DNA from: Limihaloglobus sulfuriphilus
GTDB taxonomy: Bacteria; Planctomycetota; Phycisphaerae; Sedimentisphaerales; Sedimentisphaeraceae
Length of the DNA: 64,000 bases
NCBI RefSeq assembly: GCF_001999965.1
Contig: NZ_CP019646.1
Span: forward strand, 2,976,001 to 3,040,000
Direction of reading: 5' to 3'
This document shows positions 1 through 64,000 of this stretch, piece by piece. The notes under the pieces are model-generated. The model did no database searches, was not told where the DNA came from, and was given only the letters and a program-made list of their open reading frames with translations. A program made the translations under genes and the position numbers. Positions within the stretch are counted from its first letter, which is position 1, and every line of letters starts with the position of its first letter.

Positions 1-1143
1 AACACCTATGATGCCGCAACGGCGTATGAGCCGGACGTTACCGGCGAGCTCTTCGCAAACATAGACTACGAGGCGAATCTGGGCAGCGACCTGGATTGGT
101 TCACCTTTACACCGACGGCGAACACACTCTACCGCTTTACAAACAAGCACCTGGCAGGCGGGTATATAACGATGCGTGTCTATCAGGAAAACGAGTTCGG
201 AGAACGTATTGAGCAGTGCTCCGTGAGCGCCTGGAACGAGGTAAGACAGCTGACAGCTTTCTTTGAATACGCCAGGCCGTGCTATGTTCGCTTTGAAGGT
301 GTAGTCGATGAGTACAGCCTTACGATTGAGACCGTTGAGACCCTGACGGATTCATACTCCAATGACTGCGAGTTTGCTTCCGAGCTGCTTGTAGGCGAGC
401 TTGTCGGCGGAACTCTGGTACACGACAGCCCTTACGATGTTGACTGGTTTGTATTCCAGACACAGCCGCTGCACAAGTACCGCATTTACAAGACTCACGC
501 GTCAAATTCAAATGTCTGGTTCAGGGTATTTTCAGATGATTGCCAACAGCTCTCCGGGAATACAAGTGACTTTACGATTATCCCGTGGTACGGCGAAGAT
601 ATTAAAGTGTATCTGGAAGGTGACGGCAACCGTCTGGGCAATTATTACACGATCGAAGTTACTGACCTTGAATCCTACACGGACGACTGGCCAAACACCT
701 GGGACGCGGCGGCAGAGATGCCAAAGGACGGCACAGAAGTTGATGTGTTCTTTGAATACGACGCAAACATCGGTACAGATGAGGACTGGTTCACCTTCAT
801 TGCCGGCCAGGACGGAGTGTATCACTTCATGCTCGGAAACCCCGAAGGCGGCTACGACACCATGCGCATTTACAGGGTAAACGAGATTCAGCAGCTGATA
901 GAGGTAACAAACCAAAATGCCTGGAACCAGGTCAGGGAGTTTGATGTAACCCTTACAGCGGGAGTGCATTACATCAAGATGATGGGATCCGGCGGCTGCA
1001 CGATCAGCCTTGTCTCGCCCGAGCCCCGCTGCGGCGACCTCGACCACCCGTACCCAATGTCAGACGCAAACCGCGACTGCGTTGTTGACCTGCTCGATGT
1101 AGCAGTAATGGCAGCCGAATGGCTTACAGATACGAATCCGTAA
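1..1143 (+). CDS. secreted PPC-like repeat protein with dockerin-like tail (5' end outside window)
   Basis: The reading frame is open from base 1, so the gene begins upstream of the window. The visible 380 residues hold about three copies of a beta-sandwich repeat with the signature DWFTF, an aromatic Y-x-F strand and GGYxTMRIY. This resembles the bacterial pre-peptidase C-terminal (PPC) domain. The last 35 residues (CGDLDHPYPMSDANRDCVVD then LLDVAVMAAEWL) form one EF-hand-like half of a dockerin-type module, as on many planctomycete secreted proteins. No catalytic domain is visible; it may lie in the missing N-terminal part. The role is probably surface or extracellular carbohydrate or protein binding. 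Domain type is a family-level reading; substrate unknown. A hairpin terminator follows. Confidence 0.75.
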   Translation, partial: NTYDAATAYEPDVTGELFANIDYEANLGSDLDWFTFTPTANTLYRFTNKHLAGGYITMRVYQENEFGERIEQCSVSAWNEVRQLTAFFEYARPCYVRFEGVVDEYSLTIETVETLTDSYSNDCEFASELLVGELVGGTLVHDSPYDVDWFVFQTQPLHKYRIYKTHASNSNVWFRVFSDDCQQLSGNTSDFTIIPWYGEDIKVYLEGDGNRLGNYYTIEVTDLESYTDDWPNTWDAAAEMPKDGTEVDVFFEYDANIGTDEDWFTFIAGQDGVYHFMLGNPEGGYDTMRIYRVNEIQQLIEVTNQNAWNQVREFDVTLTAGVHYIKMMGSGGCTISLVSPEPRCGDLDHPYPMSDANRDCVVDLLDVAVMAAEWLTDTNP

Positions 1144-1459
1144 ACACAAATAATCAGAAAAAGATGAGTTTTACACGCCGGGCATTGAGGATTTCCTTAA
1201 TGCCCGGTTTTTTTTACGTGAGATGCGAGTGGTGCAGCCGGCTTTGAGCCTGAGAAAAACATGATCGCATACCGTTCCATAACTTTTCAATTTCCTTCTT
1301 ATCTTTTAGCTTTAAACAGTATTTTATTTAGTTTTGTCTCCATCCGTGTTTATCCATGGTTTTATTTTTATTTACCTTGACGGCAGCCCCTTAATCTACT
1401 AAGGTAATACAGGGTATAAAACAATTGAATCAACTGCATTAAAAGTAAGGGCGTCTATT
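1144..1459. other. intergenic stretch, 316 bp
   Basis: Apart from the terminator at its left end I see nothing recognisable. It is AT-rich from about 1270 and probably contains the promoter of the next gene, but I cannot point to convincing -35/-10 boxes. Confidence 0.5.
1178..1215 (+). terminator. Rho-independent terminator after the PPC-like gene
   Basis: A perfect 9-bp stem (CCGGGCATT / AATGCCCGG) with a 12-nt loop is followed by eight T residues. It starts 35 bp after the stop codon at 1143. Confidence 0.9.
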
Positions 1460-3772
1460 ATGTCTAAACAAACCAGTTTCTCAATTCTCTTCGCCGTATG
1501 TGTGCTTATCCTCGTACTCCCCTCAACCCTGCTCGCATTCGCCGGCGGCGACGGCAGCCCCGAAAACCCGTACCAGATTTCCACCCGGGCCGACCTCGAA
1601 GCGGTAAACAACGATCTGGCAGCGTGTTACATCCTGATAAACGATATTGACCTGGCGGGGACGGTTTATACCATGGCTGTTATAGCGTCTGATACTGTGA
1701 CTGGGAGTAATACCTTCGACGGTACGCCGTTTGCAGGTTCATTTGACGGCAATGGCCACATTATCAGCAATCTAACAGTTGACGGCTCATACTTCTGCGG
1801 GCTGTTCGGCGAGATTGGAGCAGCGGGTTCAGTTTACGCCCTTGGCCTGGAAAATGCCTCAGTTACTGCAAAATATTACTTCGCCGGCGGCCTGGCAGGC
1901 AGAAACAACGGCAGTGTGTCGAGCTGCTATTCAGCCGGCTCGATTACCGGAGGCCGTGAAGTTGGGGGTCTGGTGGGCAACAACTACGACGGCAGTGTGT
2001 TTAAGTGTTATTCAATTGCCACGGTTGGTGGAGATTTTGAAGTCGGCGGTTTGGTGGGCAACAACTTCGGTAATGTTTATAAGTGTTATTCAGCCGGCTC
2101 GGTTACGGGAATTTTTGATCTCGGCGGACTGGTTGGGCATAACTTTGGTAATGTATCTATGTACTGCTTTTGGGATGTAGAAACATCCGGAATAGAAACA
2201 AGTGAGGGCGGCACAGGGGTTACTACCGCCCAGATGCAGGATATAAACACGTTTCTTAATGCCGGCTGGAAATTTGCGGATTTCCAGATAGCTGTCACGG
2301 GCTGGTATATGCCGCCGGAGAGCTATCCACGATTGTTCTGGCAGAAAACCGGAATTTTAGAAGTGCCCGATGTTACAAATCTGCCTCAAACTCAGGCTCA
2401 GAATATACTTGCTGAAAACGGACTCAATGTTACAGACACAAGGTATGTAAATAGCTGGCAGATTCCGCAGGGAAATGTTACAGGGCTTTCAGTTTGCATG
2501 GGCGGTTATGTGGATTCTTCAGCGCCTGTTGTTATTTATGTTTCTTCCGGTTCCAATGGAGACGGCACACAGGACTACCCGTACGAGATAGCGTCACAGG
2601 TTGACCTTGACTCGGTAAATACCGAACCGGCGGCAAACTACATAGTTACAGCAGATATTTACCTGTCTTCAATTGCTTATGCTAAGGCTGTTGTCGCCTA
2701 CAATGTCGGGGCAGTCTGGGCATATGAAGGGACTCCATTTACAGGCTCATTTGACGGCAATGGGTTTGTCATCAGCAATCTTAAAATTGATGGTTCAAAC
2801 TCTTATTCAAACTATTGCGGCCTGTTCGGATTTATAGCTGAGGGTGGTTCAGTTTATAATCTGGGCCTGGAAAAAGTCTCGGTTACAGCAACCAATAACT
2901 GCGTTGGCGGTCTGGTGGGTTCAAATTACGGCAGTGTTTCGAACTGCTATTCAAATGGCTCTGTCTTGTTTCCTGGAGGTTATAAGGCCGGCGGTCTTGT
3001 GGGTGATAACAGCGGCAGCTTGTCGGGATGCTGTTCATCCGGCTTGGTTCGTGGAAGTGATAATGCCGGCGGACTTGTAGGGAATAACAGCGGCAGTGTG
3101 TCGGGCTGTTATTCAACCGCCTCAGTAATTGGAGGTGATAATGTCGGCGGCCTGGCGGGAGAAAACAACGGCAGTGTGTCGGGCTGCTATTCAATCGGCT
3201 CGGTTACTGGAAGAGATAGGGCCGGTGGGCTGACGGGGTACAACAACGACGGCAGCAGTGTGTCGAAATGTTATTCAAAAGGTTCGGCTACTGGAAATAA
3301 TTACGTTGGCGGTTTGGTCGGGGAAGACCGCGGCAGAACGTCGAACTGCTATTCAACCGGTTTGGTTACTGGAGATAATTACGTTGGCGGTTTGGTGGGC
3401 GGTGATCCTGGGTATTTATCGAACTGCTTTTGGGATGTCGAAACTTCCGGTATGGAAACAAATGTTGGCGGCACAGGGCTCACAACCGCTCAGATGCAGG
3501 ATATATTTAGGTTTACGGATGCCGGGTGGGATTTTGTTAATGAGACCGCTAACGGCGTGGATGACAACTGGCAGATGCCGGCGTTTGATTATCCTCGTTT
3601 GAGCTGGGAAGCGATTGCGCCGACTAACAGCGATATGGCGATGCTTTCCGCTTACTGGCTAAGCGGCGGCTGCGCTGCACCCGACTGGTGCGGCGGTGCG
3701 GACCGTGATTTTGACGGAAGTGTAACTGTTGACGATTTGCTGCTGCTTGCGGATAACTGGCTTTACCAGTGA
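1460..3772 (+). CDS. secreted GLUG-repeat protein with PASTA-like domain and dockerin-like tail
   Basis: 770 residues starting with a Sec signal peptide (hydrophobic residues 8-27, then AFAGGDG). Two large blocks (about residues 30-290 and 370-690) open with a G-[DT]-G-[ST]-x(2,3)-[NY]-P-Y-x-I motif and contain tandem GLUG repeats: GGLVGNN followed by GSVSxCYSxGSVTG, about 24-28 residues per unit. Between the blocks, about residues 300-365, is a PASTA-like domain (VPDVTNLPQTQAQNILAENG). The last 40 residues (ADRDFDGSVTVDDLLLLADN) are a dockerin-like EF-hand. The fold is predicted to be a right-handed beta-solenoid. It is probably an extracellular adhesin or scaffold-type protein; no catalytic motif is seen. 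The two GLUG blocks look like an internal duplication, including the repeated FWDVETSG segment at the end of each. Confidence 0.85.
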   Translation: MSKQTSFSILFAVCVLILVLPSTLLAFAGGDGSPENPYQISTRADLEAVNNDLAACYILINDIDLAGTVYTMAVIASDTVTGSNTFDGTPFAGSFDGNGHIISNLTVDGSYFCGLFGEIGAAGSVYALGLENASVTAKYYFAGGLAGRNNGSVSSCYSAGSITGGREVGGLVGNNYDGSVFKCYSIATVGGDFEVGGLVGNNFGNVYKCYSAGSVTGIFDLGGLVGHNFGNVSMYCFWDVETSGIETSEGGTGVTTAQMQDINTFLNAGWKFADFQIAVTGWYMPPESYPRLFWQKTGILEVPDVTNLPQTQAQNILAENGLNVTDTRYVNSWQIPQGNVTGLSVCMGGYVDSSAPVVIYVSSGSNGDGTQDYPYEIASQVDLDSVNTEPAANYIVTADIYLSSIAYAKAVVAYNVGAVWAYEGTPFTGSFDGNGFVISNLKIDGSNSYSNYCGLFGFIAEGGSVYNLGLEKVSVTATNNCVGGLVGSNYGSVSNCYSNGSVLFPGGYKAGGLVGDNSGSLSGCCSSGLVRGSDNAGGLVGNNSGSVSGCYSTASVIGGDNVGGLAGENNGSVSGCYSIGSVTGRDRAGGLTGYNNDGSSVSKCYSKGSATGNNYVGGLVGEDRGRTSNCYSTGLVTGDNYVGGLVGGDPGYLSNCFWDVETSGMETNVGGTGLTTAQMQDIFRFTDAGWDFVNETANGVDDNWQMPAFDYPRLSWEAIAPTNSDMAMLSAYWLSGGCAAPDWCGGADRDFDGSVTVDDLLLLADNWLYQ

Positions 3773-3834
3773 CCGTGAAATATCAGCTTCGTTGTAACAT
3801 CTTAAATAATGCTTAACTCATCCGCAATTCTCTG

Positions 3835-3877
3835 GAGTGCGGCGGCAAGCGTCAGCGCGACGCCGCTTTATAAACCT
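3835..3877 (+). repeat. dispersed GC-rich intergenic repeat, copy 1
   Basis: Core GAGTGCGGCGGCAAGCG, then a short variable part and CGCGACGCCGCTTTATAAA. The GCGGCG and CGCCGC ends can pair. Related copies lie at 19645-19722 and 24971-25012, all outside genes. Confidence 0.65.
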
Positions 3878-3913
3878 TGGAGACCGATTTTGTTGATTAA
3901 ACATACCGAATGT

Positions 3914-3968
3914 AGGAGTTCAAGCTTCAGCTTGTAAAAACATAAAACACACTAAAGTGTGAACTCCT
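3914..3968. repeat. palindromic element with outer stem and two inner hairpins
   Basis: An outer 8-bp stem (AGGAGTTC / GAACTCCT) encloses two smaller inverted repeats, AAGCT-TC-AGCTT and CACAC-TAAA-GTGTG, giving a potential three-way junction in DNA or RNA. No open reading frame fits. Function unknown. Confidence 0.55.
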
Positions 3969-4330
3969 GCAAGAGCGGCGCCGCCTCGCTCCGCTCGTTG
4001 TCGCGCGCACTCCAAAGGTTTGCACAGCCTGTTCTAAGGCCTGCAAAGATAATTCACGAATTTTCTCCATTTGAAATCAATTAGACAGGATTTACATGAT
4101 TAACAGGATTTTTATTTTTAAGTTATCTTTATCCTGTGCATTCTGTAATCCTGCCAAACATGAATTAAGAATTTAATCGGATTAAAATTTACCATGAAGT
4201 GCATGAAGGGCATGAAGAAATCATATAAAAACTTCAATTTCTTCAATATCTTCATGGTTAAAAATAAAAGTTTGGGCGTATTGTGCTCAGTGTCGGGCTG
4301 GAAGACTAACTTACGTTAAAAGAATCTCTG

Positions 4331-4350
4331 TGTCGGGCTGTAAGCCCGGC
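4331..4350. repeat. TCGGGCT hairpin repeat
   Basis: TGTCGGGCTGTAAGCCCGGC forms a short hairpin. A truncated copy of its left half (GTGTCGGGCTGGAAG) lies 40 bp upstream, and a perfect relative is found at 56811-56829. Confidence 0.45.
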
Positions 4351-4479
4351 CTGCGGAGAGGACGGTTACTGACTCAGCTTAAATGCAGATTTTAATTGTA
4401 AACTGCTTGATTTTTTTGTATCATCTTCTTTAAGGTTTTTAATCTTAAAGACATATCCAATAATCGGAAAGGTAGAAAC

Positions 4480-5904
4480 ATGGGCATGAAAAAACGCGTA
4501 TTCAGAAAAGTTATCGGGGAGTTCTTTTCTACGAGAAAGATTGTAATACCACTTCTGCTGTTTTTGATGCTCGCTGTTTCAGGCTGCCGGCAGGCAACAG
4601 CGGATTACAGAGCCGAAACCAAAAAACAGAAAGATGAGCGTATGCAATGGTGGCGCCGGGCGCGTTTCGGCATGTTCATTCATTGGGGCCTTTACGCAAT
4701 TCCCGCCGGTGAATGGAACGGCAACACCAGCCATGCCGAATGGATCCGGCATACCGCTAAGATCCCGCTGGAAGAGTATGAAAAACTCGGAGCTCAATTT
4801 AATCCGGTAAAATTTGACGCTGACAAATGGGTGTTCTGCGCCAAGGATGCCGGAATGAAATACATCGTCATAACCAGTAAGCATCACGACGGATTCTGTC
4901 TCTGGGACAGCAATGTAACCGAATACGATGTCATAGACCATACACCGTTTGACCGGGACATTCTCGCTGAGCTCAGCGATGCCTGTAAAAAGCACGATAT
5001 CCCTTTGTGCTTCTATCACTCTATTATGGACTGGCACCACCCGGACTATCTGCCGCGGCGGAAATGGGAAAATCGCAGCGCGGAGGAGGCTGATCTTCAG
5101 CGGTACATCGCCTATATGAAAGCTCAGCTAAAGGAGCTTGTAGATCGCTATGATCCGGCGGTACTGTGGTTTGACGGCGAATGGGAAGACACCTGGACAC
5201 ACGAAGAAGGGCTCAAGCTCTACGATTATGTACGCTCGCTCAAACCGGATATAATAATCAACAACCGTGTTGATAAGGGCCGGCCCGGCATGAAAGGCAT
5301 GACCCTCGAAGGGAACTTTGCCGGCGATTTCGGCACACCGGAGCAGGAGGTACCGGAAACCGGCTTTGAAGGCGTTGACTGGGAAAGCTGTATTACAATG
5401 AACCGCCACTGGGGCTGGAACAAGAATGATAAAGACTTTAAATCGGGCGAATATCTGATCCGCCAGCTCGTTGAAATTACAAGCAAAGGCGGCAATTACC
5501 TGCTGAACGTAGGCCCTAAAGCTGATGGGTCTTTCCCGCAGGAAAGTATCAAACGGCTGGAGCAGATCGGCGACTGGATGGACATAAACGGTGAATCGAT
5601 CTACGGCACCACGGCAAGCCCGTTCGGGCATCTGGCATGCGGACGCTGCACAGCCAAGATAAAAAGCCGTTCAGCCGTTCTATACCTGCATGTCTTTGAC
5701 TGGCCAACCGACGGCAGGCTTCACATTCCAGGATTGAGGAATAAAATCAAAGAGGCATACCTGCTTGACGGCGGCAAAAAGCTCGAGACAATTTCGAACA
5801 GCCGGGGCGTAACGGTTCTGGTTCCCGACGAACCAAAGAACAAAATCGACACGGTAGTGGTGCTCAAGGTTTCCGGCAAATTAGAACTTGAAAACGCCGA
5901 TTAA
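4480..5904 (+). CDS. alpha-L-fucosidase, GH29 family, lipoprotein
   Basis: 474 residues. A charged N-terminus, hydrophobic segment and lipobox LAVSGC (Cys36) indicate a lipoprotein. The rest matches the GH29 catalytic barrel: WWRRARFGMFIHWG (57-70), ITSKHHDGFCLWDS (131-144), and VLWFDGEW, where Asp232 is the expected nucleophile. The C-terminal 90 residues form the usual beta-sandwich. It should hydrolyse alpha-linked L-fucose from glycans by a retaining mechanism, probably in the periplasm. The ATG at 4480 is preferred over 4486 because AAAGG (4468-4472) lies 7 bp upstream. It is convergent with the sialidase-like gene, only 20 bp apart, which suggests a shared glycan-degrading role. Linkage specificity cannot be told from sequence. 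Confidence 0.92.
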   Translation: MGMKKRVFRKVIGEFFSTRKIVIPLLLFLMLAVSGCRQATADYRAETKKQKDERMQWWRRARFGMFIHWGLYAIPAGEWNGNTSHAEWIRHTAKIPLEEYEKLGAQFNPVKFDADKWVFCAKDAGMKYIVITSKHHDGFCLWDSNVTEYDVIDHTPFDRDILAELSDACKKHDIPLCFYHSIMDWHHPDYLPRRKWENRSAEEADLQRYIAYMKAQLKELVDRYDPAVLWFDGEWEDTWTHEEGLKLYDYVRSLKPDIIINNRVDKGRPGMKGMTLEGNFAGDFGTPEQEVPETGFEGVDWESCITMNRHWGWNKNDKDFKSGEYLIRQLVEITSKGGNYLLNVGPKADGSFPQESIKRLEQIGDWMDINGESIYGTTASPFGHLACGRCTAKIKSRSAVLYLHVFDWPTDGRLHIPGLRNKIKEAYLLDGGKKLETISNSRGVTVLVPDEPKNKIDTVVVLKVSGKLELENAD

Positions 5905-5924
5905 ATCTTAACTGACCCAGGAAA

Positions 5925-7628
5925 TTAGTATTCTGCATAATCTATAAAATCGCTGTTTGCCAGTTGGCGAAAGTCCGGGACTCTATGCAGCGTTATCGCG
6001 TTGCCGTCGTGGTTGTCGGCCGTGTCTCCATCAACGTTCATCGTCTTCTCGGTCAGCGGGCTCTCGACGTGTGAGCGGGCTATTACCAACAAATCATCAC
6101 CGGATATAACGAAGTGTGGATAATGATATGAATGCGCCCAGCCGCGGCTGTATGCAACCATCCCCGCCATGAACCAGTCCGCGGCGTTGCGGCTGTAAAA
6201 CAGTGCCAGGTTTGAGCGTTCCTGGGTGGCAAGCCCGCCCTTCATTTTTATATCGCTGATATCGCGGGTGGAGTTTCTGTTGACGTTGCTCGCCATCCAG
6301 TAGAGGCCGCTTTTCACGTCGTATTCTGCGTAGCAGTGCGTAACGCCAAGGCCCTCATCAAATCCGATCCGCTCAAATTCCGCTATCAGCTCATCGCCGC
6401 TGTCATCGAAGATTACCCTGCCGGATATGCTGTCGTTGACGTTCTGGGACATGCGCAGCAGGTTCAGTATCCTGCCATCTCCGCCTTCATGCCCGAGCCT
6501 GATGCAGGTTCCCTCGAGCCAGCCGGACCAGCGGCCGGCATCGTCGGGGCGGCCGTTTTCGTCGCGATAATCGAAAATCATCCCGAAAACATCATGCATC
6601 GCTTTGCTGTACGCGAAAACAGGATTAGCAACAGGGTTTGAAATGCGCCACAGCTCACTATCACAGAGATTAACATCCTCATCATCAGGAGCATCAACCG
6701 CCATTACCCAGAAATCACGTTTATTACCCAGCGTTCCCGCCGCGGCCTCCAGAGTTGTGCCGGGCCTGAAAATCCACGGGCCGGAGCTGTTTACTGGCGA
6801 AACTTTGTATCTTTCATGCCTGCCCCAGTTTTCCGGCCTGAGCAGAAAACGGCTGTTTTTTTCGTCAACGTCCATTACCCTGCAATGGAGTTTCTTTTTT
6901 CCGGATTCAAGACAAACCAGAGTGTATCTCGCCACGGCGGAGGCGTCTTCGACTTTTAACCAGGTTGCCTTTTCATCGAAGTCATCTTCTCTGAATGCCG
7001 CCGGCTCTGCCAGCTTTGTCTGCGGTACGGGAACGCACATCGTCGGCGCGACTTCGAACGAACAGGCAACCCGGCCTCTGGATACCAGCACTCCGGCATT
7101 GCCGGTATGAACTGCCAGCCCGCGAGTGCATTCTATCTCTGTCGGCTCTGACCAGGTCTTGCCATCGTCGGTGCTGCGGATGATTTCCATGCAGCTGCGG
7201 TCTTTGTTAGGGCTTTTCCAGATCGCTGTCGGATAGATTACATATATCCCGCTTTTTGCGACAAACAGATTAGGCCATGGAATAACATCAAGCGAATTGA
7301 GCCTCTGCCAGCTGCAGCCGTTATCATCGGATTTTATCAGTGATGCAAAACCTCTCGTGTCGCCGCTGTACAGGGCCAGGAGCCTGCCGGTTGAGGTCTT
7401 TGCTATTGTGGGGTTGCCGGTGAAAAAGCCTTTTTTCCAGTCATTTATGCTCTTTGCCAGAACCTTATAATCTTCGCCTATAAGCTGCGGCTGCGGCGTA
7501 GATGTCCGCTCAATCCCCGGGCTCCACACAGGGGCGCTCCCGTTGGAATCATCATTCTCAGCGGCAGCTGCAAAAACCGCCGTCACGGAAAACAGCAATA
7601 AAAATAAAATACATCTTTTAGTAAACAT
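5925..7628 (-). CDS. secreted sialidase-like (BNR/Asp-box) protein
   Basis: 567 residues with a cleavable signal peptide (about 1-22, ending AAAAEN). Two Asp-box motifs are visible, KSDDNGCSW near residue 100 and RSTDDGKTW near residue 152, so the fold should be a six-bladed beta-propeller of the sialidase/neuraminidase superfamily. A region around residues 205-420 is not typical of short sialidases and may be an inserted beta-sandwich. I cannot confirm the full catalytic set (Arg triad, Tyr/Glu pair), so activity on sialic acid is uncertain; many planctomycete members of this superfamily are of unknown specificity. A GGAG site precedes the ATG at 7628. It lies tail to tail with the GH29 fucosidase gene. 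Confidence 0.75.
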   Translation of the reverse strand: MFTKRCILFLLLFSVTAVFAAAAENDDSNGSAPVWSPGIERTSTPQPQLIGEDYKVLAKSINDWKKGFFTGNPTIAKTSTGRLLALYSGDTRGFASLIKSDDNGCSWQRLNSLDVIPWPNLFVAKSGIYVIYPTAIWKSPNKDRSCMEIIRSTDDGKTWSEPTEIECTRGLAVHTGNAGVLVSRGRVACSFEVAPTMCVPVPQTKLAEPAAFREDDFDEKATWLKVEDASAVARYTLVCLESGKKKLHCRVMDVDEKNSRFLLRPENWGRHERYKVSPVNSSGPWIFRPGTTLEAAAGTLGNKRDFWVMAVDAPDDEDVNLCDSELWRISNPVANPVFAYSKAMHDVFGMIFDYRDENGRPDDAGRWSGWLEGTCIRLGHEGGDGRILNLLRMSQNVNDSISGRVIFDDSGDELIAEFERIGFDEGLGVTHCYAEYDVKSGLYWMASNVNRNSTRDISDIKMKGGLATQERSNLALFYSRNAADWFMAGMVAYSRGWAHSYHYPHFVISGDDLLVIARSHVESPLTEKTMNVDGDTADNHDGNAITLHRVPDFRQLANSDFIDYAEY

Positions 7629-7790
7629 TTTAATCTCCAGGCAAATAACGCAATTACCAGTCCGTCATAACCGTCCTCAAACGAACTAAAAAGTGTCTGA
7701 CCCCTTTTTTGTAATTGAGGCTCATAAACTCATTATCTGTAGTTAATTAAGAGACGCGAGCATTGTGTCTCTACTACGGTTAGGGGGCAA

Positions 7791-10247
7791 TCAACCCATC
7801 ATAACCGTACGCTGTATGATTTCTTCCTGTGTTCTTCTGTCCAGGTTGTTCCAGTAGTCAACATATCCGCTGACCCTTACCAGCAGGTCTCGGTATTTTT
7901 CCGGCTCCTTCTGTGCTTTTAGAAGTGTTTCCTTGTTGACACAGTTGATCTGAATATGCACGCCGCCCTTTTTGAAATAGGCGTTTATAAGCTCGAGAAC
8001 TTTCTTTCTGTTCTCCGAGTTATCCAGCAGGTCGGGGTGAAACCGTATATTAGATATCACCCCGCCGACGTACTGATCCGCCCGCGTCTTGGCGTATGAG
8101 TTGAGCAGTGCGGTAGGCCCGCTGGTGTCTGTGCCGCTCTGGGCGGATATTGACGGCGGCATAGCTTCCCAGTCGCGGCGGCCGTCGGGAGAGGCCTTGG
8201 TATGGCTGCCGGTAAAGACATGGGCGGCCCTGGCGATCGCCTCGAGCCAGATAGTCCCGTTAGACCTGAGCGAGCGGTACTTGCCAAGCTCTTCAATGCA
8301 TATAGAGGAAACGATATCAAGGTATTTGTCCGCGTAATCGTTATCGTTGCCGAACTTAGGCGCTTTACGGAAATATGTGTGCAGGTCTTCATATCCCTGC
8401 CAGTTATTATCTATGGCATCTAAAAGCTCCTGCTGCGTCGCGATCTTATCCTCAAATACGCACTTCTCTATCGCCGCCAGAGAATTCACCACCGATACAA
8501 CATCGTAGAGCCCGACCGCCCAGTGGAAATAGTCCGTTTCAACCATCAAATCACGGCCTCTTTGTATGCAGCCGCTCATCAGAGAAGACGCAAACGGCAG
8601 CGGGCGGTAATGAGCGTGCAGATCGTCCATGATATTCGCCGCGGCGACGAGTTTCTCAGCGCATACCGCCACGTGCTTCCTGAACTCCTCAAGAATATCA
8701 TCTATACCGGAAAACTCGCCCAACTTTTTGCCTCTGCGTGTGAAGACCGGATTCTTTTTATCCTTCTGCATCCGCCATTGATGGTCATACTCCGGTGCCA
8801 GCTCCGCCAGCACGTCAGCGTAGCGGTACTCGCCGCCGTGCAGGGTCAGATCGAGAACGCGTGAGACAACGATAGGCCGGCACAGCCCGCCGCCGAGCAT
8901 TTTACCCGGGATTTCGGTTTCGTTGCAGCCGATCAGGGCGTAATCAACAGCATCTTCTTCTTTGACCTCCCATTCCATCATGCCCGGTATCAGCACCTCA
9001 TCGTTGACTATCGCATAGGTTGCCTGGCCCTGATATGTGCCCTCGAGTATCTCGTCAACCAGTTTTGGGTTGATGTTTCTGTGCCAGCGAAGCGTAGTCT
9101 GGGGCTGAACCATCTGAGTCGCCCTGTCGGCCTTTATGCACATCAGAGAAAGGTCGTTTGACATGTCATTGCCGTCCTTGTCTCTGCCGCCGAGAGTAAC
9201 TGTCTGGGTGAGCGAAATTTTCAGCCCGCCTATGGTCAGCTCCATACACTTTACGTAGAAATTCTGTATCAGCTCAAACGCGAACTTCTCATCAATCAAA
9301 CCCTGTTCGAGGTCTTTTTTATACAGCGGGTACAGGTATTGATCGATCCTGCCAACGGAAATGGAAAAGCCGTTCTGCTCTATGTGCATCAGCAGATGTA
9401 TCAGCCAGGCCGCCTGGAGCCCCTGCCAGAAATTCTGCGCTGGAAATTCGGGAACGACCTTGAGGTTATAAGCGATTGTCTTGAGCTCTTTTTTGCGGCT
9501 TTCATCATCAGTTTCTTTTATCATCTCCTCTGCCTTAAAAGCGAGCCTGTGAGCAAAATCGACCACCGCCTCGAGCGATATTATAACCGCTTTTAGAAAA
9601 TGATAGCCTTTAGGGTCATTGAGCCGTGTTTCGTCAAGCCTTGCCTGCGCCTCGTCGATTATCGCCCTGATTCCCTCCTTAACCACCCTGTCGTACTGCA
9701 CTACGATATGCCCCTGGCCCTCGTCGCGGCCGTAGGGGTTGCAGCAAAAATCACGGTCACGCAGCTTTACCAAATCTTCGGGCATTGCGCTGTCAGAGAT
9801 ATCGCGCATATTTCGTCCCTGCCAGAAGTCTTTTATCTGCCTGAATATCTGTTTATCAGACTCGGCCGCGAAGGAATCTTCCGACAGCAGCGTCTCCATC
9901 TTGAAATTGACATACCTGGCGGGCAGATCCTGGAGGCTGTACTCGGGATACATCTCATAGCAGGAGTGTTTCGCCGCGTAGTTGCCGATGATGAGTTCGC
10001 CGTCCTGTATATAGATTGTCCGGTTTTTCAGTATATGCGCAAAGGCTTTGGCACGTTTGACATACAGATGCTCTGGCTCGTATTTTTGGTACGCCTCTGT
10101 TATAAGCCTGCCGCGTTCGGTAATCCATTCAGGTTCATTGTTGAAGATATTTTCCTTGAGATTATAGATTCTATCTGTCATCTCGTTGGGGAGGCCGGCA
10201 ACCTTATCACTGAACACTGAATCTGCATTATTTGCTGTATTGTGCAT
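7791..10247 (-). CDS. glycyl radical enzyme (pyruvate formate-lyase-like), specificity unknown
   Basis: 818 residues, the usual length for the family. The active-site Cys is Cys441 in ALIGCNETEIPGKM and the C-terminal glycyl radical loop is RVSGYVDYW with Gly794 as radical site. The sequence continues N-terminally with the PFL-like ten-stranded barrel. Diol and choline lyase-type members usually carry GCVE at the active-site cysteine; here it is GCNE, so the substrate cannot be assigned. It requires the radical-SAM activase encoded 7 bp upstream on the same strand, and an aminotransferase gene precedes that. The enzyme is oxygen sensitive by family, which implies an anaerobic lifestyle. Cytoplasmic. 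Options include decarboxylases, dehydratases and C-N or C-S lyases. Confidence 0.93.
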   Translation of the reverse strand: MHNTANNADSVFSDKVAGLPNEMTDRIYNLKENIFNNEPEWITERGRLITEAYQKYEPEHLYVKRAKAFAHILKNRTIYIQDGELIIGNYAAKHSCYEMYPEYSLQDLPARYVNFKMETLLSEDSFAAESDKQIFRQIKDFWQGRNMRDISDSAMPEDLVKLRDRDFCCNPYGRDEGQGHIVVQYDRVVKEGIRAIIDEAQARLDETRLNDPKGYHFLKAVIISLEAVVDFAHRLAFKAEEMIKETDDESRKKELKTIAYNLKVVPEFPAQNFWQGLQAAWLIHLLMHIEQNGFSISVGRIDQYLYPLYKKDLEQGLIDEKFAFELIQNFYVKCMELTIGGLKISLTQTVTLGGRDKDGNDMSNDLSLMCIKADRATQMVQPQTTLRWHRNINPKLVDEILEGTYQGQATYAIVNDEVLIPGMMEWEVKEEDAVDYALIGCNETEIPGKMLGGGLCRPIVVSRVLDLTLHGGEYRYADVLAELAPEYDHQWRMQKDKKNPVFTRRGKKLGEFSGIDDILEEFRKHVAVCAEKLVAAANIMDDLHAHYRPLPFASSLMSGCIQRGRDLMVETDYFHWAVGLYDVVSVVNSLAAIEKCVFEDKIATQQELLDAIDNNWQGYEDLHTYFRKAPKFGNDNDYADKYLDIVSSICIEELGKYRSLRSNGTIWLEAIARAAHVFTGSHTKASPDGRRDWEAMPPSISAQSGTDTSGPTALLNSYAKTRADQYVGGVISNIRFHPDLLDNSENRKKVLELINAYFKKGGVHIQINCVNKETLLKAQKEPEKYRDLLVRVSGYVDYWNNLDRRTQEEIIQRTVMMG

Positions 10248-10254
10248 TTTTGTC

Positions 10255-11202
10255 TCACTTTCTGTAAACTGCCTGAAGATTATTTGACCTCAGGTAACTT
10301 TGTATTTCATTCATCCGCTCCTGCGAGGGAGGCTCAATCGCTGATAATTCGTAATCAAGGCCCATGCTTGCGTATTTTCTCAAACCCAGTCTGTGATACG
10401 CCAAAAGCTCTAACTCGCCGTCAAAACCGCACTTTTCGAGAAAATCGCAAAGCTCTGTTAAATCTCCGGCTCCATCGTTTATCCCGGGAATGACCACATA
10501 TCGGACAATCAGGTCTTTATCCATCGGGCAGGAATTGCGGAAATTTTTGAGAATCTGTTCATTTGCCATGCCGGTATATTCCAGATGTTTGCGGCTGTTG
10601 ATCAGCTTAATATCAAACAATATTCCGTCGGCGTCTTTTACAACAGAGTTGTACACTCCGGGCGAGGCGGCCCCGTTTGTGTCAACATATACCGAATATC
10701 CCGCTTCTTTACATTCCTGTATCAGGGCTCCGGCAAAATCAGGCTGCATCATCGGCTCGCCGCCGGAGAGAGTAACCCCGCCGCCCGATTCTGCATAGTA
10801 AATCTGATCTTTTCTGATGATTTCTATCACGTCAGAGACCGACATTGTCTCTCCGGCGATCTCAATGGCATCTACGGGGCAGATTGACTCACACTTGCCG
10901 CAGAATGTACAGGAATTTCTATCCACCGTGTGAGTACCTGCTTCTATTTTATGGGCATTTACAGGGCAAACAGTGACGCATCTGCCGCAAAGTGTGCATG
11001 TGTCGTGATTTAGTAAAAATGTCCGCCTGGCAGGTATCGTTTCAGGGTTGTGGCACCATTTGCATCTGAGCTGACATCCTTTAAAGAATACCGTTGTGCG
11101 CAGACCGGGCCCGTCGTTTATGCAGAACCGCTGAATTTTATATATGCCCCCTGTAACACTGTTGATGCCTTGTTTGAGTCTTTGAGTCTGTTTTACACTC
11201 AT
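10255..11202 (-). CDS. glycyl radical enzyme activating protein (radical SAM)
   Basis: 315 residues. The radical-SAM cluster motif CxxxCxxC is in GCQLRCKWCHNPE near residues 43-56. It is followed by two ferredoxin-like 4Fe-4S motifs (CTLCGRCVTVCPVNA and CTFCGKCESICPVDA), the arrangement of activases for non-PFL glycyl radical enzymes, and by the GGEP motif (LSGGEPMMQPDF). It should generate the glycyl radical on Gly794 of the adjacent enzyme by reductive cleavage of S-adenosylmethionine. The 7-bp gap to the downstream glycyl radical enzyme gene and same strand make co-transcription nearly certain. The long spacer carrying two extra clusters rules out a classical PflA. Confidence 0.95.
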   Translation of the reverse strand: MSVKQTQRLKQGINSVTGGIYKIQRFCINDGPGLRTTVFFKGCQLRCKWCHNPETIPARRTFLLNHDTCTLCGRCVTVCPVNAHKIEAGTHTVDRNSCTFCGKCESICPVDAIEIAGETMSVSDVIEIIRKDQIYYAESGGGVTLSGGEPMMQPDFAGALIQECKEAGYSVYVDTNGAASPGVYNSVVKDADGILFDIKLINSRKHLEYTGMANEQILKNFRNSCPMDKDLIVRYVVIPGINDGAGDLTELCDFLEKCGFDGELELLAYHRLGLRKYASMGLDYELSAIEPPSQERMNEIQSYLRSNNLQAVYRK

Positions 11203-11285
11203 ATAATCCTGAAATAGCAGGTTTGTGTTGTTATGTTTTTTTTACAGGGTTTTATTATGAAAGCATATTCTATATATTTTTTTGC

Positions 11286-12137
11286 TCAAGTCAAATTGTC
11301 TTTGTGCCGGGTCAATTCGGAAAAAAGCACCTCAAGCCGGCGGGTTTTGGGGCCTGGTTTTCCGCCGGAGATAGGGTTTCCGTTATATTCCACTATCGCA
11401 AGCACGTCTTTGCTGGTCGCCGCGAAGAACATTTCGTCTGCGTCAAGAATCTCACTGGTTTTTATCGGCCTCTCAATCAGCCGCAGGCCGGCATGGTCGC
11501 AGATGCTTATCACAAAATCGCGTGTTATGCCGGCGATTATGTTCTCATCCTGAGGATGTGTTACCAGTGTATCGTCATAAATCGCGAAAAAAGTTGAGCT
11601 TGCGCCCTCTGTTATCACATCTTTATCGTAGAGAACCGCATCATCGCAGCCCTTTAGGCTTGCCGCGTGCTTAGCCATAACGTTTGGCAGCAGATTCAGC
11701 GATTTTATATACCGGCACTTCCATCGCAGGTCTTTGTGAGAGATAACCTTAACGCCGGCAGCCTTTATTTCGCGGTAATGCTCGATCGGTGCCAGCGAGA
11801 GAAAAAAGCTCGGTTCCAGCTCGGTTTCATCCCAAAGGTAAGAGCGGGGCGCCCTGCCGCGGGTTATGTGAAAATATATTCCGCAGTCGGGAATCTCGGC
11901 GCGTTTATAAGCCTTTATAATATCATCTTTTACCTTATCCAGATCAATGCCGGTTATGTATATATCCTCCAGTGACCTGGCGAACCGGTCGAGGTGCCTT
12001 TCCAGGGCAAAAATCCTGCCGTTGTAGCTTCTGACAAAGTCGTAAACTCCGTCACCAAAAAAAAGCCCCCTGTCAAGCAGAAGCGGATCCACCTTTTCAG
12101 CAGGCATGAATTCATCGTTAATATATGCGAATTCCAT
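11286..12137 (-). CDS. class IV aminotransferase (branched-chain / D-amino-acid type)
   Basis: 283 residues of the PLP fold-type IV family. Visible are LLLDRGLFFGDGVYDFVRS near the N-terminus, ALERHLDRFARS, the PLP-lysine region NVMAKHAASLKGCDDAVLYD and the phosphate-binding ITEGASSTFFAI. Such enzymes transfer amino groups on branched-chain amino acids or D-amino acids, or act as aminodeoxychorismate lyase. The motifs look closest to the D-amino-acid/branched-chain group, but exact substrate is not decided by sequence. It is the first gene of an operon with the glycyl radical activase and enzyme (83 bp to the activase), so the product could feed that pathway: a guess from context. It is divergent from rplU. 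Confidence 0.85.
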   Translation of the reverse strand: MEFAYINDEFMPAEKVDPLLLDRGLFFGDGVYDFVRSYNGRIFALERHLDRFARSLEDIYITGIDLDKVKDDIIKAYKRAEIPDCGIYFHITRGRAPRSYLWDETELEPSFFLSLAPIEHYREIKAAGVKVISHKDLRWKCRYIKSLNLLPNVMAKHAASLKGCDDAVLYDKDVITEGASSTFFAIYDDTLVTHPQDENIIAGITRDFVISICDHAGLRLIERPIKTSEILDADEMFFAATSKDVLAIVEYNGNPISGGKPGPKTRRLEVLFSELTRHKDNLT

Positions 12138-12291
12138 AGTTATATTATTTTGCGCCTAATAAAAAAGAATCATATACAAAAAAAGCCCTTCTACAATGTC
12201 CGGGCGTCAAGACTCTTTGACTCAGTATAATGCGAAATTTACAAACAACACGAATTTTTTGCCGATAAATCCCACTTTTTTTAAAAAAACC

Positions 12292-12319
12292 TTTACTTGC
12301 CCTGCCAATTGGTTAAAAT
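12292..12319 (+). promoter_or_regulatory. candidate promoter of rplU
   Basis: TTTACT (12292-12297), a 16-bp spacer and TAAAAT (12314-12319) give a sigma70-like promoter about 44 bp before the rplU start. A TATAAT at 12329-12334 lacks a good -35 partner but is an alternative. Confidence 0.4.
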
Positions 12320-12362
12320 CTGCCGGTCTATAATTACAGAAAGATTCATGGAGAATATAAAA

Positions 12363-12692
12363 ATGTATGCAATAGTAGAACAAGGTTCAAAACAATATAA
12401 GGTTTCACAGGGCGACAAGATCAATATTGAGCTTGTTGATCTGGCAGATGGCGCTGATACGCTTGAGATGGAAAAAGTCCTTATGGTAAGTGACGGCGAA
12501 AACGTTAAGGTCGGCACACCCTATATCGACGGTGCCAAAGTTGTAGCTAAACTGAGCAACGGCGAAGACGACTCTGTTGTCAAGGGGCCCAAGGTTTACC
12601 CTGCACAGTTCCGCAGGCGCAAAAACAGCCGCCGCAGAATTGGTCACAGGCAGAAATATCTCTCGGTTGTTATCGAGTCGATAAACGTCTAA
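12363..12692 (+). CDS. rplU: 50S ribosomal protein L21
   Basis: 109 residues: MYAIVEQGSKQYKVSQGDKI at the N-terminus and a basic C-terminal part with RRRKNSRRRIGHRQKYL, diagnostic of bL21, which binds 23S rRNA in the large subunit. The start is placed at 12363 because GGAG (12350-12353) sits at proper distance; longer in-frame starts at 12297 and 12348 would remove this site and add residues not found in L21. L21 is usually followed by rpmA (L27); here a terminator and a convergent PEP-CTERM gene follow instead, so the pair is split in this genome. Confidence 0.96.
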   Translation: MYAIVEQGSKQYKVSQGDKINIELVDLADGADTLEMEKVLMVSDGENVKVGTPYIDGAKVVAKLSNGEDDSVVKGPKVYPAQFRRRKNSRRRIGHRQKYLSVVIESINV

Positions 12693-12717
12693 ACCTGATT
12701 TATAAAAGAATTTAAAA

Positions 12718-12755
12718 ACCCGCAGCACCTGTTCTAAAGTGCCGCGGGTTTTTTG
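12718..12755 (+). terminator. Rho-independent terminator after rplU
   Basis: An 11-bp stem (ACCCGCAGCAC / GTGCCGCGGGT, one mismatch) is followed by six T residues, 25 bp after the rplU stop. Confidence 0.85.
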
Positions 12756-12794
12756 TTGGTAAGTTTTAAGTCAGATTGCCTAAGAGCTGAGACT

Positions 12795-13535
12795 TCAGCT
12801 TTTGTTGAGTGTTTTCCTCAAGGCTATCGCACCGCCCAGTACCATGAGAACCGCTGTCGCCGGCTCCGGTATAACAACATCGTCAGAGAGCGGCTCATTG
12901 AAATAGAGCATGTTGTCCCAGCCGTTCGTCAGGCCGCTCATACCAATATTGATATATGCGTATGTCTTAGTTAAATATGTCTGCGGCACATAAATAATCA
13001 AATCTATTACGCCGCTTTGCCCTTTTCCGCCGGCCAGCTCATAAGAGAAATCAATGGAATTGTCAATCCCGTTTTCCGGATCGTCCATATCGTAATCCAG
13101 CTCCAGGTTTGAAAAATCAAGTCCCGTCTCGCTTGCGGAATCAGATGTGTAAATCTGGAATGTTTCGAAAGTTGTGATGGTTCCGTTGCCCTGCTCATTG
13201 ACATTTAAAAGCAGCTCATAGTATTCAACCCCTTGAATTTTCCTCTTAGTAATAAGATCCAGGCTTAGCCCTGCGTTTTCGTTGTATCCTAAAAAGCTGC
13301 CGGTTTTTTTGTCATGGCTCCACTGAAAAATTTCTGTGAACGCTTTTTTGTCACCTGCGGCGATTCGCGGATCGAGCTGGCCTTCTATAGTATTTTGACC
13401 GCTTCTGAAAATACCGCCGTTAAACACTTCCTGATTATTGATGTTGCTTTCGTTTGTGGCAATTTCGACATGTGCGGCGAATACCGCTGTTACGACTGAC
13501 AGATACACTGCTGCTGTTAAACTTAGAGGTTTCAT
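12795..13535 (-). CDS. PEP-CTERM anchored secreted protein, unknown function
   Basis: 246 residues with a signal peptide (about 1-20) and a C-terminal PEP-CTERM sorting signal: VIPEPATAVLMVLGGAIALRK, a hydrophobic helix and basic end. Proteins with this tail are processed by the exosortase system (EpsH/XrtA-like) and exported to the surface or into extracellular polymer. The body (residues 21-215) is predicted to be all-beta, rich in Asn/Asp/Gly, and has no motif I recognise. Convergent with rplU. Exosortase itself is not in the window. Confidence 0.8.
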   Translation of the reverse strand: MKPLSLTAAVYLSVVTAVFAAHVEIATNESNINNQEVFNGGIFRSGQNTIEGQLDPRIAAGDKKAFTEIFQWSHDKKTGSFLGYNENAGLSLDLITKRKIQGVEYYELLLNVNEQGNGTITTFETFQIYTSDSASETGLDFSNLELDYDMDDPENGIDNSIDFSYELAGGKGQSGVIDLIIYVPQTYLTKTYAYINIGMSGLTNGWDNMLYFNEPLSDDVVIPEPATAVLMVLGGAIALRKTLNKS

Positions 13536-13867
13536 TACACTTTCCCTGTACTTTTCCTATGTGTTTATAGTTTGGCCGCTCCAATTTCCCGATTGGAGCT
13601 TTTCCCATATTTATTTCCGTGTCATAATGTATAAACTATAGGCGGGAAGTCAAGGGATTGTTCCTGTTTTCCTTAAAAAACCAGGCTTGAAATACGAAAA
13701 CAAGTATTTTTACGGGCTTGTTTTAACGAAATACCTCGTAATTTTACTAGTTTTTTGCGGCGGCCGACCCGTATTTTTACTAGCGAGTCAGACTTTGAAA
13801 CCGAGCTATCAAAACGCCCCAAAGGTGAAAAACTATCAGCCGGCGTCATAAAGCGTCAGGTGGCTGC
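13536..13867. other. intergenic region, 332 bp
   Basis: It holds an 8-bp inverted repeat (AAAACAAG 13697-13704 / CTTGTTTT 13717-13724) and three near-copies of GTATTTTTAC at about 13704, 13739 and 13771. The PEP-CTERM promoter must lie in its left part. No gene is supported. Confidence 0.45.
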
Positions 13868-14605
13868 TTAGACTATCCATTTTTTGCGGATATTACGCAG
13901 GCTGATCAGAAAGAGAAGTGCGCAGAATATAATAAGCATCGCGAAGTTGAGCAGCGGAGGCATCCGCCCGGCGCGGTTTATTGAATTGTGCAGGATATCC
14001 GCCCCGTAGGTCAGCGGCAGTACATACGGCAGGGGTTTGAGCCAGATTGGAAATTGTTCTATCGGGAAAAACAGCCCGCACAGAAAGATCATCGGAAAAC
14101 GGAAAAAGTTGGAGAATGTCTGTGCCTCGAAAACTTCTTTGACCGAAACCGCGATAAAAAGCCCAAGAAAAGTCGAGCTGACCGCGATCAGCACCATCGC
14201 CGGTATCAGAACTGCCCAGCTTATACCGGATAAGTCGGTCAGGAACGCGGCGATAATAATCGGCACAAGTGCGTTCACCGTTCCAAATATAATCGCCCCG
14301 GAGGTTTTGGCCAGCATCAGTGTTTCCAGGGAAATCGGTGCCAGCAGCAGCCGCTCAAAAGACCGTCCCTTTTTCTCGAATGTTACCGTAACCGAAAGCA
14401 CACTTGTTGTGCCGAAAAGGATACTAAGCGCCACAAGCCCCGGCAGAAGCTCCGGCAGGCTCTCCATCCCAAGGCCCGAGCGTATGAAAAACATAACTAC
14501 CCAAACCAGCGGGAACAGCAGGCCCCAGCTGATATTCGGTGGTTTGAGGTAATAGCTTCTCATGTCCTTAACCAGAATATTCCAGAAAGCAATCCAGGCC
14601 TTCAT
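13868..14605 (-). CDS. ABC-2 type transporter permease
   Basis: 245 residues with about six transmembrane segments and the ABC-2 family layout (MKAWIAFWNILVKDMRSYYL at the N-terminus; FEKKGRSFERLLLAPISLETL in the cytoplasmic loop; FFPIEQFPIWLKPLPYVLPLTYGAD before the last segments). This is the NodJ/DrrB-like exporter permease that pairs with the ATPase gene just upstream. Substrate unknown: drugs, polysaccharide and lipids are all known in the family. It is the last gene of the minus-strand operon that starts with the ArsR regulator. Confidence 0.88.
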   Translation of the reverse strand: MKAWIAFWNILVKDMRSYYLKPPNISWGLLFPLVWVVMFFIRSGLGMESLPELLPGLVALSILFGTTSVLSVTVTFEKKGRSFERLLLAPISLETLMLAKTSGAIIFGTVNALVPIIIAAFLTDLSGISWAVLIPAMVLIAVSSTFLGLFIAVSVKEVFEAQTFSNFFRFPMIFLCGLFFPIEQFPIWLKPLPYVLPLTYGADILHNSINRAGRMPPLLNFAMLIIFCALLFLISLRNIRKKWIV

Positions 14606-14685
14606 GATTTGGCTCCTTTACCGTTTTTTTCTTTTTCCTTGTTCATTGCGTCCGCCTCGATGCCTGTTATCTTAACGAAAACATC

Positions 14686-15591
14686 TTAGAGGCTGGGTTG
14701 TATTCTCCGGGCCTCGAGCACCTCGATTCCCTGCTCTTCGAGAAAACGCACCACCGCGCCGGCGAGAATCTGCTTATCAGCCTCTATCCTGATAAGCCCG
14801 CTCTGGGGGAAGATAAAATTCATATCCGCAAAAGAGCCGGCCAGCTTAATGCGTATTTTCTCATCGGTATCAGCGCATACAATCTGGACAACATGCCTGT
14901 TCTGCAGCGGCTGGAGGAGATTTTCGACCGAGTCTATCCTGACTATCTGTCCTGAAACGATAAATGCTATGCGGCCGCACAGCCGCTGCGCCTCTTCAAT
15001 ATAGTGAGTTGTAAGGAAAATGGTCGTGCCGGCCTTGTGCAGTTCTGAGATCAGCTGCCGCAACTGTCTGGCGCTTGCCACGTCCAGCCCCGTTGTGGGC
15101 TCGTCCAGAAAGAGAATCTCAGGCTCATGTATGATCCCCGCCGCAATTGTGAGCTTGCGTTTCATACCCTTAGAATAGCCGGCGAATTTGCGGCCGGCGG
15201 CCTTTTCCAGGCCGAATAGCTCAAGCAGCCGTCCGGCCTGCTCGACACGCTTTTTTTTGGGCATTCCATAAAGTGCCCCGCAGAAACAGAGATTATCGAA
15301 ACCGGTCAATTCCGGATACAGGTTGCTCTCGTCCGGCACCACTCCTATCAGGTGCTGGGCCGCCCTGTGCTGCAGGCTGCAGTCCATGCCGCCGATGCGT
15401 ATGCTGCCGCTGTCCGCTCTGGCAAGCCCTGTCAGCATGTTGATGGTTGTGGTTTTGCCGGCGCCGTTGGGGCCCAGAAATCCGAACAGCTCGCCGGGCC
15501 TCACGGAAAACGAAATGCCGTCAACCGCTTTGACACCGTCAAAACTTTTCGCCAGAGATTCTACTTCTATGGTATTAACGTTTTCATTCAC
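14686..15591 (-). CDS. ABC-2 type transporter ATP-binding protein
   Basis: 301 residues with Walker A GPNGAGKTT near residue 40, signature YSKGMKRKL, Walker B ILFLDEPTTGLD and the switch His in FLTTHYIEEAQRL. The C-terminal 80 residues are the extension typical of DrrA/NodI-like exporters. It energises the permease encoded downstream (80 bp apart). It starts 24 bp after the stop of the membrane winged-helix gene, so it probably belongs to the same transcript. Confidence 0.93.
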   Translation of the reverse strand: MNENVNTIEVESLAKSFDGVKAVDGISFSVRPGELFGFLGPNGAGKTTTINMLTGLARADSGSIRIGGMDCSLQHRAAQHLIGVVPDESNLYPELTGFDNLCFCGALYGMPKKKRVEQAGRLLELFGLEKAAGRKFAGYSKGMKRKLTIAAGIIHEPEILFLDEPTTGLDVASARQLRQLISELHKAGTTIFLTTHYIEEAQRLCGRIAFIVSGQIVRIDSVENLLQPLQNRHVVQIVCADTDEKIRIKLAGSFADMNFIFPQSGLIRIEADKQILAGAVVRFLEEQGIEVLEARRIQPSL

Positions 15592-15614
15592 GGTTATGAC
15601 CTCAGCGTCTAATC

Positions 15615-15959
15615 TCAGGCGAGAGTAATTTCGTATGTACTTTGTTCAGGATTCCAGCTTCGCAAGATTAAACCCTTTGATTCCATCTCTTTTATGATTT
15701 CGACGGCATCTTCAAGGTCATATTGCAATATATCAACCAGCTGCTTTTGCAGCATTGGTTCACCGTACTGTCGCAGCATTGACAATATCTGCTTCTGTTC
15801 AGACGATAGTTCTTTGCGTTCTTTTGGGCTTAAACCGTCAGAAGTAACTCTTCTGCGATAAATAAACCAAACCAGCAGAATAATAAATATAACTGCTATT
15901 CCAATAATCAGAGCTGCTGTCCAGGGTTCGTTATAAATGGCATGGTGCGTATGTTTCAT
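15615..15959 (-). CDS. membrane-anchored winged-helix protein
   Basis: 114 residues: one transmembrane helix (about 15-34, ALIIGIAVIFIILLVWFIY), a basic linker, then about 65 residues resembling a MarR-like or generic winged helix (SSEQKQILSMLRQYGEPMLQ; DLEDAVEIIKEMESKGLI). Helix 2-helix 3 spacing and the C-terminal wing RSWNPEQSTYEITLA fit. It may be a membrane-bound regulator or adaptor of the neighbouring transporter. Not assigned to a named family. 70 bp from the upstream lipoprotein gene, 24 bp from the ATPase gene. Confidence 0.6.
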   Translation of the reverse strand: MKHTHHAIYNEPWTAALIIGIAVIFIILLVWFIYRRRVTSDGLSPKERKELSSEQKQILSMLRQYGEPMLQKQLVDILQYDLEDAVEIIKEMESKGLILRSWNPEQSTYEITLA

Positions 15960-16028
15960 AATACAGCCTTTCTTTAAACAGCGTTCTATTGCAGAAAATT
16001 TATATACTTATAAGAATTGCGCTTGCCG

Positions 16029-16499
16029 TTACTGGGGTTGATTTCCACTTACACCGACTGACTCTGGCAGGACGTTCTTATCACGCAGCATGCCGCGATT
16101 GGCCAACACCCCGGCCAAATCGTCCATGGACCAGTTACCTTCATGTTTTCCGATGCCCTTCATGAACAAGGGAAAATCCACGAACTGCACCAACCTGTCG
16201 TCTATCAATGCCGTGTATTTTCCATCTATGACAACCGCAAATGGAAAATGGCTTTCGGGGAAATTATACTTTTGCAGCAATTCTTTGTTCTCAGGTTCTG
16301 TTATGATATAGTAAGTAACGTTCAAGTTTTTCTCGTGTTCCTGCAGAACATCTTTTGTTCTCTCCAATGTACGAAGGGAAGGCTCTTTTTCCTTGTAAAA
16401 GACTTCCACTGTGGGGGTTGTATTACTACTGCAAGAGGACAGCATGGCCGCTGCGCCCATAAGCAGAATCGCCATTGCGCCTGTAGATATTTTCAACAT
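16029..16499 (-). CDS. lipoprotein with possible thioredoxin-like fold
   Basis: 156 residues. A signal peptide ends in lipobox MLSSC near residue 23. The rest has a beta-alpha-beta pattern that may be thioredoxin-like: VEVFYKEKEPS, a helix, LNVTYYIIT, then NFPESHFPFAVVIDGKYTA, in which the Pro before the FAVVIDGK strand would be the cis-Pro. No CxxC is present, so a redox role is unlikely; it may bind or sense a partner. It sits between a DsrE-like gene and the membrane winged-helix gene in the ArsR-led operon. Function unknown. Confidence 0.55.
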   Translation of the reverse strand: MLKISTGAMAILLMGAAAMLSSCSSNTTPTVEVFYKEKEPSLRTLERTKDVLQEHEKNLNVTYYIITEPENKELLQKYNFPESHFPFAVVIDGKYTALIDDRLVQFVDFPLFMKGIGKHEGNWSMDDLAGVLANRGMLRDKNVLPESVGVSGNQPQ

Positions 16500-16558
16500 A
16501 ATTTCAAACCTTTCTGCTATGCTCCCGGCAAAAGCCGGGCTTTCAAAAGACTAACCAA

Positions 16559-16879
16559 TTATACAGTAATCAACTTGTCCGAGTCACGAACCACCTCATA
16601 ATGATCTTTGAGTGTAGATATCGGGCATATCTGCGAGCCGCCGGACTTGCGCAGCTGCAGACACGTCCCGCAGGCAAGAAATTCGCCGCCTGCGTCCAGG
16701 ACTTCCTGTGCCTGTCCTTTTACATCAAACTGCGGGTCCTCGATCTTGTCGATATCAACACCCTTGCCGGAGAGGAAAATCCGAATGCTGTCTCCCTGCC
16801 TGAGGCTGTAAAGTGCAAGCCGCAGCGTATTAAAAACGGTTTCAGGGTCAGTGTGTGTAATAACAATTCCAAGTTTCAT
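16559..16879 (-). CDS. DsrE/DsrF-like sulfur-relay family protein
   Basis: 106 residues with the DsrE alpha/beta fold: MKLGIVITHTDPETVFNTLR, then ALYSLRQGDSIRIFLSGKGV, then AQEVLDAGGEFLACGTCLQLR. The CGTC motif near residue 71 is the likely active or sulfur-carrying site. Family members carry persulfide sulfur or bind small thiols. The start codon overlaps the ArsR stop by one base (TAATG), so the two are translationally coupled. The ArsR partner may sense the same sulfur or metal signal; that is inference. Confidence 0.8.
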   Translation of the reverse strand: MKLGIVITHTDPETVFNTLRLALYSLRQGDSIRIFLSGKGVDIDKIEDPQFDVKGQAQEVLDAGGEFLACGTCLQLRKSGGSQICPISTLKDHYEVVRDSDKLITV

Positions 16880-17166
16880 TATGATTCTCCTTGAATCTCT
16901 AAAAGGTTATTGATTTCTGATCTCCAGTGTTCAAGAGTATTCTGGTTCAGACTGTAATGTACGAAATACCCCCTCTTATCGGGCACAACCAGCCCAACAG
17001 ATTTGAGTATGCGAAGATGCTGCGAAACAGCTGCCGGCGTAATGCCGAGCCGGTGTGACAAAGCCCCAACACATAGAGACTTACCCGCGAGAAGGCAAAT
17101 CATCTTCACACGGGTGTCAACCCCGAGGACTTTGCTTATCTGGGCTATTTTCTGATATCTATCCAT
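16879..17166 (-). CDS. ArsR-family transcriptional regulator
   Basis: 95 residues forming one winged helix: VLGVDTRVKMICLLAGKSLC, then ALSHRLGITPAAVSQHLRIL (recognition helix) and LVVPDKRGYFVHYSLN (wing). A Cys32 lies in helix 3 (SLCVGALS), but the paired ELCVCDL metal site of ArsR/SmtB is not present, so metal sensing is not assured; a redox or sulfur signal fits the DsrE neighbour better. It is the first gene of a six-gene operon. An 11-bp inverted repeat two bases before the start codon is the likely autoregulatory operator. Confidence 0.88.
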   Translation of the reverse strand: MDRYQKIAQISKVLGVDTRVKMICLLAGKSLCVGALSHRLGITPAAVSQHLRILKSVGLVVPDKRGYFVHYSLNQNTLEHWRSEINNLLEIQGES

Positions 17167-17167
17167 A

Positions 17168-17205
17168 AGTTTATTTAATTATATTTGATTATACTTAAAT
17201 AAACT
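17168..17205 (-). promoter_or_regulatory. candidate ArsR operator
   Basis: An 11-bp perfect inverted repeat (AGTTTATTTAA 17168-17178 / TTAAATAAACT 17195-17205) with a 16-bp AT-rich centre lies directly before the arsR-like start codon at 17166. Position and symmetry fit an autorepressor site overlapping the promoter. Confidence 0.55.
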
Positions 17206-17421
17206 CAAAAGTAAACACAAAAATTACCTGACTTAATAAAAATTATATACTCTTTCCCCCTCTTAGATGCGGTCTTTCAACACGCCTGTCCATACTGTTT
17301 TTCCCTCCCTTGCTTCCGGCCTAAATCTTTTTCGCAATATAAACACCATAACTGTAGTATTTGTGGTATTTTGATAGAGGGCTGTAATCAGCCGTCATTG
17401 TAAACTGTCCATATCCATGTT

Positions 17422-18402
17422 TTACCATCGTTTGTAAATTTCTGTTTCCAGACCGGCGAAATCCTCTGCCCTTGCCACGATATCTTCGCGGTCCTGTGCT
17501 GTAAGACCTGTAAATGTTCGCGCAAAATGCATACGCTGCCTGAGCTGGTCCACATTGTCAAACCCTCCGACCAGAACGCTTACCGGCAGAGACCATACGA
17601 AAAAGTGCATCTCTTCCAGGCTGACCTTGTCGGGAACCGCCCCGCGTTTCATAAGCATACCGTAGGCGGCGGTTTTCATCGCGATCACGCCCATCTTTCG
17701 CCTGAGCAGGCGCGGCAGAATGTGCTCTATATAACTCTCGTTGTATGGATCGACGATATTGACCGGCATCTGGCATGTCTGGAGAAGGTCTGTTTTATCG
17801 AGCATACGGTTGTGCGCCTTCCAGCTTCGATGACCTGTAAAACCGATATGCCGGACTTTGCCCTTTTCCCGAGCCTCGAGGACAGCTTCCAGAACACCAT
17901 TTTCCAGCCTCTCATCTACATCTTTTTCACTCTTGATCGCATGAATCTGCCACAGGTCGATATAATCTGTCTTCATTCGAGCCAGTGAGCCGTCGAGGTG
18001 TTCTCTGGCTGTTTTGGCGTCTTTGGCCTCGGTTTTGGTCATAATATATACATCTTCACGGTACTTAGGCGTGAGGAATTTGCCGTAATACCGCTCACTG
18101 CCGCCTTTCTGGTACGCCTCGGCAGTGTCAAAAAAGCGGCAGCCGCCTTCGAGCGCCGCCTCGATCATTGCCTGTGCATCTTTTTCCGGGGCCCCTCCGA
18201 TGTGTGAACCGCCGGCTCCGAAGATGGTTACCATCTCGCCGGTACTGCCAAGCGGCCTTGTCGGCAGCAGCTCGCCCAGACGGTCTGAGGGATTCTTGCT
18301 TGGAAGGTTATTCATGGTTTCCTCCTTTTGAGAACCATCTGCCCGCATACCGGCCATAGCGGCCGCCATTGCTGAGCTTTTGATAAATTTACGTCTGTTC
18401 AT
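17422..18402 (-). CDS. aldo/keto reductase with Tat-type leader
   Basis: 326 residues from the preferred ATG at 18402 (MNRRKFIKSSAMAAAMAG), which puts the twin-arginine motif near the N-terminus; a start three codons earlier is possible. The AKR barrel shows the catalytic set: FFDTAEAY with Tyr, TKTEAKDA with Lys, DYIDLWQIHAI with His. The NADP-binding C-terminal part is shortened relative to typical AKRs. It likely reduces or oxidises sugar-type carbonyls, and the leader suggests export in folded form with cofactor. Stands alone; the gap to the ArsR gene is 256 bp with no clear elements. Confidence 0.85.
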   Translation of the reverse strand: MNRRKFIKSSAMAAAMAGMRADGSQKEETMNNLPSKNPSDRLGELLPTRPLGSTGEMVTIFGAGGSHIGGAPEKDAQAMIEAALEGGCRFFDTAEAYQKGGSERYYGKFLTPKYREDVYIMTKTEAKDAKTAREHLDGSLARMKTDYIDLWQIHAIKSEKDVDERLENGVLEAVLEAREKGKVRHIGFTGHRSWKAHNRMLDKTDLLQTCQMPVNIVDPYNESYIEHILPRLLRRKMGVIAMKTAAYGMLMKRGAVPDKVSLEEMHFFVWSLPVSVLVGGFDNVDQLRQRMHFARTFTGLTAQDREDIVARAEDFAGLETEIYKRW

Positions 18403-18477
18403 TATAAACACTCCTTAGTATGTGCTTTGATATCATATTAACAGACTGGATATCGACCTGCAAGATTTAATATAAAC

Positions 18478-19125
18478 TCACGCAGGTTTAACAAACATAA
18501 TCGCCGCGAAGCCCGCCTGTTTGGAGATGCCGGGCCTTACATCATCTGCCGCCAATTCGGCTTGCCGGGGCGGACAAAATAAAGCGGAAGCGGATTTTTG
18601 AAGCGAAAAACCGCCCTTTTCCGCCATCTCCACTGTCTTTTCTACCGTCAAAAAGTCAGCGCGGCTGTAAATTGGGTGTCCGTTTTCCTTTTTCTGCTGA
18701 TAGTGTTTTCCCCACGGGCTTTCGGCGGGTACAAGACCTACAAGCAGTCTGCCGCCGGGTTTTAGCACCCTCGCGGCTTCCGCAAGAGCCTTTTGGCTGC
18801 CGGCAATAAAACAAAGCGTAAACGCTATAAGGATACCGTCAAAGCTGTCAGCCTCAAACGGCAGCTCTTCGGCGGAGCCGGTGTAAGTTTTGATGCCCCG
18901 CGCCGCCGCCAGCGCCAGCATTGCGGGTGACGGGTCGAGCCCTTCACCGATTCCCATGCGGCTCGCGAAACGGCCCGTGCCAACACCAACCTCCAGCCAG
19001 CGTCCGCGGCAGTCGGGGCATAACCGGCGCAGGCATTTGAGTTCCGCTTCAAAGATGTTTCCGCCCCTGGGACTTTCGTACCAGCTGTCGTATTCGTTCG
19101 CCAGAGTGTCAAACGGCTGTTTCAA
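18478..19125 (-). CDS. class I SAM-dependent methyltransferase
   Basis: 215 residues. Motif I is WLEVGVGTGRFASRMG (near 42-57), with acidic motif II region GLDPSPAMLALAAARG and motif IV DSFDGILIAFTLCFI followed by the post-IV helix EAARVLKPGGRLLVG. This is a UbiE/Methyltransf_11-type enzyme. Substrate not determined. It lies 37 bp upstream of nothing on its own strand except the AKR gene (gap 75 bp), and downstream of the DnaJ-domain gene (36 bp), so these may be co-transcribed. Confidence 0.88.
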   Translation of the reverse strand: MKQPFDTLANEYDSWYESPRGGNIFEAELKCLRRLCPDCRGRWLEVGVGTGRFASRMGIGEGLDPSPAMLALAAARGIKTYTGSAEELPFEADSFDGILIAFTLCFIAGSQKALAEAARVLKPGGRLLVGLVPAESPWGKHYQQKKENGHPIYSRADFLTVEKTVEMAEKGGFSLQKSASALFCPPRQAELAADDVRPGISKQAGFAAIMFVKPA

Positions 19126-19161
19126 TAGCGTATCTCCATTTATCAGTGATTATAACACAAC

Positions 19162-19569
19162 CTAAATACAGGAATTGGGCCTGTCCTTCTTTTTGTCGTC
19201 ATCTTCACCGGGGCTGTTGACGGATCCGTAGAACCTCTCCCGCCACCACAGAAAGCGGCCCCAGTTGCTGTCAAGATTGTACTTGCCGTCCTTTGGAACG
19301 CCCTGCCAGGAGTTGACCTCCTCGAGCAGTTCATCACAGGGTTTGTCGAACGCCAGCAGCTCATAGGCGCACTTTATGAGCGTAAACTTTTTATTAGCCT
19401 CATCACTGCCGCTGTTGTGGTCGGGGTGATGTTTGACCGCCGCACGGCGATACGCCTTTTTGAGCTGTTCGGCATCGGCGTTTTCATCAACATCCAGAAT
19501 CCGGCGGGCAGCCTTGCGGACTTCTATCTTGCGGTTTATACCGTCCATGAAATTTATATCGTGTTTCAT
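19162..19569 (-). CDS. small J-domain protein
   Basis: 135 residues with a J-domain at about residues 20-80: ARRILDVDENADAEQLKKAY, the HPD motif in VKHHPDHNSGS, and ANKKFTLIKCAYELL. There is no Gly/Phe region or zinc finger, so it is not DnaJ itself but a short DnaJ-like protein that could stimulate the ATPase of an Hsp70. The C-terminal 50 residues are Trp-rich and charged, with no known motif. Immediately upstream is an intergenic repeat and an insertion sequence. Confidence 0.85.
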   Translation of the reverse strand: MKHDINFMDGINRKIEVRKAARRILDVDENADAEQLKKAYRRAAVKHHPDHNSGSDEANKKFTLIKCAYELLAFDKPCDELLEEVNSWQGVPKDGKYNLDSNWGRFLWWRERFYGSVNSPGEDDDKKKDRPNSCI

Positions 19570-19776
19570 TTTTTACCTTTTGATTAACTGACCTTCAATA
19601 TACCAAAATAAATCCAGACTTCAAAGTGTGTAACATTTTTTTTCGAGTACGGCGGCAAGCGATGCCGCGACACTGCTTTAAAACGCCGCTGGGGCAGAAC
19701 ATAAAGCTCGGCGAACAAATCTTAAAAAACACAAAACCCATCAGCTATTGCAAACCAGGCTTAGTTAATTTTGGAT
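19570..19776. other. intergenic region between J-domain gene and insertion sequence
   Basis: It contains dispersed repeat copy 2 (19645-19722) and the left target-site copy TGGAT (19772-19776) of the insertion sequence that follows. No gene supported; together with the left flank of the element it makes a gene-free stretch of about 430 bp up to 20000. Confidence 0.5.
19645..19722 (+). repeat. dispersed GC-rich intergenic repeat, copy 2
   Basis: GAGTACGGCGGCAAGCGATG then CCGCGACACTGCTTTAAAAC. The similarity to copy 3 (24971-25012) extends further on both sides: GTGTAA plus a T-run before the core and GGCAGAACATAA after it. Confidence 0.65.
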
Positions 19777-21519
19777 GAGCTATTCCGTTTGTTTGTAAGT
19801 TGTTGAGCGGGTGGATTTAGCAACGGCAGTGAAACCGATTTTCCCCCTTTTTCTCTGGCTTCAGGCCTGATTCGAGCGAAAAAAACATTAAAAAACCTCA
19901 AATTGCCCCCATAGAAAAATGGTAAATCATTTTGCATGTGATATAATATAAGACATTAAACCAAAAGAACTTATATTATATTCTACAAAAGGATTTACCA
20001 ATGGCTAATATACCACAACCCAGCTTGTTTTGCTACCAAAATGTTGAAAATCTCGGAGATTTAGAGCGGCTCGACCTGTTACTCAAGACGCTCGACGATG
20101 AACAACTAATGCAAACACTCGAAAAACGCCGCGGCAATGGACGTGATGACTACCCGATACGGGCCAGTTGGAACTCAATGCTTGCCGGCATCGTATTTGG
20201 GCACAACACCATCGAAGCTCTTCGCCGGGAGCTTTCTCGCAACGGTCAGCTCAGGGATATCTGCGGTTTTGATCCTCTCAAAGAGCACCCGGTACCATCA
20301 TCAAACGCCTATACCAACCTGCTCAAGTCGCTTATGGAGTATCCGGCAGAAGTAGCCGGTATTTTCCAGAATCTTCTGGAGTGTCTTGCCCGGGAACTGC
20401 CCGGCTTTGGTCAGCGTATAGCGATTGACAGCAAAGTCATCCAGAGTGCGGCAAACTCCGGTTCAGAAAATAAGCCTGACGGCAGAAGGGATACTGACGG
20501 CGGCTGGGCAACAAAAACTTACACAGATAAAAACGGTAAGATTATCAAAAAAACAACGATATTTGGTTACAAGGTTCATCTGGCAGTGGATGCCAATTAT
20601 GAACTGCCGATAGCACGTATCGTAACGCCGGGTAATGACAATGATATGTTAGAGGCGTACAATCTGGTTGACGCCTGTCCCTCAAAGGCTCTTGAGAAGT
20701 GCGAATATCTCTCGGCAGACAAAGGCTATGATTGCGGCGATTTCAAGCTATGGTTATGGAAGGAGCACGATATACGTGCTGTTGTTGATACTCGCAATAT
20801 GACGCAGTTGGAACATAGCCCGGTTGAAGGCCTTGACAGGATATATTACAACCAGCAGGGTGAGGTGTTCTGCAAGTGCTGCAAGGGGGGAGAACTCAAC
20901 AAGATGTGCAACAGGGGTTTTGAGAAGGATAGAGACAGTATCAAGTTCGGTTGCCCGGCACACCATCAAGGGCTGACATGCCCCGCATCAGGGAGTTGTC
21001 CAATTGGCAAGAGTATCAGGATCGGGTTGGAAAAAGACCCGCGTATCTTTATGGCTTTGCCGCGGGACAGCTATAAATGGAAAGACGAATACAAAAAACG
21101 GACTTCTGTCGAGAGGGTCAACAGTCGGCTCGATGTCTCCTTTGGTTTTGAAACTCACTATATTCGAGGCCTTAAAAAAATGCAGATGCGAGTAGACCTG
21201 GCACTGATCACGATGTTAGGCACGGCATTGGGGTACGTGAAAACCAAGCAGCCGCACTACATACGCTCACTGGTTAAATCAGAGTCGATCAAAATATCAG
21301 CCGCATAACAACGCAAATACAAACCAACAAACTACCTGCCACACTATCGGTGCGCCTAAAATCACACGACCAGAAGAAACACACACCAGGCTCGCCCCGA
21401 CTGCTCCCCCAAAGCACGCCCGCAAGCCGAGGAAACGCCGATTAATCCGCATTAACCTACTGGGTATCAATAGTATTTTGTGGCAAATTTTCTGAAAAGC
21501 CTTACAAACGGAATTGCTC
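19777..21519 (+). mobile_element. insertion sequence with DDE transposase (candidate ends)
   Basis: Candidate terminal inverted repeats GAGCTATTCCGTTTG (19777-19791) and, on the other strand, GAGCAATTCCGTTTG (right end at 21519) match at 14 of 15 positions. Both are flanked by TGGAT (19772-19776 and 21520-21524), a plausible 5-bp target duplication. The element would be 1743 bp with one transposase gene. The ends were found by eye and are less certain than the transposase. Confidence 0.55.
20001..21308 (+). CDS. DDE transposase, IS4/IS1182-like group
   Basis: 435 residues. The DDE core is visible: IAIDSKVIQSA (first Asp), EYLSADKGYDCGDFKLWLWK (second Asp), and the Y-K-x2-Y-K-x-R-T-S-V-E-R segment with the final Glu (EYKKRTSVERVNSRL). 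A Cys-rich stretch (CKCCKGG to TCPASGSC) lies between the second Asp and the Glu, as in the DUF4277/IS1182-like groups. It appears intact and is preceded by an A-rich site (AAAAGGATT). Family name is approximate; a search against ISfinder would settle it. Confidence 0.85.
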   Translation: MANIPQPSLFCYQNVENLGDLERLDLLLKTLDDEQLMQTLEKRRGNGRDDYPIRASWNSMLAGIVFGHNTIEALRRELSRNGQLRDICGFDPLKEHPVPSSNAYTNLLKSLMEYPAEVAGIFQNLLECLARELPGFGQRIAIDSKVIQSAANSGSENKPDGRRDTDGGWATKTYTDKNGKIIKKTTIFGYKVHLAVDANYELPIARIVTPGNDNDMLEAYNLVDACPSKALEKCEYLSADKGYDCGDFKLWLWKEHDIRAVVDTRNMTQLEHSPVEGLDRIYYNQQGEVFCKCCKGGELNKMCNRGFEKDRDSIKFGCPAHHQGLTCPASGSCPIGKSIRIGLEKDPRIFMALPRDSYKWKDEYKKRTSVERVNSRLDVSFGFETHYIRGLKKMQMRVDLALITMLGTALGYVKTKQPHYIRSLVKSESIKISAA

Positions 21520-21597
21520 TGGATTTGATTTTTTCAGAACTATTTTGATATTATCTCTGTATTCAGGTATAATATTAGAAAGATAAAGGCTCAAAAT

Positions 21598-21942
21598 ATG
21601 TACAAATTATCAGAAAAAGCAGGTCAGCTTGACCCCAAGGTACTTGACATTCTCCCAGAATGCACCAGAAAAGTGCGGAATTATGACACTGATGCGGCAG
21701 TTATCTTATACGGTTCGCAGGCACGAGGGAAGGCCGGCAAAGATTCTGACATGGATATGCTGATACTTTTAAGTCATTCTATTCCCGCTGAAACTTTAAA
21801 CAAATTACATGACGATATCTACGAAACCTCTCTGGCTAATGACATTGTCATAAGCTGCATAATAAAACCCCGCTCAAGCTGGGAAAACCTATCTCACAGG
21901 CTACAAATCTATATCATTCAGTCCAGATCGAAGGGATATTAG
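21598..21942 (+). CDS. MNT-type nucleotidyltransferase domain protein
   Basis: 114 residues of the polymerase-beta superfamily: ILYGSQARGKAGKDSDMDML holds the GSxxRG and SDxD motifs that bind nucleotide and metal, with a third carboxylate probably Asp82 in NDIVISCIIK. Such small proteins are normally paired with a HEPN partner in MNT/HEPN toxin-antitoxin modules. No HEPN gene follows: the next ATG (MSR then stop) ends after three codons, and the region downstream is non-coding. So it is an orphan or a remnant module next to an insertion sequence. Start chosen at 21598; RBS AAAGGC is upstream. Confidence 0.8.
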   Translation: MYKLSEKAGQLDPKVLDILPECTRKVRNYDTDAAVILYGSQARGKAGKDSDMDMLILLSHSIPAETLNKLHDDIYETSLANDIVISCIIKPRSSWENLSHRLQIYIIQSRSKGY

Positions 21943-22204
21943 TACCATGAGCCGGTGAATTTTAAGGGTAAAATGGTAAGCACTTGTTTTATCACCCATC
22001 GCAGCCGTCGTGGTCCATGACAATTGACATTCATAAAACAAGCCCTGCTATGGGTTTGCGGCTGCGGCGGCGGGGGTGAAAATTTCTATTGCATATATTC
22101 GTTATCGGTATATAATATTCGATTCGTATGTTAACCTTGCGCGTAATCAGTGCAGGGTTTAAGACTTAAAAGACTTTACAGGTTTCGTTAAGGAAATAAA
22201 GTAA
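21943..22204. other. intergenic region with 10-bp inverted repeat
   Basis: CTTGTTTTAT (21983-21992) and ATAAAACAAG (22033-22042) are perfect inverted repeats 40 bp apart. CGCAGCCG (from about 22000) and CGGCTGCG (from about 22060) form a second complementary pair that interleaves with the first, an arrangement that could form a pseudoknot in RNA. The region also carries the promoter of the TPR gene. Not a T-tailed terminator. Confidence 0.35.
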
Positions 22205-23509
22205 ATGACATCTTCTTTTGCAACCGAAATTGATATTTTCAGCGGCGATGTGCCGGATTTTGAACAGATTGACAAGCTGATAAGCAGTGTAAACTCAAGC
22301 GAGCTGAACAGGGAGCGTTTCAGGAAAGACCTTGAGGCAAACGAAGACTCGGCAAAGAATATTGCCATGGGTCTGGGCTATTTTGTCACTGGCGACTATG
22401 CCGCGGCACAGGAAAAGCTCTCATCAGCCGCTGAAAGCGCGCAAAAGCATTACTACCTTGGCCTTATATATAAAAAACAACACCGCTACGATAATGCTGT
22501 CAAGGAATTCAACAAGGCGATGAAGAACAACGCCGACACAAACAGGGTTGACCTGCAAAAAGTAGATATCCTGCGTCTTGAAGGCAAATTCAAAGAGGCA
22601 CGCGAAAAGCTCGGGACCTGCCGCCAGCTGCAGGGCACCGCGGACTACTATCACGCCCTGGGCTGCATCCAGAACTCTGAGGGCAATTACGAAGAAGCCC
22701 TGGCAACATTCCAAAAGGCCCTCGAGGCCGACGAAAACCACGTTAAGTCTATGTTTGATATGGCTTTGCTGATAGACCTCCGCGGCGATGAGGAAGAAGC
22801 GATAAACCTCTACCGCAAGATAGTCGAAATGACCCCGGCTAACGTGAACGCACTTCTTAACCTCGCGGTACTCTACGAGGACAAGGGCGAGTTCCAGAAA
22901 GCCGGCGATTGTGTGAATCTGGTCAACAAACTGCACCCGAACCACCAGCGGGCTATCATGTATCTGCGTGATGTTGAAAGCTCTAAGGTAATGGAGGTTG
23001 ACGAGGAACGCGAAAAACTCAAAGACCGCCGCACCCAGATACTCGAGACTCCGATCACCGATTTCGAGCTGTCTGTCAGAAGCCGCAACTGCCTGCGTAA
23101 GATGAACATATTTACCATCGGCGATTTGATGCGAATCACCGAAGCCGAGCTGCTATCGTATAAGAACTTTGGCGAAACATCACTGACCGAGATCCGTGCG
23201 ATGCTTGAATCCAAAGGCCTTCGCCTCGGTATGCACGCTGACGGCTCCGGCGAGGAACTGCCCGAGCCGATGGAACTTGATGACGAGGTCGAGTATGACA
23301 GCGACCTGCTGAGCAAAACGGTTGACGAGCTTGAACTTTCCGTTCGTGCCCGCCGTGCCGTTGACAGGCTCAAAATCAGAACGCTCGGCGAGCTTGTCAG
23401 CAAAACCGAGGCCGAACTGCTGGCATGTAAGAACTTTGGCATTACAAGCCTTACCGAGATAAAGGAAAGGCTGATGAAATTCGGCCTTAACCTTAGAAGA
23501 ATCGAATAA
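22205..23509 (+). CDS. TPR protein with two RNA polymerase alpha-CTD-like domains
   Basis: 434 residues. Residues about 50-245 are five or six TPR units (for example KHYYLGLIYKKQHRYDNAVK, DYYHALGCIQNSEGNYEEAL, VNALLNLAVLYEDKGEFQKA). Two C-terminal modules follow, about 282-343 and 370-434, each with the alpha-CTD/helix-hairpin-helix pattern (DFELSVRSRNCLRKMNIFTI then SYKNFGETSLTEI; DELELSVRARRAVDRLKIRT then ACKNFGITSLTEI). In RNA polymerase alpha this domain binds UP elements and activators. The protein may connect to transcription, but this is inference; no RNAP assembly domain is present. A linker of acidic residues separates the modules. AAGGA precedes the ATG. Confidence 0.88.
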   Translation: MTSSFATEIDIFSGDVPDFEQIDKLISSVNSSELNRERFRKDLEANEDSAKNIAMGLGYFVTGDYAAAQEKLSSAAESAQKHYYLGLIYKKQHRYDNAVKEFNKAMKNNADTNRVDLQKVDILRLEGKFKEAREKLGTCRQLQGTADYYHALGCIQNSEGNYEEALATFQKALEADENHVKSMFDMALLIDLRGDEEEAINLYRKIVEMTPANVNALLNLAVLYEDKGEFQKAGDCVNLVNKLHPNHQRAIMYLRDVESSKVMEVDEEREKLKDRRTQILETPITDFELSVRSRNCLRKMNIFTIGDLMRITEAELLSYKNFGETSLTEIRAMLESKGLRLGMHADGSGEELPEPMELDDEVEYDSDLLSKTVDELELSVRARRAVDRLKIRTLGELVSKTEAELLACKNFGITSLTEIKERLMKFGLNLRRIE

Positions 23510-23666
23510 CACCTGGAGATAAAAGAGCTTATCACAAAGCGGCCTTTGCTTAGCTTCACGTAAATGCGGCAGCTCCAATACGGTATCTGCCGCGGGTTTA
23601 ACCCTCGGCGGCTCGGCTGTAACCGGCGATGCCTGTTTTGCTTTTTTATCCTTTTAGCGGGAATTT

Positions 23667-24938
23667 ATGCGTTTTCATCACAGCGATTTCCTGACAAATT
23701 TTAAACGACTGCTGCCGGCGGCATTTATAATCCTGCTTGCACTTATTTTCCTATGGCATACCCTTTTAAAACGAAAAATGGCTGTGCCCGAAGATGCCGG
23801 AGTTGCCGGCCAGCCGCTGGTAAGAGTGCTTGTAATGACCGGCATGACCGATGCAGATTTTGAATGTAAGAGCGGTTTTCGCGCAAATTCACTTTCCCAT
23901 CCGGCAATAACGGTATCATATCCCGAAAAACATTTCGCCCCGATCACACTACGCGAGGGAGAGATCGTGATCGGAGAGGACAACTTCGGTACGGATGTTG
24001 AGCTTCACCCAATCTGCGGCGAAGGCCAATTTCCGGTCTCCTCCATCGCCGGCCGCTCGTACCGCGGAAGTCTGCGTCTGCGAAGTGATGACGGCAGTTT
24101 TTCGGTAATCAACACGCTGCAGATTGAGAGCTATCTGGCCGGCGTGATCTCGGCGGAGATGCCTGCACACTGGCCGCTGGAGGCGCTGCGTGCACAGACT
24201 ATCGCCGCGAGGTCTTATTGTTTGTTTATAAAACACCGCTTCGGCTCTAATCGCCGGTGGGATGTCCGGGCAACACAGGCAAACCAGGTTTACCGCGGCA
24301 TAGCAGCGGAGAGACGCCGATGCTGGCAGGCGGTGGAAACCACTGTAGGCATGGTTCTTACAAGCCCCGACAGCAGACATCCAGACCTTATATTCCCCGC
24401 GTATTTTTCTTCTGTGTGCGGCGGGCATACAGAAAACAGCCGCAGTGTATTCGGCGATTCATACGCTCCGCTGCAAGGCGTTGAATGCCCGGGCTGCGTG
24501 AATACCGCTCCCGATAAATACCTCAACTGGCAGGGATTTACAATCTCAAAAAAAGAGGCGTATCAGATACTGAAAAAACGCTACCCCACTCTTGAACGGC
24601 TCGGCAGCCTGACGCGTGTTGAGGTCATAGAAAGAAGCTCTTATGCGGCTTTCGAACGGATCCTGCGAATTCGGCTCCACGGCGAAAACGGAACCAGCGA
24701 CACACTCCGCGGAGAAGACTTTCGGCTGAGCATCGACCCGACCGGCATGAAGCTGAAAAGCTGCGGATGCCGTTTAATCGATAAAAAAGATCATATCGTG
24801 ATTACAAACGGAAGAGGTTTCGGCCACGGCATCGGCCTTTGTCAGTACGGCTCACTGTATCTGGCAAGAAAAGGTCTCGCCGGCGAGGACATCCTTTACC
24901 ATTACTACCCCGACTCAGAGATGATTAAGCTCTATTGA
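23667..24938 (+). CDS. SpoIID/LytB-domain protein (lytic transglycosylase-like)
   Basis: 423 residues. A signal anchor (about 14-33) precedes a SpoIID-type domain: LQIESYLAGVISAEMPAHWP with the catalytic-type Glu, ALRAQTIAARSYCL, and YFSSVCGGHTENSRSVF; the end GRGFGHGIGLCQYG is the conserved SpoIID C-terminal motif. In spore formers SpoIID cleaves denuded glycan strands; in non-sporulating bacteria related proteins (LytB, amidase enhancers) act on peptidoglycan. Here it probably acts in the cell envelope. Planctomycete homologues are not well characterised. No neighbours on the same strand are close. Confidence 0.88.
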   Translation: MRFHHSDFLTNFKRLLPAAFIILLALIFLWHTLLKRKMAVPEDAGVAGQPLVRVLVMTGMTDADFECKSGFRANSLSHPAITVSYPEKHFAPITLREGEIVIGEDNFGTDVELHPICGEGQFPVSSIAGRSYRGSLRLRSDDGSFSVINTLQIESYLAGVISAEMPAHWPLEALRAQTIAARSYCLFIKHRFGSNRRWDVRATQANQVYRGIAAERRRCWQAVETTVGMVLTSPDSRHPDLIFPAYFSSVCGGHTENSRSVFGDSYAPLQGVECPGCVNTAPDKYLNWQGFTISKKEAYQILKKRYPTLERLGSLTRVEVIERSSYAAFERILRIRLHGENGTSDTLRGEDFRLSIDPTGMKLKSCGCRLIDKKDHIVITNGRGFGHGIGLCQYGSLYLARKGLAGEDILYHYYPDSEMIKLY

Positions 24939-25413
24939 CCTGATAACGGAGGTGTGTAATGTTTTTCTCCCGAGCGCGGCGGCAAACGCGGCGCGACACG
25001 CTTTAGAACCGCAACTGCTGCAAAACATAACACCTGACAAACAAAAGCGGCTCTGATACGAAATCTGCCGGTAGATATTTCGGGGACAACCCATCAGAGC
25101 CCCAAGCGTGAGCGCGGGGTTAGGTTGGATTTATGAGCGGCACAGGGCAACAGGCTAACCGCTCAATAACTCTTCACTGGTTTATCAATATTATCAGAAT
25201 ACCAAACAAGTGAAGGACGGCCCTGACTGTTGAAATTGATGATCAGCCAAACAGCTTTGAGCAGGCGTATAGGGAACACAAATTGTTTTGTAAAAATATA
25301 GATTGTATGTTATTAATTGGATGTTCTGTGAAGCGGCTGATGCTGTTACAGATCAGTGCGGTACAAAAATTGACGAAATAGACATAATGGACTTAATTTT
25401 CTGGTGAGTTGCG
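24939..25413. other. intergenic region with dispersed repeat and possible gene remnant
   Basis: Dispersed repeat copy 3 sits at 24971-25012. A short inverted repeat (CTTCACT 25172-25178 / AGTGAAG 25209-25215) is present. Between 25230 and 25407 the sequence reads like coding DNA in two frames (for example EIDDQPNSFEQAYREHKLFC, then MFCEAADAVTDQCGTKIDEI with a stop at 25405-25407), suggesting a frameshifted fragment or a tiny ORF of 28 codons. I cannot name it. Confidence 0.4.
24971..25012 (+). repeat. dispersed GC-rich intergenic repeat, copy 3
   Basis: GAGCGCGGCGGCAAACGCGG then CGCGACACGCTTTAGAACC. It matches the copies at 3835-3877 and 19645-19722; similarity to copy 2 extends to GCAAAACATAA at about 25030. 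Confidence 0.65.
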
Positions 25414-25762
25414 ATGTGCTCAGATGAAAAAATCATACCCAGACACGGCGGCTACCGCAAGCTCAAGAGCTTTCAGGTCAGCCGGCTGGTTTATGACATT
25501 ACTGTGAGGTTCTGCGAGAAGTATATTGACCGTTTCAGCCGGACACGCGACCAGATGGTACAAGCCGCCCGCAGCGGGGTTCAGAATATCGCCGAGGGCT
25601 CACAGGCATCCGGGACATCGAAAAAGACCGAGCTCAAACTCACCAGCGTCGCCCGCGCCAGTCTTGAGGAGCTGCGGCTGGATTATGAGAATTTTCTGCG
25701 GCAAAGGCGGCTTCAGCGAACGCCTGTACCGGTTAAGGGCAAACAAGCGAAATAAAAGATAA
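25414..25762 (+). pseudogene. four-helix-bundle suffix family gene, internally deleted
   Basis: The first frame gives a 113-residue product whose residues 1-97 match the N-terminal half of the four-helix-bundle (S23-like) suffix family: YRKLKSFQVSRLVYDITVRF, RTRDQMVQAARSGVQNIAEG, and ASLEELRLDYENFL. After about 25704 the expected continuation appears in another frame as GGFSERLYRLR, which in full-length members is the C-terminal end, roughly 80-100 residues further on. So a middle segment is missing and the junction is out of frame. The 113-residue product has an artificial tail (RRLQRTPVPVKGKQAK). Family function is unknown. The deletion reading is based on memory of the family, not an alignment. 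Confidence 0.7.
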
Positions 25763-25781
25763 GATAAAAATCCGTAATTTT

Positions 25782-25806
25782 GGAAAAATACAGGGGGTGT
25801 TTTTCC
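25782..25806. terminator. weak candidate bidirectional terminator
   Basis: GGAAAAATAC and GTGTTTTTCC form an imperfect stem between two convergent genes. There is no clean T-tract after either arm, so this may be a coincidence of AT-rich sequence. Confidence 0.25.
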
Positions 25807-25902
25807 GTAATCTGGGAATTTTATATGGGGTAATTTTCCATTGAAAATGAATTTTTCCGTTTAAATCCCTAATTTTAAGATGTTTACGTTTTGGCTTTCT
25901 TC

Positions 25903-27015
25903 TTACCAGTTCGCGATTGTTTCGAGTCTTTCGATTATTGGCAGGTGCTGTGTGCAGACCTCTTCGCATTTGCCGCATTTTATGCACTCGGACGCCTCGG
26001 CTCCGCGTTCCACGAGGTAGCCCCACTGGCAGCACGTATCGAATTTTTCTTTCCAGTCGGCATCTTTATCGTCCGAGATGAGGTACTCGTTGAAAAACTG
26101 CATGTACGCCGGGATCAGGATACCCTTCGGGCAGCTCTGCCGGCAGTAGCCGCACATCGTGCAGAGCCCGTCGAGATTTTCCGACAGGTGAGACTTTATC
26201 GCCTCTAAGTCCCCTTTTGAGAAAGGTTTGCAGTTATCCGCCACCCCGGCTGCCGTGTCTATATGCTCTCTTGTGGTGAACCCGTTGAGCGCAACCGTAA
26301 TCTCCGGGCAGCTCATAATAAATCTAAGCGCCGCCTCTGTAGGTGTTTCGCCCTCGTTTGCCAGAAACGCGAATCTCTCTTCGTTCTGGGGTATCAGCCC
26401 GCCGGCTACCGGGTTCATCGCTACCACTCCAAGCCCCTTGTCATGGGCGTATTTCACACCGTCCCAGCGGTAGGGGAAGTTGAGAATGTTTACGCCCAGC
26501 AGTACGCCGTCAAAATCCGCCGCGGCGAGAATATCGCTCACGCGGTTGCCGATCAGGTGCGTAGAAATGTTGATGTGCCGGATAAGTCCTTCTTCTTTCA
26601 GTGTTTGCAGGCTTTCGTAGAGCCCGCCGGGGATCATCGCCTCATCGAACTGCTTCTGGCTCCGGACGCACCAGACGTAAAAGAAGTCGATATAGTCGGT
26701 TTTTAGCCGCTTAAGCGAGGTTTCCACGGATTTGCGGACATCTTTGATGTTTGTGCCTTTGTGCGGCATGAGCTTTGTGCAGAGGTAGTAATCCTCCCGC
26801 GGCGCAGATATCTGCTCCAGTCCCAGGCCGAATATCTCCTCGCTCTTGTCATCGCAGTAGCCCGGTGCGGTATCGAAGAAGTTTATGCCCCTGTCAAAGG
26901 CGTATGGAATCAGCTTTGCGCTCTCGCTCAGCGGCTGTTTCATGTCAAACCTCATGCCGCCAAAACCCACTGCCGAGACGTCATAGCCTGTATTTCCGAA
27001 TTTTTTGTATATCAT
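25903..27015 (-). CDS. aldo/keto reductase with C-terminal 4Fe-4S domain
   Basis: 370 residues. An AKR barrel (NFFDTAPGY with catalytic Tyr, LCTKLMPHKG with Lys, DYIDFFYVWC in place of the usual His segment) is followed by a ferredoxin-like tail with two cysteine sets: LCTMCGYCRQSCPKGI and ECIKCGKCEEVCTQHL. This AKR-ferredoxin fusion is common in anaerobes and is annotated as a predicted oxidoreductase. The Trp-Cys in the usual Leu-His position (YVWCV) means that the catalytic His is replaced. It probably reduces small carbonyl compounds using NAD(P)H and FeS electron transfer. Single gene. Confidence 0.9.
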   Translation of the reverse strand: MIYKKFGNTGYDVSAVGFGGMRFDMKQPLSESAKLIPYAFDRGINFFDTAPGYCDDKSEEIFGLGLEQISAPREDYYLCTKLMPHKGTNIKDVRKSVETSLKRLKTDYIDFFYVWCVRSQKQFDEAMIPGGLYESLQTLKEEGLIRHINISTHLIGNRVSDILAAADFDGVLLGVNILNFPYRWDGVKYAHDKGLGVVAMNPVAGGLIPQNEERFAFLANEGETPTEAALRFIMSCPEITVALNGFTTREHIDTAAGVADNCKPFSKGDLEAIKSHLSENLDGLCTMCGYCRQSCPKGILIPAYMQFFNEYLISDDKDADWKEKFDTCCQWGYLVERGAEASECIKCGKCEEVCTQHLPIIERLETIANW

Positions 27016-27218
27016 TAGAAGGTTCCTTTCTTAGTGTGTAAACTGCTTTTCTAACATATACCTATACCATAAAAACATTTTTTTTCAACTGTTATCTGAT
27101 ATGCCGCTGATAATGTATTTCCTGAACTTTTCTTGACTTGACTGTCTGGAAAGAGTATGCTTAATCTCACGTTTTATATGGAATTGGTGTTGCAGGCGTT
27201 TGACCGAAAGGGTAAAAA

Positions 27219-29102
27219 ATGCGAAATCACAAAGCAAGTGCAGTAGTAGTTATTATCATAATACTGGCCGTTATCGCGGCAGGAGTGTTGTTTTTCTATC
27301 CCAAAAAATCTCCCGTTGCAGTTTTGCCGTTATCGGCTTCGGCGGTTGATCTGGTTCCGCAAGATACTCTTTTGTGTGTCCTGGTCAACGACATTGAAAC
27401 CACGTCGAAAAATCTCGATGAGTTCATGATTGGCCTCTCGCCGGTGCCGGTATCTGCCGGTATGGGGGTAAAAATGGGCATTATCTCCATCTTCGGCGAG
27501 AAACACGCCCCCGCCATAGATACAAGCGGCGATATGGCTGTCTTCGCGTTCAAAATGGCACAGGAAAACCCCGACAACGCCGGCCCGCTCAAAGAGATAG
27601 CCGCAGCGGCGGTTGTTCCGCTTTCTGAGCCTGAGCTGCTGACAAAAGACAATCCCGCGGTTGAAGGCCCGGATGCCGGCGGCATATACAGGCTCACAGC
27701 TATGGGTCAAAGAATAGCTTTCAAACCGATCGCCGGTACGAAGTATGCCCTCGCGGCGGCGGAATATGCCGGCATTGACCCTGCAAAGGTCATAAATGCC
27801 GTTGAAAGCTCGGATAAGTCCATAGCCCAAAGCATGGATAAGAACGTGCTTACAGCCTCCGGCCAATATCCGATATGGACATATTTTGATATAGAGAGCG
27901 TAAACAAACATTACGGGCCCATGCTCGAGGGTTATTTGCAGATAGGACGCGGCGCGGCAGCTAAACAGCTCGAAAACGCCCCGAAAGAGGGTGCCGCTGC
28001 CTCACAGCTGGGGCTGAAATTCCTGAACAACTATTTTGACCTGCTCAAGCTGTTTATGAATCAGGGCAAAAGCCTGAGCATCGCCTTTGATATCCGCCCT
28101 GACATGGTAAAATTTAAAAAGACCTTTTTCGCCCTGCCCGATACGCCTATGGCAAGTTATTTCGTCGAAGACGCACGGCTGCTGAATCTGGCTCTGAGCA
28201 AATACGCGGCGCAGGATTCCTTTATGACGCTGGCAATGAAAGTTGATACCCATTCCTACAGAGAGCTTAGTTCCCTGGCGGTTGACTGGGCGGCGGATAT
28301 ACTCTGCGGCGGCGAGTCTGATGAGCTGCTCAAAAAGGCCAAGAAGAGCATGGACGATATGTTTGACTCTATGGGCGGCGACTACATGTACAGCCTCAAC
28401 CTCGGCGGCGATGGCGGAATGTTTGCGGGTAACTATGTGCTCGAGGTCAAAGACGGTGAAAAATACAACCAGGCCATAGAAGCCGCTGTTGAATTCTGGA
28501 CATCCCCGGAGCTGCTCAAATTCACAGAAGAGCTGGGCTTTAAGCTGGACTTTGCAATAGAGAAAGACGCCTTTGAGATTGAGGGCCATCCCGTTGACAG
28601 GGCGAAACTTAACATAACAATGCTTGAGCAGGACAGCAATGAAGCCCAGGCTATTAAAAAAATCTTCGGTGAGGGGCTGGAATATTACTGGACGGTGTCT
28701 GATCAGCTGTGGTTATGTACCGTCGGCAGCGGAGGCCGGGAACGGCTCGCCGCGATGCTCAGCGAGCAGCCAACACCCGCCGCACAGCCTTTTCTCGATG
28801 CTCTGAGCAAAGTTGTGGATTACCAGACAGCGGATATGGCGGGGACATATAATTATGCCCAGGCACTTCTGTGGTCTCTGGATTTTGCCCAGGTTCTGGG
28901 AGAGACGGAAATTGATACTTCACAATTAACCTGTGATTCACGGATTTCGTTCGCTTCGAAATTTCTTGATAACGGGGCGAAATTTGAGGCAGCAGTTCCA
29001 AAGGAGCATATCAAAGAAATAGTTGATATCTTTATGAAACTGAAAGAATTAGAATCACAGAAAAAACCAGAAAACCAGCCCGCGACTGACAGTACGCAGT
29101 AA
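27219..29102 (+). CDS. membrane-anchored protein of unknown function
   Basis: 627 residues with a single N-terminal transmembrane helix (about 7-27, SAVVVIIIILAVIAAGVLFF) and a large extracytoplasmic domain. Repeating segments such as VPQDTLLCVLVNDIE and the charged C-terminus (KELESQKKPENQPATDSTQ) resemble the DUF3352-like or planctomycete hypothetical secreted proteins, but I cannot name a family with confidence. No catalytic motif seen. AAAGGG precedes the ATG. Convergent with the short membrane gene downstream. Confidence 0.55.
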   Translation: MRNHKASAVVVIIIILAVIAAGVLFFYPKKSPVAVLPLSASAVDLVPQDTLLCVLVNDIETTSKNLDEFMIGLSPVPVSAGMGVKMGIISIFGEKHAPAIDTSGDMAVFAFKMAQENPDNAGPLKEIAAAAVVPLSEPELLTKDNPAVEGPDAGGIYRLTAMGQRIAFKPIAGTKYALAAAEYAGIDPAKVINAVESSDKSIAQSMDKNVLTASGQYPIWTYFDIESVNKHYGPMLEGYLQIGRGAAAKQLENAPKEGAAASQLGLKFLNNYFDLLKLFMNQGKSLSIAFDIRPDMVKFKKTFFALPDTPMASYFVEDARLLNLALSKYAAQDSFMTLAMKVDTHSYRELSSLAVDWAADILCGGESDELLKKAKKSMDDMFDSMGGDYMYSLNLGGDGGMFAGNYVLEVKDGEKYNQAIEAAVEFWTSPELLKFTEELGFKLDFAIEKDAFEIEGHPVDRAKLNITMLEQDSNEAQAIKKIFGEGLEYYWTVSDQLWLCTVGSGGRERLAAMLSEQPTPAAQPFLDALSKVVDYQTADMAGTYNYAQALLWSLDFAQVLGETEIDTSQLTCDSRISFASKFLDNGAKFEAAVPKEHIKEIVDIFMKLKELESQKKPENQPATDSTQ

Positions 29103-29134
29103 AATCGCCGATTAACCGGAGACCCTGTGATGTT

Positions 29135-29425
29135 TTACTGCTCGTAGCGGCCGTGGATCCGGACATTTTCCCTGTAGGGCTCGTCCTCGTCGAAATCCTC
29201 GTCGGCCTGTTTATACAGCCAGGAGGTGATCAACAGGCGAACCGCCCAGGTAAGGCACACTGCCGCGGCTATAAAGAACAGCCCTGCAAGCACTAATATC
29301 ACTAACGGCTGGAGCAGAACAATTCCAAAGCCTACCCCCGCCAGCACAAGTGCGGCAGTGAGCAGGGAAAGCCCCGCCTGTTTTGATACCTGTCTTGATA
29401 TGTAGTTGTGGAACCTGAAAATCAT
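29135..29425 (-). CDS. small two-helix membrane protein
   Basis: 96 residues: two or three hydrophobic segments (about 20-65) and an acidic tail (QADEDFDEDEPYRENVRIHG). Not recognised. It ends 33 bp from the end of the anchored protein gene, on the opposite strand. The open frame, hydrophobic pattern and codon use support a real gene, but there is no functional clue. Confidence 0.5.
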   Translation of the reverse strand: MIFRFHNYISRQVSKQAGLSLLTAALVLAGVGFGIVLLQPLVILVLAGLFFIAAAVCLTWAVRLLITSWLYKQADEDFDEDEPYRENVRIHGRYEQ

Positions 29426-29465
29426 AATTAAATATTATACTGCATCCGGGCATAAACCCAAACAT

Positions 29466-29498
29466 AAAAAAAGGCGGAGCGTTTTATGCCGCCCCGCC
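29466..29498 (-). terminator. Rho-independent terminator after groEL
   Basis: On the minus strand, a 9-bp stem with one mismatch (CGCCCCGCC/GGCGGAGCG pairing) is followed by seven T residues, 16 bp after the groEL stop. Confidence 0.75.
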
Positions 29499-29513
29499 CT
29501 GTGGATTATTGTG

Positions 29514-31148
<1,635 letters not shown>

Positions 31149-31156
31149 TTATTAGG

Positions 31157-31447
31157 TTACTTCTCTACTACTGCTATGATGCTTGACTCGTCAATGATCA
31201 TGAACTCTTCGCCGTCAACCTTTACATCGCGGGGTGCGTAGCTCTCAAACAGTACAACATCTCCGGGCTTGACCTGCATCTCTGTGCGGCTGCCGTCATC
31301 GTTAAGCCTGCCAGGGCCTACGCTTATAACTTCTGCGCGTGAGCTTTTTTCCTTTGCCGTGTCGGGCAGAACGATTCCGCCGGCGGTTACTGCTGCTGCT
31401 TCAAGCCGTTTGAGCAAAACTTTATCAGCCAATGGTCTGATCTTCAT
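31157..31447 (-). CDS. groES: 10 kDa chaperonin GroES
   Basis: 96 residues: MKIRPLADKVLLKRLEAAAV at the N-terminus, the mobile loop TAGGIVLPDTAKEKSSRAEV, and the KPGDVVLFESYAP segment. It caps the GroEL ring. It is the first gene of the groESL operon, with AGGAG 10 bp before the ATG. Confidence 0.97.
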   Translation of the reverse strand: MKIRPLADKVLLKRLEAAAVTAGGIVLPDTAKEKSSRAEVISVGPGRLNDDGSRTEMQVKPGDVVLFESYAPRDVKVDGEEFMIIDESSIIAVVEK

Positions 31448-31760
31448 GTTATTATTCTCCTGTAATACTGGAATAAAATTATTTCTCTATAAAACTTACA
31501 ATGCGGTTTAATATGCAAACTTTGTGCCAGCAGAGCATTAAGACAGAATTCAAATATTTAAGTCTTTTATTTAAAATGCATTAACGAATAATCGCATACA
31601 GACCGCACCCATATCATAAGACAAATCATCCGAGAAAAAACTGTCAGACTGGCAGGGCAGGCGGGCATTTTGGATAGGATTTAAATGCACAGAGTTAATT
31701 GCGGCGTTAAGGCTTGCGCAATTGAATAACGCGGGCTAAAAAATATTTTAAAAAAAAAGT

Positions 31761-31789
31761 TGACTTTCAAACTGGAATATGATAAAATT
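31761..31789 (+). promoter_or_regulatory. sigma70-type promoter of the glycan locus
   Basis: TTGACT (31761-31766), a 17-bp spacer and TAAAAT (31784-31789), with an A-tract just upstream of the -35 box that could act as an UP element. The predicted start site (about 31796) abuts the palindrome at 31798-31811. Confidence 0.65.
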
Positions 31790-31797
31790 CGATAATG

Positions 31798-31811
31798 GAC
31801 AACGTTGTCCG
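31798..31811. promoter_or_regulatory. perfect palindromic operator, LacI-family style
   Basis: GGACAACGTTGTCC is a perfect 14-bp palindrome with a central CG, the form used by LacI/PurR/CcpA-family repressors. It overlaps the predicted transcription start of the pseudopilin gene. No LacI-family regulator gene lies in the window, so the regulator would be encoded elsewhere. Confidence 0.6.
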
Positions 31812-31859
31812 GTTTGAAGTTCGACCTTAAATGTTTTGAGAACGAGAAAGGAAGTTCAC

Positions 31860-32810
31860 ATGGAATATTCCTCTAATAAAGCAGGTAAACCAGGTTTTAC
31901 ACTGATAGAATTATTGGTAGTCATCTCTATTATTGCCCTTCTTATGGCGATAATGATGCCGGCGCTTAGCCGCGTGCGCGAGTCAGCTAAAAGCACAGTC
32001 TGCAAATCCCACATAAAACAGCTTGTAACAGCGGCGATGCTCTGGGCGGAGGATAATGACGGCCATGTTGTACCCGCTATGTGGCATGTTCCCGAAAAAC
32101 ACCCCGAAGATGACACCGGCATGGCTTCTTCGCTGCGGCGGGAAGCTACCGAGAACGGGGCTTCACTCGAGCCATATACCGGCTCTGACGCCGCAAAAGA
32201 GTCAAGCCTCTATACCTGTCCTTCAGCAACCAAATTCGGAGAAAACTTCTTCAGCCTCTCCACAAGCGTATTTGCATCCACAGGCGATAACCGCAGAGGT
32301 ACAATATCTTACGGAGTCAACGAATTCGCGGTGATATATACCGGCGATAAGTATGTCGGCACAAAGGGCAGTCCCGGGGTGAACGGCGCATCTTATGCCT
32401 CGTGGGGCGATAACAATGAATATTGTCTTAATCGGGGCAAGGCCAAGCTGGCTCAGATCCAGAAAGCCGCCTCAACAGTATATTTTACGGATTTCAGCTA
32501 TCCAATGGTTCATAATTTTATGTATAACCCGCTGAAAGTCTGCTATTCACCCAGCCCGGGAAGCTATGCTTTTGTAGATACACTTGCCAACGTTCCCAGC
32601 GGCGCACAGATCGTGCAGGCACGCTGGCACGGCAAGGTTGACCAGCAGACCGGCTACGGAGACAGCAATATCGGCTGGTTTGACGGCAGCGTTACTCAGG
32701 AACCTGAAGATTTCGATGATCCCGAGCCCGTCGGCTCTTCCGGCGGCGGCGGATTCGGCGGCAGCAGGAATAAGACGTACAGGTGGCAGAGATATTTCTT
32801 TGATAATTAA
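31860..32810 (+). CDS. type II secretion-type pseudopilin, planctomycete H-X-DG family
   Basis: 316 residues from the ATG at 31860; GAAAGGAAG upstream supports this start over an in-frame start 24 bp earlier. A class III prepilin leader (KAGKPG then FTLIELLVVISIIALLMAIM) with cleavage after Gly12 and Glu at position +5 marks a pseudopilin. The long soluble domain ends with ARWHGKVDQQ and NIGWFDGSV, similar to the H-X-DG motif of the many planctomycete pseudopilin paralogues (DUF1559-like). These are proposed to work in uptake or secretion of glycans or enzymes. It is the first gene of the glycan locus and has its own promoter and palindromic operator. Confidence 0.85.
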   Translation: MEYSSNKAGKPGFTLIELLVVISIIALLMAIMMPALSRVRESAKSTVCKSHIKQLVTAAMLWAEDNDGHVVPAMWHVPEKHPEDDTGMASSLRREATENGASLEPYTGSDAAKESSLYTCPSATKFGENFFSLSTSVFASTGDNRRGTISYGVNEFAVIYTGDKYVGTKGSPGVNGASYASWGDNNEYCLNRGKAKLAQIQKAASTVYFTDFSYPMVHNFMYNPLKVCYSPSPGSYAFVDTLANVPSGAQIVQARWHGKVDQQTGYGDSNIGWFDGSVTQEPEDFDDPEPVGSSGGGGFGGSRNKTYRWQRYFFDN

Positions 32811-32912
32811 ACATTAAATAATCAAATTTAAAGGATTTATAAGAAAGTTGTAAATGCGGGCGGAAACGTTCTGCCTGCTGTTAGTTGGTGTTTTTCTTTT
32901 GGAGATTAGAAA

Positions 32913-33539
32913 ATGAAAAATTGTGAAATGTTGAAAGAAGTGTGCGGCTGGTTATGTGTTTTAACCCTGGTGCTGACCTTTGGAGTACAGGCAAACGCGG
33001 CGGTTATTGATCCCGCGGAGGTGAGCTATACCTTAGATCCGAGTTACCCCCCTTATTCCGGCAGGCCCGATGACAGCGGTGATGACCTTGCCAACGGCTA
33101 CATCAACGGTGTTGTAGATGCTCTTGATCTGGACAATGCCGACTGGGTGGAGTTTATCGACGGCGGAGCCGGCATAACATTTGACCTGGGCGGTGTGTAT
33201 GACTTAGAGTCTGTGAAGGTTGGAGTCTTTCTCGCGCCCGGGTGGGGACTTCCCTCGCCGGGTTCGATGGATATATCCTACAGCCTCGACAACGTTAGCT
33301 ACACTACACCTGTTAACCTTACCGGTTTTCAGGCAGACCCTGCACCCTACGCGGCGGTAACAGCTATCAATGAATTTTCAATTGCCGGTAATACAGCCCA
33401 GTATGTAAAGGTGTTTTTACACCCCCAGGCCGCCGGAAACTGGTTTCAAATTGGTGAGTTTGAATTCGCACAAGTACCTGAGCCGGCATCTATGCTGCTT
33501 TTAGGTACGGGCTTGCTGGCGATCAGGCGGCGGAAATAG
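32913..33539 (+). CDS. secreted discoidin-like PEP-CTERM protein
   Basis: 208 residues. A signal peptide ends near residue 30 (QANAAV). The body opens with YTLDPSYPPYSGRPDDSGDD and DLANGYINGV, followed by WVEF and a jelly-roll pattern ending in YVKVFLHPQAAGNWFQIGEF, similar to F5/8-type (discoidin) carbohydrate-binding modules. A PEP-CTERM signal (QVPEPASMLLLGTGLLAIRR) ends the protein. It is probably an exosortase-processed surface protein binding the target glycan. The same module recurs in two other proteins of this locus (33694-36264 and 38002-41418). Confidence 0.8.
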   Translation: MKNCEMLKEVCGWLCVLTLVLTFGVQANAAVIDPAEVSYTLDPSYPPYSGRPDDSGDDLANGYINGVVDALDLDNADWVEFIDGGAGITFDLGGVYDLESVKVGVFLAPGWGLPSPGSMDISYSLDNVSYTTPVNLTGFQADPAPYAAVTAINEFSIAGNTAQYVKVFLHPQAAGNWFQIGEFEFAQVPEPASMLLLGTGLLAIRRRK

Positions 33540-33551
33540 ATTTTGATTTTC

Positions 33552-33588
33552 ACAAACGGTTCTGTAACATTAGAGCCGTTTGTTGTTT
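33552..33588 (+). terminator. candidate terminator after the PEP-CTERM gene
   Basis: ACAAACGGTTCT (33552-33563) and AGAGCCGTTTGT (33572-33583) form a 12-bp stem with one G-U pair, followed by TGTTTAT. The T-tract is interrupted. Confidence 0.55.
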
Positions 33589-33693
33589 ATAGAAATTTAA
33601 ATATTAAGCACCCTGCCGCGGAGGCGGGGCGTTACGGGTTTGTTATGTCCCGGTCAGTTATTTAGAGTGATATATTTTTATGGAGGTCACCAA

Positions 33694-36264
33694 ATGAAAG
33701 CATACATTACGATTTTGTTGGTAATTTCAGGGTTTATAAGCCTTGCCCCTGCCGAGCTGGTGTATGAAAGTTTCGAATCGTACACACCCGGCGCGGAAGG
33801 AGGCGGCGGCAGCGGAGACTTGTGGATGAACTGGGCTCCGGCGATGTCAGGAGACCATCCGGCTCCGGGCAACCCGTTTTTGACCCCTTACATTGACACC
33901 GCCGTCAGTTACAGCGGCAGTTATTCGATGATGCTCGAAGCACCTCTTCTGGTCTGGGACGATACTGCCGGCGAGGTGATAGAGTCAAACGCCGGCTGGG
34001 GAGTCATTATACGCGATGACGGATCTACCATGAATCTAAGCGATTACAACGTTATGACTGCTATGGTAAAATCCAACGGGATTACCGGCTGCCGGTTTAT
34101 AGTCCGTGATTCTGCCAACGGCGAGGTTGGCAACGATTTGTTCGATGTTCCAAATGACGGCAACTGGCACAAGATATCCGTGCTGCTCGACGGCCCCGGT
34201 GCAATAACGGCGGTTCAGAGGATACTGCCGTTTTTCAGCGGTGTTGCCTCCGGCGCGACCGGCACACAGCTCTGGATCGACGATATCAAATTTGATACGG
34301 TAAAGACAGTAAACGACATTCTAAGTGTCAGCGGCGCAGGCGGGCCTGTCGGCGGAACAGCTAATTATTCTTTTGTCATGACCGAGCAGCCTTCTGGTGA
34401 TGTTACGTTTACGCTCACACCTGCCGAGCAGCTTGATCTGGGCGAGGGCCTGGGAATGCCGGTTGATATTGTATTCACAAATGCCGACTGGGACAGCCCG
34501 CAGGTGCTCTCGGTGGCTATAACAGACCAGGCGGCTCCGGGCATTGTAGATGTTGCCGTCTCGGCATCAAGTGCTGTTCCCGAATACGACCAGGCTGTTG
34601 ACGGCGGGTTTACAGTTCCGATTTTAGGCCCTTACGGCGCTTTCTATGTGATTTCGCCGGAGACGCCGTTCTGGGGCAGCCCGACAGCACCTTCGGGTGA
34701 CAGCGGGAATGACCTGGCCAACGGTGAGGTGGCATCAAACTTTTATGTACCGATAGACGCGGGAATCGCTGACCTTGTTGAATGGGCTCCCAGCGCATAC
34801 GGTGCGGGCACTCCGGCATACGCCGAGATCACATTTGATTTCGGGTATGTAAAGGATGTTTCTACAATTGATATTTACTACGCGGCCGGTACTTACCCTC
34901 CGGGTGATTTTGAGATTTCCTACAGTGATGATAACGAAACCTTCTCAACACCGCAGGTTTATCCTCCGTATATCGGCGGCCCGATTTCCAGGACGCATAT
35001 TGCCAATGAGACTCCAGTGGCGGCCAGATATGTCAAGCTCATTGTTCATTGCATTGATGATGATCCGGGAAAATGGTTCTTCCTTTCAGAGGTGGAATTC
35101 AACGCTCCCGTTCCAGAGAGGGTTCCGCCGTTCTACACTATCGATGAGAACAACATTCCTGCCGGCAGAAATCCCGATCCGGATCAGAACAAACTGTTCA
35201 ACGGGGTTATAAGTTATGCCGCAGCCTCAAGCGACTATGTGTTCTTTGAAAGGTTTGACAACACACCCTACGACAACGTAATTCTATACGCCGACTACGG
35301 CCGAACAAGAGAATTCTCGAACCTGGTGCTCAACTACTTCGCCGGCTGGGGCGTTTCGGCTCCGGTAGAGGCCAAGCTCAGCTTCAGCGATGACGGCGAA
35401 ACTTACGGCGCACCGGTTACATTTACCGGCTGGCACCAGGGCACAGAAGGCGGCGGAAAGACCGATGCCAGGTCATTTTCTACCCAGAAAGGACGCTATG
35501 TCAAGATGGAGTTTGCCAGGGACACCGGAACTTCTCACGCTCTGCGGCTTGGCGAGATAATCCTGGGCAACAGAAAAGAAGTCAGCTACACAGTAGATGC
35601 TTCTACTCCTGTCTGGGGAGGCGGAACTGCTGCAAGCGGCGATGTCGCGGTAGAGGCGGGCCTTGAGCTGATCAAGATGGGCGATCTGACTAACGGCTAC
35701 ATCGCCAAAGCGGTCGGAGTGGGCCTTGACCCTGACTGGGTTGAATGGGCTCCGGGCGCAGTTGGCGCATCAACGCCGGCTTATGCCCTGATTACGTTTG
35801 ATTTGGGTTCAGTGATCAACGTCAAAAACGTGGCGATCGTTTACTGCTCAAATCCGGGCAGCGGCATTCAGACACCCGGCGGGCTCGAGGCCGCGTTCAG
35901 CACCGACGGCACGAATTTCAGCGGCATGGCAGACACCGGGGCTGTGTTCAGCGAAAATCAGGAAGAGGCCGAGATATTTAACAGCACTTTCGACCTTCCC
36001 GATACAGACGCACGTTATGTTACGCTGAAGATTAAATGCCAGGACGACGACCCTGACAGCTGGTTCTTTATCTCCGAGGTCAAATTCAACTCGTTTGCAT
36101 CTGACTTCAATGATGAGGGCATTGTCGATTCTACTGATCTGTACTACATGGCAGGCGAGTGGCTCCAGAGCGGAGAAAACCTTGCCGCGGATATAGCAGG
36201 CGATGACCAGAGCGTGAACCTGCTTGATTTTTCTCTGTTATGTGCCGAATGGCTGGGTTTTTAA
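33694..36264 (+). CDS. large secreted protein with three discoidin-like modules and dockerin-like tail
   Basis: 856 residues from the ATG at 33694, supported by GGAGG 9-13 bp upstream; an in-frame start 54 bp earlier is less likely. A signal peptide (about 1-20) precedes a jelly-roll domain (about 20-205), a calcium-beta or cadherin-like stretch (about 210-305), and three discoidin-like modules starting at about 320, 485 and 630. Each repeats the Y-x-[IV]-[SD] start, a P-[FV]-W-G or G-R motif and W-x(n)-RYV[KT]. Two EF-hand-like halves (DFNDEGIVDSTDLYYMAGEW and a second ending SLLCAEWLGF) close it: a complete dockerin-like module. Probably binds extracellular glycan. No catalytic residues recognised. 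Confidence 0.8.
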   Translation: MKAYITILLVISGFISLAPAELVYESFESYTPGAEGGGGSGDLWMNWAPAMSGDHPAPGNPFLTPYIDTAVSYSGSYSMMLEAPLLVWDDTAGEVIESNAGWGVIIRDDGSTMNLSDYNVMTAMVKSNGITGCRFIVRDSANGEVGNDLFDVPNDGNWHKISVLLDGPGAITAVQRILPFFSGVASGATGTQLWIDDIKFDTVKTVNDILSVSGAGGPVGGTANYSFVMTEQPSGDVTFTLTPAEQLDLGEGLGMPVDIVFTNADWDSPQVLSVAITDQAAPGIVDVAVSASSAVPEYDQAVDGGFTVPILGPYGAFYVISPETPFWGSPTAPSGDSGNDLANGEVASNFYVPIDAGIADLVEWAPSAYGAGTPAYAEITFDFGYVKDVSTIDIYYAAGTYPPGDFEISYSDDNETFSTPQVYPPYIGGPISRTHIANETPVAARYVKLIVHCIDDDPGKWFFLSEVEFNAPVPERVPPFYTIDENNIPAGRNPDPDQNKLFNGVISYAAASSDYVFFERFDNTPYDNVILYADYGRTREFSNLVLNYFAGWGVSAPVEAKLSFSDDGETYGAPVTFTGWHQGTEGGGKTDARSFSTQKGRYVKMEFARDTGTSHALRLGEIILGNRKEVSYTVDASTPVWGGGTAASGDVAVEAGLELIKMGDLTNGYIAKAVGVGLDPDWVEWAPGAVGASTPAYALITFDLGSVINVKNVAIVYCSNPGSGIQTPGGLEAAFSTDGTNFSGMADTGAVFSENQEEAEIFNSTFDLPDTDARYVTLKIKCQDDDPDSWFFISEVKFNSFASDFNDEGIVDSTDLYYMAGEWLQSGENLAADIAGDDQSVNLLDFSLLCAEWLGF

Positions 36265-36289
36265 ATTCAGTTTAGTTAAGTTTAATTTC

Positions 36290-36329
36290 AAAGTTGTCCA
36301 TTCTCAGTTTGGGGGTGGACAACTTTTTT
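36290..36329 (+). terminator. Rho-independent terminator after the discoidin protein gene
   Basis: A perfect 11-bp stem (AAAGTTGTCCA / TGGACAACTTT) with a 15-nt loop and a T-tract, 26 bp after the stop. Confidence 0.9.
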
Positions 36330-36448
36330 CTAAGAAAAAAAGTTGAAATTTAAGTTTATTTTTCATTGATTGAGATGTCAGTATTAAAGAAAGTTTTATC
36401 TATTTTGGAAAGAAATGAGTTTTTAAAAAATCAGACAGGAAAGCCATA

Positions 36449-37987
36449 ATGAGATTCTTAAACCGGCGAGCATTCATCGAATCGGCAGGGTTGTTTTTAG
36501 GTTCTTCGTTTCTATCAGATAATGCTGCGGCTAAGTCTTTCTTAAATTCTGCTCTTGACCGGACGTCTGCTGCAAAACGTAATATTGTGTTTATCTTAAT
36601 TGATGATTTAAGATACGACTGTCTGGGTTTCATGGGGCATCCTTTCCTGAAGACGCCTAATATAGATAAGCTGGTGAAAAACGGGGCAAACTGCCGTAAC
36701 AGTTTTGTTACAACTTCGCTCTGTTCACCCAGCCGCGCATCAATACTGACAGGTCAGTACATGCACAATCATAAGGTTGTTGACAATAATGATATGATGC
36801 CGGCGGATGCTGTTACCTTTCCGCAATTGCTCAGAAGTAATGGATACAGGACAGCTTTTATCGGTAAATGGCACATGGGCAGCAGCAGCGATCAGCCCAG
36901 AGCCGGCTTTGATCACTGGGTCAGTTTTCGCGGGCAGGGCCAATATCTTCCTGAAGGCCAGACTCTTAATATAAATGGGACACGGGTGCCGAGAAAAAAA
37001 TACATGACAGAGGAGTTGACTGATCATGCGGTTAAATGGCTTGAGAACAGGAATGACAAAAAGCCGTTTTTTCTCTATTTGTCTCACAAAGCAATTCACG
37101 GCCCTTATGTTCCTGATAAACGGCATGAGGGTATGTACGCGGAAGAAGAATTCCCCGAGCCACAGACAATGGCAAACACAGAGGACAATTACAAAAATAA
37201 GCCCATGTGGCTGAAAAACCAGAGAAACAGCTGGCATGGTGTTGACTATCCTTATCATACACGTGAGCCTATATCCAAACAGTATAATAGATACTGTGAG
37301 ATGATTCTTTCGGTTGACCAGAGTGTCGGCCGAATTATGCAGGGCCTTAAGGAGAACGGATTTGACAAAAATACTCTTGTTGTTTTCATGGGTGATAACG
37401 GCCACTATTGGGGAGAACACGGCTTAATCGACAAACGAAGCGCATACGAGGAATCTATGCGAGTTCCCCTTTTTGCACATTGCCCCGAGCTTATCAGGCC
37501 CGGCACGGTAATAGAGGAAGTGGTCGCAAATATAGACATTGGGCCGACTCTATTGTCAGCGGCCGGCATTAAAGCACATCAGCAAATGGACGGCACAAGT
37601 TTTCTGCCTTTACTTAAAGGCGAAAAGATTTCAAACTGGCGGGATTTCCTGCTCTATGAATATTACTGGGAATATAATTTTCCGCATACGCCGACAACTT
37701 TTGCCTTGCGAACCGACCGATATAAACTTATACAATATCATGGTATCTGGGATATAGACGAACTTTATGATTTAAAGGCAGACCCCAATGAAAAAAACAA
37801 TCTTATCAACAATCCGGATTATCAGGAATTGATTAAAACGATGAGGGCCCAACTTCATGAAATTCTTAAGCGAGATAATGCAAATGTGATTCCGTTCGGA
37901 GAAAAGAAAGACCATGGCGCAAATTTGAGACACAGACAGGGTGCTGATCCTGCCGAATTTCCGCCTTTTATATTTCGAGAAAACTAA
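36449..37987 (+). CDS. sulfatase, Cys-type (type I)
   Basis: 512 residues. RRAFIESAGLFLGSSFL gives a Tat-like leader. The alkaline-phosphatase-type core starts with VFILIDDLRYD (Asp52, Asp53 as calcium ligands), and the active-site motif is CSPSR with Cys92, to be converted to formylglycine. Further motifs are FIGKWHMGS, MGDNGHYWGEHGL and the family C-terminal NEKNNL. It removes sulfate esters from glycans in periplasm or outside. A formylglycine-generating (anSME-type) enzyme is needed and is not in this window. First gene of a tight nine-gene run: the next gene starts 14 bp later. AGGAAA precedes the ATG. Confidence 0.95.
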   Translation: MRFLNRRAFIESAGLFLGSSFLSDNAAAKSFLNSALDRTSAAKRNIVFILIDDLRYDCLGFMGHPFLKTPNIDKLVKNGANCRNSFVTTSLCSPSRASILTGQYMHNHKVVDNNDMMPADAVTFPQLLRSNGYRTAFIGKWHMGSSSDQPRAGFDHWVSFRGQGQYLPEGQTLNINGTRVPRKKYMTEELTDHAVKWLENRNDKKPFFLYLSHKAIHGPYVPDKRHEGMYAEEEFPEPQTMANTEDNYKNKPMWLKNQRNSWHGVDYPYHTREPISKQYNRYCEMILSVDQSVGRIMQGLKENGFDKNTLVVFMGDNGHYWGEHGLIDKRSAYEESMRVPLFAHCPELIRPGTVIEEVVANIDIGPTLLSAAGIKAHQQMDGTSFLPLLKGEKISNWRDFLLYEYYWEYNFPHTPTTFALRTDRYKLIQYHGIWDIDELYDLKADPNEKNNLINNPDYQELIKTMRAQLHEILKRDNANVIPFGEKKDHGANLRHRQGADPAEFPPFIFREN

Positions 37988-38001
37988 TCAAAAAGGCAGA
38001 T

Positions 38002-41000
38002 ATGTTAAAATATTTAATAAAATTCTTAGTTACTTTGACGTTCTTAACTATAGCTGTTGAGCATATAGACGCAAAACCGATCAGCGGGGCTTTTATCCAG
38101 ATAAACCCGCACATGGCAGGCTACAGCCAGAGCGACTGGGAAGAAGAAGTCTCTCTGATGAAACAGTGCGGCATGGATACCGTCATTGTCTCGGCATCGA
38201 TAAGCGACGGCGGAAAGGCGCATTACCAGAGCTCGCTGGATTTCGTTACAGAGGTTGCAGATACCGCCCTGACTAAGATACTCACAGCCTGCGATGCTAA
38301 CCAGATGAAATGCTTCGTCGGGCTTGTCCACGATAACCGGTGGTGGTCGAGTATCGGCGATGAAGCAGTGCTATCTTCGATGGCGGCCAACAACATAGCC
38401 GCGGCAGATGAGCTTTTATCGGTTGCGGCGGAACACGCCAGTTTTGCCGGCTGGTACGTTACCGAGGAGATAGTTTTTAATGTATGGTCCGGCGATAACA
38501 GAGATATGCTGATCAACACCCTGCTCAATCCGGTTGTGGAGCATCTCAAATCCATCACTCCCGATAAGCCCGCGGCAACGGCTCCTTATGTATATGACAT
38601 AACCGCCGGTGCCGATAACTGCCGGCAGTGGTGGGACAATCTCTTGTCGCGGGTGGATTTTGATATTGTGATGTTTCAGGACGGTTTCGGGGCGGATATC
38701 AACAGAAAGCCCGAGCTGATTGTGCCGTATTTCAAAGGTCTCCGGCAGGCCTGCATCGATAACGGGGCAGAGCTGTGGAACGACCTTGAGGTATTCAATC
38801 AGCCCGACTGGACGGCCAAGACCTTCAGCGATGTCAGGTGGCAGATAAGCCTCAACGAAAAGCATGTCAGCAAGATTGTAACCTGGGAATGGTTTTATAT
38901 CACCCCGACACAGAGAATGAGAAGCGATGTGCGAACCGTTGACAGGCAGAACCTGTACGCCAAACTGCTGTCGCATAACAGGAACCTGAAAATAGCCTCG
39001 CTCAATAAGAACTACACGATGAGCAAACAGCCCTCTGCGAGCTACCCCGACAGTAAAAATAAGCTCACGGATTCACAGATAGATTTTGAAATGGACAGCC
39101 ATCTCGGCTATTATCTCACCTCCGGCTTCGGCGGCGGTACTTCAAGTGTATCCGTTACAATCGATCTGCGTGAGGACGTGCCGGCCGAGTACGGTTTTTC
39201 CGCTGTTTTTATGAACCGCCAGGGCTGGGGAGTAAACCTGCCGGAAAGTGTCGATGTTTATATTTCTGAGGATAACACCGCTTTTGAGAAAATCTCGCAG
39301 CTTGAGACTTTCCCCTCGGCGCAGGATTCGCTCAATGTGTATTTTGATTTTCCGCAAAAAATCATCTCGCCTCGATATGTGCGGTTTGAAATGCGGGGAC
39401 TGGGCTGGCTGATGTGCAGCGAGCTGAGCGTTTACAGGAGCGATATAAAGGGTGATTACAATTCCGACGCGCGTATTGATATAAACGATGTCAACACACT
39501 CAGCCAGAAGTGGCTGGATGGCGGTGATGAGGAGAAAGGCATAAATTACGGCGATTTTGCCGACATCGCAAGAAACTGGAAATGGCAGAGAGACCGCAGC
39601 CTGCATTTCAGAGACAAGTTCTACAAACTGCCCAACGTTCAGCTCTCACAGGGCTCGCCGTACATGCAGAACAGAACCGTTGAAAGTATTGCCTCCGAGC
39701 TGGCTGTCAACGGGGTTGAATCTATCTTCGTTATGCAGACTTCTGTAAACGGGCTCAAGCCCGGCTTAATCGATGCGCTGCGCAGCAGGGATATAGCCCC
39801 GGGGCTGATGCTCTTTGCCGATGCGGTATATACGCCGACCTCCGAGCTGCCCGAGGGCTGGGAGCAGTGGAAGATGGGCTTTCTAAACACCCCGGGCAAT
39901 AATCATTTATCATTTATCCATGACGGTTTTCGAGAGTGGATGAAGCAGCGGGCGGTAAGTCTGTGCAATGATAACGGTTTCGCGGCGGTAACATTTGCCG
40001 AACCGATGTATCCGGTTTACGACGGCATAACCAAATCGTCTGTGCGGTACGCCGATGTTTCGCAGGCGTATCAGGATATTTTTAAAGCCGACACGGGGGA
40101 GAGCGAGTTCCCCAATTTTACAGACCCCTCCGATCCGCACTATTTCAAGACGGATACGGCTCTTTATCAAAAACTCGTGCAGCACCGCATTGATTCGATA
40201 ACAGATTATTTTGATGAGATAATAAACGGTGAAGCGGGACTTAGAGAGTCCGCACCCGATACGATGGTTATAACCTGGTCTCTGGCGTGTTCCAAGCTGG
40301 AAAACGGCGGGGTTGATATTCTGCCCGAGTGGGAAGGCAACGACGCGTACAGCATTGTTAAAAACGCCAAGCCTGATATGCACTACTACCAGACGCACTG
40401 GCCGGACTGGGTTGATCCCCAGCTTTCGCCGGAGCATGTTTACAGCTACATTCCGAATTTCAGAGAGTGCTGGAAAGCCGCGCCGCAGGTAACGGTCGGC
40501 GTGCAGGACGATATCGGCAGCCACGACAACATGAGGCGAAGCAATGAGTATTATCAGAAATATCTCGAGGCCTGCGCCGCCGCCGGCGCGGTAAACTCCA
40601 CGTACTACTGTTTCTCGCTTCGCAGTGATGTATATAACTCCGCTCCGCAGCTAAAGAGAATCAGCCTCAACGACGGCTACGAGATGCCGGATATGGCCGT
40701 CTCGGCTCTGTCGGCGGAAGTTGACCAGAGGGCCGACGAAAACGGCAGACTGCTTCTGCGCATACATACAAAAGACAGTGACCCTGCAAACTGGCTTTTT
40801 ATCTCGGAAATTGAAATCAACGGCGTCTCCGGCGGGTTCACCTACAGCATCTCACCGCTGACGCCGCCGTATTCGGGCAGGCCCGACAATACCGGCAATG
40901 ACCTTGCCAACGGTGTGATAGCGGCGATGAACCTTTCAGATCCCGACTGGGTCGAATGGGCACCGGATGTCCAGGGCGCCGCTGCGTATGCTGATATTGT

Positions 41001-41418
41001 CCTGAATCTCGAGCCCGGAAGCCGGGTGGATTCTATCGATATATACTTCCTCAAATACGCCTCGACACACGTCTATCCCCCAGACCGCATTGAGCTTGGC
41101 ACAGGCTCTTATGACCTCTCTGTCAACAGCATAGACCTTGAGTTTGACCAGAGAGTGCACCCTAACAGCGCAGGGCTTATGATGACCAGAAACATCACCG
41201 ACAGTCTCGGCAATGTCTTCAAAGCGCAGAGAGCCTTCAGAGACGGAAATATGCTTATATTGGAAATGGACAGACAGGTCAAACGCGGCGATGTATTGTC
41301 GGTTGATATCGGCGGCATCAGCGATGATCCCGATTCCCGCTGGACAACGGCAAATATCGCACGGGGCAGCCTCAACACCGCGGCGGCAGGTACTGTAGTT
41401 ACCTTGACAGCGGAGTGA
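38002..41418 (+). CDS. secreted two-enzyme fusion: DUF4434-like barrel, dockerin-like linker, second putative glycosidase barrel
   Basis: 1138 residues with a signal peptide (about 1-24). Order: DUF4434-like barrel about 25-325 with the acidic set GWYVTEE (Glu155, Glu156), FQDG (Asp226), NDLE and TWEW (Glu296); a discoidin-like module about 350-470; a dockerin-like EF-hand pair about 472-530 (KGDYNSDARIDINDVNTLSQ); a second barrel about 535-880 homologous to the protein at 43746-45221 (TFAEPMYP, YYQTHWPDW, VGVQDDIGSHDN); a second discoidin-like module about 880-1025; and a C-terminal beta domain also found in that homologue. DUF4434 is a domain of unknown function related to glycoside hydrolases. 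The internal dockerin is unusual. Enzymatic activity is inferred from the conserved acids only. Confidence 0.8.
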   Translation: MLKYLIKFLVTLTFLTIAVEHIDAKPISGAFIQINPHMAGYSQSDWEEEVSLMKQCGMDTVIVSASISDGGKAHYQSSLDFVTEVADTALTKILTACDANQMKCFVGLVHDNRWWSSIGDEAVLSSMAANNIAAADELLSVAAEHASFAGWYVTEEIVFNVWSGDNRDMLINTLLNPVVEHLKSITPDKPAATAPYVYDITAGADNCRQWWDNLLSRVDFDIVMFQDGFGADINRKPELIVPYFKGLRQACIDNGAELWNDLEVFNQPDWTAKTFSDVRWQISLNEKHVSKIVTWEWFYITPTQRMRSDVRTVDRQNLYAKLLSHNRNLKIASLNKNYTMSKQPSASYPDSKNKLTDSQIDFEMDSHLGYYLTSGFGGGTSSVSVTIDLREDVPAEYGFSAVFMNRQGWGVNLPESVDVYISEDNTAFEKISQLETFPSAQDSLNVYFDFPQKIISPRYVRFEMRGLGWLMCSELSVYRSDIKGDYNSDARIDINDVNTLSQKWLDGGDEEKGINYGDFADIARNWKWQRDRSLHFRDKFYKLPNVQLSQGSPYMQNRTVESIASELAVNGVESIFVMQTSVNGLKPGLIDALRSRDIAPGLMLFADAVYTPTSELPEGWEQWKMGFLNTPGNNHLSFIHDGFREWMKQRAVSLCNDNGFAAVTFAEPMYPVYDGITKSSVRYADVSQAYQDIFKADTGESEFPNFTDPSDPHYFKTDTALYQKLVQHRIDSITDYFDEIINGEAGLRESAPDTMVITWSLACSKLENGGVDILPEWEGNDAYSIVKNAKPDMHYYQTHWPDWVDPQLSPEHVYSYIPNFRECWKAAPQVTVGVQDDIGSHDNMRRSNEYYQKYLEACAAAGAVNSTYYCFSLRSDVYNSAPQLKRISLNDGYEMPDMAVSALSAEVDQRADENGRLLLRIHTKDSDPANWLFISEIEINGVSGGFTYSISPLTPPYSGRPDNTGNDLANGVIAAMNLSDPDWVEWAPDVQGAAAYADIVLNLEPGSRVDSIDIYFLKYASTHVYPPDRIELGTGSYDLSVNSIDLEFDQRVHPNSAGLMMTRNITDSLGNVFKAQRAFRDGNMLILEMDRQVKRGDVLSVDIGGISDDPDSRWTTANIARGSLNTAAAGTVVTLTAE

Positions 41419-41484
41419 GAAAGAAGAAAATAATATTCCGGAAATAATAACTTATTATAATTATAATTTAAATAAAGGAAAACA

Positions 41485-42465
41485 ATGAGAATTACAGGTA
41501 CATTCATTGACGAAATAACGGTTGATATACCTTCGAACAACTGGAGTGCCCGGCACTGGGCTATGGATTTCAGGGCGATGAAGCATATCGGCATAGACAC
41601 AGTGATAATTATCCGTTCGGGCTACCAGAACAAGTGCATCTTCGACTCACAGGCACTGAAGAAACATGTGGGACTGATGATGCCGGTGTTTGAAGATCTC
41701 TTTGAGCTGTTTTTGTCTCTGGCTCAGGAAAACGATATGGATCTATATTTCGGAACTTATGATGATTATGAGATGCAGCACAGCGGCAATCATAAAAAAC
41801 TCATCCAGATAAACAAGGACTTCATAGACGAGGCATGGTCTCGCTACGGCTCGTACGACTCGTTTAAGGGCTGGTACGTCACACAGGAATTAGCGACAAA
41901 GGACGAGCACGGCGCTGAATGTATCAGAGACGTTGGCCTGCACTGCAAAAGCATAACCGGCCAGGATTTGCCGGTTTTGATATCCCCCTTTATCGCCGGC
42001 AGAAAACAGTTTGACAATCCGATTACTCTCGAGCAGCACGAAAATCAGTGGGACTATATGCTCTCTGTTATGCAGGGCGCGGTCGATATTGTGGCGTTTC
42101 AGGACGGAAATGTCGATTACCACGAGCTGCCCGAATACATCGCGGCAAACAAAAAGCTGCTTGATAAATACGGTATGCACTCCTGGAGCAACCTGGAAAC
42201 ATTTGACAGGGATATGCCGTATCTGCGGTTTCCCCCGACAGACTGGCGCAAGCTGTGGTGGAAGCTCGACGCGGCGGAAAAAACCGAAGTTGAGAAAATC
42301 ATCACCTTTGAGTTTTCATCGTTCATGAGCCCGTATTCATGCTGGCCCTCCGCGCATAACCTTTACGACCGGTACTGTGATTATTTCGGAATTGAAAGAC
42401 TGCAGCGCGAAGCTGAAAACGCCTCACAAAACAGACAATTTACAGCCTCCGGTGTTTCCGGTTAA
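41485..42465 (+). CDS. DUF4434-type barrel protein, cytoplasmic
   Basis: 326 residues without a signal peptide. It aligns with the N-terminal barrel of the preceding fusion protein: ITGTFIDEITVDIPSNNWSA at the start, GWYVTQE (Glu135), VAFQDG (Asp207), SNLETF (Glu238) and ITFEFSSF (Glu276). The four acids occupy the same positions as in the fusion, which suggests a shared mechanism. Its lack of a leader implies that it acts on imported oligosaccharide or sugar. It sits between the fusion gene (66 bp) and a UroD-like gene (31 bp). Family function has not been established to my knowledge. Confidence 0.8.
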   Translation: MRITGTFIDEITVDIPSNNWSARHWAMDFRAMKHIGIDTVIIIRSGYQNKCIFDSQALKKHVGLMMPVFEDLFELFLSLAQENDMDLYFGTYDDYEMQHSGNHKKLIQINKDFIDEAWSRYGSYDSFKGWYVTQELATKDEHGAECIRDVGLHCKSITGQDLPVLISPFIAGRKQFDNPITLEQHENQWDYMLSVMQGAVDIVAFQDGNVDYHELPEYIAANKKLLDKYGMHSWSNLETFDRDMPYLRFPPTDWRKLWWKLDAAEKTEVEKIITFEFSSFMSPYSCWPSAHNLYDRYCDYFGIERLQREAENASQNRQFTASGVSG

Positions 42466-42496
42466 CCGCCGCGGAAAATATCAGAAAATCCACTCT

Positions 42497-43699
42497 ATGA
42501 ACATTCAAAATAAGATAGAAAAATATTTGCAGCTCTGTTTGTCTAAGGCCAACAGGGACAAGCAGCGGCTATGGTCGGATTTTCTTGCGCTAAAGCCCTC
42601 GCGGCCGCTGGTAAATGTGTACTTCTACCAGTATGTCTGGCAGAGAGAGATCGATGACGGACGCAGAAACTATGACTGCCCGGTCGCTGATTTTATCGAT
42701 AAACAGATCAGCTACAGGCTCTGGCGGTGGGAAAACATCGATGATGATGCTCCGCTTGAAGAGTTTCTGCGGATTCCGTATGATATTCTGCACCATGCCA
42801 AACAGGTCAACCAGTACCAGAACAGTCTGTGGGGGATCGATATCGAGCTCAGCCAGAACTGTGACCAGGGCTCTTACAGTGTAGTGCCGCCGATAAAAAC
42901 GGAATCTGATATAGAAAAGATAACCCTTCCTCGGTTCGAGCCGCCTCAGGGCCTGGACGAGCTGCTGGAGAGGGCCGAGAGAATCACCGGAGGTTGTTTG
43001 CCGGTGAAGGTTGAAACCGAAAGGATGCACTGGGGCCCGTTCGAGTATATCGTATGGTTTCGCGGCATGGAAAATCTCTTCCTCGATTTTATCGACAACC
43101 CGCGGCTGGTGCACCGGCTGATGGAAATAGCCTCGGCTGGTATAATCCAGTGGCAGAGACAGCGGCAGGCTGCCGGTTTTATCGACAGCGAGCTTTCATT
43201 TTTCGGGCACGTTCCGTATGATGACTTTTGTCTGCATGGAGATTCTGCGAGTCTGAAAAGCTGCTGGGCATATCTGCACGCCCAGTCCAGCGGCACGATA
43301 TCGCCGCAGATGTACGAGGAATTTGTCCAGCCGTACAACGAACGGATCGCCGCACTTGTCGGGCGCGTGTATTATCACGGCTGCGAAAACCTCGACCGCA
43401 AAGCCGCCGTCATAAAGAGACTGCCTAACCTGAGGCTTTTTCACATTTCTCCCTGGTCTAACGTCGAGCCGATACTGGAAGAAATGGGCAGGGGCTTTGC
43501 CTACGAAGTTCACTCACACCCGACCGGCGTACTGAGCAGTTACAGCGATTCGGATATGAGCCGCGAACTCAGCTCGAGAAGCAGTATCGCCGCAGAGGTC
43601 AACCATGTATTGACACTGGCGGATGTCGAAACCGTAACCGGCAGACTTGAACGCGTCCGCGAATGGGTGCGGCTGGCTAACAAAACCGCCCGGGTTTGA
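42497..43699 (+). CDS. uroporphyrinogen decarboxylase-like protein (methyltransferase-type His-X-Cys)
   Basis: 400 residues from the ATG at 42497; earlier in-frame starts would overlap the previous gene. The fold signature is of the UroD/MtaA superfamily (for example PRLVHRLMEIASAGIIQWQR, then SASLKSCWAYLHAQSSGTIS, YYHGCENLD). His294-Gly-Cys296 sits where MtaA/MtbA-type methylcobamide:CoM methyltransferases bind zinc; a third ligand is not obvious, His residues at EVHSHP are candidates. The N-terminal Arg cluster of true HemE that binds uroporphyrinogen carboxylates is not evident. So heme synthesis is unlikely; demethylation or an unknown sugar reaction is more plausible given the locus. Another UroD-like gene lies at 47072-48214. 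Confidence 0.75.
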   Translation: MNIQNKIEKYLQLCLSKANRDKQRLWSDFLALKPSRPLVNVYFYQYVWQREIDDGRRNYDCPVADFIDKQISYRLWRWENIDDDAPLEEFLRIPYDILHHAKQVNQYQNSLWGIDIELSQNCDQGSYSVVPPIKTESDIEKITLPRFEPPQGLDELLERAERITGGCLPVKVETERMHWGPFEYIVWFRGMENLFLDFIDNPRLVHRLMEIASAGIIQWQRQRQAAGFIDSELSFFGHVPYDDFCLHGDSASLKSCWAYLHAQSSGTISPQMYEEFVQPYNERIAALVGRVYYHGCENLDRKAAVIKRLPNLRLFHISPWSNVEPILEEMGRGFAYEVHSHPTGVLSSYSDSDMSRELSSRSSIAAEVNHVLTLADVETVTGRLERVREWVRLANKTARV

Positions 43700-43745
43700 T
43701 TTATGTTTTATATTACTCTCATAAAAACTATAAAGGATTTACAAA

Positions 43746-45221
43746 ATGACAAAGCGTATAAAACTCACACCTCTGTTTGTCGTGTTTCTGTTTTTGGCTG
43801 TTTCCGGCCTGAACACTCTTTACGGCGGGGAGCTTGACCCGATGTCCGCAAAACTGCTCAGCGGCAAAACCGTGCAGGCCGATTTTGGATTCCCGCCTTA
43901 CAAAGACAGAAGCGCTTCGAGCATAGCCGAGGAGATCACCGCCAACGGTTATGACGGGGTGTATTACTTCGTATGCGCAGACAGCACCGTGAGAAAAGAT
44001 ATAATCGCCGAGCTGCAAAAGAGAGAAATTCCGGTAGCCGTGATGCTTATCGCCACCGGAGCGTACCTTCCGGCGAATGAGCGGCCCGAGGGCTGGGAAA
44101 AATGGAAAATGGAGTTTACCAGCGATGTGATGGACAGCTACCAGTTCATGTCGTTTGTCCACAAGGATTACGCGGAGTGGATGAAGCATCGCGTCGTCAG
44201 GCTGATCAATGACTGCGGGTTTGACGGGTTCACCTTCGCCGAGGCGATGTATCCAATCGCCGACGGGCTTGAACGAGAGAATGTTCTTTACGGCGACATC
44301 TCGCCGGCGTTTAGGCAGGCTTTCAAAAAAGATACCGGCAACTCCGTATTTCCCGAATTCGTGGACACGGCTAAAGCCAACTACTATAAAAAAATACCCG
44401 ATGTATATAACGATCTTGTTGAGTACAGGATCAAAACCGTCAATGACTTTTATGATGAAGTCGTCAACGGTCAGGGCGGCGTAAGGGAAAAATGCCCGGG
44501 CAAATTTGTTGCAACCTGGACACTTGGCATCAGTTTGCCGCAGGGCCTTGAAAAACTCCGCGAGTGGGAGGGCAACGATATACCGTCTATGATACGCAGG
44601 GTCAAACCGGATATGCATTTTATCCAGACTCACGCGCCTGACTGGACAAACCCGCAGCTCAAACCTGATTACCCCGGAACATATAAGCCTTTCTTCGATG
44701 CTGTAAAACAGACAGATCCGCAAATGCCGGTAGGTTTTCAGGCGGATTTCGTTTCACATGAAGATATTCGCCGCAGCCCGCAATGGGTAAAGCGGTTTTA
44801 TGAAGTTTGCGGCCGGATGGATATTGACAGCACAACATATTACGTATTCGGGCTGCGGTGGAATGTGTACCACGAACCGCCGCGGCTGTGCAGTGTCAAA
44901 CAAATCTGGAAAGATACTCTCGTTCTCTCTTTCGATCAGCGGATTTCAAAGGACTGTGAAAGAATAGTTGCCGGCAGAAAGATGATAACTGACGATAAGG
45001 GGACACAGTACAGCGTAAAAGATGCCGCGGTTGACGGCAGTCTGCTCAAACTTGTGCTGGACAAAGACATCTGCGGCGCAAAAGAAGCAAAGGTTCTGCT
45101 TGAAGGAATAAAGGACGATCCTGCATATAGATTTGAGAGGCAGGGACCCTGGCAGCCAATGCCCAAAGGAGAGACAAACGTCATAGAAAAGGGCGTGTGC
45201 CTGACACTGCCTGTTGAGTAA
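43746..45221 (+). CDS. secreted putative glycosidase, family homologous to the C-terminal half of the fusion protein
   Basis: 491 residues. A signal peptide (about 1-27) precedes a barrel domain: SIAEEITANGYDGVYYFVCA, RPEGWEKWKMEF, GFTFAEAMYPIADG with Glu166, FIQTHAPDWTNPQL, GFQADFVSHEDIRR and STTYYVFGLRW. These are matched in order in the fusion protein at 38002-41418. The C-terminal beta domain (about 385-491) is also shared. The TIM-barrel shape and the conserved Glu after the fourth strand suggest a glycoside hydrolase; I do not recognise a CAZy family. Two homologues in one operon, one secreted alone, one fused, suggest different stages of the same degradation. Confidence 0.7.
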   Translation: MTKRIKLTPLFVVFLFLAVSGLNTLYGGELDPMSAKLLSGKTVQADFGFPPYKDRSASSIAEEITANGYDGVYYFVCADSTVRKDIIAELQKREIPVAVMLIATGAYLPANERPEGWEKWKMEFTSDVMDSYQFMSFVHKDYAEWMKHRVVRLINDCGFDGFTFAEAMYPIADGLERENVLYGDISPAFRQAFKKDTGNSVFPEFVDTAKANYYKKIPDVYNDLVEYRIKTVNDFYDEVVNGQGGVREKCPGKFVATWTLGISLPQGLEKLREWEGNDIPSMIRRVKPDMHFIQTHAPDWTNPQLKPDYPGTYKPFFDAVKQTDPQMPVGFQADFVSHEDIRRSPQWVKRFYEVCGRMDIDSTTYYVFGLRWNVYHEPPRLCSVKQIWKDTLVLSFDQRISKDCERIVAGRKMITDDKGTQYSVKDAAVDGSLLKLVLDKDICGAKEAKVLLEGIKDDPAYRFERQGPWQPMPKGETNVIEKGVCLTLPVE

Positions 45222-45260
45222 GATTCACACAATACTAAGTCTATAAAGCAAAGCAGATTT

Positions 45261-47075
45261 ATGAGCAGTAATAATATGATTGACGCCGCGGTAGTGGCAT
45301 GTTACCTGATAATTACTTTCAGCGTCAGCGCGATGAGCGCGCGGTTTTTCAAAAAGAAACATGACTTTGTCAGTGAAGACGGCTACTTCCTCGCAGGCAG
45401 GAGAATGCCGGCATGGCTCAACGGGGTTTCACTGGCCGCGACGGCTCTCAACTCCAACGTAGGCCCGACCTACTGCGGCCTGGCGGTGGTGATCGGCTTG
45501 AGTGTCTGCTGGTACTATATGTCGCTTTTCAATTTTTCACTCTTGTTCGCCGCGTTTGTCTTCGCCGCGAAATGGCGGCAGATCGGCGTCTCGACAGGCC
45601 CGGAGATGGCAAAGCTGCGTTACGCCGGCAACAACGCCCGGGTCATACGAACATACGGCTCGGCCTCCATGATACTGCTGGTGATGGTGCCCTACATCGG
45701 CGTTGGCCTGCTCGGCGTACACGTTGTCATCAGTCCGATATTCAATTATGAAAGCCGCATAATAACGCTGGTGATTGTCCTGCCCGCTTTGCTGTTTTAT
45801 CTCTGGATCGCCGGTTATGCCGGTGTGGTCGTGGCGGATTTTATGCACACAGTCGTAATTGTGCTTGCAGGGGCTGCGCTTATGGTCTCCGTTCTGGTAA
45901 GGTTCGGCTCGCCCATGGCGCTGACGGAAAATATCCAAAGGGTACATTCCGAGAACTCCCCAGCGATACTGTCATTGTTCCCTTCCTGGGGCAATGAAGT
46001 TTTCAACCCGCTTATGATAGTTATATTTTTGCTGATCTACTCACTCGGCGCCGGCGGCAACATCGCCCTCGACGGCCAGAGGATACTCTCATGCAAAACT
46101 GCCAAAGAGGCAACAAAGGTCGGCATATGGGCATTAGGCGCTCTGTTTCTGATGCTGATGGCGATTACACTGCCGACAATCGGCTCACTGATCGATCATC
46201 CCGAATTTTTCAGCGCTTCTCCCTCGCAGCGCGAGCTGATATACGCTATCATGCTCAACGATTATCTGCCGGTGGGTATTCTGGGCATTGCGCTGGCCGC
46301 TATCTGCGCTTCGGCTATGAGTTCGGTTGACAGCATCCTGAGCTACTCTTCCCAGCTTATTGTAAATGACCTTGTACACCCGTTTAAAAAAGACCTCACC
46401 GAAAAACAGGGTATCTTTATCGGCCGAATCTCGATGTTTGTTATCATGGCTCTCTCGGTTATCATTGTGTTCTGGAGCAGCTCTCTCTTTGGCACTGTGC
46501 TGGTAGTAGCCGGTCTGCTGGCGCCGGCGGCGCTGCACGGCTGGGGGCAGTGGTGGTGGTGGCGGCCTAATGTGTACTCGTGGGCAACCGCGATCATCGG
46601 CGGGCCGATTGTATTTCTTTCTGTCGGCTTTTTCCTCAAAAAAATACCATGGTGGCAGCTCCAGCTCGACGCAGGCCCGGCAATGGTACAGCAGTTAGAT
46701 GCGCTGAAAATTGTTATCTCTATGGCGATCACTACGGTTTTGTGGGTGCTTGTGGCTCTTTTGACAAAGCCGGAAGATATGGAAGTTCTCAAGGATTTTT
46801 ACCGCAAGGCAAAACCAAACGGATTCTGGGGGCCTGTAAGAAAGGCGGTAGAGGCGGACGGCGATAACGTGGAAATAAGCAAATATGTCATACTCTCGGG
46901 TCTGCTGGCAGTGATCCCCGTCGCGGCATGGATAAACATGCTCGTCCTGGGATTGTCCGCCCTTTATGTCGGCAGTTATATCAAGGCCTCGCTGCTGCTG
47001 ATCGCGGCGGTTCCTACTGCTTTGATAGCGAAAAGAATTTATACATGGCACGTTGAAAGGCTCGGCGCGGAATGA
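45261..47075 (+). CDS. sodium:solute symporter, SSS (SLC5) family
   Basis: 604 residues with about 13 transmembrane segments. Family signatures: YFLAGRRMPAWLNGVSLAA near the N-terminus, the core GAGGNIALDGQRILSC, and AAICASAMSSVDSILSYSSQ near helix 8-9, which contains the Na+ site Ser residues. It should import a sugar or similar product of the extracellular degradation together with sodium. The stop overlaps the start of the next UroD-like gene by 4 bp (ATGA), linking transport to that enzyme. Substrate not predictable from sequence. Confidence 0.92.
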   Translation: MSSNNMIDAAVVACYLIITFSVSAMSARFFKKKHDFVSEDGYFLAGRRMPAWLNGVSLAATALNSNVGPTYCGLAVVIGLSVCWYYMSLFNFSLLFAAFVFAAKWRQIGVSTGPEMAKLRYAGNNARVIRTYGSASMILLVMVPYIGVGLLGVHVVISPIFNYESRIITLVIVLPALLFYLWIAGYAGVVVADFMHTVVIVLAGAALMVSVLVRFGSPMALTENIQRVHSENSPAILSLFPSWGNEVFNPLMIVIFLLIYSLGAGGNIALDGQRILSCKTAKEATKVGIWALGALFLMLMAITLPTIGSLIDHPEFFSASPSQRELIYAIMLNDYLPVGILGIALAAICASAMSSVDSILSYSSQLIVNDLVHPFKKDLTEKQGIFIGRISMFVIMALSVIIVFWSSSLFGTVLVVAGLLAPAALHGWGQWWWWRPNVYSWATAIIGGPIVFLSVGFFLKKIPWWQLQLDAGPAMVQQLDALKIVISMAITTVLWVLVALLTKPEDMEVLKDFYRKAKPNGFWGPVRKAVEADGDNVEISKYVILSGLLAVIPVAAWINMLVLGLSALYVGSYIKASLLLIAAVPTALIAKRIYTWHVERLGAE

Positions 47076-48214
47076 TCGATTTTGTAAAACACAACGAAGA
47101 AGCCCACAGGGTGTGGGACACTTATAAAAGCGGCAGCCCCATAAGGGTTCCGATGATACTCGGCATCAGCTCGAGGTTCTATCTGCTCGACAAAGATTAC
47201 AACAAAGAGGGGCTGAGCTACAAAGAGTATTTCGAAAACCCCCGAACGCTGATCGAGACACAGTGCCGCATATCGGATTTTCTGCGGCATAATGTACCCT
47301 GGGACACACCGATGGGATTGCCGGAAGATGGCTGGAGCATTATGGCGGATTTCCAGAACGTCTTTGACGCGGCGTGGTGCGGCGCAGAGATTATCTACCC
47401 CGAGAATCAGTGCCCGGATACCCGCCCGCTATTTAAAGATGATAAATACGCCCTGCTGGAAGCGTTTCCAAGAGGTGCTTTTGACGGGGTAATGGCAAAA
47501 GTAAAAGAGGTTCACCAGTGCTTTGAGCAGATGCAGGCGGAGGGATTTGAGCACAAAGGCCGGCCCCTCAAAGAGATTACAGGCACCCCCGGCACGATTA
47601 GCGACGGGGTATTCACCCTGCTCTGCCAGCTGCGGGGCAGCGAGAACGCATGTATCGACATGCTCTGCGATGAAGATTATTTTCACCAGGCAATGACACT
47701 TCTGACACAAAGCACGATAAACCGGATAACACAATGGCGAAAGTATCTCGGTCTGCCGCTCAAGACAGACGGCTTTGCACTGGCGGATGACTTTGTTCAG
47801 CTGCTCTGCGTCGAAGATTACCGGAAAAACGTCCTGCCGTATCACAAAAAGATTTATGATGCTTTCAGTTTCGGCTCGAACAATTTTATGCATCTCTGCG
47901 GCGATGCGACCAGGCATTTCCCTCTGATGGCCGCTGAGCTTGGCGTGAATCGCTTTGATACTGGTTTTCCAGTGGATTTTGACCGGCTCAGAGAGCAGCT
48001 CGGCAAAGACACAGAGATTATGGGCGGCCCGCATATAGAGCTGCTGCTCAACGGCACCAGAGAACAGGTAATCAGCCGGACAAAACAGATATTAAGCGGC
48101 AAGATTAAAAACGGCAGGTTTATCCTGCGAGAAGGCAACAACCTCGCCCCCGGGACGCCAATAAAAAATATTGAAGCCATGTACGAAACCTGTAAGATTC
48201 ACGGCAGATACTAA
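47072..48214 (+). CDS. uroporphyrinogen decarboxylase-like protein 2
   Basis: 380 residues of the UroD-like superfamily. Typical elements include DGWSIMADFQ, LTQSTINRITQWRKYLGLPL, GFALADDFVQLLCVEDYRKN and NFMHLCGDATRHFPLMAAEL. His274-Leu-Cys276 is the motif of cobamide-dependent methyltransferases, and MGGPHIELLL near the C-terminus could supply a further His. This is more typical of the family than the first UroD-like protein in this locus. It overlaps the symporter gene by 4 bp, so they are translated together. No corrinoid protein gene is visible in the window, so methyl transfer to cobamide remains a hypothesis. Confidence 0.8.
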   Translation: MIDFVKHNEEAHRVWDTYKSGSPIRVPMILGISSRFYLLDKDYNKEGLSYKEYFENPRTLIETQCRISDFLRHNVPWDTPMGLPEDGWSIMADFQNVFDAAWCGAEIIYPENQCPDTRPLFKDDKYALLEAFPRGAFDGVMAKVKEVHQCFEQMQAEGFEHKGRPLKEITGTPGTISDGVFTLLCQLRGSENACIDMLCDEDYFHQAMTLLTQSTINRITQWRKYLGLPLKTDGFALADDFVQLLCVEDYRKNVLPYHKKIYDAFSFGSNNFMHLCGDATRHFPLMAAELGVNRFDTGFPVDFDRLREQLGKDTEIMGGPHIELLLNGTREQVISRTKQILSGKIKNGRFILREGNNLAPGTPIKNIEAMYETCKIHGRY

Positions 48215-48241
48215 ATGGTAAGCAGATCATAGGAGACGAAA

Positions 48242-49815
48242 ATGGATAGAAGAAATTTTTTAAAGAACAGCGGTATGGCTGCCGCGGCTTTTGCGCTTTC
48301 AGGCTGTAATCAAAGCTCAAAAATCTTTTCCGGTTTAAAACGCAGCTCAAAACCTAATATCGTTTTTATATATGTTGACGACCAGGACAGGGCCGACCTT
48401 AGCTGTTACGGCGGCAATCTTCTGATGCCAAACATCGACAGTCTGACACAGGAGAGTATGCGGTTTGACAGGTTCTATGTATCATCTCCCGTCTGCACGC
48501 CAAGCAGGTTTTCCGCGTTAACCGGAAGATACGCCTGCAGGGGCGCGGAGATGCAGAAAATCTGGCCGGTGTTTACGGTGAGCAGAACACGATTGCCCAG
48601 GTGATGAAGAAAAACGGTTACAAAACCGGCATTGCGGGAAAATGGATGCAAGGCGTCAGTGACAAAGTCCAGATGATGGACGGCTCTCTCGATGCCCGGG
48701 ATCCTGATGTCGCAAAACGGGTAAAAGAAAATTACAAACACCTGCAGGAATCCGTGAAAAGCACGGGTTTTGATTATGCCGAGAGCCTTTATTATGTAAA
48801 TCCCGGTCAGTGGTGGAGTGATGCCCCGTTATACACTCCAAAAGAGCTTAGACATCACAATCAGGAATGGATTACTAAGGGAGCGATAGATTTTATCGAA
48901 CAATCAAAAGACGAGCCGTTCTTTCTTTATATGCCCACTACGATGGTGCATGATCCAATGGCCCATGACAGCATAAAGGCCGACCCGCAGGTTACGCAGG
49001 CAGGCTACCTGGACGAGGCTCCGGATGTTCAGCCGCCGCGGCACACGATTTTTGAAAGGCTCAAAGGCAGGGGTATTGACTTTGACAATATTAAACCTGA
49101 GCAGGAGATGCAGGCTCATTTTCTCTCCGGAACGCTCTGGCTTGATGACGGCATAGGCGCAGTGCTCGACAAACTGGACGAATTGGCTCTGGCGGATAAT
49201 ACCGTTGTCATATACGCCAGCGATAACGGAAGAAAAGCCAAGTTCTCAACCTATGATTCAGCGGCCAAGATGCCCTGCCTGATCAGATGGCCAGGGAAAA
49301 TAAAACCGGACAGCGTCTGCAATGAACTTGCCTCGAACATAGATTTCGCGCCTACGATATATGACATCTGCGGCATCACCCCGCCGTCGAATGCCGTGAT
49401 CGACGGCAAGAGCCTTTTGCCGGCTCTGACGGGAGGCCGCTATAAAAGGGATCATATTTTCATGGAGATAACGGTTGAAAGAGCTGTGGTAACTGATGAC
49501 CGGTTCAAATATATAGCCGTGCGCTATCCTCCTCAAATACGGGAAAAAGTTGACAAGGGCGAGTTGTATAACCATTGGTGTCAGCCGATGGAGTTCGGGG
49601 TGTGGGGGCATTCCTACAATGCCGAGCTGTATTACCCGTCGTATTTTGATGCCGACCAGCTCTACGACCTCAGCAAAGACCCTCACGAACAAAATAATCT
49701 TGCAGACAACCCTGACTATTCTGAAAAACTAACTCAGATGAAAAAAATTATGCGAATGTACAGCAGGAATCTGCCCCATCCCTTTGCGGAATTTAAAAAG
49801 AAAAATCAGTCATAA
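48242..49815 (+). pseudogene. sulfatase gene with a frameshift
   Basis: Two overlapping frames form one sulfatase. The first (48242-48604) has a Tat/lipoprotein leader (RRNFLKNSGMAAAAFALSGC) and the active-site CTPSR with Cys85, then loses the family pattern after GRYACRG. The second frame (open before 48601) continues GDAENLAGVYGEQNTIAQVM, KNGYKTGIAGKWMQG, and runs to the normal C-terminus at 49815 with VIYASDNGRKAKF. The shift lies near 48539-48550 at CAGGGGCGCGG. It could be a true mutation, a sequencing error in the GC-rich run, or a programmed slip. If restored, the protein is a full-length Cys-type sulfatase of about 525 residues. Confidence 0.8.
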
Positions 49816-49876
49816 AGCAGTAAAAAATACCAGCGTTGGAGTATCATAGATCTTTGTAAATTCGAGGCGTTTAAAA

Positions 49877-52198
49877 GTGAAACTGATAAAAAATTTAGGA
49901 AAATTACTGATGGTCGCGTTATTGTCATCTTCAGCCCTTGCTCAGAAAGCGGATATCCTCATCGCCGGCGGCTCGCTTGGCGGAACGGCGGCGGCCCTGC
50001 AAAGCTGCCGCATGGCGCAGGACTTCGGCATCAGCAGGATAATCATCACCGAATATACCGACTGGCTCGGCGGACAAGCGACAAGCCAGGGTGTAACCGC
50101 CCTTGACGAAAATATCTGGGTTGGTATGCACGGCAGATACGACGTCGCCGCGAGCAGGCTTTATTACCAGTGGAGTGACACCGTGCGAAACATTTATCGC
50201 CCTGATGCCCTGCATACTGCAATGACAACTCACAGAACCGGCCCGCAGGAGAGCGAGCTTCGCAAACAGGACATTAACCGCGTCAGGTCCGACACGTTCT
50301 GCCCGGGTAATGACTGGGCTTCACGGCTCTCGTATCTGCCAAAAGACGGTGTAAAGACAATCAACCAGATGCTTGAGCCGTATATCAGCAGCGGGCTGCT
50401 GGAGGTGTATTATAATTGTCAGCCCGTTGAGGTTTACAAGCAGAACGAGAAAATTACCGGCGTCAGGTTTAAAAGAAATGACGGGTCTGATTTCACTGTC
50501 GAGGCGAAGGTTGTCATCGACGCCACCGAGCTGGGAGACCTTCTGCCGCTAAGCGGTACAGAATACCGCGTCGGTGTCGAGGCGTCTATGGATACGATGG
50601 AGCCGAGTTTGTTTGACAAGGATAACAAGCCGATTTTTGACCGTATGTACGCAGACGGCGCTCAGTCGTTCACCTATACATTTGCTCTTGAGTGGTGCGA
50701 CCCAAAAGAAGATCACCGCGGCGACTGGAACGAGAGACCCGCCGATTATGATGAGCTGAAAAAGGATTTCGGACTTAATTCATACCTGTTCGCCCGGACA
50801 AACGTTTACAACATGAGCCTTGGCAACGCCTGGCCCGGGGAGAGCTTCTGGTCGTACCGGCGGATGTATGATGCGATGAATTTTAATCCGGATATCAAAC
50901 CGGATCTGTACCCGAGATTTCGTGATGGTGAATGGATCACCGAGTTTGACCCCGAAAAAACCGGCTGGGCATTTATCCCCAGTACCGCAAGCACCAATAT
51001 CGGCGATATCGCCGAGATAAACTGGGGCTCAAACGACTACAAGGGCGGCACAATAATCGATGTTCCCCTGGAAATACGCGCCCGCCGCCTGCAGGAAGCA
51101 AAAGATCTCTCTATCGCGTTTCTCTACTGGATGTGGTACGAGTGCCCCAGAGACCCCGCGGATATAACAAAGGACTGGCGGGACGAGGAGAACTTCTCTA
51201 TTGATCCGGTTACCGGCAAGAACCGCGGCTATGCCAACCTCAAGCTGCGAAAAGATGTATTTGACACAGAGGACGGGCTCAGCAAATACCCCTATATCAG
51301 AGAATCACGCAGAATATTACCGATCCGCCGCGTGCGTGAGCAGGATGTCGCAGGGCCTACAACCAACCGCGCGAGGAACTTTCATGACAGCCTGGGTATC
51401 GGACATTACTATATTATGGATTCACACGCCTCAACCGAACGGGCTCAAATCGCCGGCCGTCCCTGTTCGCAGTTTCAGCTGCCGATGAGGGCGATGGTAC
51501 CGGTCAAAACAGAAGGCCTGCTGCCCGGCTGCAAAAATGCCGGTCTCACCCACCTTACCTCCGCGGCGTACCGAATGCATCCGACAGAGTTTCAGTTTGG
51601 CCAGGCGGCGGCGGTGATGGCGGCTATGAACATAAAGCATGGCCTGGAGTTTCGCGAGATGCTTGAATTATCGCCGAATCCGCTCAACCCCTCACCTGCT
51701 GAGATAGCGTTGCGGAAGGTGCAATATGAGCTGTTGCAGGCCGGCACACCGATATATTGGAATTTTGACGCGGGCTGGAAGCATGACGAATTTATTGCTG
51801 TTCAGTTTGCCTGCGTTTTGGGGATTATCGAGCCTGTTGAGAATAAATTCCTGCCTGAGGCGGACTTCACCAGGGCAGACGCCGTCAAAGCCGCTTACGC
51901 CCTGAACGCTGCCAGGCATCGCGACGTTTTCAACACCCGTTTTAACGATGTTGATATTTCCAAAAAGGCAGAACTTGCGGAGGCGTTGAGCTGTTTAGAA
52001 GACAAAAAAGCCCTGAGCTGGCTTGCGGGCAACAAATTCCAGCCCGAATCAGCCATCACCGCCGACGAGTTTTCCAGAACACTCGCCGCGGTAACCGGTA
52101 TGGACGTAAAATCAGCCGGTGCAGAAAATCTCACACGCGCCGGCGCCGCCCGGCTGGTATTTGATTATCTAAGCGAGCTTTATCAGCTGACAAAATAA
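49877..52198 (+). CDS. secreted FAD-dependent oxidoreductase
   Basis: 773 residues starting at a GTG with GAGG 9 bp upstream. A signal peptide (about 1-22) precedes ADILIAGGSLGGTAAALQSC, a variant of the dinucleotide-binding GxGxxG, and EYTDWLGGQATSQGV, which matches the FAD_oxidored (PF12831-type) family; EAKVVIDATELGDLLPLSG is the second conserved segment. The C-terminal 150 residues are helical with repeats (DAVKAAYALNA; AITADEFSRTLAAVTGM) resembling SLH-like domains. Family members are found in polysaccharide loci of planctomycetes and related bacteria but their substrate is not established. The 61-bp gap to the broken sulfatase gene suggests same operon. Confidence 0.85.
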   Translation: MKLIKNLGKLLMVALLSSSALAQKADILIAGGSLGGTAAALQSCRMAQDFGISRIIITEYTDWLGGQATSQGVTALDENIWVGMHGRYDVAASRLYYQWSDTVRNIYRPDALHTAMTTHRTGPQESELRKQDINRVRSDTFCPGNDWASRLSYLPKDGVKTINQMLEPYISSGLLEVYYNCQPVEVYKQNEKITGVRFKRNDGSDFTVEAKVVIDATELGDLLPLSGTEYRVGVEASMDTMEPSLFDKDNKPIFDRMYADGAQSFTYTFALEWCDPKEDHRGDWNERPADYDELKKDFGLNSYLFARTNVYNMSLGNAWPGESFWSYRRMYDAMNFNPDIKPDLYPRFRDGEWITEFDPEKTGWAFIPSTASTNIGDIAEINWGSNDYKGGTIIDVPLEIRARRLQEAKDLSIAFLYWMWYECPRDPADITKDWRDEENFSIDPVTGKNRGYANLKLRKDVFDTEDGLSKYPYIRESRRILPIRRVREQDVAGPTTNRARNFHDSLGIGHYYIMDSHASTERAQIAGRPCSQFQLPMRAMVPVKTEGLLPGCKNAGLTHLTSAAYRMHPTEFQFGQAAAVMAAMNIKHGLEFREMLELSPNPLNPSPAEIALRKVQYELLQAGTPIYWNFDAGWKHDEFIAVQFACVLGIIEPVENKFLPEADFTRADAVKAAYALNAARHRDVFNTRFNDVDISKKAELAEALSCLEDKKALSWLAGNKFQPESAITADEFSRTLAAVTGMDVKSAGAENLTRAGAARLVFDYLSELYQLTK

Positions 52199-52220
52199 CG
52201 CCCGAGAAAACAGTATTGTA

Positions 52221-52242
52221 GAGAAAATTCACGAATTTTCTC
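52221..52242. repeat. GAGAAAATTC-AC-GAATTTTCTC palindrome
   Basis: A perfect 10-bp inverted repeat with 2-bp centre, 20 bp after the oxidoreductase stop; no T-tract. The palindrome at 52341-52362 is the same motif with A/G changes in both arms, and a degenerate copy is at about 4051-4067. Confidence 0.6.
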
Positions 52243-52340
52243 CAGACGTTGGTGTCCTTCTGTACGCACAATAACCCCCGATGACCATTTATGGCTCGGT
52301 TCTGGTTATTTTGGTGTGGGTGCTGTTTGTTTGTCGTTTT

Positions 52341-52362
52341 GAGAGAATTCGTGAATTCTCTC
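52341..52362. repeat. GAGAGAATTC-GT-GAATTCTCTC palindrome
   Basis: A perfect 10-bp inverted repeat. Compared with 52221-52242, the change in one arm is compensated in the other, which suggests that the pairing itself is conserved. Confidence 0.6.
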
Positions 52363-52394
52363 TACGGGGTGGGCAAAGCAAAGTCTTACCCCGC

Positions 52395-52492
52395 AGCACC
52401 AACGGTGCGAAATATCATACGATCTTGCTAACACAAGCACAGTTTCCCAGGGCGTTGCCCTAGGATAAGCTATCCAAGCCCTTCAGGCTTGG
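52395..52492 (+). repeat. REP-like element, copy A (left of RAYT gene)
   Basis: Begins with AGCACCAACGGTGC and AAATATCAT (shared with copy B at 54625), then hairpin 1, CCCAGGGC-GTT-GCCCTAGG (52446-52464), and hairpin 2, CCAAGCC-CTTCA-GGCTTGG (52474-52492). This two-hairpin unit recurs at 56753-56800 and 56896-56941, with a hairpin-1-only copy at 54757-54774. Confidence 0.75.
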
Positions 52493-52563
52493 GAGACAAT
52501 CAGATGCATCAGGCGGGGAAATTTCTCACATCCGGCTATATGAGTTTTGAGGCCTGTGCATTT

Positions 52564-53022
52564 TTAATCCCACACATATTCGGGATCAAAATCTACATTG
52601 TATCTTTTGAGAAAACTCAGATATTCCTGTTTAAAAGTGACCCGGGTGTGGTGCTGTTTCTGGGATTTTATGTACTCGATAGTTTTTTGCTTTTGGGAGC
52701 TGCTGACAGAAAATGCGCCGTAACCTCTCTGCCACTGGAACTTCGTTAAAATGCCGCCTTCGGCTTTGGTTTTGATCCATTTGCTGCTGTTCTTCTTGAT
52801 CTGTTCCAGACATTTGGAGAGCGACTCAGTCCGTGGCATACACATCAATATATGTATATGATCCGCGGTTCCGTTGATTATGAATGGAATCCCGTTGAGG
52901 TTGAAAATGATTTTACCTATATACGCGTATAACTCGTTTTCGATTGGCCCGTCAATGAACGGGTATCGCTCTTTTGTGCTGAATATTATATGAACGTATA
53001 TTTGTGCGATAGATTGCGGCAT
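52564..53022 (-). CDS. REP-associated tyrosine transposase (Y1_Tnp, IS200-like RAYT)
   Basis: 152 residues from ATG at 53022 (MPQSIAQIYVHIIFSTKERY). Y1-transposase motifs: strand VHIIFSTK, HUH-type HIHILMCMPR, a helix with LSKCLEQIKKNSSKWIKT, and WQRGYGAFSVS, where Tyr is the catalytic residue. The longer frame upstream (to 53100) reads through the target duplication into the ISAs1 inverted repeat and is not native. REP-like hairpin elements flank the gene (52395-52492 and, past the inserted IS, 54626-54669), fitting the RAYT/REP model, in which a domesticated Y1 transposase acts on REP hairpins. Its native promoter is probably displaced by the IS. Confidence 0.88.
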   Translation of the reverse strand: MPQSIAQIYVHIIFSTKERYPFIDGPIENELYAYIGKIIFNLNGIPFIINGTADHIHILMCMPRTESLSKCLEQIKKNSSKWIKTKAEGGILTKFQWQRGYGAFSVSSSQKQKTIEYIKSQKQHHTRVTFKQEYLSFLKRYNVDFDPEYVWD

Positions 53023-53100
53023 ATTTTGAATGTAATATATACAAACCGATATTACAACAAAAAAATGCACAAGGTTGTTTTGCATACAGGGCAATCGCAT

Positions 53101-54252
53101 CTAAAGTCCTTTATTTTGTTGTGTCAGCACGCGATATAGGTATTGCTCGTTCCAGCCGCAGCACAGCCTTCTGGTCTTTATGCCGACCTTGTGCTTGGTT
53201 TGCTGTTTTAGCAGATTCAGTGCTATTCGTGAGAGCCTTGCAAAATTTTCTGCTCCATAACCTTTTCTTATTCTCCTTTCATCGTCGGCAAAGCTGATAT
53301 CTAAACACCAGTGCAAGGAGTTCTCTACCCCCCAGTGGCCCCTGATATATTTGAGTAAATTTGGCGGATTTTTGCAAGTCAGGCTTGATATGTAATACCG
53401 TTTCTCTACGCTTGTTTCATCTCCTATGCTCCTCTTTGCCTCCACACATATCAGGCTCTTGAGCCCGACCCAGTTCTTCTTTTCAGAGTTAAGGAATCCT
53501 ACATTTGAAACAGCCCGCAATGTGCGTTCTTCAACCCTGCCGTGGCCTCCATCAGTTTCACTTGCAACAGTATATTGAATATTATAGACATTATCGTCTA
53601 TACATTCATCAAAAAGGGTAACTGCATTTTTATGCAGGCCGGTCTGATTTGCCTTTAGCTGCAAGATATAGTCCCCATCATTTTCAATTACAGCATTAGC
53701 AATTTCCTTTTGGCAGCCCATAGCATCAGTTGTTACAACTGCACCATCTAAATCAATTAACTCCAAGAGCTTAGGTATAGCCGTTATCTCATTGCTCTTG
53801 GTTTCTGTTGCAATCTGCCCAATGACCATTTTGTTGGTGTCGCACCAGGCATTTACCATGTGAACAGCCGCTTTTTCAGATGCATAATCAACGCTTCTAC
53901 GCATAGTCTTGCCGTCAATGGCTATGAGCCTGCCTTCACTCTTTTGGGCTAAGGCATTGACCCATTCGAGGAAGCATTGTTCAAATGAGTCGGGTTTGAG
54001 AGAAGAAAATACTCGTCCAAATGTGTCGTGAGAAGGAATGCCATTAGGCAAAGAAAGAAAACTTTTAAACCACTCTTCTTTGCACTGAGCGAACTCTTCA
54101 ACCTGTGTCCATCCATCAGCGCCACAAATTATTGCACAAATTGCAATGGATAAAATATCGCTAAGCTCATGCTTGCGAGTACGCTCGACTCTGGGGTCTT
54201 CAATTGTCGAAAAATAGTCCATTAATCTGCGTTGGTTTTGTTCTTTTTTCAT
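53101..54252 (-). CDS. ISAs1-family transposase
   Basis: 383 residues. N-terminal helix-rich part with EDPRVERTRKHELSDILSIA, the DDE core beginning at LIAIDGKTMRRSVD (first Asp), a second at GAVVTTDAMGCQKEIA, and the C-terminal RGHWGVENSLHWCLDISF with the final Glu, followed by RRIRKGYGAENFARL. The stop codon lies inside the left inverted repeat. It appears intact. Confidence 0.95.
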   Translation of the reverse strand: MKKEQNQRRLMDYFSTIEDPRVERTRKHELSDILSIAICAIICGADGWTQVEEFAQCKEEWFKSFLSLPNGIPSHDTFGRVFSSLKPDSFEQCFLEWVNALAQKSEGRLIAIDGKTMRRSVDYASEKAAVHMVNAWCDTNKMVIGQIATETKSNEITAIPKLLELIDLDGAVVTTDAMGCQKEIANAVIENDGDYILQLKANQTGLHKNAVTLFDECIDDNVYNIQYTVASETDGGHGRVEERTLRAVSNVGFLNSEKKNWVGLKSLICVEAKRSIGDETSVEKRYYISSLTCKNPPNLLKYIRGHWGVENSLHWCLDISFADDERRIRKGYGAENFARLSRIALNLLKQQTKHKVGIKTRRLCCGWNEQYLYRVLTQQNKGL

Positions 54253-54306
54253 AATTTTCCTCGTTTTAACGTTGCAAAGATATAGAATACTATATATTAT
54301 ACTATA

Positions 54307-54585
54307 ATGAAAAAGACAAAAAAAGCTATAAAATTATTAGAAAAAATCGCAAAAATAGAGCGAATGGAACGAGGGAAAATATGTCAGATGAAAAACCGGC
54401 AGCATTTCAACCACCAAACGTGGAAAAATGGAGCCAATGTTGTGCGATATGTCCCAAAGGATGAGCTTGAAGCACTGCAGGCTGACATAGATAGTTACAA
54501 CCAATTCATGGACTTAGTGCAACAATATGCTGACGAAATCATACGGATAACACGCCTTGAAAGAAAAAATAACCGAAAAGCCTAA
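54307..54585 (+). CDS. small divergent ORF inside the ISAs1 element, DUF6788-like
   Basis: 92 residues encoded opposite to the transposase, within the inverted repeats. The pattern ERGKICQMKNRQHFNHQTW, then VRYVPKDELEALQADIDSYN and FMDLVQQYADEII, resembles the transposon-associated DUF6788-type domain, although the usual Cys pair is not obvious here. It may help target recognition or control of transposition. Standard ISAs1 elements usually have one gene, so a passenger is noteworthy. Confidence 0.55.
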   Translation: MKKTKKAIKLLEKIAKIERMERGKICQMKNRQHFNHQTWKNGANVVRYVPKDELEALQADIDSYNQFMDLVQQYADEIIRITRLERKNNRKA

Positions 54586-54625
54586 AAAATGATATTTTAG
54601 ATGCGATTGCCCTGGTTTTGCATAA

Positions 54626-54669
54626 GCACCAACGGTGCGAAATATCATAGCATAGGGCAACGCCCTATG
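54626..54669 (+). repeat. REP-like element, copy B (other side of RAYT gene)
   Basis: GCACCAACGGTGCG and AAATATCATAG as in copy A, then a perfect hairpin CATAGGGC-AAC-GCCCTATG (54651-54669). It immediately follows the right target duplication of the ISAs1 element, so before the insertion it lay about 100 bp upstream of the RAYT start. Confidence 0.7.
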
Positions 54670-54697
54670 TGTATAGGTGGTTCGCTTTCGTCCTCTG

Positions 54698-54724
54698 CCC
54701 CGCACCGCCGTCGGCGGTGCGGGG
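54698..54724. repeat. strong GC-rich hairpin
   Basis: CCCCGCACCGCCG and CGGCGGTGCGGGG are a perfect 13-bp inverted repeat around a single T (54698-54724). No T-tract follows on either strand. Confidence 0.6.
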
Positions 54725-54756
54725 CTGAGCGAGGGGGTGTTTTGGCCGCACAGATT

Positions 54757-54774
54757 CCCAGGGCGTTGCCCTAG
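54757..54774 (+). repeat. REP-like element, copy C (hairpin 1 only)
   Basis: CCCAGGGCGTTGCCCTAG as in copies A and D, without the second hairpin: after it the sequence diverges 70 bp before the IS1634-like element. Confidence 0.6.
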
Positions 54775-54841
54775 CCCCAATTTCTCACTTAGGTCTCGAA
54801 ACCGGTAAAAATAAAAATATTTTCGATGTTTCTGGCCTTTG

Positions 54842-56743
54842 AGGGGTGTTTTGATTCTGGATTTGGCTTTGGTACAGACCTGCCCTATTGCATAGGTGAA
54901 TTTCTATGCGATAATTTGGGTATGTATTTGAAAAAGCACAGGCGTAAAAAGAACGGTAAATGCAACACCTATTACAGTATTGCTGAGAAGCGGAAGGTCT
55001 CCGGTTATCGGCATGTGGAGAAGGTGGTTCTTTACCTTGGTGAGATCAGCGGCTCTCAAAAGAAGGCCTGGCAGAGATCAATTGAGATAATCAACGAAGA
55101 TAACAAACCTGTACACAAAACTCTTTTTGCTTTTGATCAGGACAACCAGAGCTGTCACGATGTTGATACGATACCGGTTAACATCTCAAAGATGAGACTG
55201 GAACGACCGCGTAGGTTTGGCGATTGCTGGCTGGCTTCTGAGATGTGGGATCAGCTTGGTTTTGACCGCTTCTGGTCAGAGCGGATTGATACAGACAGAT
55301 CGCCGGTCGCATTCTCAAAAGTCCTCAAGTTGCTTACGGTGAGCAGGCTGATAAAACCTTCTGCCGAATACTTTGTCCATCAGCACTGGTTCAGCCAGAG
55401 TGCTATGGACGCCATCCTTGATTGTGATTTTGAGATTGCCGAGAAAAACAGGCTCTACCGTTGTCTTGACCGTATCCTTCCATACAAAGACGAACTTTGC
55501 AAATACCTTAAAGACACCTGGCAAGGAATGTTCAACCTTGAGTACGACATCCTGCTCTATGATATCACCAGCACGTATTTCGAGGGGCTATGCAAGCAGA
55601 ATCCCAAGGCAGAATTCGGCCACAGCAAAGACAGACGCAGTGATTGCAGACAGGTGCTGATAGCCCTTGTTGTTACGCCGGAGGGCTTTCCTCTTGACTA
55701 TGAAGTACTTCAGGGAAATACATCTGAAAAGACGACATTAAGACCCCTGCTCAACAAGATAGAAACAATGTACGGCAAGGCCAACAGGGTCTGGCTGATG
55801 GACAGGGGCATACCAACGGAAGCTACGCTCAAGTTCATGCGTAAGAACAATATAAGCTATCTTGTTGGCACACCCCGCAGACAGCTCGATGATTATAGCA
55901 GTGAACTTTCTGAAAAGGACTGGGAGCAGGTAAACAGCAGTGTTCATGTGAAATACATCGAAAAAGAGGGCGAATGCTATGTCCTTGCCAGGAGCAGGGA
56001 TCGTATGCAAAAGGAGAGGGCCATGCGTAAAAGAAAACTGCGTAAATATCTTGACGGACTTGAAAAACTCAAGGGATATCGCAATTATGAACGTTTTTAT
56101 AAACGCCTTGGGGCTTTGCAATCACAGGCCGGTAACGCTTATAGATGTGTGGAGCTCGATATTCCGGGGCAAAAGGAGCGGATTGAAGCCGGCGAATTCA
56201 GGTATCACATAAACCGGCAGAAATACCGTGATATGATCTATCGTGACGGCAAGTACTTTTTGCGGACTAATCAGAAGGGCAAGGATGGTAAGGCACTCTG
56301 GAATGAGTATATGCTGCAGTGCAACGTTGAGCAGTCTTTCAGAGAACTCAAGAGTGATCTTGGCATTCGCCCTGTATATCACCATAAAGAAGAGCGTGTT
56401 GATGCCCATATCTTTGTGGCGTTTATAAGCTATTGCCTGCAGGTGACATTGCGGCATAAGCTGCGGGTGAGTGCCTGCGGCCTGACCGCACAGGCTGCCC
56501 TGGAAACGATGAGCCGTATCCAGATGCTTGATGTGACATTTGAAACACTTGACGGTCGGTACCTCTTGATGGAGAGGTACACCGAGCCCGAGGCAGATCA
56601 GCGTCTGATACTGCACCACCTGAACATGGATCTGCCGCTGCAGAAGCCACCCAAAATATACAGCAGCCAGGTCAAAGATTAAGACCCCCTTTGGCGACAC
56701 ACCAACGCCGCGGGCGCTACCATAAACCCTGTTTTACACCCCT
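54842..56743 (+). mobile_element. IS1634-like insertion sequence (ends tentative)
   Basis: AGGGGTGT at 54842-54849 and its complement at 56736-56743 are perfect 8-bp ends; beyond that the two ends match only partly (CTGGATTTGG versus CAGGGTTTATGG). A target duplication is not clear. The transposase is full length. The end assignment is by eye and needs comparison with related copies. Confidence 0.5.
54922..56682 (+). CDS. IS1634-family transposase
   Basis: 586 residues from the ATG at 54922 (MYLKKHRRKKNGKCNTYYSI), the usual start for the family; a longer frame from 54826 is less likely. Typical motifs: KRKVSGYRHVEKVVLYLGEI, LLYDITSTYFEGLC (first Asp of DDE), PLDYEVLQGNTSEKTTLRPL, VWLMDRGIPTEATL (second Asp) and NEYMLQCNVEQSFRELKSDL (final Glu). 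Intact by length. Confidence 0.9.
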   Translation: MYLKKHRRKKNGKCNTYYSIAEKRKVSGYRHVEKVVLYLGEISGSQKKAWQRSIEIINEDNKPVHKTLFAFDQDNQSCHDVDTIPVNISKMRLERPRRFGDCWLASEMWDQLGFDRFWSERIDTDRSPVAFSKVLKLLTVSRLIKPSAEYFVHQHWFSQSAMDAILDCDFEIAEKNRLYRCLDRILPYKDELCKYLKDTWQGMFNLEYDILLYDITSTYFEGLCKQNPKAEFGHSKDRRSDCRQVLIALVVTPEGFPLDYEVLQGNTSEKTTLRPLLNKIETMYGKANRVWLMDRGIPTEATLKFMRKNNISYLVGTPRRQLDDYSSELSEKDWEQVNSSVHVKYIEKEGECYVLARSRDRMQKERAMRKRKLRKYLDGLEKLKGYRNYERFYKRLGALQSQAGNAYRCVELDIPGQKERIEAGEFRYHINRQKYRDMIYRDGKYFLRTNQKGKDGKALWNEYMLQCNVEQSFRELKSDLGIRPVYHHKEERVDAHIFVAFISYCLQVTLRHKLRVSACGLTAQAALETMSRIQMLDVTFETLDGRYLLMERYTEPEADQRLILHHLNMDLPLQKPPKIYSSQVKD

Positions 56744-56752
56744 AAACAGTTT

Positions 56753-56800
56753 CCCAGGGCGTTGCCCTAGGCTAAGCTATCCAAGCCCTTCAGGCTTGGG
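56753..56800 (+). repeat. REP-like element, copy D
   Basis: Both hairpins of copy A are present with near-identical spacing (CCCAGGGC-GTT-GCCCTAGG and CCAAGCC-CTTCA-GGCTTGG). Confidence 0.75.
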
Positions 56801-56810
56801 GGAGTTGTAG

Positions 56811-56829
56811 GTCGGGCTTCCAGCCCGAC
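56811..56829. repeat. GTCGGGCT hairpin repeat
   Basis: Perfect 8-bp stem GTCGGGCT-TCC-AGCCCGAC. Related to the hairpin at 4331-4350. Confidence 0.5.
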
Positions 56830-56895
56830 ACAAAAACACCGCCGGCAGCGGTACGGGGAAGTGACAATTGAGGGGGATTGGTTGCCGCACAAATT

Positions 56896-56941
56896 CCCAG
56901 GGCGTTGCCCCGGGCTATGCTATTCAAGCCCTTCAGGCTTT
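56896..56941 (+). repeat. REP-like element, copy E
   Basis: CCCAGGGCGTTGCCCCGGG and CAAGCC-CTTCA-GGCTTTG. Here hairpin 1 has compensating changes that keep or improve pairing, which supports the hairpin as the conserved feature. Confidence 0.7.
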
Positions 56942-57063
56942 GTGGATATTTTTCGTACGACAAGAGAAATAAAGGTTTGGTCTCTTTTATTTTTCTTTAT
57001 CCAGCAGCCCGTGTGATATACGCGGCCGTCATAGAAAAAACTGAATCTGCGGTATTGCCGGTT

Positions 57064-58416
57064 TTATGACTTTGGGGGATAGATTTTCCGCTCAACATAG
57101 CCGGTATCGACGTTGTTGTTCACATAATCGCTGTCATTGAGTATCTTGAGCGATGCCGGAATTGTACTCTTTATCGGGCCGATTTTGAACTCATTAAGTG
57201 CGCGTTTCATCGTAGCGATTGCCTCCTGACGGGTGTTGTTGTGCACCAGCAGTTTGGCGATCATCGAGTCGTAATTGGGCGAAATATAGCTGCCCTGTTT
57301 GATGAAAGTCTCCACACGAACACCGAAACCGCCCGGCACGAAAAATTCGTCCACCGGCCCGGGGCTCGGGGAAAAATTCATATCGGGATTTTCCGCGTTG
57401 ATCCTGCACTCTATCGCGCAGCCGTTGAGCTTGATATCTTTTTGTTTGAGCTTGAGCTCTTCGCCGGCGGCAACACGTATCTGCATCTTTATCAAATCAT
57501 GGCCGGTAACCAGCTCGCTGACCGGATGCTCAACCTGGATACGGGTGTTGGCCTCGATGAAGTAGAAATTCCTGTCCTTATCGAGTAGAAATTCCACAGT
57601 CGCGGCGTTTTCGTATTTTGCGTTTTTCATCAGCCGCTTTGCCGCTTCGCAGAGCTTCTCGCGGGTTTCCTCGTCAAGAACCGGACAGGGCGCCTCTTCG
57701 ATGAGCTTCTGGTGGCGGCGCTGAATTGAGCAGTCACGCTCATAGAAGTGCAGCACGTTGCCGTACTTATCGCTCATGACCTGCACTTCGACATGCCGCG
57801 GGTTTTCGATGAATTTCTCCAGATATACCTCATCATTGCCGAACGCTCCCATCGCCTCGGCCTTGGCCGACTGATACGCGTTGCGGAAACTGATATCGTT
57901 ATGCACAAGCCTCATGCCGCGTCCGCCGCCGCCGGCAGATGCCTTTATCATTACCGGAAAACCGATTTCACGGGCGAGCTTGCGGCCGGATTCCTCATCG
58001 CTCAGCGGTCCCGGCGAGCCGGGAACCACGGGAACCTTTGCATCTACCGCCATATCGCGGGCCTTGGCTTTGTCGCCGAGTTTCGTCATTGCCTCGGGCG
58101 AGGGGCCTATAAAAGCTATGTTGCACTCGCGGCAAACCTCCGCGAAATGGGCGTTTTCAGCGAGAAATCCGTAGCCCGGGTGTATCGCGTCAACGTCGGC
58201 GATCTCCGCGGCGCTGATTATCGCGTTTATGTTCAGGTAGCTCTGAGCCGGTGAGGCCGGGCCGATGCAGATTGCCTTGTCGGCAAAACGCACATAATTT
58301 GAGTCTTTGTCGGCGGTGGAATACACCACTACCGCCTCGATACCCATCTCGTGGCAGGCTCGTATTATTCGCAGGGCAACCTCGCCCCGGTTTGCTATCA
58401 ATATCTTTGAAAACAT
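57064..58416 (-). CDS. accC: acetyl-CoA carboxylase, biotin carboxylase subunit
   Basis: 450 residues. MFSKILIANRGEVALRIIRA at the N-terminus; ATP-grasp region KASAGGGGRGMRLVHND; catalytic ERDCSIQRRHQKLIEEAP; EANTRIQVEHPVSELVTGHD. It carboxylates the biotin on BCCP, the first step of fatty acid synthesis. It is downstream of accB with a 166-bp gap that holds small tandem repeats. Confidence 0.96.
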   Translation of the reverse strand: MFSKILIANRGEVALRIIRACHEMGIEAVVVYSTADKDSNYVRFADKAICIGPASPAQSYLNINAIISAAEIADVDAIHPGYGFLAENAHFAEVCRECNIAFIGPSPEAMTKLGDKAKARDMAVDAKVPVVPGSPGPLSDEESGRKLAREIGFPVMIKASAGGGGRGMRLVHNDISFRNAYQSAKAEAMGAFGNDEVYLEKFIENPRHVEVQVMSDKYGNVLHFYERDCSIQRRHQKLIEEAPCPVLDEETREKLCEAAKRLMKNAKYENAATVEFLLDKDRNFYFIEANTRIQVEHPVSELVTGHDLIKMQIRVAAGEELKLKQKDIKLNGCAIECRINAENPDMNFSPSPGPVDEFFVPGGFGVRVETFIKQGSYISPNYDSMIAKLLVHNNTRQEAIATMKRALNEFKIGPIKSTIPASLKILNDSDYVNNNVDTGYVERKIYPPKS

Positions 58417-58570
58417 TGTTTATCCTCAATTAAGGCACCAGGCAAAAGGTACAGAGCAATAGTTAAATGCTTCGCATTTTTGAGATTGCCGCATACCAGA
58501 ATACCAGATGCCCGTATTCAGTTTTAATATCTGTTGAAGGCAGATTTCCACTGCCTAATGCCTGTTGCTT

Positions 58571-58591
58571 ATTGCCTATTGCCTATTGCCT
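58571..58591. repeat. tandem heptamer repeat overlapping the accB stop
   Basis: Three perfect copies of ATTGCCT in a row, with degenerate copies just to the left (CTAATGCCT, TTGCTT). The array runs across the accB stop codon (58583-58585) and into the accB-accC gap. Confidence 0.7.
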
Positions 58592-59083
58592 TACCTTGAA
58601 CAGCGGCTGGCCAAACTCTACGGCCTCGCCGTTGGAAACAAGAATCTCTTCGATCACGCCGCTTAGCTCGGCCTTGATCTCGTTCATTACCTTCATAGCC
58701 TCGACGATGCAGACTACCGACTCATCGCTGACCTTATCGCCCTTCTTGACAAACGGATCCGCATCAGGCGAAGGAGATGTATAAAATGTTCCCACGATTG
58801 GAGATATGATTTCAGCCAGCCCGTCGTCAACACTCTCATCAGCCGCGGGTGCGGCAGCGGGTGCATTTGCCGACGCCGCGGCGGGCATTACAACAGGTGC
58901 GGCTACCGGAGCCGGAGACTGCATCACCGGTGCCTGCGGTTCGGGCCGGCGAAGATAAATCTTGTTATCATCGTTAATTATCTCAAGCTCGCAGATGTTG
59001 TTCTCGCTCATCACTGTGGTGAGCTCTTTCATTTTTTCTATATCAACAGCCTTGAATACTGTTTTTTTCGAGTCTTCACTCAT
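58583..59083 (-). CDS. accB: acetyl-CoA carboxylase, biotin carboxyl carrier protein
   Basis: 166 residues: an N-terminal helical domain ([20 protein letters not shown]), a Pro/Ala-rich flexible linker (about 47-82), and the biotinyl domain with [10 protein letters not shown], where Lys131 is biotinylated. It carries CO2 between the biotin carboxylase and carboxyltransferase. The gene precedes accC, the usual order. The last codons are part of a small tandem repeat. Confidence 0.95.
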
Positions 59084-59236
59084 TACAAAGTCCTTTCAAT
59101 CATAAACTCTGTGCTAAATTTCTATACCGCCGGCGGCATCTAAAATACAAACCTCATAAAAACTTATGCCGGACGTTTTTTCTAACTGTATAAAAGGTAA
59201 TAGTATATTCATTTATACGCAGTTTTCAACAATATT

Positions 59237-60457
59237 TTAAAATGCCCGCAGAGGCACGGCAGTTGTTCCTGAGCCAAGGGGCAGTCTCAAAGAACCGGGA
59301 TATACAACATAACCATTAAGACATTTGTCCGGCAAAGCTTCTTTTAATACATTGATTCCCCTTGCCATTGATATTTTGGGGGTAGATGAAAGTTTTATTT
59401 CAATCGGGATAAGCTTGTTCTCATGTATAACAACAATGTCAACCTCGTCACCTGCGGATGTCCGCCAGAAGTAGATCTTTGGCGGTTCTGCCCGTGAACT
59501 AAAGGTCTTTACAAGCTCCATAATTACGCAAGTCTCGAACACAGACCCTCCCATAGGGCCCTTTTGCAGATGAACCGGATCGGATATCCCGGTCAGAGAG
59601 CATAATGTTCCAATGTCAGTAAAGTAAACTTTAGGGCTTTTTACAATTCGTTTGCCGGCATTTTCAAAGTATGGCCGCAGTATCACTATCTGGAAAGTAG
59701 CTTCAAGCACAGATAACCAGTTTTTAACGGTGTTTACCGCAACTCCGATATCCCGCGATATTTCAGATAAATTCAGCAGCTGCCCGTTTCGAATCGCCAG
59801 CGCCTGGAGAAAAACCTGAAAATTCCCCAAATCGGACACATGTTTAATCAGCCGGACATCACGCTCTATGTAGGTGCTTATGTAGCTGCTGTGCCACAAA
59901 GACGAAGACCGGTGAGTGTCTGTGGCGATCTCAGGGTATAAGCCGCGTAAGAGAAACTGCCATAGATTCTCTTCAGGGACTTTTTTCTGCTCAGGATCGT
60001 ATCCTTGTTCCCACGGAAAAGGGCTGCTGCCGGCGTGTGAATACTCTCGCAGCGAAAATGGGTACAATTTTAATATCGCTGCCCTGCCGGCAAGGGATTC
60101 ATTGATATTCTCCGTAAGCATGAGGTTTTGTGAGCCGGTGAGGATAAACCGGCCTTTTGTTTGACGGTCCGAGTCGATGAGTTCCTTGATGTAGGGCAGC
60201 AGAACCGGGCAATACTGAATCTCGTCAAAAATGACCCTGCCCGAAAACTCCGCCAGAAAACCTCTCGGATCATTTTCTGCAATTATTCGTATATCCGGCA
60301 ACTCCATTGAAACGTATTTGTAGTCGTGTCCAAATACTTCTTTGATTACGGTAGTCTTTCCCGACTGCCGAGGCCCGGTCAGGACTACTGCGGGAAATTC
60401 TTTGGCCGCTCTGCAAAGCTGCGGTTCAATAGTTCTTTTCACATATTTATAACTCAT
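59237..60457 (-). CDS. AAA+ ATPase with DUF4143 domain
   Basis: 406 residues. Walker A TGPRQSGKTTVIKEV near 27-41, Walker B GRVIFDEIQ, sensor ILTGSQNLMLTE, and the C-terminal DUF4143 domain (FETCVIMELVKTF; IYFWRTSAGDEVDIVV) whose last part has the restriction-nuclease-like D-E-K pattern (GDEVDIVVIHENKLIPIEIK). Such proteins are widespread, often on mobile regions, and their role is unknown. Single gene. No toxin or partner seen beside it. Confidence 0.88.
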   Translation of the reverse strand: MSYKYVKRTIEPQLCRAAKEFPAVVLTGPRQSGKTTVIKEVFGHDYKYVSMELPDIRIIAENDPRGFLAEFSGRVIFDEIQYCPVLLPYIKELIDSDRQTKGRFILTGSQNLMLTENINESLAGRAAILKLYPFSLREYSHAGSSPFPWEQGYDPEQKKVPEENLWQFLLRGLYPEIATDTHRSSSLWHSSYISTYIERDVRLIKHVSDLGNFQVFLQALAIRNGQLLNLSEISRDIGVAVNTVKNWLSVLEATFQIVILRPYFENAGKRIVKSPKVYFTDIGTLCSLTGISDPVHLQKGPMGGSVFETCVIMELVKTFSSRAEPPKIYFWRTSAGDEVDIVVIHENKLIPIEIKLSSTPKISMARGINVLKEALPDKCLNGYVVYPGSLRLPLGSGTTAVPLRAF

Positions 60458-60599
60458 GTAGTAGATTATAACCGTTTAAAAGGGTCAAAACAAGTTTTTT
60501 TTGTAAATTTGCATTTGAAATGCAAATCTGCATGGGTTTTAAAGACGCAGCAAAGTTTTAAGCCGGCAACTGTCCAGCTCGCGGATATTTCTGTTGGTT

Positions 60600-61196
60600 T
60601 TAGATGTTAAGGAAGTTTTTTACTCCGGTCAGGACTATCTGTGCCGCCAGTGCGGAGATTACCAGTCCGGAAATCTTACTCAGCACCTCAAGACCCGTTC
60701 TGCCGACCAGCCGCTTTACATGGTCTGCCAGAAACAGCAGTACGCCCACAGAGCAGGCAGCGGCTGTGAGTGCGGCACAGCCCACAATGGTACCTGACGC
60801 GGCGGGTTCTGCAACTCCCGAAACCATGATCGCGCCTATGGTGCCCGGCCCAACCATTACAGGGATCGCCATAGGCACCACGCTGATATCATTGCCCGGG
60901 TCAACCTTGAGCATGCTTCGTTTGCCCGTTACAAGCTCAATTGATGTCAGAAACAATATGCAGCCGGCACCTACCCTGAAAGCATCAATGGTTATTCCGA
61001 AAATACGGAAAAGGATATCGCCGAAAAAGTAGAGGGCCAGTGTTGTAATGATCACCGCAAGTGTCGTTTTTGCCGCTATCCAATGCCGCTGCGGCCGGGG
61101 CAGATCAGCGGTAAGCACCAGAAACACCGTCAACGCAAAAAACGGGGTTAAAAGGAAGAAAAATTTTAACCATATATTTATAAAGTCATAAAGCAT
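60600..61196 (-). CDS. MarC family integral membrane protein
   Basis: 198 residues from the ATG at 61196, where AGGAAAT lies upstream; a TTG five codons earlier is possible but less likely. About six transmembrane helices. Family motifs: FLLTPFFALTVFLVLTADLP, GITIDAFRVGAGCILFLTSI, and VPMAIPVMVGPGTIGAIMV. MarC proteins are of unknown function; the old name from multiple antibiotic resistance is not supported by later work. 39 bp after the sulfatase gene stop on the same strand. Confidence 0.9.
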   Translation of the reverse strand: MLYDFINIWLKFFFLLTPFFALTVFLVLTADLPRPQRHWIAAKTTLAVIITTLALYFFGDILFRIFGITIDAFRVGAGCILFLTSIELVTGKRSMLKVDPGNDISVVPMAIPVMVGPGTIGAIMVSGVAEPAASGTIVGCAALTAAACSVGVLLFLADHVKRLVGRTGLEVLSKISGLVISALAAQIVLTGVKNFLNI

Positions 61197-61235
61197 CTTT
61201 ATTTCCTGCAAGTTTGAGAAAAGATACCGCCGGTT

Positions 61236-63023
61236 TTACTTTCCTTTGTATTTCAGTGTTAAGTACCGCAGATCCACGGCCTCATTGCCGGGGATATTCG
61301 CTGCCCGCAGGCGAAGTGTGCCTCGTTTCCCGTGCATACGCAAGGTGCCCAGAGACATCGGCTTAAAATCTTTGACAAACGATTCTCTCATATAAACATG
61401 ATTTTCCTCTTTGCCTTTTAGCTCGCTTTCGTAAGCATTTTTAACGGCACGGCTTACCCTTTCGCCGTCAAAGCTGAGCTCTAATTCTGCGCCGACATTT
61501 TCACGTTTGCAGGTGTAATGAATCTGCGCCTCGTACAGGCCGGCGGTGAGCACTTCGATATCCCAGGTTATGGAATCATTTTCGTCAATCCAGTTGGTGA
61601 AAAACGAACAGTTTGGGTGTATGCTGCTCCGTTCGATATTGCCGTTTGCCTTGCCGTCGCGTGCCGGCAAAAGCGTAATCTCCGCGCCGGGGTGGCCGAC
61701 AGTAAAGGGCCGCGGCTCAACCGGCTTGAAAGTTTCGTCTTTCCATTCCCGGACGGCCTTTTTGAGTCTGGCGGTGATTTCCGGATGCTTTTGTGAAACA
61801 TCTTTTCTTTGCCCGGGGTCGGCATCCATATCGAACAGCCTGCCTTCGTGATCGAGCCTGTATTTCTGCGTCCGCACGCTCACCCGTCCGTTCCAGGTGC
61901 TGAAATACATTCGGTCCTGCCAGTTTGAACTGGTTCCAAGCAGCAGCGGCTTGAGACTGACCCCGTCGAGCTTCTTATTGCCGACAATCGGGATTTCGGC
62001 AAGCTCAGCCAGCGTCGGCAGCAGGTCTATCGCGGCGGCGATATGGGGTATTTCAGTCCCCTGCCTTATCTCCGCAGGCCATCGAATAAAAAATGGCGAA
62101 CGCACACCGCCCTCATCGGTAGTTCCCTTACGTCCTTTCATGCCGGCGTTCCACCGCCAACCGTTGGGTCCGTTGTCGCTGAAATAGATTACAATAGTAT
62201 TGTCCGCGATGCCTAATTTGTCGAGTTTTTCCAGCAAACGCCCTACGTTCCAGTCGATATTTTCACACATTGCCAGAGCTGCCCGGGTATGCTCAATGTT
62301 TTCTTTTTCCGGATCACGATGCCGCATTTCGAGCTCTTTGCCGTCAAATTTTTCCCAATAGCTCTCCGGCACCTGCATCGGCGAATGGGGTATATTGTAC
62401 GGAACATAGCAGAAAAAAGGCGTGTTTTTGTTCTTTTCGATAAAATCAAGGGCATGATCGGTGAAGTCATCCGCGATATAGCCGTTGCCTTTTACTAACC
62501 GGCCGTTATGCTCCAGCTGCGGGCTGAAATAGTAGCCCCAGTGCCCGGAACAGAAACCGTAGAACTCATCAAAACCCCGGGCGTTGGGGTGATAGGGCCA
62601 TTGCGTTCCGCTGTGCCATTTCCCGAATGCCGCTGTGGCGTAACCGGCGGCTTTAAAGGTATCGCCGATAGTTGATTCATCGGCGTTAATACGCTCGCCG
62701 CCCTCGCTGGTGCCGGTTACTCCAACACGGGTATAATATCTGCCTGTCAGCATCTCCGCGCGTGTTGGAGAACATACCGGGCAGACATAGAAATTCTCTA
62801 CAACGACACCCTCGCCGGCAAGCGAATCAATGTTAGGCGTTTTGAGATTGACATTGCCGTTAACGCTCAAGTCGCCCCAGCCCTGGTCGTCGGTGAGAAT
62901 CATCAGGATATTAGGACGTGATTTTTGTGCCGCGGGGCCTGTCAATCGGCCTGCGCAGCCGCTCAAAACCGCAGCAGCGGAAATACCGGCAGCCTTGAGA
63001 AAATTTCTTCGGCTGTAATTCAT
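61236..63023 (-). CDS. sulfatase, Cys-type, with C-terminal carbohydrate-binding-like domain
   Basis: 595 residues from the ATG at 63023 (AAAGG upstream), which puts a Tat/lipoprotein leader (MNYSRRNFLKAAGIS then AVLSGC) at the N-terminus. Core: ILMILTDDQGWGDL (Asp45, Asp46), CSPTR with Cys84 for formylglycine, FGKWHSG, FSDNGPNGWRW and DEGGVRSPFFIRWP. The C-terminal 150 residues (from about 445) form a beta-sandwich of DUF5077-like type with LTAGLYEAQIHYTC and GTLRLRAANIPGNEAVDL, a plausible glycan-binding module. Removes sulfate from a polysaccharide at the cell surface or periplasm. It is not adjacent to the main locus. Confidence 0.94.
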   Translation of the reverse strand: MNYSRRNFLKAAGISAAAVLSGCAGRLTGPAAQKSRPNILMILTDDQGWGDLSVNGNVNLKTPNIDSLAGEGVVVENFYVCPVCSPTRAEMLTGRYYTRVGVTGTSEGGERINADESTIGDTFKAAGYATAAFGKWHSGTQWPYHPNARGFDEFYGFCSGHWGYYFSPQLEHNGRLVKGNGYIADDFTDHALDFIEKNKNTPFFCYVPYNIPHSPMQVPESYWEKFDGKELEMRHRDPEKENIEHTRAALAMCENIDWNVGRLLEKLDKLGIADNTIVIYFSDNGPNGWRWNAGMKGRKGTTDEGGVRSPFFIRWPAEIRQGTEIPHIAAAIDLLPTLAELAEIPIVGNKKLDGVSLKPLLLGTSSNWQDRMYFSTWNGRVSVRTQKYRLDHEGRLFDMDADPGQRKDVSQKHPEITARLKKAVREWKDETFKPVEPRPFTVGHPGAEITLLPARDGKANGNIERSSIHPNCSFFTNWIDENDSITWDIEVLTAGLYEAQIHYTCKRENVGAELELSFDGERVSRAVKNAYESELKGKEENHVYMRESFVKDFKPMSLGTLRMHGKRGTLRLRAANIPGNEAVDLRYLTLKYKGK

Positions 63024-63112
63024 CTGATACACCTTTCATTTTTGTTAAAATCTATACAATACGGCCGGTTCACAAATTAAGTTTCGTGTCGCGGCTGAAA
63101 AACACTTTTAAC

Positions 63113-64000
63113 TTAGAAACCAGTCCGGTTGAGATAGGTTTCGGATTGTGATGTTATCTTTTCTTTTATCACGAAATCTACGCATACCGGTGATGGTACA
63201 TTTATTTTGTGCGGCGTTTTTTCCAGCTTTCCGGTTTCAAAGTCAATCCTGAACGTTATCAGCGAGCCGGCGTGCTGGTTGGCGCATACAAGAAAATTAC
63301 CGTTTGGTTCTATATTGAAGTTTCGCGGCTCGTTTATACCGTCTGTTTCGATCTCAATCAAGCTCAATGTCCCGTTGCCGCTGTTTATCTGGTACGCGGC
63401 GATGCTGTCGTGCCCGCGGTTTGAGCCGTAGAGGTATTTGCCCGATGGGTGGACGCAAATCTGGGCGGTAAGGTTGGTGCCGGAGAAGGACCGCGGCAGT
63501 GTGGTTATCGTTTCTATCTCGCTTAACTGGGCGGTCTTGTAGTCGTAGCCAAACGCGGTTATTGTGGAGTTGAGCTCGTTTATAACGTAAAAGAATTTTC
63601 CGTTAGGGTGAAACGCCATGTGCCTGGGCCCGCTGCCGGGGCGCAATTTTGCGAACAGATCTCCTGCCGGAGTGAGTTTGCCGGCGTCTTTGTCGAGTTT
63701 ATAGACCATGATTTTATCAATCCCCAGGTCTGCGGCGAATACGTATCTGCCGTCTGGGCTTGTGATTATGGAATGGGCGTGGGGGGCTTCCTGCCGTTTT
63801 GCGTTCTCGCTTTTGCCTTCATGGGCAATGCTGCACGCCGGCGGCTCTACACGGGCGTCTTTGCCTATCGGCAAAACGGTAATGCTGCCGCTGGAGTAAT
63901 TGGCGATCAGCAGGTTACTGCCGGAAGGGTCTATCGATACATAACACGGGCTCACGCCCTTGGAGCTTTGCGAGTCGATAATTTCGAGCTCGCCCGTACT
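63113..64000 (-). CDS. lactonase-family beta-propeller protein (5' end beyond window)
   Basis: At least 296 residues; the frame is open to base 64000, so the start codon lies outside. Repeating blades with H-P-[NS]-G-K-[FY]-x-Y and PDGRYVFAADLG, SGSGPRHMAFHPNGKFFYVI, ICVHPSGKYLYGSNRGHDSI and FNIEPNGNFLVCANQHAGSL are those of the Pgl-type lactonase/6-phosphogluconolactonase family (seven-bladed). Members hydrolyse 6-phosphogluconolactone or act on other lactones; some are secreted. The leader is not visible. It lies upstream of the sulfatase gene on the same strand, 90 bp apart. Confidence 0.9.
   Translation of the reverse strand, partial: STGELEIIDSQSSKGVSPCYVSIDPSGSNLLIANYSSGSITVLPIGKDARVEPPACSIAHEGKSENAKRQEAPHAHSIITSPDGRYVFAADLGIDKIMVYKLDKDAGKLTPAGDLFAKLRPGSGPRHMAFHPNGKFFYVINELNSTITAFGYDYKTAQLSEIETITTLPRSFSGTNLTAQICVHPSGKYLYGSNRGHDSIAAYQINSGNGTLSLIEIETDGINEPRNFNIEPNGNFLVCANQHAGSLITFRIDFETGKLEKTPHKINVPSPVCVDFVIKEKITSQSETYLNRTGF

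Follow-up and report, generated by a model that had tools for sequence, protein, structure and literature searches.

Gene content of the locus

The window analysed here, a stretch of 64,000 nucleotides from the marine-type bacterium Limihaloglobus sulfuriphilus (contig NZ_CP019646.1), carries at 36449-52198 ten same-strand ORFs that make up nine genes, g1 to g9, at 3.01-3.03 Mb in the genome. With the features upstream, they are:

31836..32810, + strand: pseudopilin-like protein carrying an N_methyl motif (PF07963, 3e-7); lies upstream, is syntenic and is probably transcribed separately
33640..36264, + strand: secreted protein; three stretches of F5/8 type (galactose-binding-like; PF00754, 1e-22); lies upstream and is syntenic
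36290..36326, + strand: hairpin resembling a terminator, ahead of the operon, with a stem of 17 bp, a loop of 3 nt and a U-tract (MFE -22.4, z -4.63)
36449..37987, + strand: g1, S1-type sulfatase with CSPSR motif, exported by eye (PF00884, 2.9e-65)
38002..41418, + strand: g2, exported fusion of DUF4434, F5/8, dockerin-like and P5 domains with a discoidin-like insert (PF14488, 4.3e-42 at 27-301)
41485..42465, + strand: g3, putative glycosidase of the DUF4434 family, cytosolic by eye for want of a signal peptide (PF14488, 6.7e-69)
42497..43699, + strand: g4, divergent UroD-like protein (PF01208, 2e-7; 17-sequence alignment)
43746..45221, + strand: g5, "P5", exported, TIM-barrel glycosidase-like (no family over cut-off; predicted structure)
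45261..47075, + strand: g6, sodium:solute symporter, SSS (PF00474, 3.1e-33)
47072..48214, + strand: g7, UroD-like, carrying an H-x-C motif and cytosolic by eye (PF01208, 8.3e-21)
48242..48604, + strand: g8, 5' part, covering the N-terminal portion of a sulfatase, including a TAT signal and a CTPSR motif (PF00884 positions 1-64; TAT_signal)
48601..49815, + strand: g8, 3' part, remainder of this sulfatase, read in a different frame (PF00884 86-301; 9fvt, 1.2e-44; frame analysis)
49877..52198, + strand: g9, exported FAD-dependent oxidoreductase (PF12831, 1e-67)

This nine-gene row is a genuine operon, with successive intergenic distances of 14, 66, 31, 46, 39, -4, 27 and 61 bp. An earlier note on this DNA had described nine genes on one strand with gaps of 14-66 bp and one 4-bp overlap, which holds; it missed that the second sulfatase, g8, is divided between two frames. 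Its observation is thus confirmed in part, and its interpretation likewise supported in part. The families it named hold, namely two sulfatases, two putative glycosidase families, an SSS symporter, an FAD oxidoreductase and two UroD-like proteins, and also the absence of SusC/SusD, as none of the ten ORFs matched such a family. The symporter g6 belongs to the SSS family by PF00474 (115.7 bits, cut-off 22.8) and scores below the stricter TIGR00813 (100.5 vs 184). For g4, an alternative upstream start exists (GTG at 42377), which would create an overlap. Signal peptides were judged by eye, and g3, g4 and g7 are called cytosolic in that no signal was noticed. No solved structure is related to g9 at E<=0.01, and three transposase genes lie directly behind that gene.

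The hairpin stands between the F5/8 gene and g1, and 1 of 200 shuffles was equally good. Both upstream genes have counterparts at a related locus (L046): the F5/8 protein matches the ORF immediately upstream of the g2 homologue (47% over 878 aa), and the pseudopilin-like protein an ORF at the matching relative position (46% over 254 aa). This synteny indicates a locus larger than g1-g9, probably extending to the F5/8 gene, even though the hairpin sets that gene apart from g1.

The DUF4434 and P5 families

Both g3 (233 bits) and g2 (145 bits) exceed the PF14488 cut-off of 30 bits. The predicted structure of g3 is closest to 4h41, the homologous DUF4434 protein BT_0435 of Bacteroides thetaiotaomicron (8e-79), with Z 42.8, rmsd 1.5 and 47% over 300 residues, followed by Cwp19, GH5, GH164 and GH42. 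E135 is invariant in 8/8 sequences, and fold and invariant acid together mark g3 as a putative glycosidase. The name "putative alpha-L-fucosidase" attached to 4h41 is the depositor's label only. Titles and abstract openings yielded no printed activity for 4h41 or BT_0435, the matches being to a rhizobial strain or due to chance, and a search for literature on DUF4434 found none.

No Pfam or NCBIfam model matches P5 over its cut-off, and the family has no sequence relative in the PDB, where g5 alone gave a chance match only. The g5 model (pLDDT 93.2, pTM 0.90) is nevertheless a confident TIM-barrel glycosidase fold; its closest solved folds are PgaB (Z 25.1, rmsd 3.3, 303 residues aligned), Cwp19 (23.4) and GH42 (22.4), and families absent from the fold tables are not thereby excluded. 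E166 after β4 and D334 after β7 are invariant in 44/44 P5 sequences, and published passages place acids at these sites in GH42 and PgaB as well (PMC5765458). The g5 model therefore resembles the C-terminal domain of PgaB (GH153) and Cwp19 (GHL10) in barrel fold and in the acid ending β4. Unlike in fold, g5 has no relation to either in sequence: the 44-sequence P5 profile matches no PgaB chain at E<=1, the catalytic Asp of PgaB is Glu in P5, and g5 has Glu at β4 and Asp at β7, where passages on GHL10 give Gly. Comparison of the P5 and DUF4434 profiles gave a probability of 1.7%, so no sequence relation between the two is shown. Fold and invariant acids make g5, too, a putative glycosidase; to our knowledge, no enzymatic activity has been assigned to either family.

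The 1138-residue g2 combines both families, which are also present as separate neighbouring genes (g3, g5). Its domain order is DUF4434 (27-301), F5/8, dockerin-like, P5 (545-890), discoidin-like insert and P5 C-terminal domain, and it matches g5 at 41% over 342 aa. Fusion to P5 sets DUF4434 here apart from 4h41. The two share a single ORF in four of 63 related loci (L105, L109, L111, L115), in the window and in both clusters of another Sedimentisphaerales genome, G099, making six genomes in all. P5 itself is present in 3/161 genomes of the order and 8/397 of the class sample, its own included in each, with relatives in Bacteroidota, some near SusD/DUF5000-type genes. In the ORF calls, 57 of the 63 loci, mostly from Paenibacillus, show no DUF4434 and no g6-type SSS (these calls passed over P5 at L056 and L103 in favour of longer frames on the antisense strand, and L056 was re-read), so P5 works in other settings too. 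Scans of its neighbours (101/106 and 56/59 listed proteins, from a selected 40 of the 63 loci) returned mostly families that are ordinary neighbours there.

Conserved gene order and the sulfatases

Conservation of gene order, the check proposed in the earlier note, is found for blocks of the row, but the full nine-gene order was seen in no other genome searched. In G099, contig 25 carries pseudopilin, F5/8, g2, g3 and g5 genes in the same order (57%, 69% and 67% identity for the last three) plus a g6-type SSS (44%), and contig 9 carries g2, SSS, UroD and UroD. A row in Victivallis vadensis (L056) comprises pseudopilin-like, DUF4434-like, SSS, DUF4434 and P5 genes. DUF4434 (g3), P5 (g5) and the SSS symporter (g6) are the conserved core shared with G099 and V. 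vadensis. Within the stretch read, the G099 cluster holding g3 and g5 has no UroD gene, and the UroD cluster of that genome is without separate g3 and g5 genes.

Like SusCD-type PULs of Bacteroidota, the operon groups glycosidases, sulfatases, binding modules and an uptake system on one strand; unlike them, it has no SusC/SusD match and would rely on an SSS symporter for uptake. Many S1 sulfatases are described in passages on anaerobic marine relatives, the sulfatase-rich PVC genomes of Sedimentisphaera and Kiritimatiellales (PMC6388578), a text in which "uroporphyrinogen" and "symport" do not occur.

The sulfatases differ in state. g1 is one intact ORF with the C-x-P-S-R maturation motif and 221 bits to PF00884, an S1 sulfatase; its nearest solved structures are the mucin-desulfating sulfatase 7p24 (1.1e-82) and the GlcNAc-6-sulfatase 5g2v (3.4e-77), at an identity too low to assign specificity. 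Its GC3 is 0.445, against 0.55-0.64. g8 is frame-broken in this assembly at ~48553-48569, a site crossed by one open frame in the nine homologue loci examined (L143-L151; L144 flagged with an in-frame TGA). The 19-kb stretches around both G099 copies are free of sulfatase genes, and the claim of a sulfated substrate is therefore weakly supported: it has two sulfatase genes in its favour, but one is broken and the other deviant in GC3. Nothing in the analysis points to carrageenan, porphyran or pectin, which had been put forward as substrates to try. Beside this core, the sulfatases and the UroD-like pair have the look of additions that vary or still puzzle.

The proposed pathway and the UroD-like pair

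On balance, we regard it as probable that g1-g9 form an operon for the catabolism of one complex glycan, organised around a symporter in place of SusC/SusD, with exported depolymerisation, symport, and cytosolic cleavage and sugar conversion; the use of a symporter without SusCD, as the earlier note had it, is supported. The exported enzymes would act first: the fusion g2, anchored to the glycan by its F5/8 domains, the free P5 protein g5, the oxidoreductase g9 and, on sulfated variants, g1. A small oligosaccharide would enter through g6 by putative sodium-driven import and be cut in the cytosol by the signal-less g3, and g4 and g7 may then convert the released, probably unusual, sugar. A 2024 survey states, in a passage on the subject, that CAZyme clusters have to its authors' knowledge not been functionally characterised in Planctomycetota (PMC11131199). 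Sedimentisphaerales genomes are rich in sulfatases and glycosidases, and this operon is a compact, testable unit offering these two enzyme families, repeatedly fused to each other, with P5 lacking any Pfam model. One assigned activity would aid annotation across Planctomycetota, Victivallis, Paenibacillus and Bacteroidota.

g4 and g7 both exceed the cut-off of PF01208, which they share with MtaA, CmuA and HemE, while reaching neither the curated subfamily cut-offs nor the full zinc set of these enzymes. The best curated models for g7 are the MtaA/CmuA and MtbA methyltransferases, at 63.3 bits to MtaA/CmuA against a cut-off of 235.4, and it lies below every curated NCBIfam cut-off; g4 has no NCBIfam match. 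MtaA-type zinc ligands are H-x-C plus one C-terminal Cys. The H-x-C is kept (H-L-C in g7, H-G-C in g4), but the third Cys is replaced in g7 and both its orthologues (N-N instead of G-C) and absent from g4; in the same genome, L021 and L024 retain it. In the 17-sequence alignment of the g4 subfamily Cys296-Glu297 is invariant, and relatives have Gly at g4's His position.

The genome holds 36 UroD-like genes, a family whose clustering adds to the interest of the operon. Fifteen lie within 5 kb of a sulfatase gene (5.2 expected; 11/5000 rotations) and 11 within 5 kb of an SSS gene (3.3 expected; 5/5000), compared with 6/36 in the SSS-sulfatase control (5.1 expected). With the operon's own two genes excluded, the counts are 14/34 (18/5000) and 9/34 (35/5000). 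Elsewhere, 21 g4-type contexts were compared (22 inspected, L167 dropped with its gene under the label threshold; several end at contig edges). None has a sulfatase within 4 kb, which argues against UroD-like genes being generally linked to sulfatases beyond this genome; by raw counts, nine have a further UroD-like gene on the same strand within 4 kb, eight an SSS or RhaT gene, and six both. Titles and abstract openings held nothing on UroD in glycan loci, and no literature tying UroD to sulfatases and polysaccharides in Planctomycetes was found. We tentatively suggest that the UroD fold may include an unrecognised sugar-converting class in this phylum, with symporter-linked pairs (one member of the g4 type, in which Cys-Glu is invariant, the other with H-x-C but lacking the third zinc Cys) acting on glycan-released monosaccharides, and that P5, as a partner of DUF4434, may be a glycoside hydrolase family yet to be assigned.

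Particular substrates are less well served by these data. An N-acetylhexosamine-rich glycan (PNAG-like, or mucin- or GAG-like and partly GlcNAc-6-sulfated), cut by P5 as a PgaB-like endo-hexosaminidase, seems unlikely. The fold of P5 and the nearest relatives of g1 agree with it, as do genes of the GlcNAc 2-epimerase family next to P5/DUF4434 in L060, L062, L116 and G099, a GH20 gene in L060, and NanE, ROK and RpiR families among Paenibacillus neighbours. However, the epimerase family PF07221 includes epimerases of neutral sugars too, the PgaB catalytic Asp is not kept, the sulfatase identities do not assign specificity, and GH27 in G099 and GH29/GH95 near g4-type genes elsewhere suggest other sugars. 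Raw sightings near g4-type genes elsewhere (GH29 in L137, L156 and L167; GH95 in L135 and L155; RhaT in L136), with the label of 4h41, would fit a fucose- or rhamnose-type 6-deoxyhexose glycan whose imported deoxysugar is the substrate of the UroD-like pair; this is quite unlikely, as fucosidases are common in the phylum anyway and GH29, GH95 and RhaT are absent from this operon.

A dedicated pathway for a sulfated and O-methylated glycan, with g4 and g7 as corrinoid-dependent demethylases passing methyl groups on, is very unlikely. The two sulfatase genes, the best models of g7 and the H-x-C motifs speak for it, but the low g7 score, the lost third Cys, the Gly in g4 relatives (though Cys-Glu is kept) and the sulfatase-free G099 copies speak against it. 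No corrinoid protein gene lies near the operon, the only two PF02607 (B12-binding_2) genes in the genome being at 508,615 and 1,344,232 (0.51 and 1.34 Mb). With this distance and the incomplete zinc set, corrinoid demethylation by g4 and g7 was rejected, and a methylated substrate, which the earlier note had read from the UroD-like proteins, is not supported. Least probable of all is a loose island of glycan genes gathered by transfer, partly decaying and without a single substrate, for although the broken g8, the deviant GC3 of g1, the transposase genes and the rarity in the order fit it, the tight spacing, the 4-bp overlap of intact genes and a core recurring across phyla do not.

A link of UroD-like genes to nearby GFO/IDH/MocA dehydrogenases in this genome is not convincing (5/36 vs 2.25 expected; 412/5000 rotations). 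Genes of this dehydrogenase family nevertheless stand beside a g7 orthologue (L134) and beside some g4-type genes.

Operon layout and boundaries

The single-contig, 3.87-Mb genome of Limihaloglobus sulfuriphilus carries a symporter-type glycan locus, the core of which is two glycosidase-like families. Its nine genes (g1-g9), comprising ten ORFs, lie on one strand at window 36449-52198 with successive gaps of 14, 66, 31, 46, 39, -4, 27 and 61 bp; this one-strand spacing (-4 to 66 bp) bears out the operon proposed in the earlier note. Pfam matches are to sulfatase (g1), DUF4434 (g2 and g3), UroD (g4 and g7), SSS (g6), a second sulfatase (g8) and FAD_oxidored (g9), and none of the ten ORFs matches a SusC or SusD family, as had also been proposed. 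Across the genome, S1 sulfatase genes number approximately 77, UroD-like genes 36 and SSS genes approximately 36.

Both sulfatases are present as families, but the second is not a single intact gene: g8 is split between two frames (window 48242-48604 and 48601-49815). A single open frame crosses the break site in homologues from other genomes of the order (L143-L151, among which L144 is flagged for an in-frame TGA), and the split may represent either decay or an assembly error. GC3 of g1 is 0.445, versus 0.55-0.64 for the other operon genes, a deviation that may reflect a separate origin. An additional sulfatase, 31% identical to g1, lies outside the operon on the minus strand (window 61236-63032), and three transposase genes, one IS200-like and two of DDE types, directly follow g9 (window 52564-56682).

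A 17-bp hairpin followed by U's (window 36290-36326, z -4.63) sits approximately 25 bases 3' of the upstream gene and before g1, which makes g1 the probable start of a transcript. The functional locus probably starts near 31.8 kb, because two genes upstream of the operon have matches that keep the same relative places in contig 25 of G099, another Sedimentisphaerales genome:

Start at 31836: pseudopilin-like gene, upstream of the operon; matches a G099 contig 25 gene, 46% over 254 aa
33640-36264: F5/8 gene, upstream of the operon; matches a G099 contig 25 gene, 47% over 878 aa

N_methyl-type pseudopilin-like genes recur near glycan/UroD loci (L136, L137, L138, L046 and window 31836-32810).

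Folds and candidate catalytic residues

The g5 protein, whose family we name P5, matches no Pfam model above its cut-off and no NCBIfam model. Its AlphaFold2 model (44 sequences; pLDDT 93.2, pTM 0.90) comprises a (β/α)8 barrel at residues 40-366 and a C-terminal β domain. The closest solved fold is the PgaB C-terminal domain (Z 25.1, rmsd 3.3, 303 aligned), followed by Cwp19 (Z 23.4) and GH42 (Z 22.4); PgaB is also the top Foldseek match (3.8e-12). The 44-sequence profile finds no solved sequence relative, matching just a designed protein (E 0.086). Residues R55, E63, E166, D289, H296, D299 and D334 are invariant in all 44 sequences, with E166 placed after β-4 and D334 after β-7 in the strand order of the model. 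A passage of the Cwp19 paper discusses the ends of these strands as catalytic in PgaB, GH42 and GH5 (PMC5765458), and a passage on PgaB gives the β-4 Asp as the sole residue with activity lost in both replacements (PMC5933820). Since E166 and D334 occupy these positions, they are a reasonable putative catalytic Glu/Asp pair of modeled g5.

The model of g3 (8 sequences, pLDDT 87) is closest to 4h41 (BT_0435, labelled putative α-L-fucosidase; Z 42.8), with Cwp19 (Z 21.4) and GH5, GH164 and GH42 (Z near 20) further away; W130, Y131, E135, D201, Q206 and D207 do not vary among the eight sequences. Profile comparison found no sequence relation between DUF4434 and P5. Both are fused in g2 (1138 aa), the N-terminal part of which is a DUF4434 like g3 (27% identity) and the C-terminal part of which resembles g5 (41% over 342 aa). 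F5/8 and dockerin-like stretches lie between them, and a discoidin-like insert precedes the last P5 piece; the 992-aa homologue on G099 contig 9 is without this insert.

Distribution of the core

P5 is uncommon among close relatives: counting L. sulfuriphilus itself, three of 161 genomes from the order and eight of the 397 sampled from the class have it. G099 contig 25 features g2, g3 and g5 homologs in operon order (57%, 69% and 67% identity), followed by two further DUF4434 genes, ADP-ribosylglycohydrolase-family, GH27 and GlcNAc-2-epimerase-family genes, and an SSS gene (44% identity). Contig 9 features g2 (62%) and SSS (50%) homologs, together with two UroD-like genes, of which one shares 42% identity with g7. 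Another P5 copy, on contig 24 (L140), is partial, matching residues 6-171 at 55% and having an open frame of 212 aa. A Victivallis vadensis row (L056) comprises pseudopilin-like, esterase-like, DUF4434-like, SSS, DUF4434 and P5 genes, with the pseudopilin-like, esterase-like and 421-aa DUF4434-like labels assigned by eye.

Scanning 84,980 species genomes yielded 63 P5 loci, the majority in Paenibacillus and Bacillus and the remainder in Bacteroidota, Armatimonadota, Victivallales and Phycisphaerae. P5 and DUF4434 share one ORF in four of these, giving six genomes with fusions together with the window and G099; by ORF calls, 57 loci contain neither DUF4434 nor a g6-type SSS. Within 10 kb of P5 are an ADP-ribosylglycohydrolase-family gene (7/63), an FAD oxidoreductase (3/63; directly 5' of P5 in L059, directly 3' in L063) and a GlcNAc-2-epimerase-family gene (3/63 clear, plus one weak). 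The Gordonibacillus kamchatkensis P5 gene (L118 9773-11358) is broken into two overlapping ORFs.

Comparison with g1 and g8 by blastp gave no sulfatase in the 19-kb stretches around the G099 contig 25 and contig 9 clusters, and phmmer queries with g1 or g8 gave none in any of the 63 P5 loci. The absence around both G099 clusters weighs against the sulfated glycan of the earlier note, for which the operon's own sulfatases speak, and leaves that term weakly backed.

UroD-like genes and a proposed pathway

The genome holds 35 PF01208 matches in addition to g4; counts in another genus of the family are 17 and 8 in two genomes, and 0 at threshold in two less complete ones. In the L. sulfuriphilus genome, a sulfatase is present no more than 5 kb from 15 of the 36 UroD-like genes (expected 5.2; reached by 11/5000 rotations) and an SSS gene no more than 5 kb from 11 (expected 3.3; 5/5000), with the SSS-sulfatase control at chance level (6/36, expected 5.1). 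Relatives of the divergent g4 occur in 18 of 161 genomes, own included. Elsewhere, 21 contexts of these g4-type genes (≤4 kb, same strand) contained a second UroD-like gene in nine, SSS or RhaT in eight and a sulfatase in none. The more general theme is therefore that UroD-like genes pair up and keep company with sugar importers; the link to sulfatases is, as far as tested, peculiar to this genome. Near g4-type genes, GH29 or GH95 genes are present in L135, L137, L155, L156 and L167.

Residues C296 and E297 are invariant in the g4 subfamily (17 aligned). Counting L. sulfuriphilus, three of the 161 genomes carry a g7 orthologue. The g7 protein features H-L-C, with N-N at what we take to be the third zinc Cys position of UroD-type methyltransferases; both orthologues (G462, G099) share this replacement, which leaves the suggestion of a methylated glycan without backing. 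L021 and L024, two other proteins of the L. sulfuriphilus genome, retain H-x-C and G-C. One g7 orthologue stands in a gene row (L134 6116-15442) that also encodes GFO/IDH/MocA dehydrogenases, a protein of GH123_N type and another resembling xylose isomerase, a putative sugar pathway with UroD and without labelled SSS or DUF4434.

By eye, signal peptides are present in g1, g2, g5, g8 (which matches a TAT model) and g9, and absent from g3, g4 and g7. This division suggests an order in which g1, g2, g5, g8 and g9 would be exported as a depolymerising set, g6 would import the products, g3 may cleave them in the cytosol, and g4 and g7 would process them there. Given a putative cytosolic glycosidase, the imported substrate would include oligosaccharide, not monosaccharide alone. 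Substrate cues compete: the PgaB fold of g5, the nearest sulfatases of g1, and the epimerase and NanE/ROK families elsewhere point to a hexosamine, whereas GH29, GH95 and RhaT close to g4-type genes point to a deoxysugar.

Follow-up and report, generated by a model that had tools for sequence, protein, structure and literature searches.

The described proteins closest to the locus analyzed here are TIM-barrel proteins of known structure. For DUF4434 (PF14488), a family with a solved member (PDB 4H41, BT_0435 of Bacteroides thetaiotaomicron), we found no literature naming DUF4434, PF14488, or DUF4127, and for BT_0435 only gene expression papers on unrelated subjects came up. GH153 is the C-terminal domain of PgaB, a poly-β-1,6-glucosamine hydrolase with entries from Escherichia coli (4P7L) and Bordetella (6AU1); D474 of the Bordetella protein, the equivalent of Asp466 in E. 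coli PgaB, is the probable catalytic acid (PMC5933820). The GHL10 group (PF02638) is represented by Cwp19 of Clostridioides difficile (5OQ3), which carries a glycine at the β7 position (PMC5765458).

We examined a 64,000-nucleotide stretch (the window) of the 3.87-Mb, single-contig genome of Limihaloglobus sulfuriphilus. A preliminary description had reported a protein in which a DUF4434-like barrel is joined to a second barrel through discoidin- and dockerin-like modules, followed by a cytoplasmic DUF4434 protein and a secreted protein of the second family. The three reading frames and their domain content were confirmed (Table 1), with the discoidin-like (F5/8 type C) and dockerin matches of the linker both falling below the Pfam gathering scores. 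The second barrel of the fusion, hereafter barrel 2, had no Pfam match above threshold. The stand-alone DUF4434 protein begins at the start of its domain, without a leader, in agreement with the cytoplasmic location originally assigned to it. The inserted segment within the C-terminal part of the fusion, which had escaped the preliminary description, is out of register: it opens with the last part of a discoidin-like repeat and continues into the first part of another. It shares 37% identity (E = 3e-11 by BLAST) with the repeats of the neighboring protein at 33640 to 36264 and 51% identity with the same insert in locus L016; the fusion in L017 lacks it.

Table 1. Features of the locus (positions are those of the window)
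Feature	Position	Strand	Remarks
Sulfatase with SGSH_C domain	36449..37987	+	PF00884 E 2.9e-65, PF16347 E 3.4e-47
Secreted fusion, 1138 aa	38002..41418	+	Signal peptide, DUF4434 barrel, discoidin/dockerin-like linker, barrel 2, C-terminal beta domain
Fusion DUF4434 (PF14488) barrel, residues 27-301	38080..38904	+	Pfam E 4.3e-42
Fusion linker: F5/8 type C (401-475), dockerin-like (483-521)	39202..39564	+	Weak matches
Fusion barrel 2, residues about 538-890	39613..40671	+	Family profile match E 4e-193
Fusion inserted segment, residues about 905-1043	40714..41130	+	Separates barrel 2 from its C-terminal beta domain
C-terminal beta domain of fusion barrel 2, residues 1042-1138	41125..41415	+	Second profile segment, model positions 357-439
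Stand-alone cytoplasmic DUF4434 protein, 326 aa	41485..42465	+	Pfam E 6.7e-69
URO-D superfamily gene, methyltransferase-like	42497..43699	+	PF01208 E 1.6e-07
Stand-alone secreted barrel-2 protein, 491 aa	43746..45221	+	Signal-peptide-like N-terminus
Sodium:solute symporter	45261..47075	+	PF00474 E 3.1e-33
Second URO-D superfamily gene, MtaA/CmuA-like	47072..48214	+	PF01208 E 8.3e-21

The first URO-D gene, with its probable start at 42497, lies between the two stand-alone genes. The sulfatase gene directly upstream of the fusion is intact, and a second sulfatase gene, downstream, is frameshifted. Pfam matches to DUF7846 (E = 0.0083) and GHL6 (E = 0.14) fell below the cutoff and were dropped.

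The stand-alone DUF4434 protein is a straightforward member of its family. It scores 233 bits against PF14488 and the DUF4434 domain of the fusion scores 145 bits (gathering score, 30 bits), and it shares 46% identity with 4H41. Its AlphaFold2 model is a TIM barrel (pLDDT, 91.6) that superposes on 4H41 over 300 residues (Z = 44.0; rmsd, 1.4), so that the fold is seen both in a model and in a solved relative. The four acids singled out in the preliminary description do cluster at the barrel mouth of the model, with Glu135 after β4, Asp207 after β6, Glu238 at the end of β7, and Glu276 after β8, but across 29 DUF4434 proteins only Glu135 and Glu238 are invariant; a third subgroup of the family lacks Asp207, and relatives carry Thr, Asp, Gln, or another residue in place of Glu276. 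The closest characterized folds are the GH164, GH5, and GH42 glycosidases of clan GH-A (Z = 19 to 20), with which DUF4434 has no sequence family in common. Judged from the model, DUF4434 shows the defining features of that clan, a (β/α)8 barrel with putative catalytic glutamates at the ends of β4 and β7. As Glu135 and Glu238 are the β4/β7 pair expected of clan GH-A, a retaining mechanism is suggested. A Pfam control search also gave a DUF4434 match in E. coli, for which the corresponding gene was not located.

To collect relatives of barrel 2, we searched one genome per species with an eight-sequence alignment. This yielded at least 57 loci in five phyla (Planctomycetota, Lentisphaerota, Armatimonadota, Bacteroidota, and, for the most part, Paenibacillus), a lower bound set by the search patterns, as an earlier contig scan with a single sequence had matched nothing. 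Plasmid and viral sequence scans gave no match. A scan of 392 Planctomycetota genomes matched only the genome that carries the window, which indicates that the family is rare in this phylum. We aligned 50 members from the five phyla (29 to 68% identity to the window protein) and found that neither Pfam nor NCBIfam has a family covering the barrel and that no PDB chain matches by sequence. By a crude hydrophobicity test, 28 relatives have a signal-like N terminus and 21, mainly from Paenibacillus and its relatives, leave no room for a signal peptide; cytosolic and secreted forms are thus about equally frequent. The division into extracellular and intracellular steps proposed in the preliminary description therefore holds in the window but is not general, given these 21 relatives and the secreted DUF4434 domains of the fusions.

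The AlphaFold2 model of the stand-alone barrel-2 protein is a (β/α)8 barrel, with its eight strands in order, followed by a C-terminal β sandwich (pLDDT, 93.7; pTM, 0.92). Three elements are invariant in all 50 members: Glu166 (Glu134 in the model), directly after β4 (model residues 129 to 133); Asp334 (Asp302 in the model), directly after β7 (model residues 297 to 301); and the motif QTHxPDW (residues 294 to 300 of the full 491-residue protein, including His296 and Asp299), at the end of β6 (model residues 258 to 263). In the model, Glu166 and Asp334 fit a glycosidase active site. Of the motifs that had been reported as shared by the two barrel-2 copies in the window, FAE-x-MYP and QTH-x-PDW are found in both, whereas SH-[DE] is not conserved beyond them, its place being taken by GSQ, GSS, GSM, and the like in relatives.

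The best PDB fold for barrel 2 is the GH153 domain of PgaB (Z = 25.0; rmsd, 3.1; 299 residues), followed by Cwp19 (Z = 22.9) and GH42 (Z = 22). TIM barrels reach Z scores near 20 against many glycosidases, and the fold alone leaves the reaction undecided. A profile comparison with E. coli PgaB scored 44.2, compared with maxima of 32.5 among 150 unrelated proteins and 25.8 among 60 shuffled sequences, but the similarity is weak, as hhalign gave a probability of 64% with 16% identity across 114 columns. This alignment sets FDGFTFAE of barrel 2 on FDGILFHD of PgaB, and hence Glu166 on Asp466. The two groups thus have in common the (β/α)8 arrangement, an aligned acid at β4, and an above-control profile similarity. 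They differ in much else: identity is 11%, barrel 2 has Glu (in 50 of 50 members) where PgaB has its catalytic Asp, keeping the carboxylate, and Ala in place of His before it, and it has an invariant Asp after β7 and a C-terminal β domain of its own. Moreover, barrel-2 genes occur in catabolic clusters, whereas PgaB belongs to PNAG export operons. None of the 50 members matched GHL13 (PF14883) at an E value of 0.1. Since barrel 2 neither matches the family model nor has the catalytic residue, it is a relative of GH153, in fold and weakly in sequence, and not a member of it. GHL10 likewise does not include barrel 2: two of the 50 members gave subthreshold matches (best E = 0.011), the window protein gave none at an E value of 1, and Cwp19, while sharing the fold and the acid at the end of β4, has Gly at β7 where barrel 2 has its invariant Asp. 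We also considered barrel 2 as a duplicate of DUF4434, which a profile comparison rejected (probability, 1.9%). The few columns aligned in that comparison do pair the β4 glutamate regions of the two families.

Predicted structure and conservation together support both halves well as glycosidase families. Two other roles for barrel 2 may be weighed against this. It could be a glycosidase-derived glycan-binding or surface domain with weak or no catalysis, leaving the chemistry to DUF4434; TIM barrels that have lost activity are common, and the PgaB domain itself was initially held to be inactive (PMC5933820). We regard this as improbable in view of the invariance of Glu166, Asp334, and QTHxPDW in 50 sequences from five phyla and of the many members that are small, cytosolic, and devoid of binding modules. 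Alternatively, barrel 2 might act on glycosides nonhydrolytically, as a phosphorylase, as a transglycosidase, or by elimination, together with proteins encoded beside it, namely Gfo/Idh-like oxidoreductases (recognized by eye in many loci) and ADP-ribosylglycohydrolase-like proteins (in eight loci). To this, too, we assign little likelihood: Gfo/Idh genes are widespread in genomes of this sort, the cluster of the window showed none, and the acids of barrel 2 sit where classical glycosidases carry theirs. A glycosidase role for both barrels remains our preferred reading. It accords with the check by structure prediction that the preliminary description had put forward, as both halves gave high-confidence TIM barrels with invariant acids at glycosidase-type strand ends; the acids are not scattered, and barrel 2 has no confident match to a nonglycosidase family.

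We next considered how the two families came to be joined. Five proteins, encoded in four genomes of two phyla, fuse DUF4434 to barrel 2: the window protein, two proteins of one genome (G005; L016 and L017), one in L020 (the same protein as in L067), and one from Chthonomonadales (L074). Besides the window, such fusions occur in other Planctomycetota and in Armatimonadota. In L020 and L074, the two domains are joined directly, with no room for a discoidin/dockerin linker. The gene set of the window recurs in another genus (L016), and this recurrence, together with the separate fusions elsewhere, argues that the arrangement is not a chance pattern. Homologues of the symporter adjoin DUF4434 or barrel 2 in L016, L017, L019, and Victivallis (L022), and the second URO-D gene has a homologue in L017 (42% identity). 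The earlier view of the locus as a linked pair of uncharacterized glycosidase-type families stands with regard to the TIM barrels, the invariant acids, and the fusions in several lineages, but DUF4434 is structurally known through 4H41.

In phylogenetic trees, the fused, secreted DUF4434 domains form a single clade (SH-aLRT, 92), separate from the leaderless BT_0435-like clade that contains the stand-alone DUF4434 protein of the window. The fused barrel-2 domains, on the other hand, fall in two parts of their tree, with a single clade rejected (AU test, P = 3e-80, on a quick tree with long branches). Either two fusions drew on a single secreted DUF4434 lineage, or the domains were fused once and losses followed. 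The stand-alone barrel-2 protein of the window groups with L016, within a larger clade that includes Victivallis proteins. Each half of the fusion is indeed also encoded alone, as had been described, but neither stand-alone gene is a copy of a fused domain: identity is 25% between the two DUF4434 domains of the window and about 40% between its two barrel-2 proteins. A recent duplication within the window was rejected because the stand-alone genes represent separate subfamilies at different tree positions. The preliminary observation is real, although its motifs and its wording of duplication go slightly too far.

Gene neighborhoods were used to approach the substrate. Across nine genomes, genes of three kinds lay less than 10 kb from a DUF4434 gene far more often than expected: GlcNAc-2-epimerase (10 of 24 genes, against 0.3 expected; P = 1.6e-13), phosphodiester glycosidase (8 of 16; P = 1.7e-11), and GH20 (6 of 28; P = 2e-6), although these genomes were chosen for having DUF4434 and their clusters are mutually related, so that the P values overstate independence. 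DUF4434 is fused to GH20 in L111. In L030, a domain of the GlcNAc-2-epimerase family is joined to barrel 2, which also has NanE nearby in seven Bacillota loci. These linkages and fusions, with the relation to PgaB, suggest that the targets of both families are amino-sugar glycans. The window locus itself has no epimerase, NanE, or GH20 gene; its nearest neighbors are the sulfatases and the URO-D genes. With the sulfatase, the sodium symporter, and the URO-D genes as partners, a sulfated substrate is likely here. Most likely, the glycan degraded by the window locus is rich in amino sugars and, in this organism, also sulfated.

The sulfated algal or fungal glycans proposed at the outset agree with the sulfatase next door, but the conserved neighbors and fusion partners elsewhere point to amino-sugar glycans. 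A rival explanation takes both barrels to be glycosidases acting on a sulfated algal polysaccharide (e.g., one based on fucose or galactose), with the amino-sugar neighbors in other genomes being incidental. Besides the two sulfatases, it can draw on a GH27-like gene in the L016 cluster (identified by eye) and on the label of 4H41, a putative alpha-L-fucosidase. That label is a putative one, and the linkage of DUF4434 to epimerase, phosphodiester glycosidase, and GH20 genes speaks against the explanation, as do the GH20 fusion, the NanE linkage of barrel 2, and its epimerase fusion. We consider it rather unlikely, though better placed than either of the other roles discussed for barrel 2. An amino-sugar-rich glycan, here sulfated, is the substrate we assume in what follows.

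Catalysis, its stereochemical outcome (retention or inversion), the order of steps, and the substrate are what we infer for the locus, as follows. DUF4434 would be a clan GH-A-like hydrolase with a retaining mechanism, in which Glu135 would act as the acid/base and Glu238 as the nucleophile. Barrel 2 would belong to a family that has no name and is a distant relative of the PgaB/GH153-GHL10 group; in it, Glu166 would be the catalytic acid and Asp334 the second carboxylate. Outside the cell, the two barrels of the fusion would cleave successive linkages of one glycan, the discoidin/dockerin-like modules serving as a spacer or for surface attachment. The secreted stand-alone barrel-2 protein might then trim the glycan further, the symporter would take up the products, and the cytoplasmic DUF4434 protein would complete their breakdown. 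On balance, then, the locus is probably a glycan degradation system built on two TIM-barrel glycosidase families and directed at an amino-sugar-rich and, here, sulfated glycan.

A bolder proposal, which we offer tentatively, is that barrel 2 constitutes a new family of glycoside hydrolases, related to GH153 but distinct from it, and that, with DUF4434, it forms a dedicated route for amino-sugar glycans in several phyla, possibly for bacterial surface polymers containing ManNAc or phosphodiesters, whose two-step secreted proteins were assembled in two places in the tree. Two enzyme activities might be found at once, one in a family of at least 57 loci without a Pfam or NCBIfam name and the other in a solved but uncharacterized family, and the fusion and the linkage to N-acetylhexosamine enzymes narrow the candidate substrates. 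We see the greatest value in the second family, which has no name in the libraries searched. The amino-sugar reading, if true, would account for a set of genes found repeatedly in Planctomycetota, Lentisphaerota, Bacteroidota, and Paenibacillus, to which the family libraries used here assign no function.

In the secreted fusion of DUF4434 and barrel 2 (the second barrel family), the insert consists of the end of one discoidin-like repeat followed by the start of the next, and judging from this order it may therefore adopt a circularly permuted discoidin fold. Other architectures occur in relatives: one protein combines a GH20 beta-hexosaminidase with DUF4434, an Armatimonadetes MAG joins barrel 2 to a GlcNAc-2-epimerase-family domain, and in L021 a stretch of about 390 residues C-terminal to barrel 2 contains propeller-like repeats (identified by eye), for which a Pfam search returned no matches.

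A third DUF4434 subgroup (L084, L016, and relatives) carries an N-terminal extension and has lost the FQDG motif, despite which the two invariant glutamates are retained. In G005, the genome that also carries L016, a truncated barrel 2 (196 aa) adjoins a truncated DUF4434-like gene, and the pair apparently represents decaying copies.

URO-D/methyltransferase-like genes repeatedly adjoin DUF4434 or barrel 2, in the window and in L017, L115, L119, L120, and L030; the window genes were called with Pfam, whereas those at the other five loci were called by eye. No corrinoid partner was noticed for them. The sulfatase downstream in the window cluster contains a frameshift, with the N-terminal part, including the CTPSR motif, in one open frame and the remainder in a different one; it is either a pseudogene or an assembly error.

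Coordinates of the features described
Locus	Coordinates	Feature	Basis
Window	40714-41130	Insert of fusion	
Window	42497-43699	URO-D/methyltransferase-like gene	Pfam
Window	47072-48214	URO-D/methyltransferase-like gene	Pfam
Window	48244-49815	Frameshifted sulfatase (N-terminal frame from about 48244; remainder 48601-49815)	
L084	7448-8821	Third DUF4434 subgroup	
L016	7643-8953	Third DUF4434 subgroup	
L019	6751-8027	Truncated pair	
L111	6144-8720	DUF4434-GH20 fusion	
L030	8675-11359	Epimerase-barrel 2 fusion	
L021	9427-12012	Barrel 2-propeller-like	By eye (repeats)
L035	5208-14112	Paenibacillus cluster	

In L035 and similar Paenibacillus loci, barrel 2 lacks a leader and belongs to a recurring, uncharacterized, putative catabolic cluster, whose other members are NanE, DUF4127, Gfo/Idh-like genes, a beta-lactamase-fold protein, and an ABC transporter.

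Follow-up and report, generated by a model that had tools for sequence, protein, structure and literature searches.

What two proteins of the uroporphyrinogen decarboxylase (URO-D) superfamily do among genes for glycan use is the question raised by a window of 64,000 nucleotides from Limihaloglobus sulfuriphilus (G000:C1:2976001-3040000 of a single-contig genome of 3.87 Mb). On the forward strand of this window, genes from 36449 to 48214 follow one another with intergenic gaps of at most 66 bases. The presumed operon starts with a sulfatase (PF00884 and SGSH_C; 36449-37987), followed by two DUF4434 proteins (1138 aa, 38002-41418, and 326 aa, 41485-42465), the first URO-D superfamily protein, U1 (42497-43699; open reading frame 42377/42497-43699), which belongs to a clade with the motif 'YYHGCE', a 491-aa protein that reaches the cut-off of no Pfam family (43746-45221), a sodium:solute symporter (SSF) of 604 aa (45261-47075), and the second URO-D superfamily protein, U2 (47072-48214). 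The start of U2 lies inside the symporter stop, with an overlap of 4 bases (ATGA at 47072-47075), in keeping with the coupling of the two genes proposed in the original prediction. The glycan setting described there is borne out as well: U1 and U2 are flanked by the sulfatase, the two DUF4434 genes, the symporter, and a second, frame-split sulfatase on the same strand (48242-49815, in two parts, 48242-48604 and 48601-49815).

The two frames of this second sulfatase overlap by four bases, reflecting either a true frameshift or a sequence error, and its first part (48242-48604) contains C-x-P-S-R, which we take to be the sulfatase active-site motif. Downstream of the locus, two reverse-strand ORFs (52564-54252) read by eye as a small transposase and an IS transposase. 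A locus from the window's own taxonomic order (L126) repeats the gene of the 1138-aa DUF4434 protein (62% identical), the SSF gene (50%), a URO-D gene and a U2 relative.

The reading that we prefer, with a probability of about one half, is that U1 and U2 are two different substrate methyltransferases (MT1) of a corrinoid system, for an imported methylated compound derived from glycan.

Motif conservation in U2 and U1

The motif H274-L-C276 attributed to U2 is present in the ORF 47072-48214 (codons of H274-L275-C276 at 47891-47899, forward strand); a second His-x-Cys string, H148-Q-C, is off the motif position and was rejected. We defined the U2 family by matches with an E-value of 1e-30 or better, which were found in 21 of 248 genomes of the same class (the window's own included). 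Within this family, H274, C276 and G277 are invariant, as are D78, D239 and D296 (22/22 rows), and N356 and N357 are each found in 20/22 rows. The U2 profile matches MtaA (4ay7, E = 2.1e-7) and CdmB (9rui, E = 1.4e-5). In the profile alignment, H274-L-C276-G is placed over 'HICG' of MtaA, and N356 (codon at 48137-48139, forward strand) over the Cys of the MtaA string 'PGCG', that is, over the third Cys of the His-Cys-Cys triad. CdmB likewise has Asn at this position, whereas it has no His-x-Cys at the place where U2 keeps it. By alignment, U2 pairs the His-x-Cys of MtaA/MtbA with the Asn of CdmB. Together with the O-demethylases MtvB, OdmB, VdmB and MtoB, CdmB is described as an MT1 of the URO-D superfamily, and as a methyltransferase without zinc (PMC13222342). 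The predicted model of U2 (mean pLDDT 66.7, with low confidence at residues 71-137 and 157-174) is of good quality in the C-terminal half alone, and this half was used; in it, H274 is the last residue of strand 271-274 and D296 that of strand 292-296, and N356 is located after strand 350-353. The invariant D296 (codon at 47957-47959, forward strand) is our candidate for a third metal ligand. In viral contigs, the U2 alignment had 14 pattern matches, none of them a relative.

The motif H294-G-C296 of U1 is likewise present when residues are numbered from the ATG at 42497 (codons of H294-G295-C296 at 43376-43384, forward strand); H294, however, is invariant only within the clade of U1 itself. 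Scanning GTDB species genomes with the A1 alignment, we found 577 relatives and kept the best 80, of which 23 have YYHGCE as in U1 and 57 have YGCCE. Among these best 80 of 577 and U1, H-x-C with H294 is found in all 24 rows of the histidine clade, and the sister clade has Gly-Cys-Cys, with Gly at 294, in 57/57 rows. Other positions differ between the clades in the same way: H316 is present in 24/24 rows of the histidine clade and position 316 is His in 0/57 of the sister clade, and position 264 is Ser or Thr in 24/24 rows of the former and Glu in 48/57 of the latter (best 80 of 577 and U1). H341 is found in 22 of the 23 histidine-clade rows that have a letter at that position (best 80 of 577 and U1), and position 339 is Arg or Lys in all 57 sister-clade rows (best 80 of 577). 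Across both clades, Y293, C296 and E297 are invariant (81/81 rows, best 80 of 577 and U1). The histidine and sister clades separate in the tree with SH-aLRT values of 98 and 95 (11 and 12 rows chosen, respectively). The motif residues of U1 thus change as a set between clades, as could be expected if a metal- or substrate-holding site had been rebuilt.

The predicted model of U1 is confident (pLDDT 93.8, pTM 0.92). In this model, strand 290-293 runs into H294-C296, H316 is located in strand 312-317, and H339 in strand 335-340. H316 (codon at 43442-43444, forward strand) is a candidate third metal ligand, and H341 (codon at 43517-43519, forward strand), just past strand 335-340, may be a further one. 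No conserved second Cys besides C296 was found in the U1 clade alignment. A profile search with U1 failed to reach MtaA, and U1 has the His and Cys of the motif (24/24 rows, best 80 of 577 and U1). The clade to which the U1 motif belongs is not that of the U2 motif and diverges further, and the two motifs differ in meaning.

Corrinoid partners in the genome and near relatives

The genome encodes 36 URO-D proteins (35 matches and U1), of which 24 have H-x-C at the aligned motif position. The motif is thus usual in the URO-D set of this genome and is no mark of the present locus. The 12 paralogs without H-x-C have H-S-H-G, H-S-D-G, H-T-D-G, D-S-D-G and other strings at this position (for example, G000:C1:1658513 and G000:C1:312181), and these variants possibly represent a range of metal sites within one genome. 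One paralog, a 569-aa URO-D protein (L046, G000:C1:1925682-1926665) with a C-terminal part that looks thioredoxin-like (CxxC), also carries the third of the MtaA Cys residues and clusters in the tree with URO-D proteins encoded beside corrinoid genes (L128, L276).

As to corrinoid proteins elsewhere in the genome, which the original prediction had called for, PF02607 matches two proteins. A complete corrinoid protein of the MtaC-like kind is encoded at C1:508.2 kb; the second match is probably regulatory and adjoins a protein that is sensor-like by eye. The MtaC-like gene adjoins two genes that read as sulfatases, and a hydantoinase/oxoprolinase-family gene is divergent from it (L035, 9118-11181). 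We further identified two RACo activases (PF14574) and an 815-aa protein that fuses MTHFR, DUF5981 and Pterin_bind. MttB methyltransferases, considered as alternative users of the corrinoid protein, are absent from the genome. The partners of MtvB/OdmB/CdmB-like systems (corrinoid protein, MT2 and activase) are thus encoded, but they are unlinked to U1 and U2, and no corrinoid, RACo or pterin gene was found in the stretches around the 36 own URO-D genes (30 loci), a result that counts against our preferred reading. With so few corrinoid proteins, none of them linked to URO-D genes, one carrier, or at most two, would have to serve all 36.

Relatives of U2 present a different picture. A corrinoid protein gene is found at 6 of 21 U2-family loci, compared to 0 of 20 control stretches taken from 14 of the same genomes (Fisher p = 0.02). 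At four of these loci (L120, L121, L122 and L125), the U2 relative is near corrinoid, MTHFR and pterin-methyltransferase (Pterin_bind) genes, and at the other two (L128 and L131), it is near corrinoid, URO-D and RACo genes. The six linked loci belong to only two lineages (families f10 and f21) and therefore represent few independent events, which weakens the case. Such neighbours (corrinoid protein, pterin methyltransferase or activase genes) liken U2 relatives to MtvB, OdmB, VdmB, MtoB and CdmB, among which CdmB is the one aligned here. The partner genes in the genome and the linkage of U2 relatives support the proposed role as a corrinoid methyltransferase. The L128 cluster, with its corrinoid and RACo genes, also encodes, by eye, phytanoyl-CoA-dioxygenase-like and AraC-type regulator proteins.

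Across the 248 genomes, URO-D and RACo occur together in 118, URO-D alone in 23, RACo alone in 6, and neither in 101 (kinship ignored). Several of the genomes with URO-D alone have a single high-scoring match, which is probably HemE. Eight URO-D matches were scored in 82 genomes, of which 79 have RACo (the exceptions being G058, G101 and G242); these class-wide copy numbers are lower bounds (at least 7 or at least 8 in many genomes). RACo is present in 20/21 genomes with U2 and 41/43 genomes with U1 (kinship ignored), and the genomes that lack it, one with U2 and two with U1, count against the preferred reading. In one genome (G036), a U1 relative occurs along with two matches to RACo, and PF01208 has no match at E = 0.001, indicating that some members of the U1 family escape the Pfam model.

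For U1, linkage to corrinoid genes is sparse, which makes its case weaker than that of U2. In genomes of the same class, 0 of 19 U1-family loci have a corrinoid, RACo or pterin gene, contrary to what the preferred reading would lead one to expect, and in the wider set (best 80 of 577), a partner gene was found at 1/23 histidine-clade and 2/57 sister-clade loci. A protein of the U1 clade is encoded near an acetyl-CoA synthase subunit (CdhD family) and RACo (L171); in the sister clade, the U1 relative of L199 shares one stretch with a corrinoid protein, RACo, a URO-D protein and DUF1638, and at L220 a corrinoid protein adjoins the U1 relative. Histidine-clade relatives of U1 are also found, by eye, beside heterodisulfide-reductase and hydrogenase subunits (L161, 1-2800, and L169, 863-5897).

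These observations bear on the alternative that U1, and perhaps U2, acts without corrinoid on a sugar acid or a comparable compound, as a lyase, isomerase or decarboxylase, possibly metal-assisted. The strong divergence of U1 (13.6 bits to the MtaA/CmuA model), the concerted motif change between its clades, the 12 of 36 paralogs without H-x-C and the lack of corrinoid linkage among same-class relatives are all consistent with such chemistry, whereas the presence of RACo in nearly all genomes with U1 and the proximity of sister-clade members to RACo or corrinoid genes at L199 and L220 argue against it. On balance, we consider this alternative unlikely.

Sugar setting and relation to known enzymes

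On their own strand, the 36 own URO-D genes have 82 different neighbours, which we compared to 80 control ORFs from the same genome. The neighbours include 8 SSF symporters (8/82) and 9 sulfatases (9/82), along with GH2, GH3, GH94, GH123, GH130, fucosidase and further transporter families. Among the 80 controls, there are 4 sulfatases, and SSF does not figure in the families with at least 2 members, so that the enrichment of SSF near URO-D genes has p = 0.007 for a control count of 0 and p = 0.03 for a count of 1. Sulfatases were not significantly enriched (9/82 vs. 4/80, p = 0.25), and their frequency among the controls counts against the preferred reading. In this genome, URO-D genes are thus marked by symporters to a greater degree than by sulfatases.

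Given these neighbours, and an operon in the window that is itself sugar-related (SSF, sulfatases, with several GH families near the other own URO-D genes), we think it unlikely that U1 and U2 are MT1 enzymes for a non-sugar donor, such as a methoxylated aromatic, methyl-sulfur compound or halomethane, that happens to enter via this operon. Such a donor would be in keeping with the aromatic methyl ethers, haloalkanes and methyl-sulfur compounds used by URO-D MT1s with substrates described in PMC13222342 and PMC10418091, and with the fact that some clusters with U2-family genes (L121, L128) lack obvious glycan genes.

Both proteins pass the gathering score of PF01208 (23.9 bits), U1 with 31.2 and U2 with 74.8 bits. 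The best NCBIfam matches of U2 are the mtaA_cmuA, MtbA and MtaA models, and the predicted models of both proteins have the URO-D fold, with Z = 19.8 for U2 and Z = 18.7 for U1 against MtaA (4ay7). The original prediction of an MtaA/MtbA-type zinc motif holds insofar as the H-x-C of U2 aligns with that of MtaA, and fails insofar as both proteins miss the cut-off of TIGR01463, the MtaA/CmuA family (235.4 bits, vs. 63.3 for U2 and 13.6 for U1), and U2 has Asn for the third Cys of the triad; membership of U1 and U2 in MtaA/MtbA was therefore rejected. CmuA, an MT1 of the MtaA/CmuA type with a corrinoid domain, belongs to the same superfamily and, like U1 and U2, lies outside HemE, but it sits on a long branch that is not grouped with U1 or U2, and neither of these has a corrinoid domain. 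MetE, whose zinc site is His-Cys-Glu-Cys, resembles the U1 and U2 models with Z of about 12 to 13 (about 12 for U1), and CdmB (9rui) is not among the fold matches listed for either model.

S-directed methyltransferases of the MtaA/MtbA kind, performing methylcobamide:thiol transfer, are suggested by the NCBIfam matches of U2 and by the alignment of its H-x-C with MtaA. The scores are, however, far under the cut-offs, and the replacement of the third Cys by Asn in 20/22 rows of the U2 family does not match S-methyltransferases, which are His-Cys-Cys according to PMC10418091, whereas O-type members of the superfamily have carboxylates or non-coordinating residues in place of one or both Cys; we regard S-directed transfer as very improbable. 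The type 1 mlp clusters described in the same paper likewise combine multiple URO-D paralogs with a corrinoid protein and an activase of the Ram/RACE type, but their proteins closely resemble MtaA and are linked to S/Se, whereas U1 and U2 are remote from MtaA and located in a glycan operon (PMC10418091).

A role in heme synthesis, suggested by the Pfam name URO-D and by UROD as the top-scoring solved fold of both models (for U1 the human protein, with Z = 21.6; for U2 Z = 23.6), is scarcely credible, as both proteins are among the 88 rows that split from the 10 HemE rows with 98% SH-aLRT, U2 reaches 21.2 bits against a HemE cut-off (TIGR01464) of 302.95, and U1 does not match that model at all, in agreement with the original prediction. 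No HemE over the cut-off was found in the genome, where the best of the 36 URO-D proteins scores 90.5 bits.

A possible route for methyl groups from glycans

Returning to two MT1 methyltransferases of a corrinoid system as the preferred reading, we infer the metal, the direction of transfer, the substrate, the activity and the pairing of partners as follows. The operon's DUF4434 proteins and sulfatases would release a product that carries methyl groups, probably O-linked, and the SSF symporter would import it. This compound would be bound by U2, and probably by U1, at the mouth of the URO-D barrel, beside a metal held by His-x-Cys and a third residue, which may be D296 in U2 and H316 in U1. 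The methyl group would then be handed to Co(I) of the corrinoid protein encoded elsewhere (C1:508.2 kb) and from there to tetrahydrofolate via the MTHFR/pterin-methyltransferase fusion protein, with MTHFR as the next step, and RACo would rescue oxidised corrinoid. Removal of methyl groups from sugars fits the operon context, with a methylated sugar as the presumed substrate.

More tentatively, and with doubt prevailing, the scheme in these PVC-type bacteria may be that of a hub with spokes: URO-D proteins by the dozen, every one belonging to another sugar or glycan operon, would send the methyl groups of O-methylated sugars via one shared corrinoid protein to tetrahydrofolate, and the clade of U1 would be one in which the metal site was rebuilt (His-x-Cys with a second and third His) where the sister clade has Gly-Cys-Cys.

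In a literature search, we found no paper that joins URO-D methyltransferases with polysaccharide use in Planctomycetes, and none on anaerobic corrinoid demethylation of methylated sugars among the papers of a broader search, judged by titles and abstract openings. For 6-O-methyl-D-galactose, PMC10033563 describes demethylation by a cytochrome P450, which is oxidative and yields formaldehyde; the presumed task, taking methyl groups off algal sugars, is the same, but the enzyme is an oxidative monooxygenase of another kind. If the hub scheme is true, the URO-D network would be an oxygen-free counterpart of this route. It would also explain why these polysaccharide degraders have tens of genes annotated as 'uroporphyrinogen decarboxylase', here in a genome without HemE, and a large misannotated family would gain a testable function. 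Within the U1 family, the switch between H-x-C...H and G-C-C represents a natural experiment on the active site.
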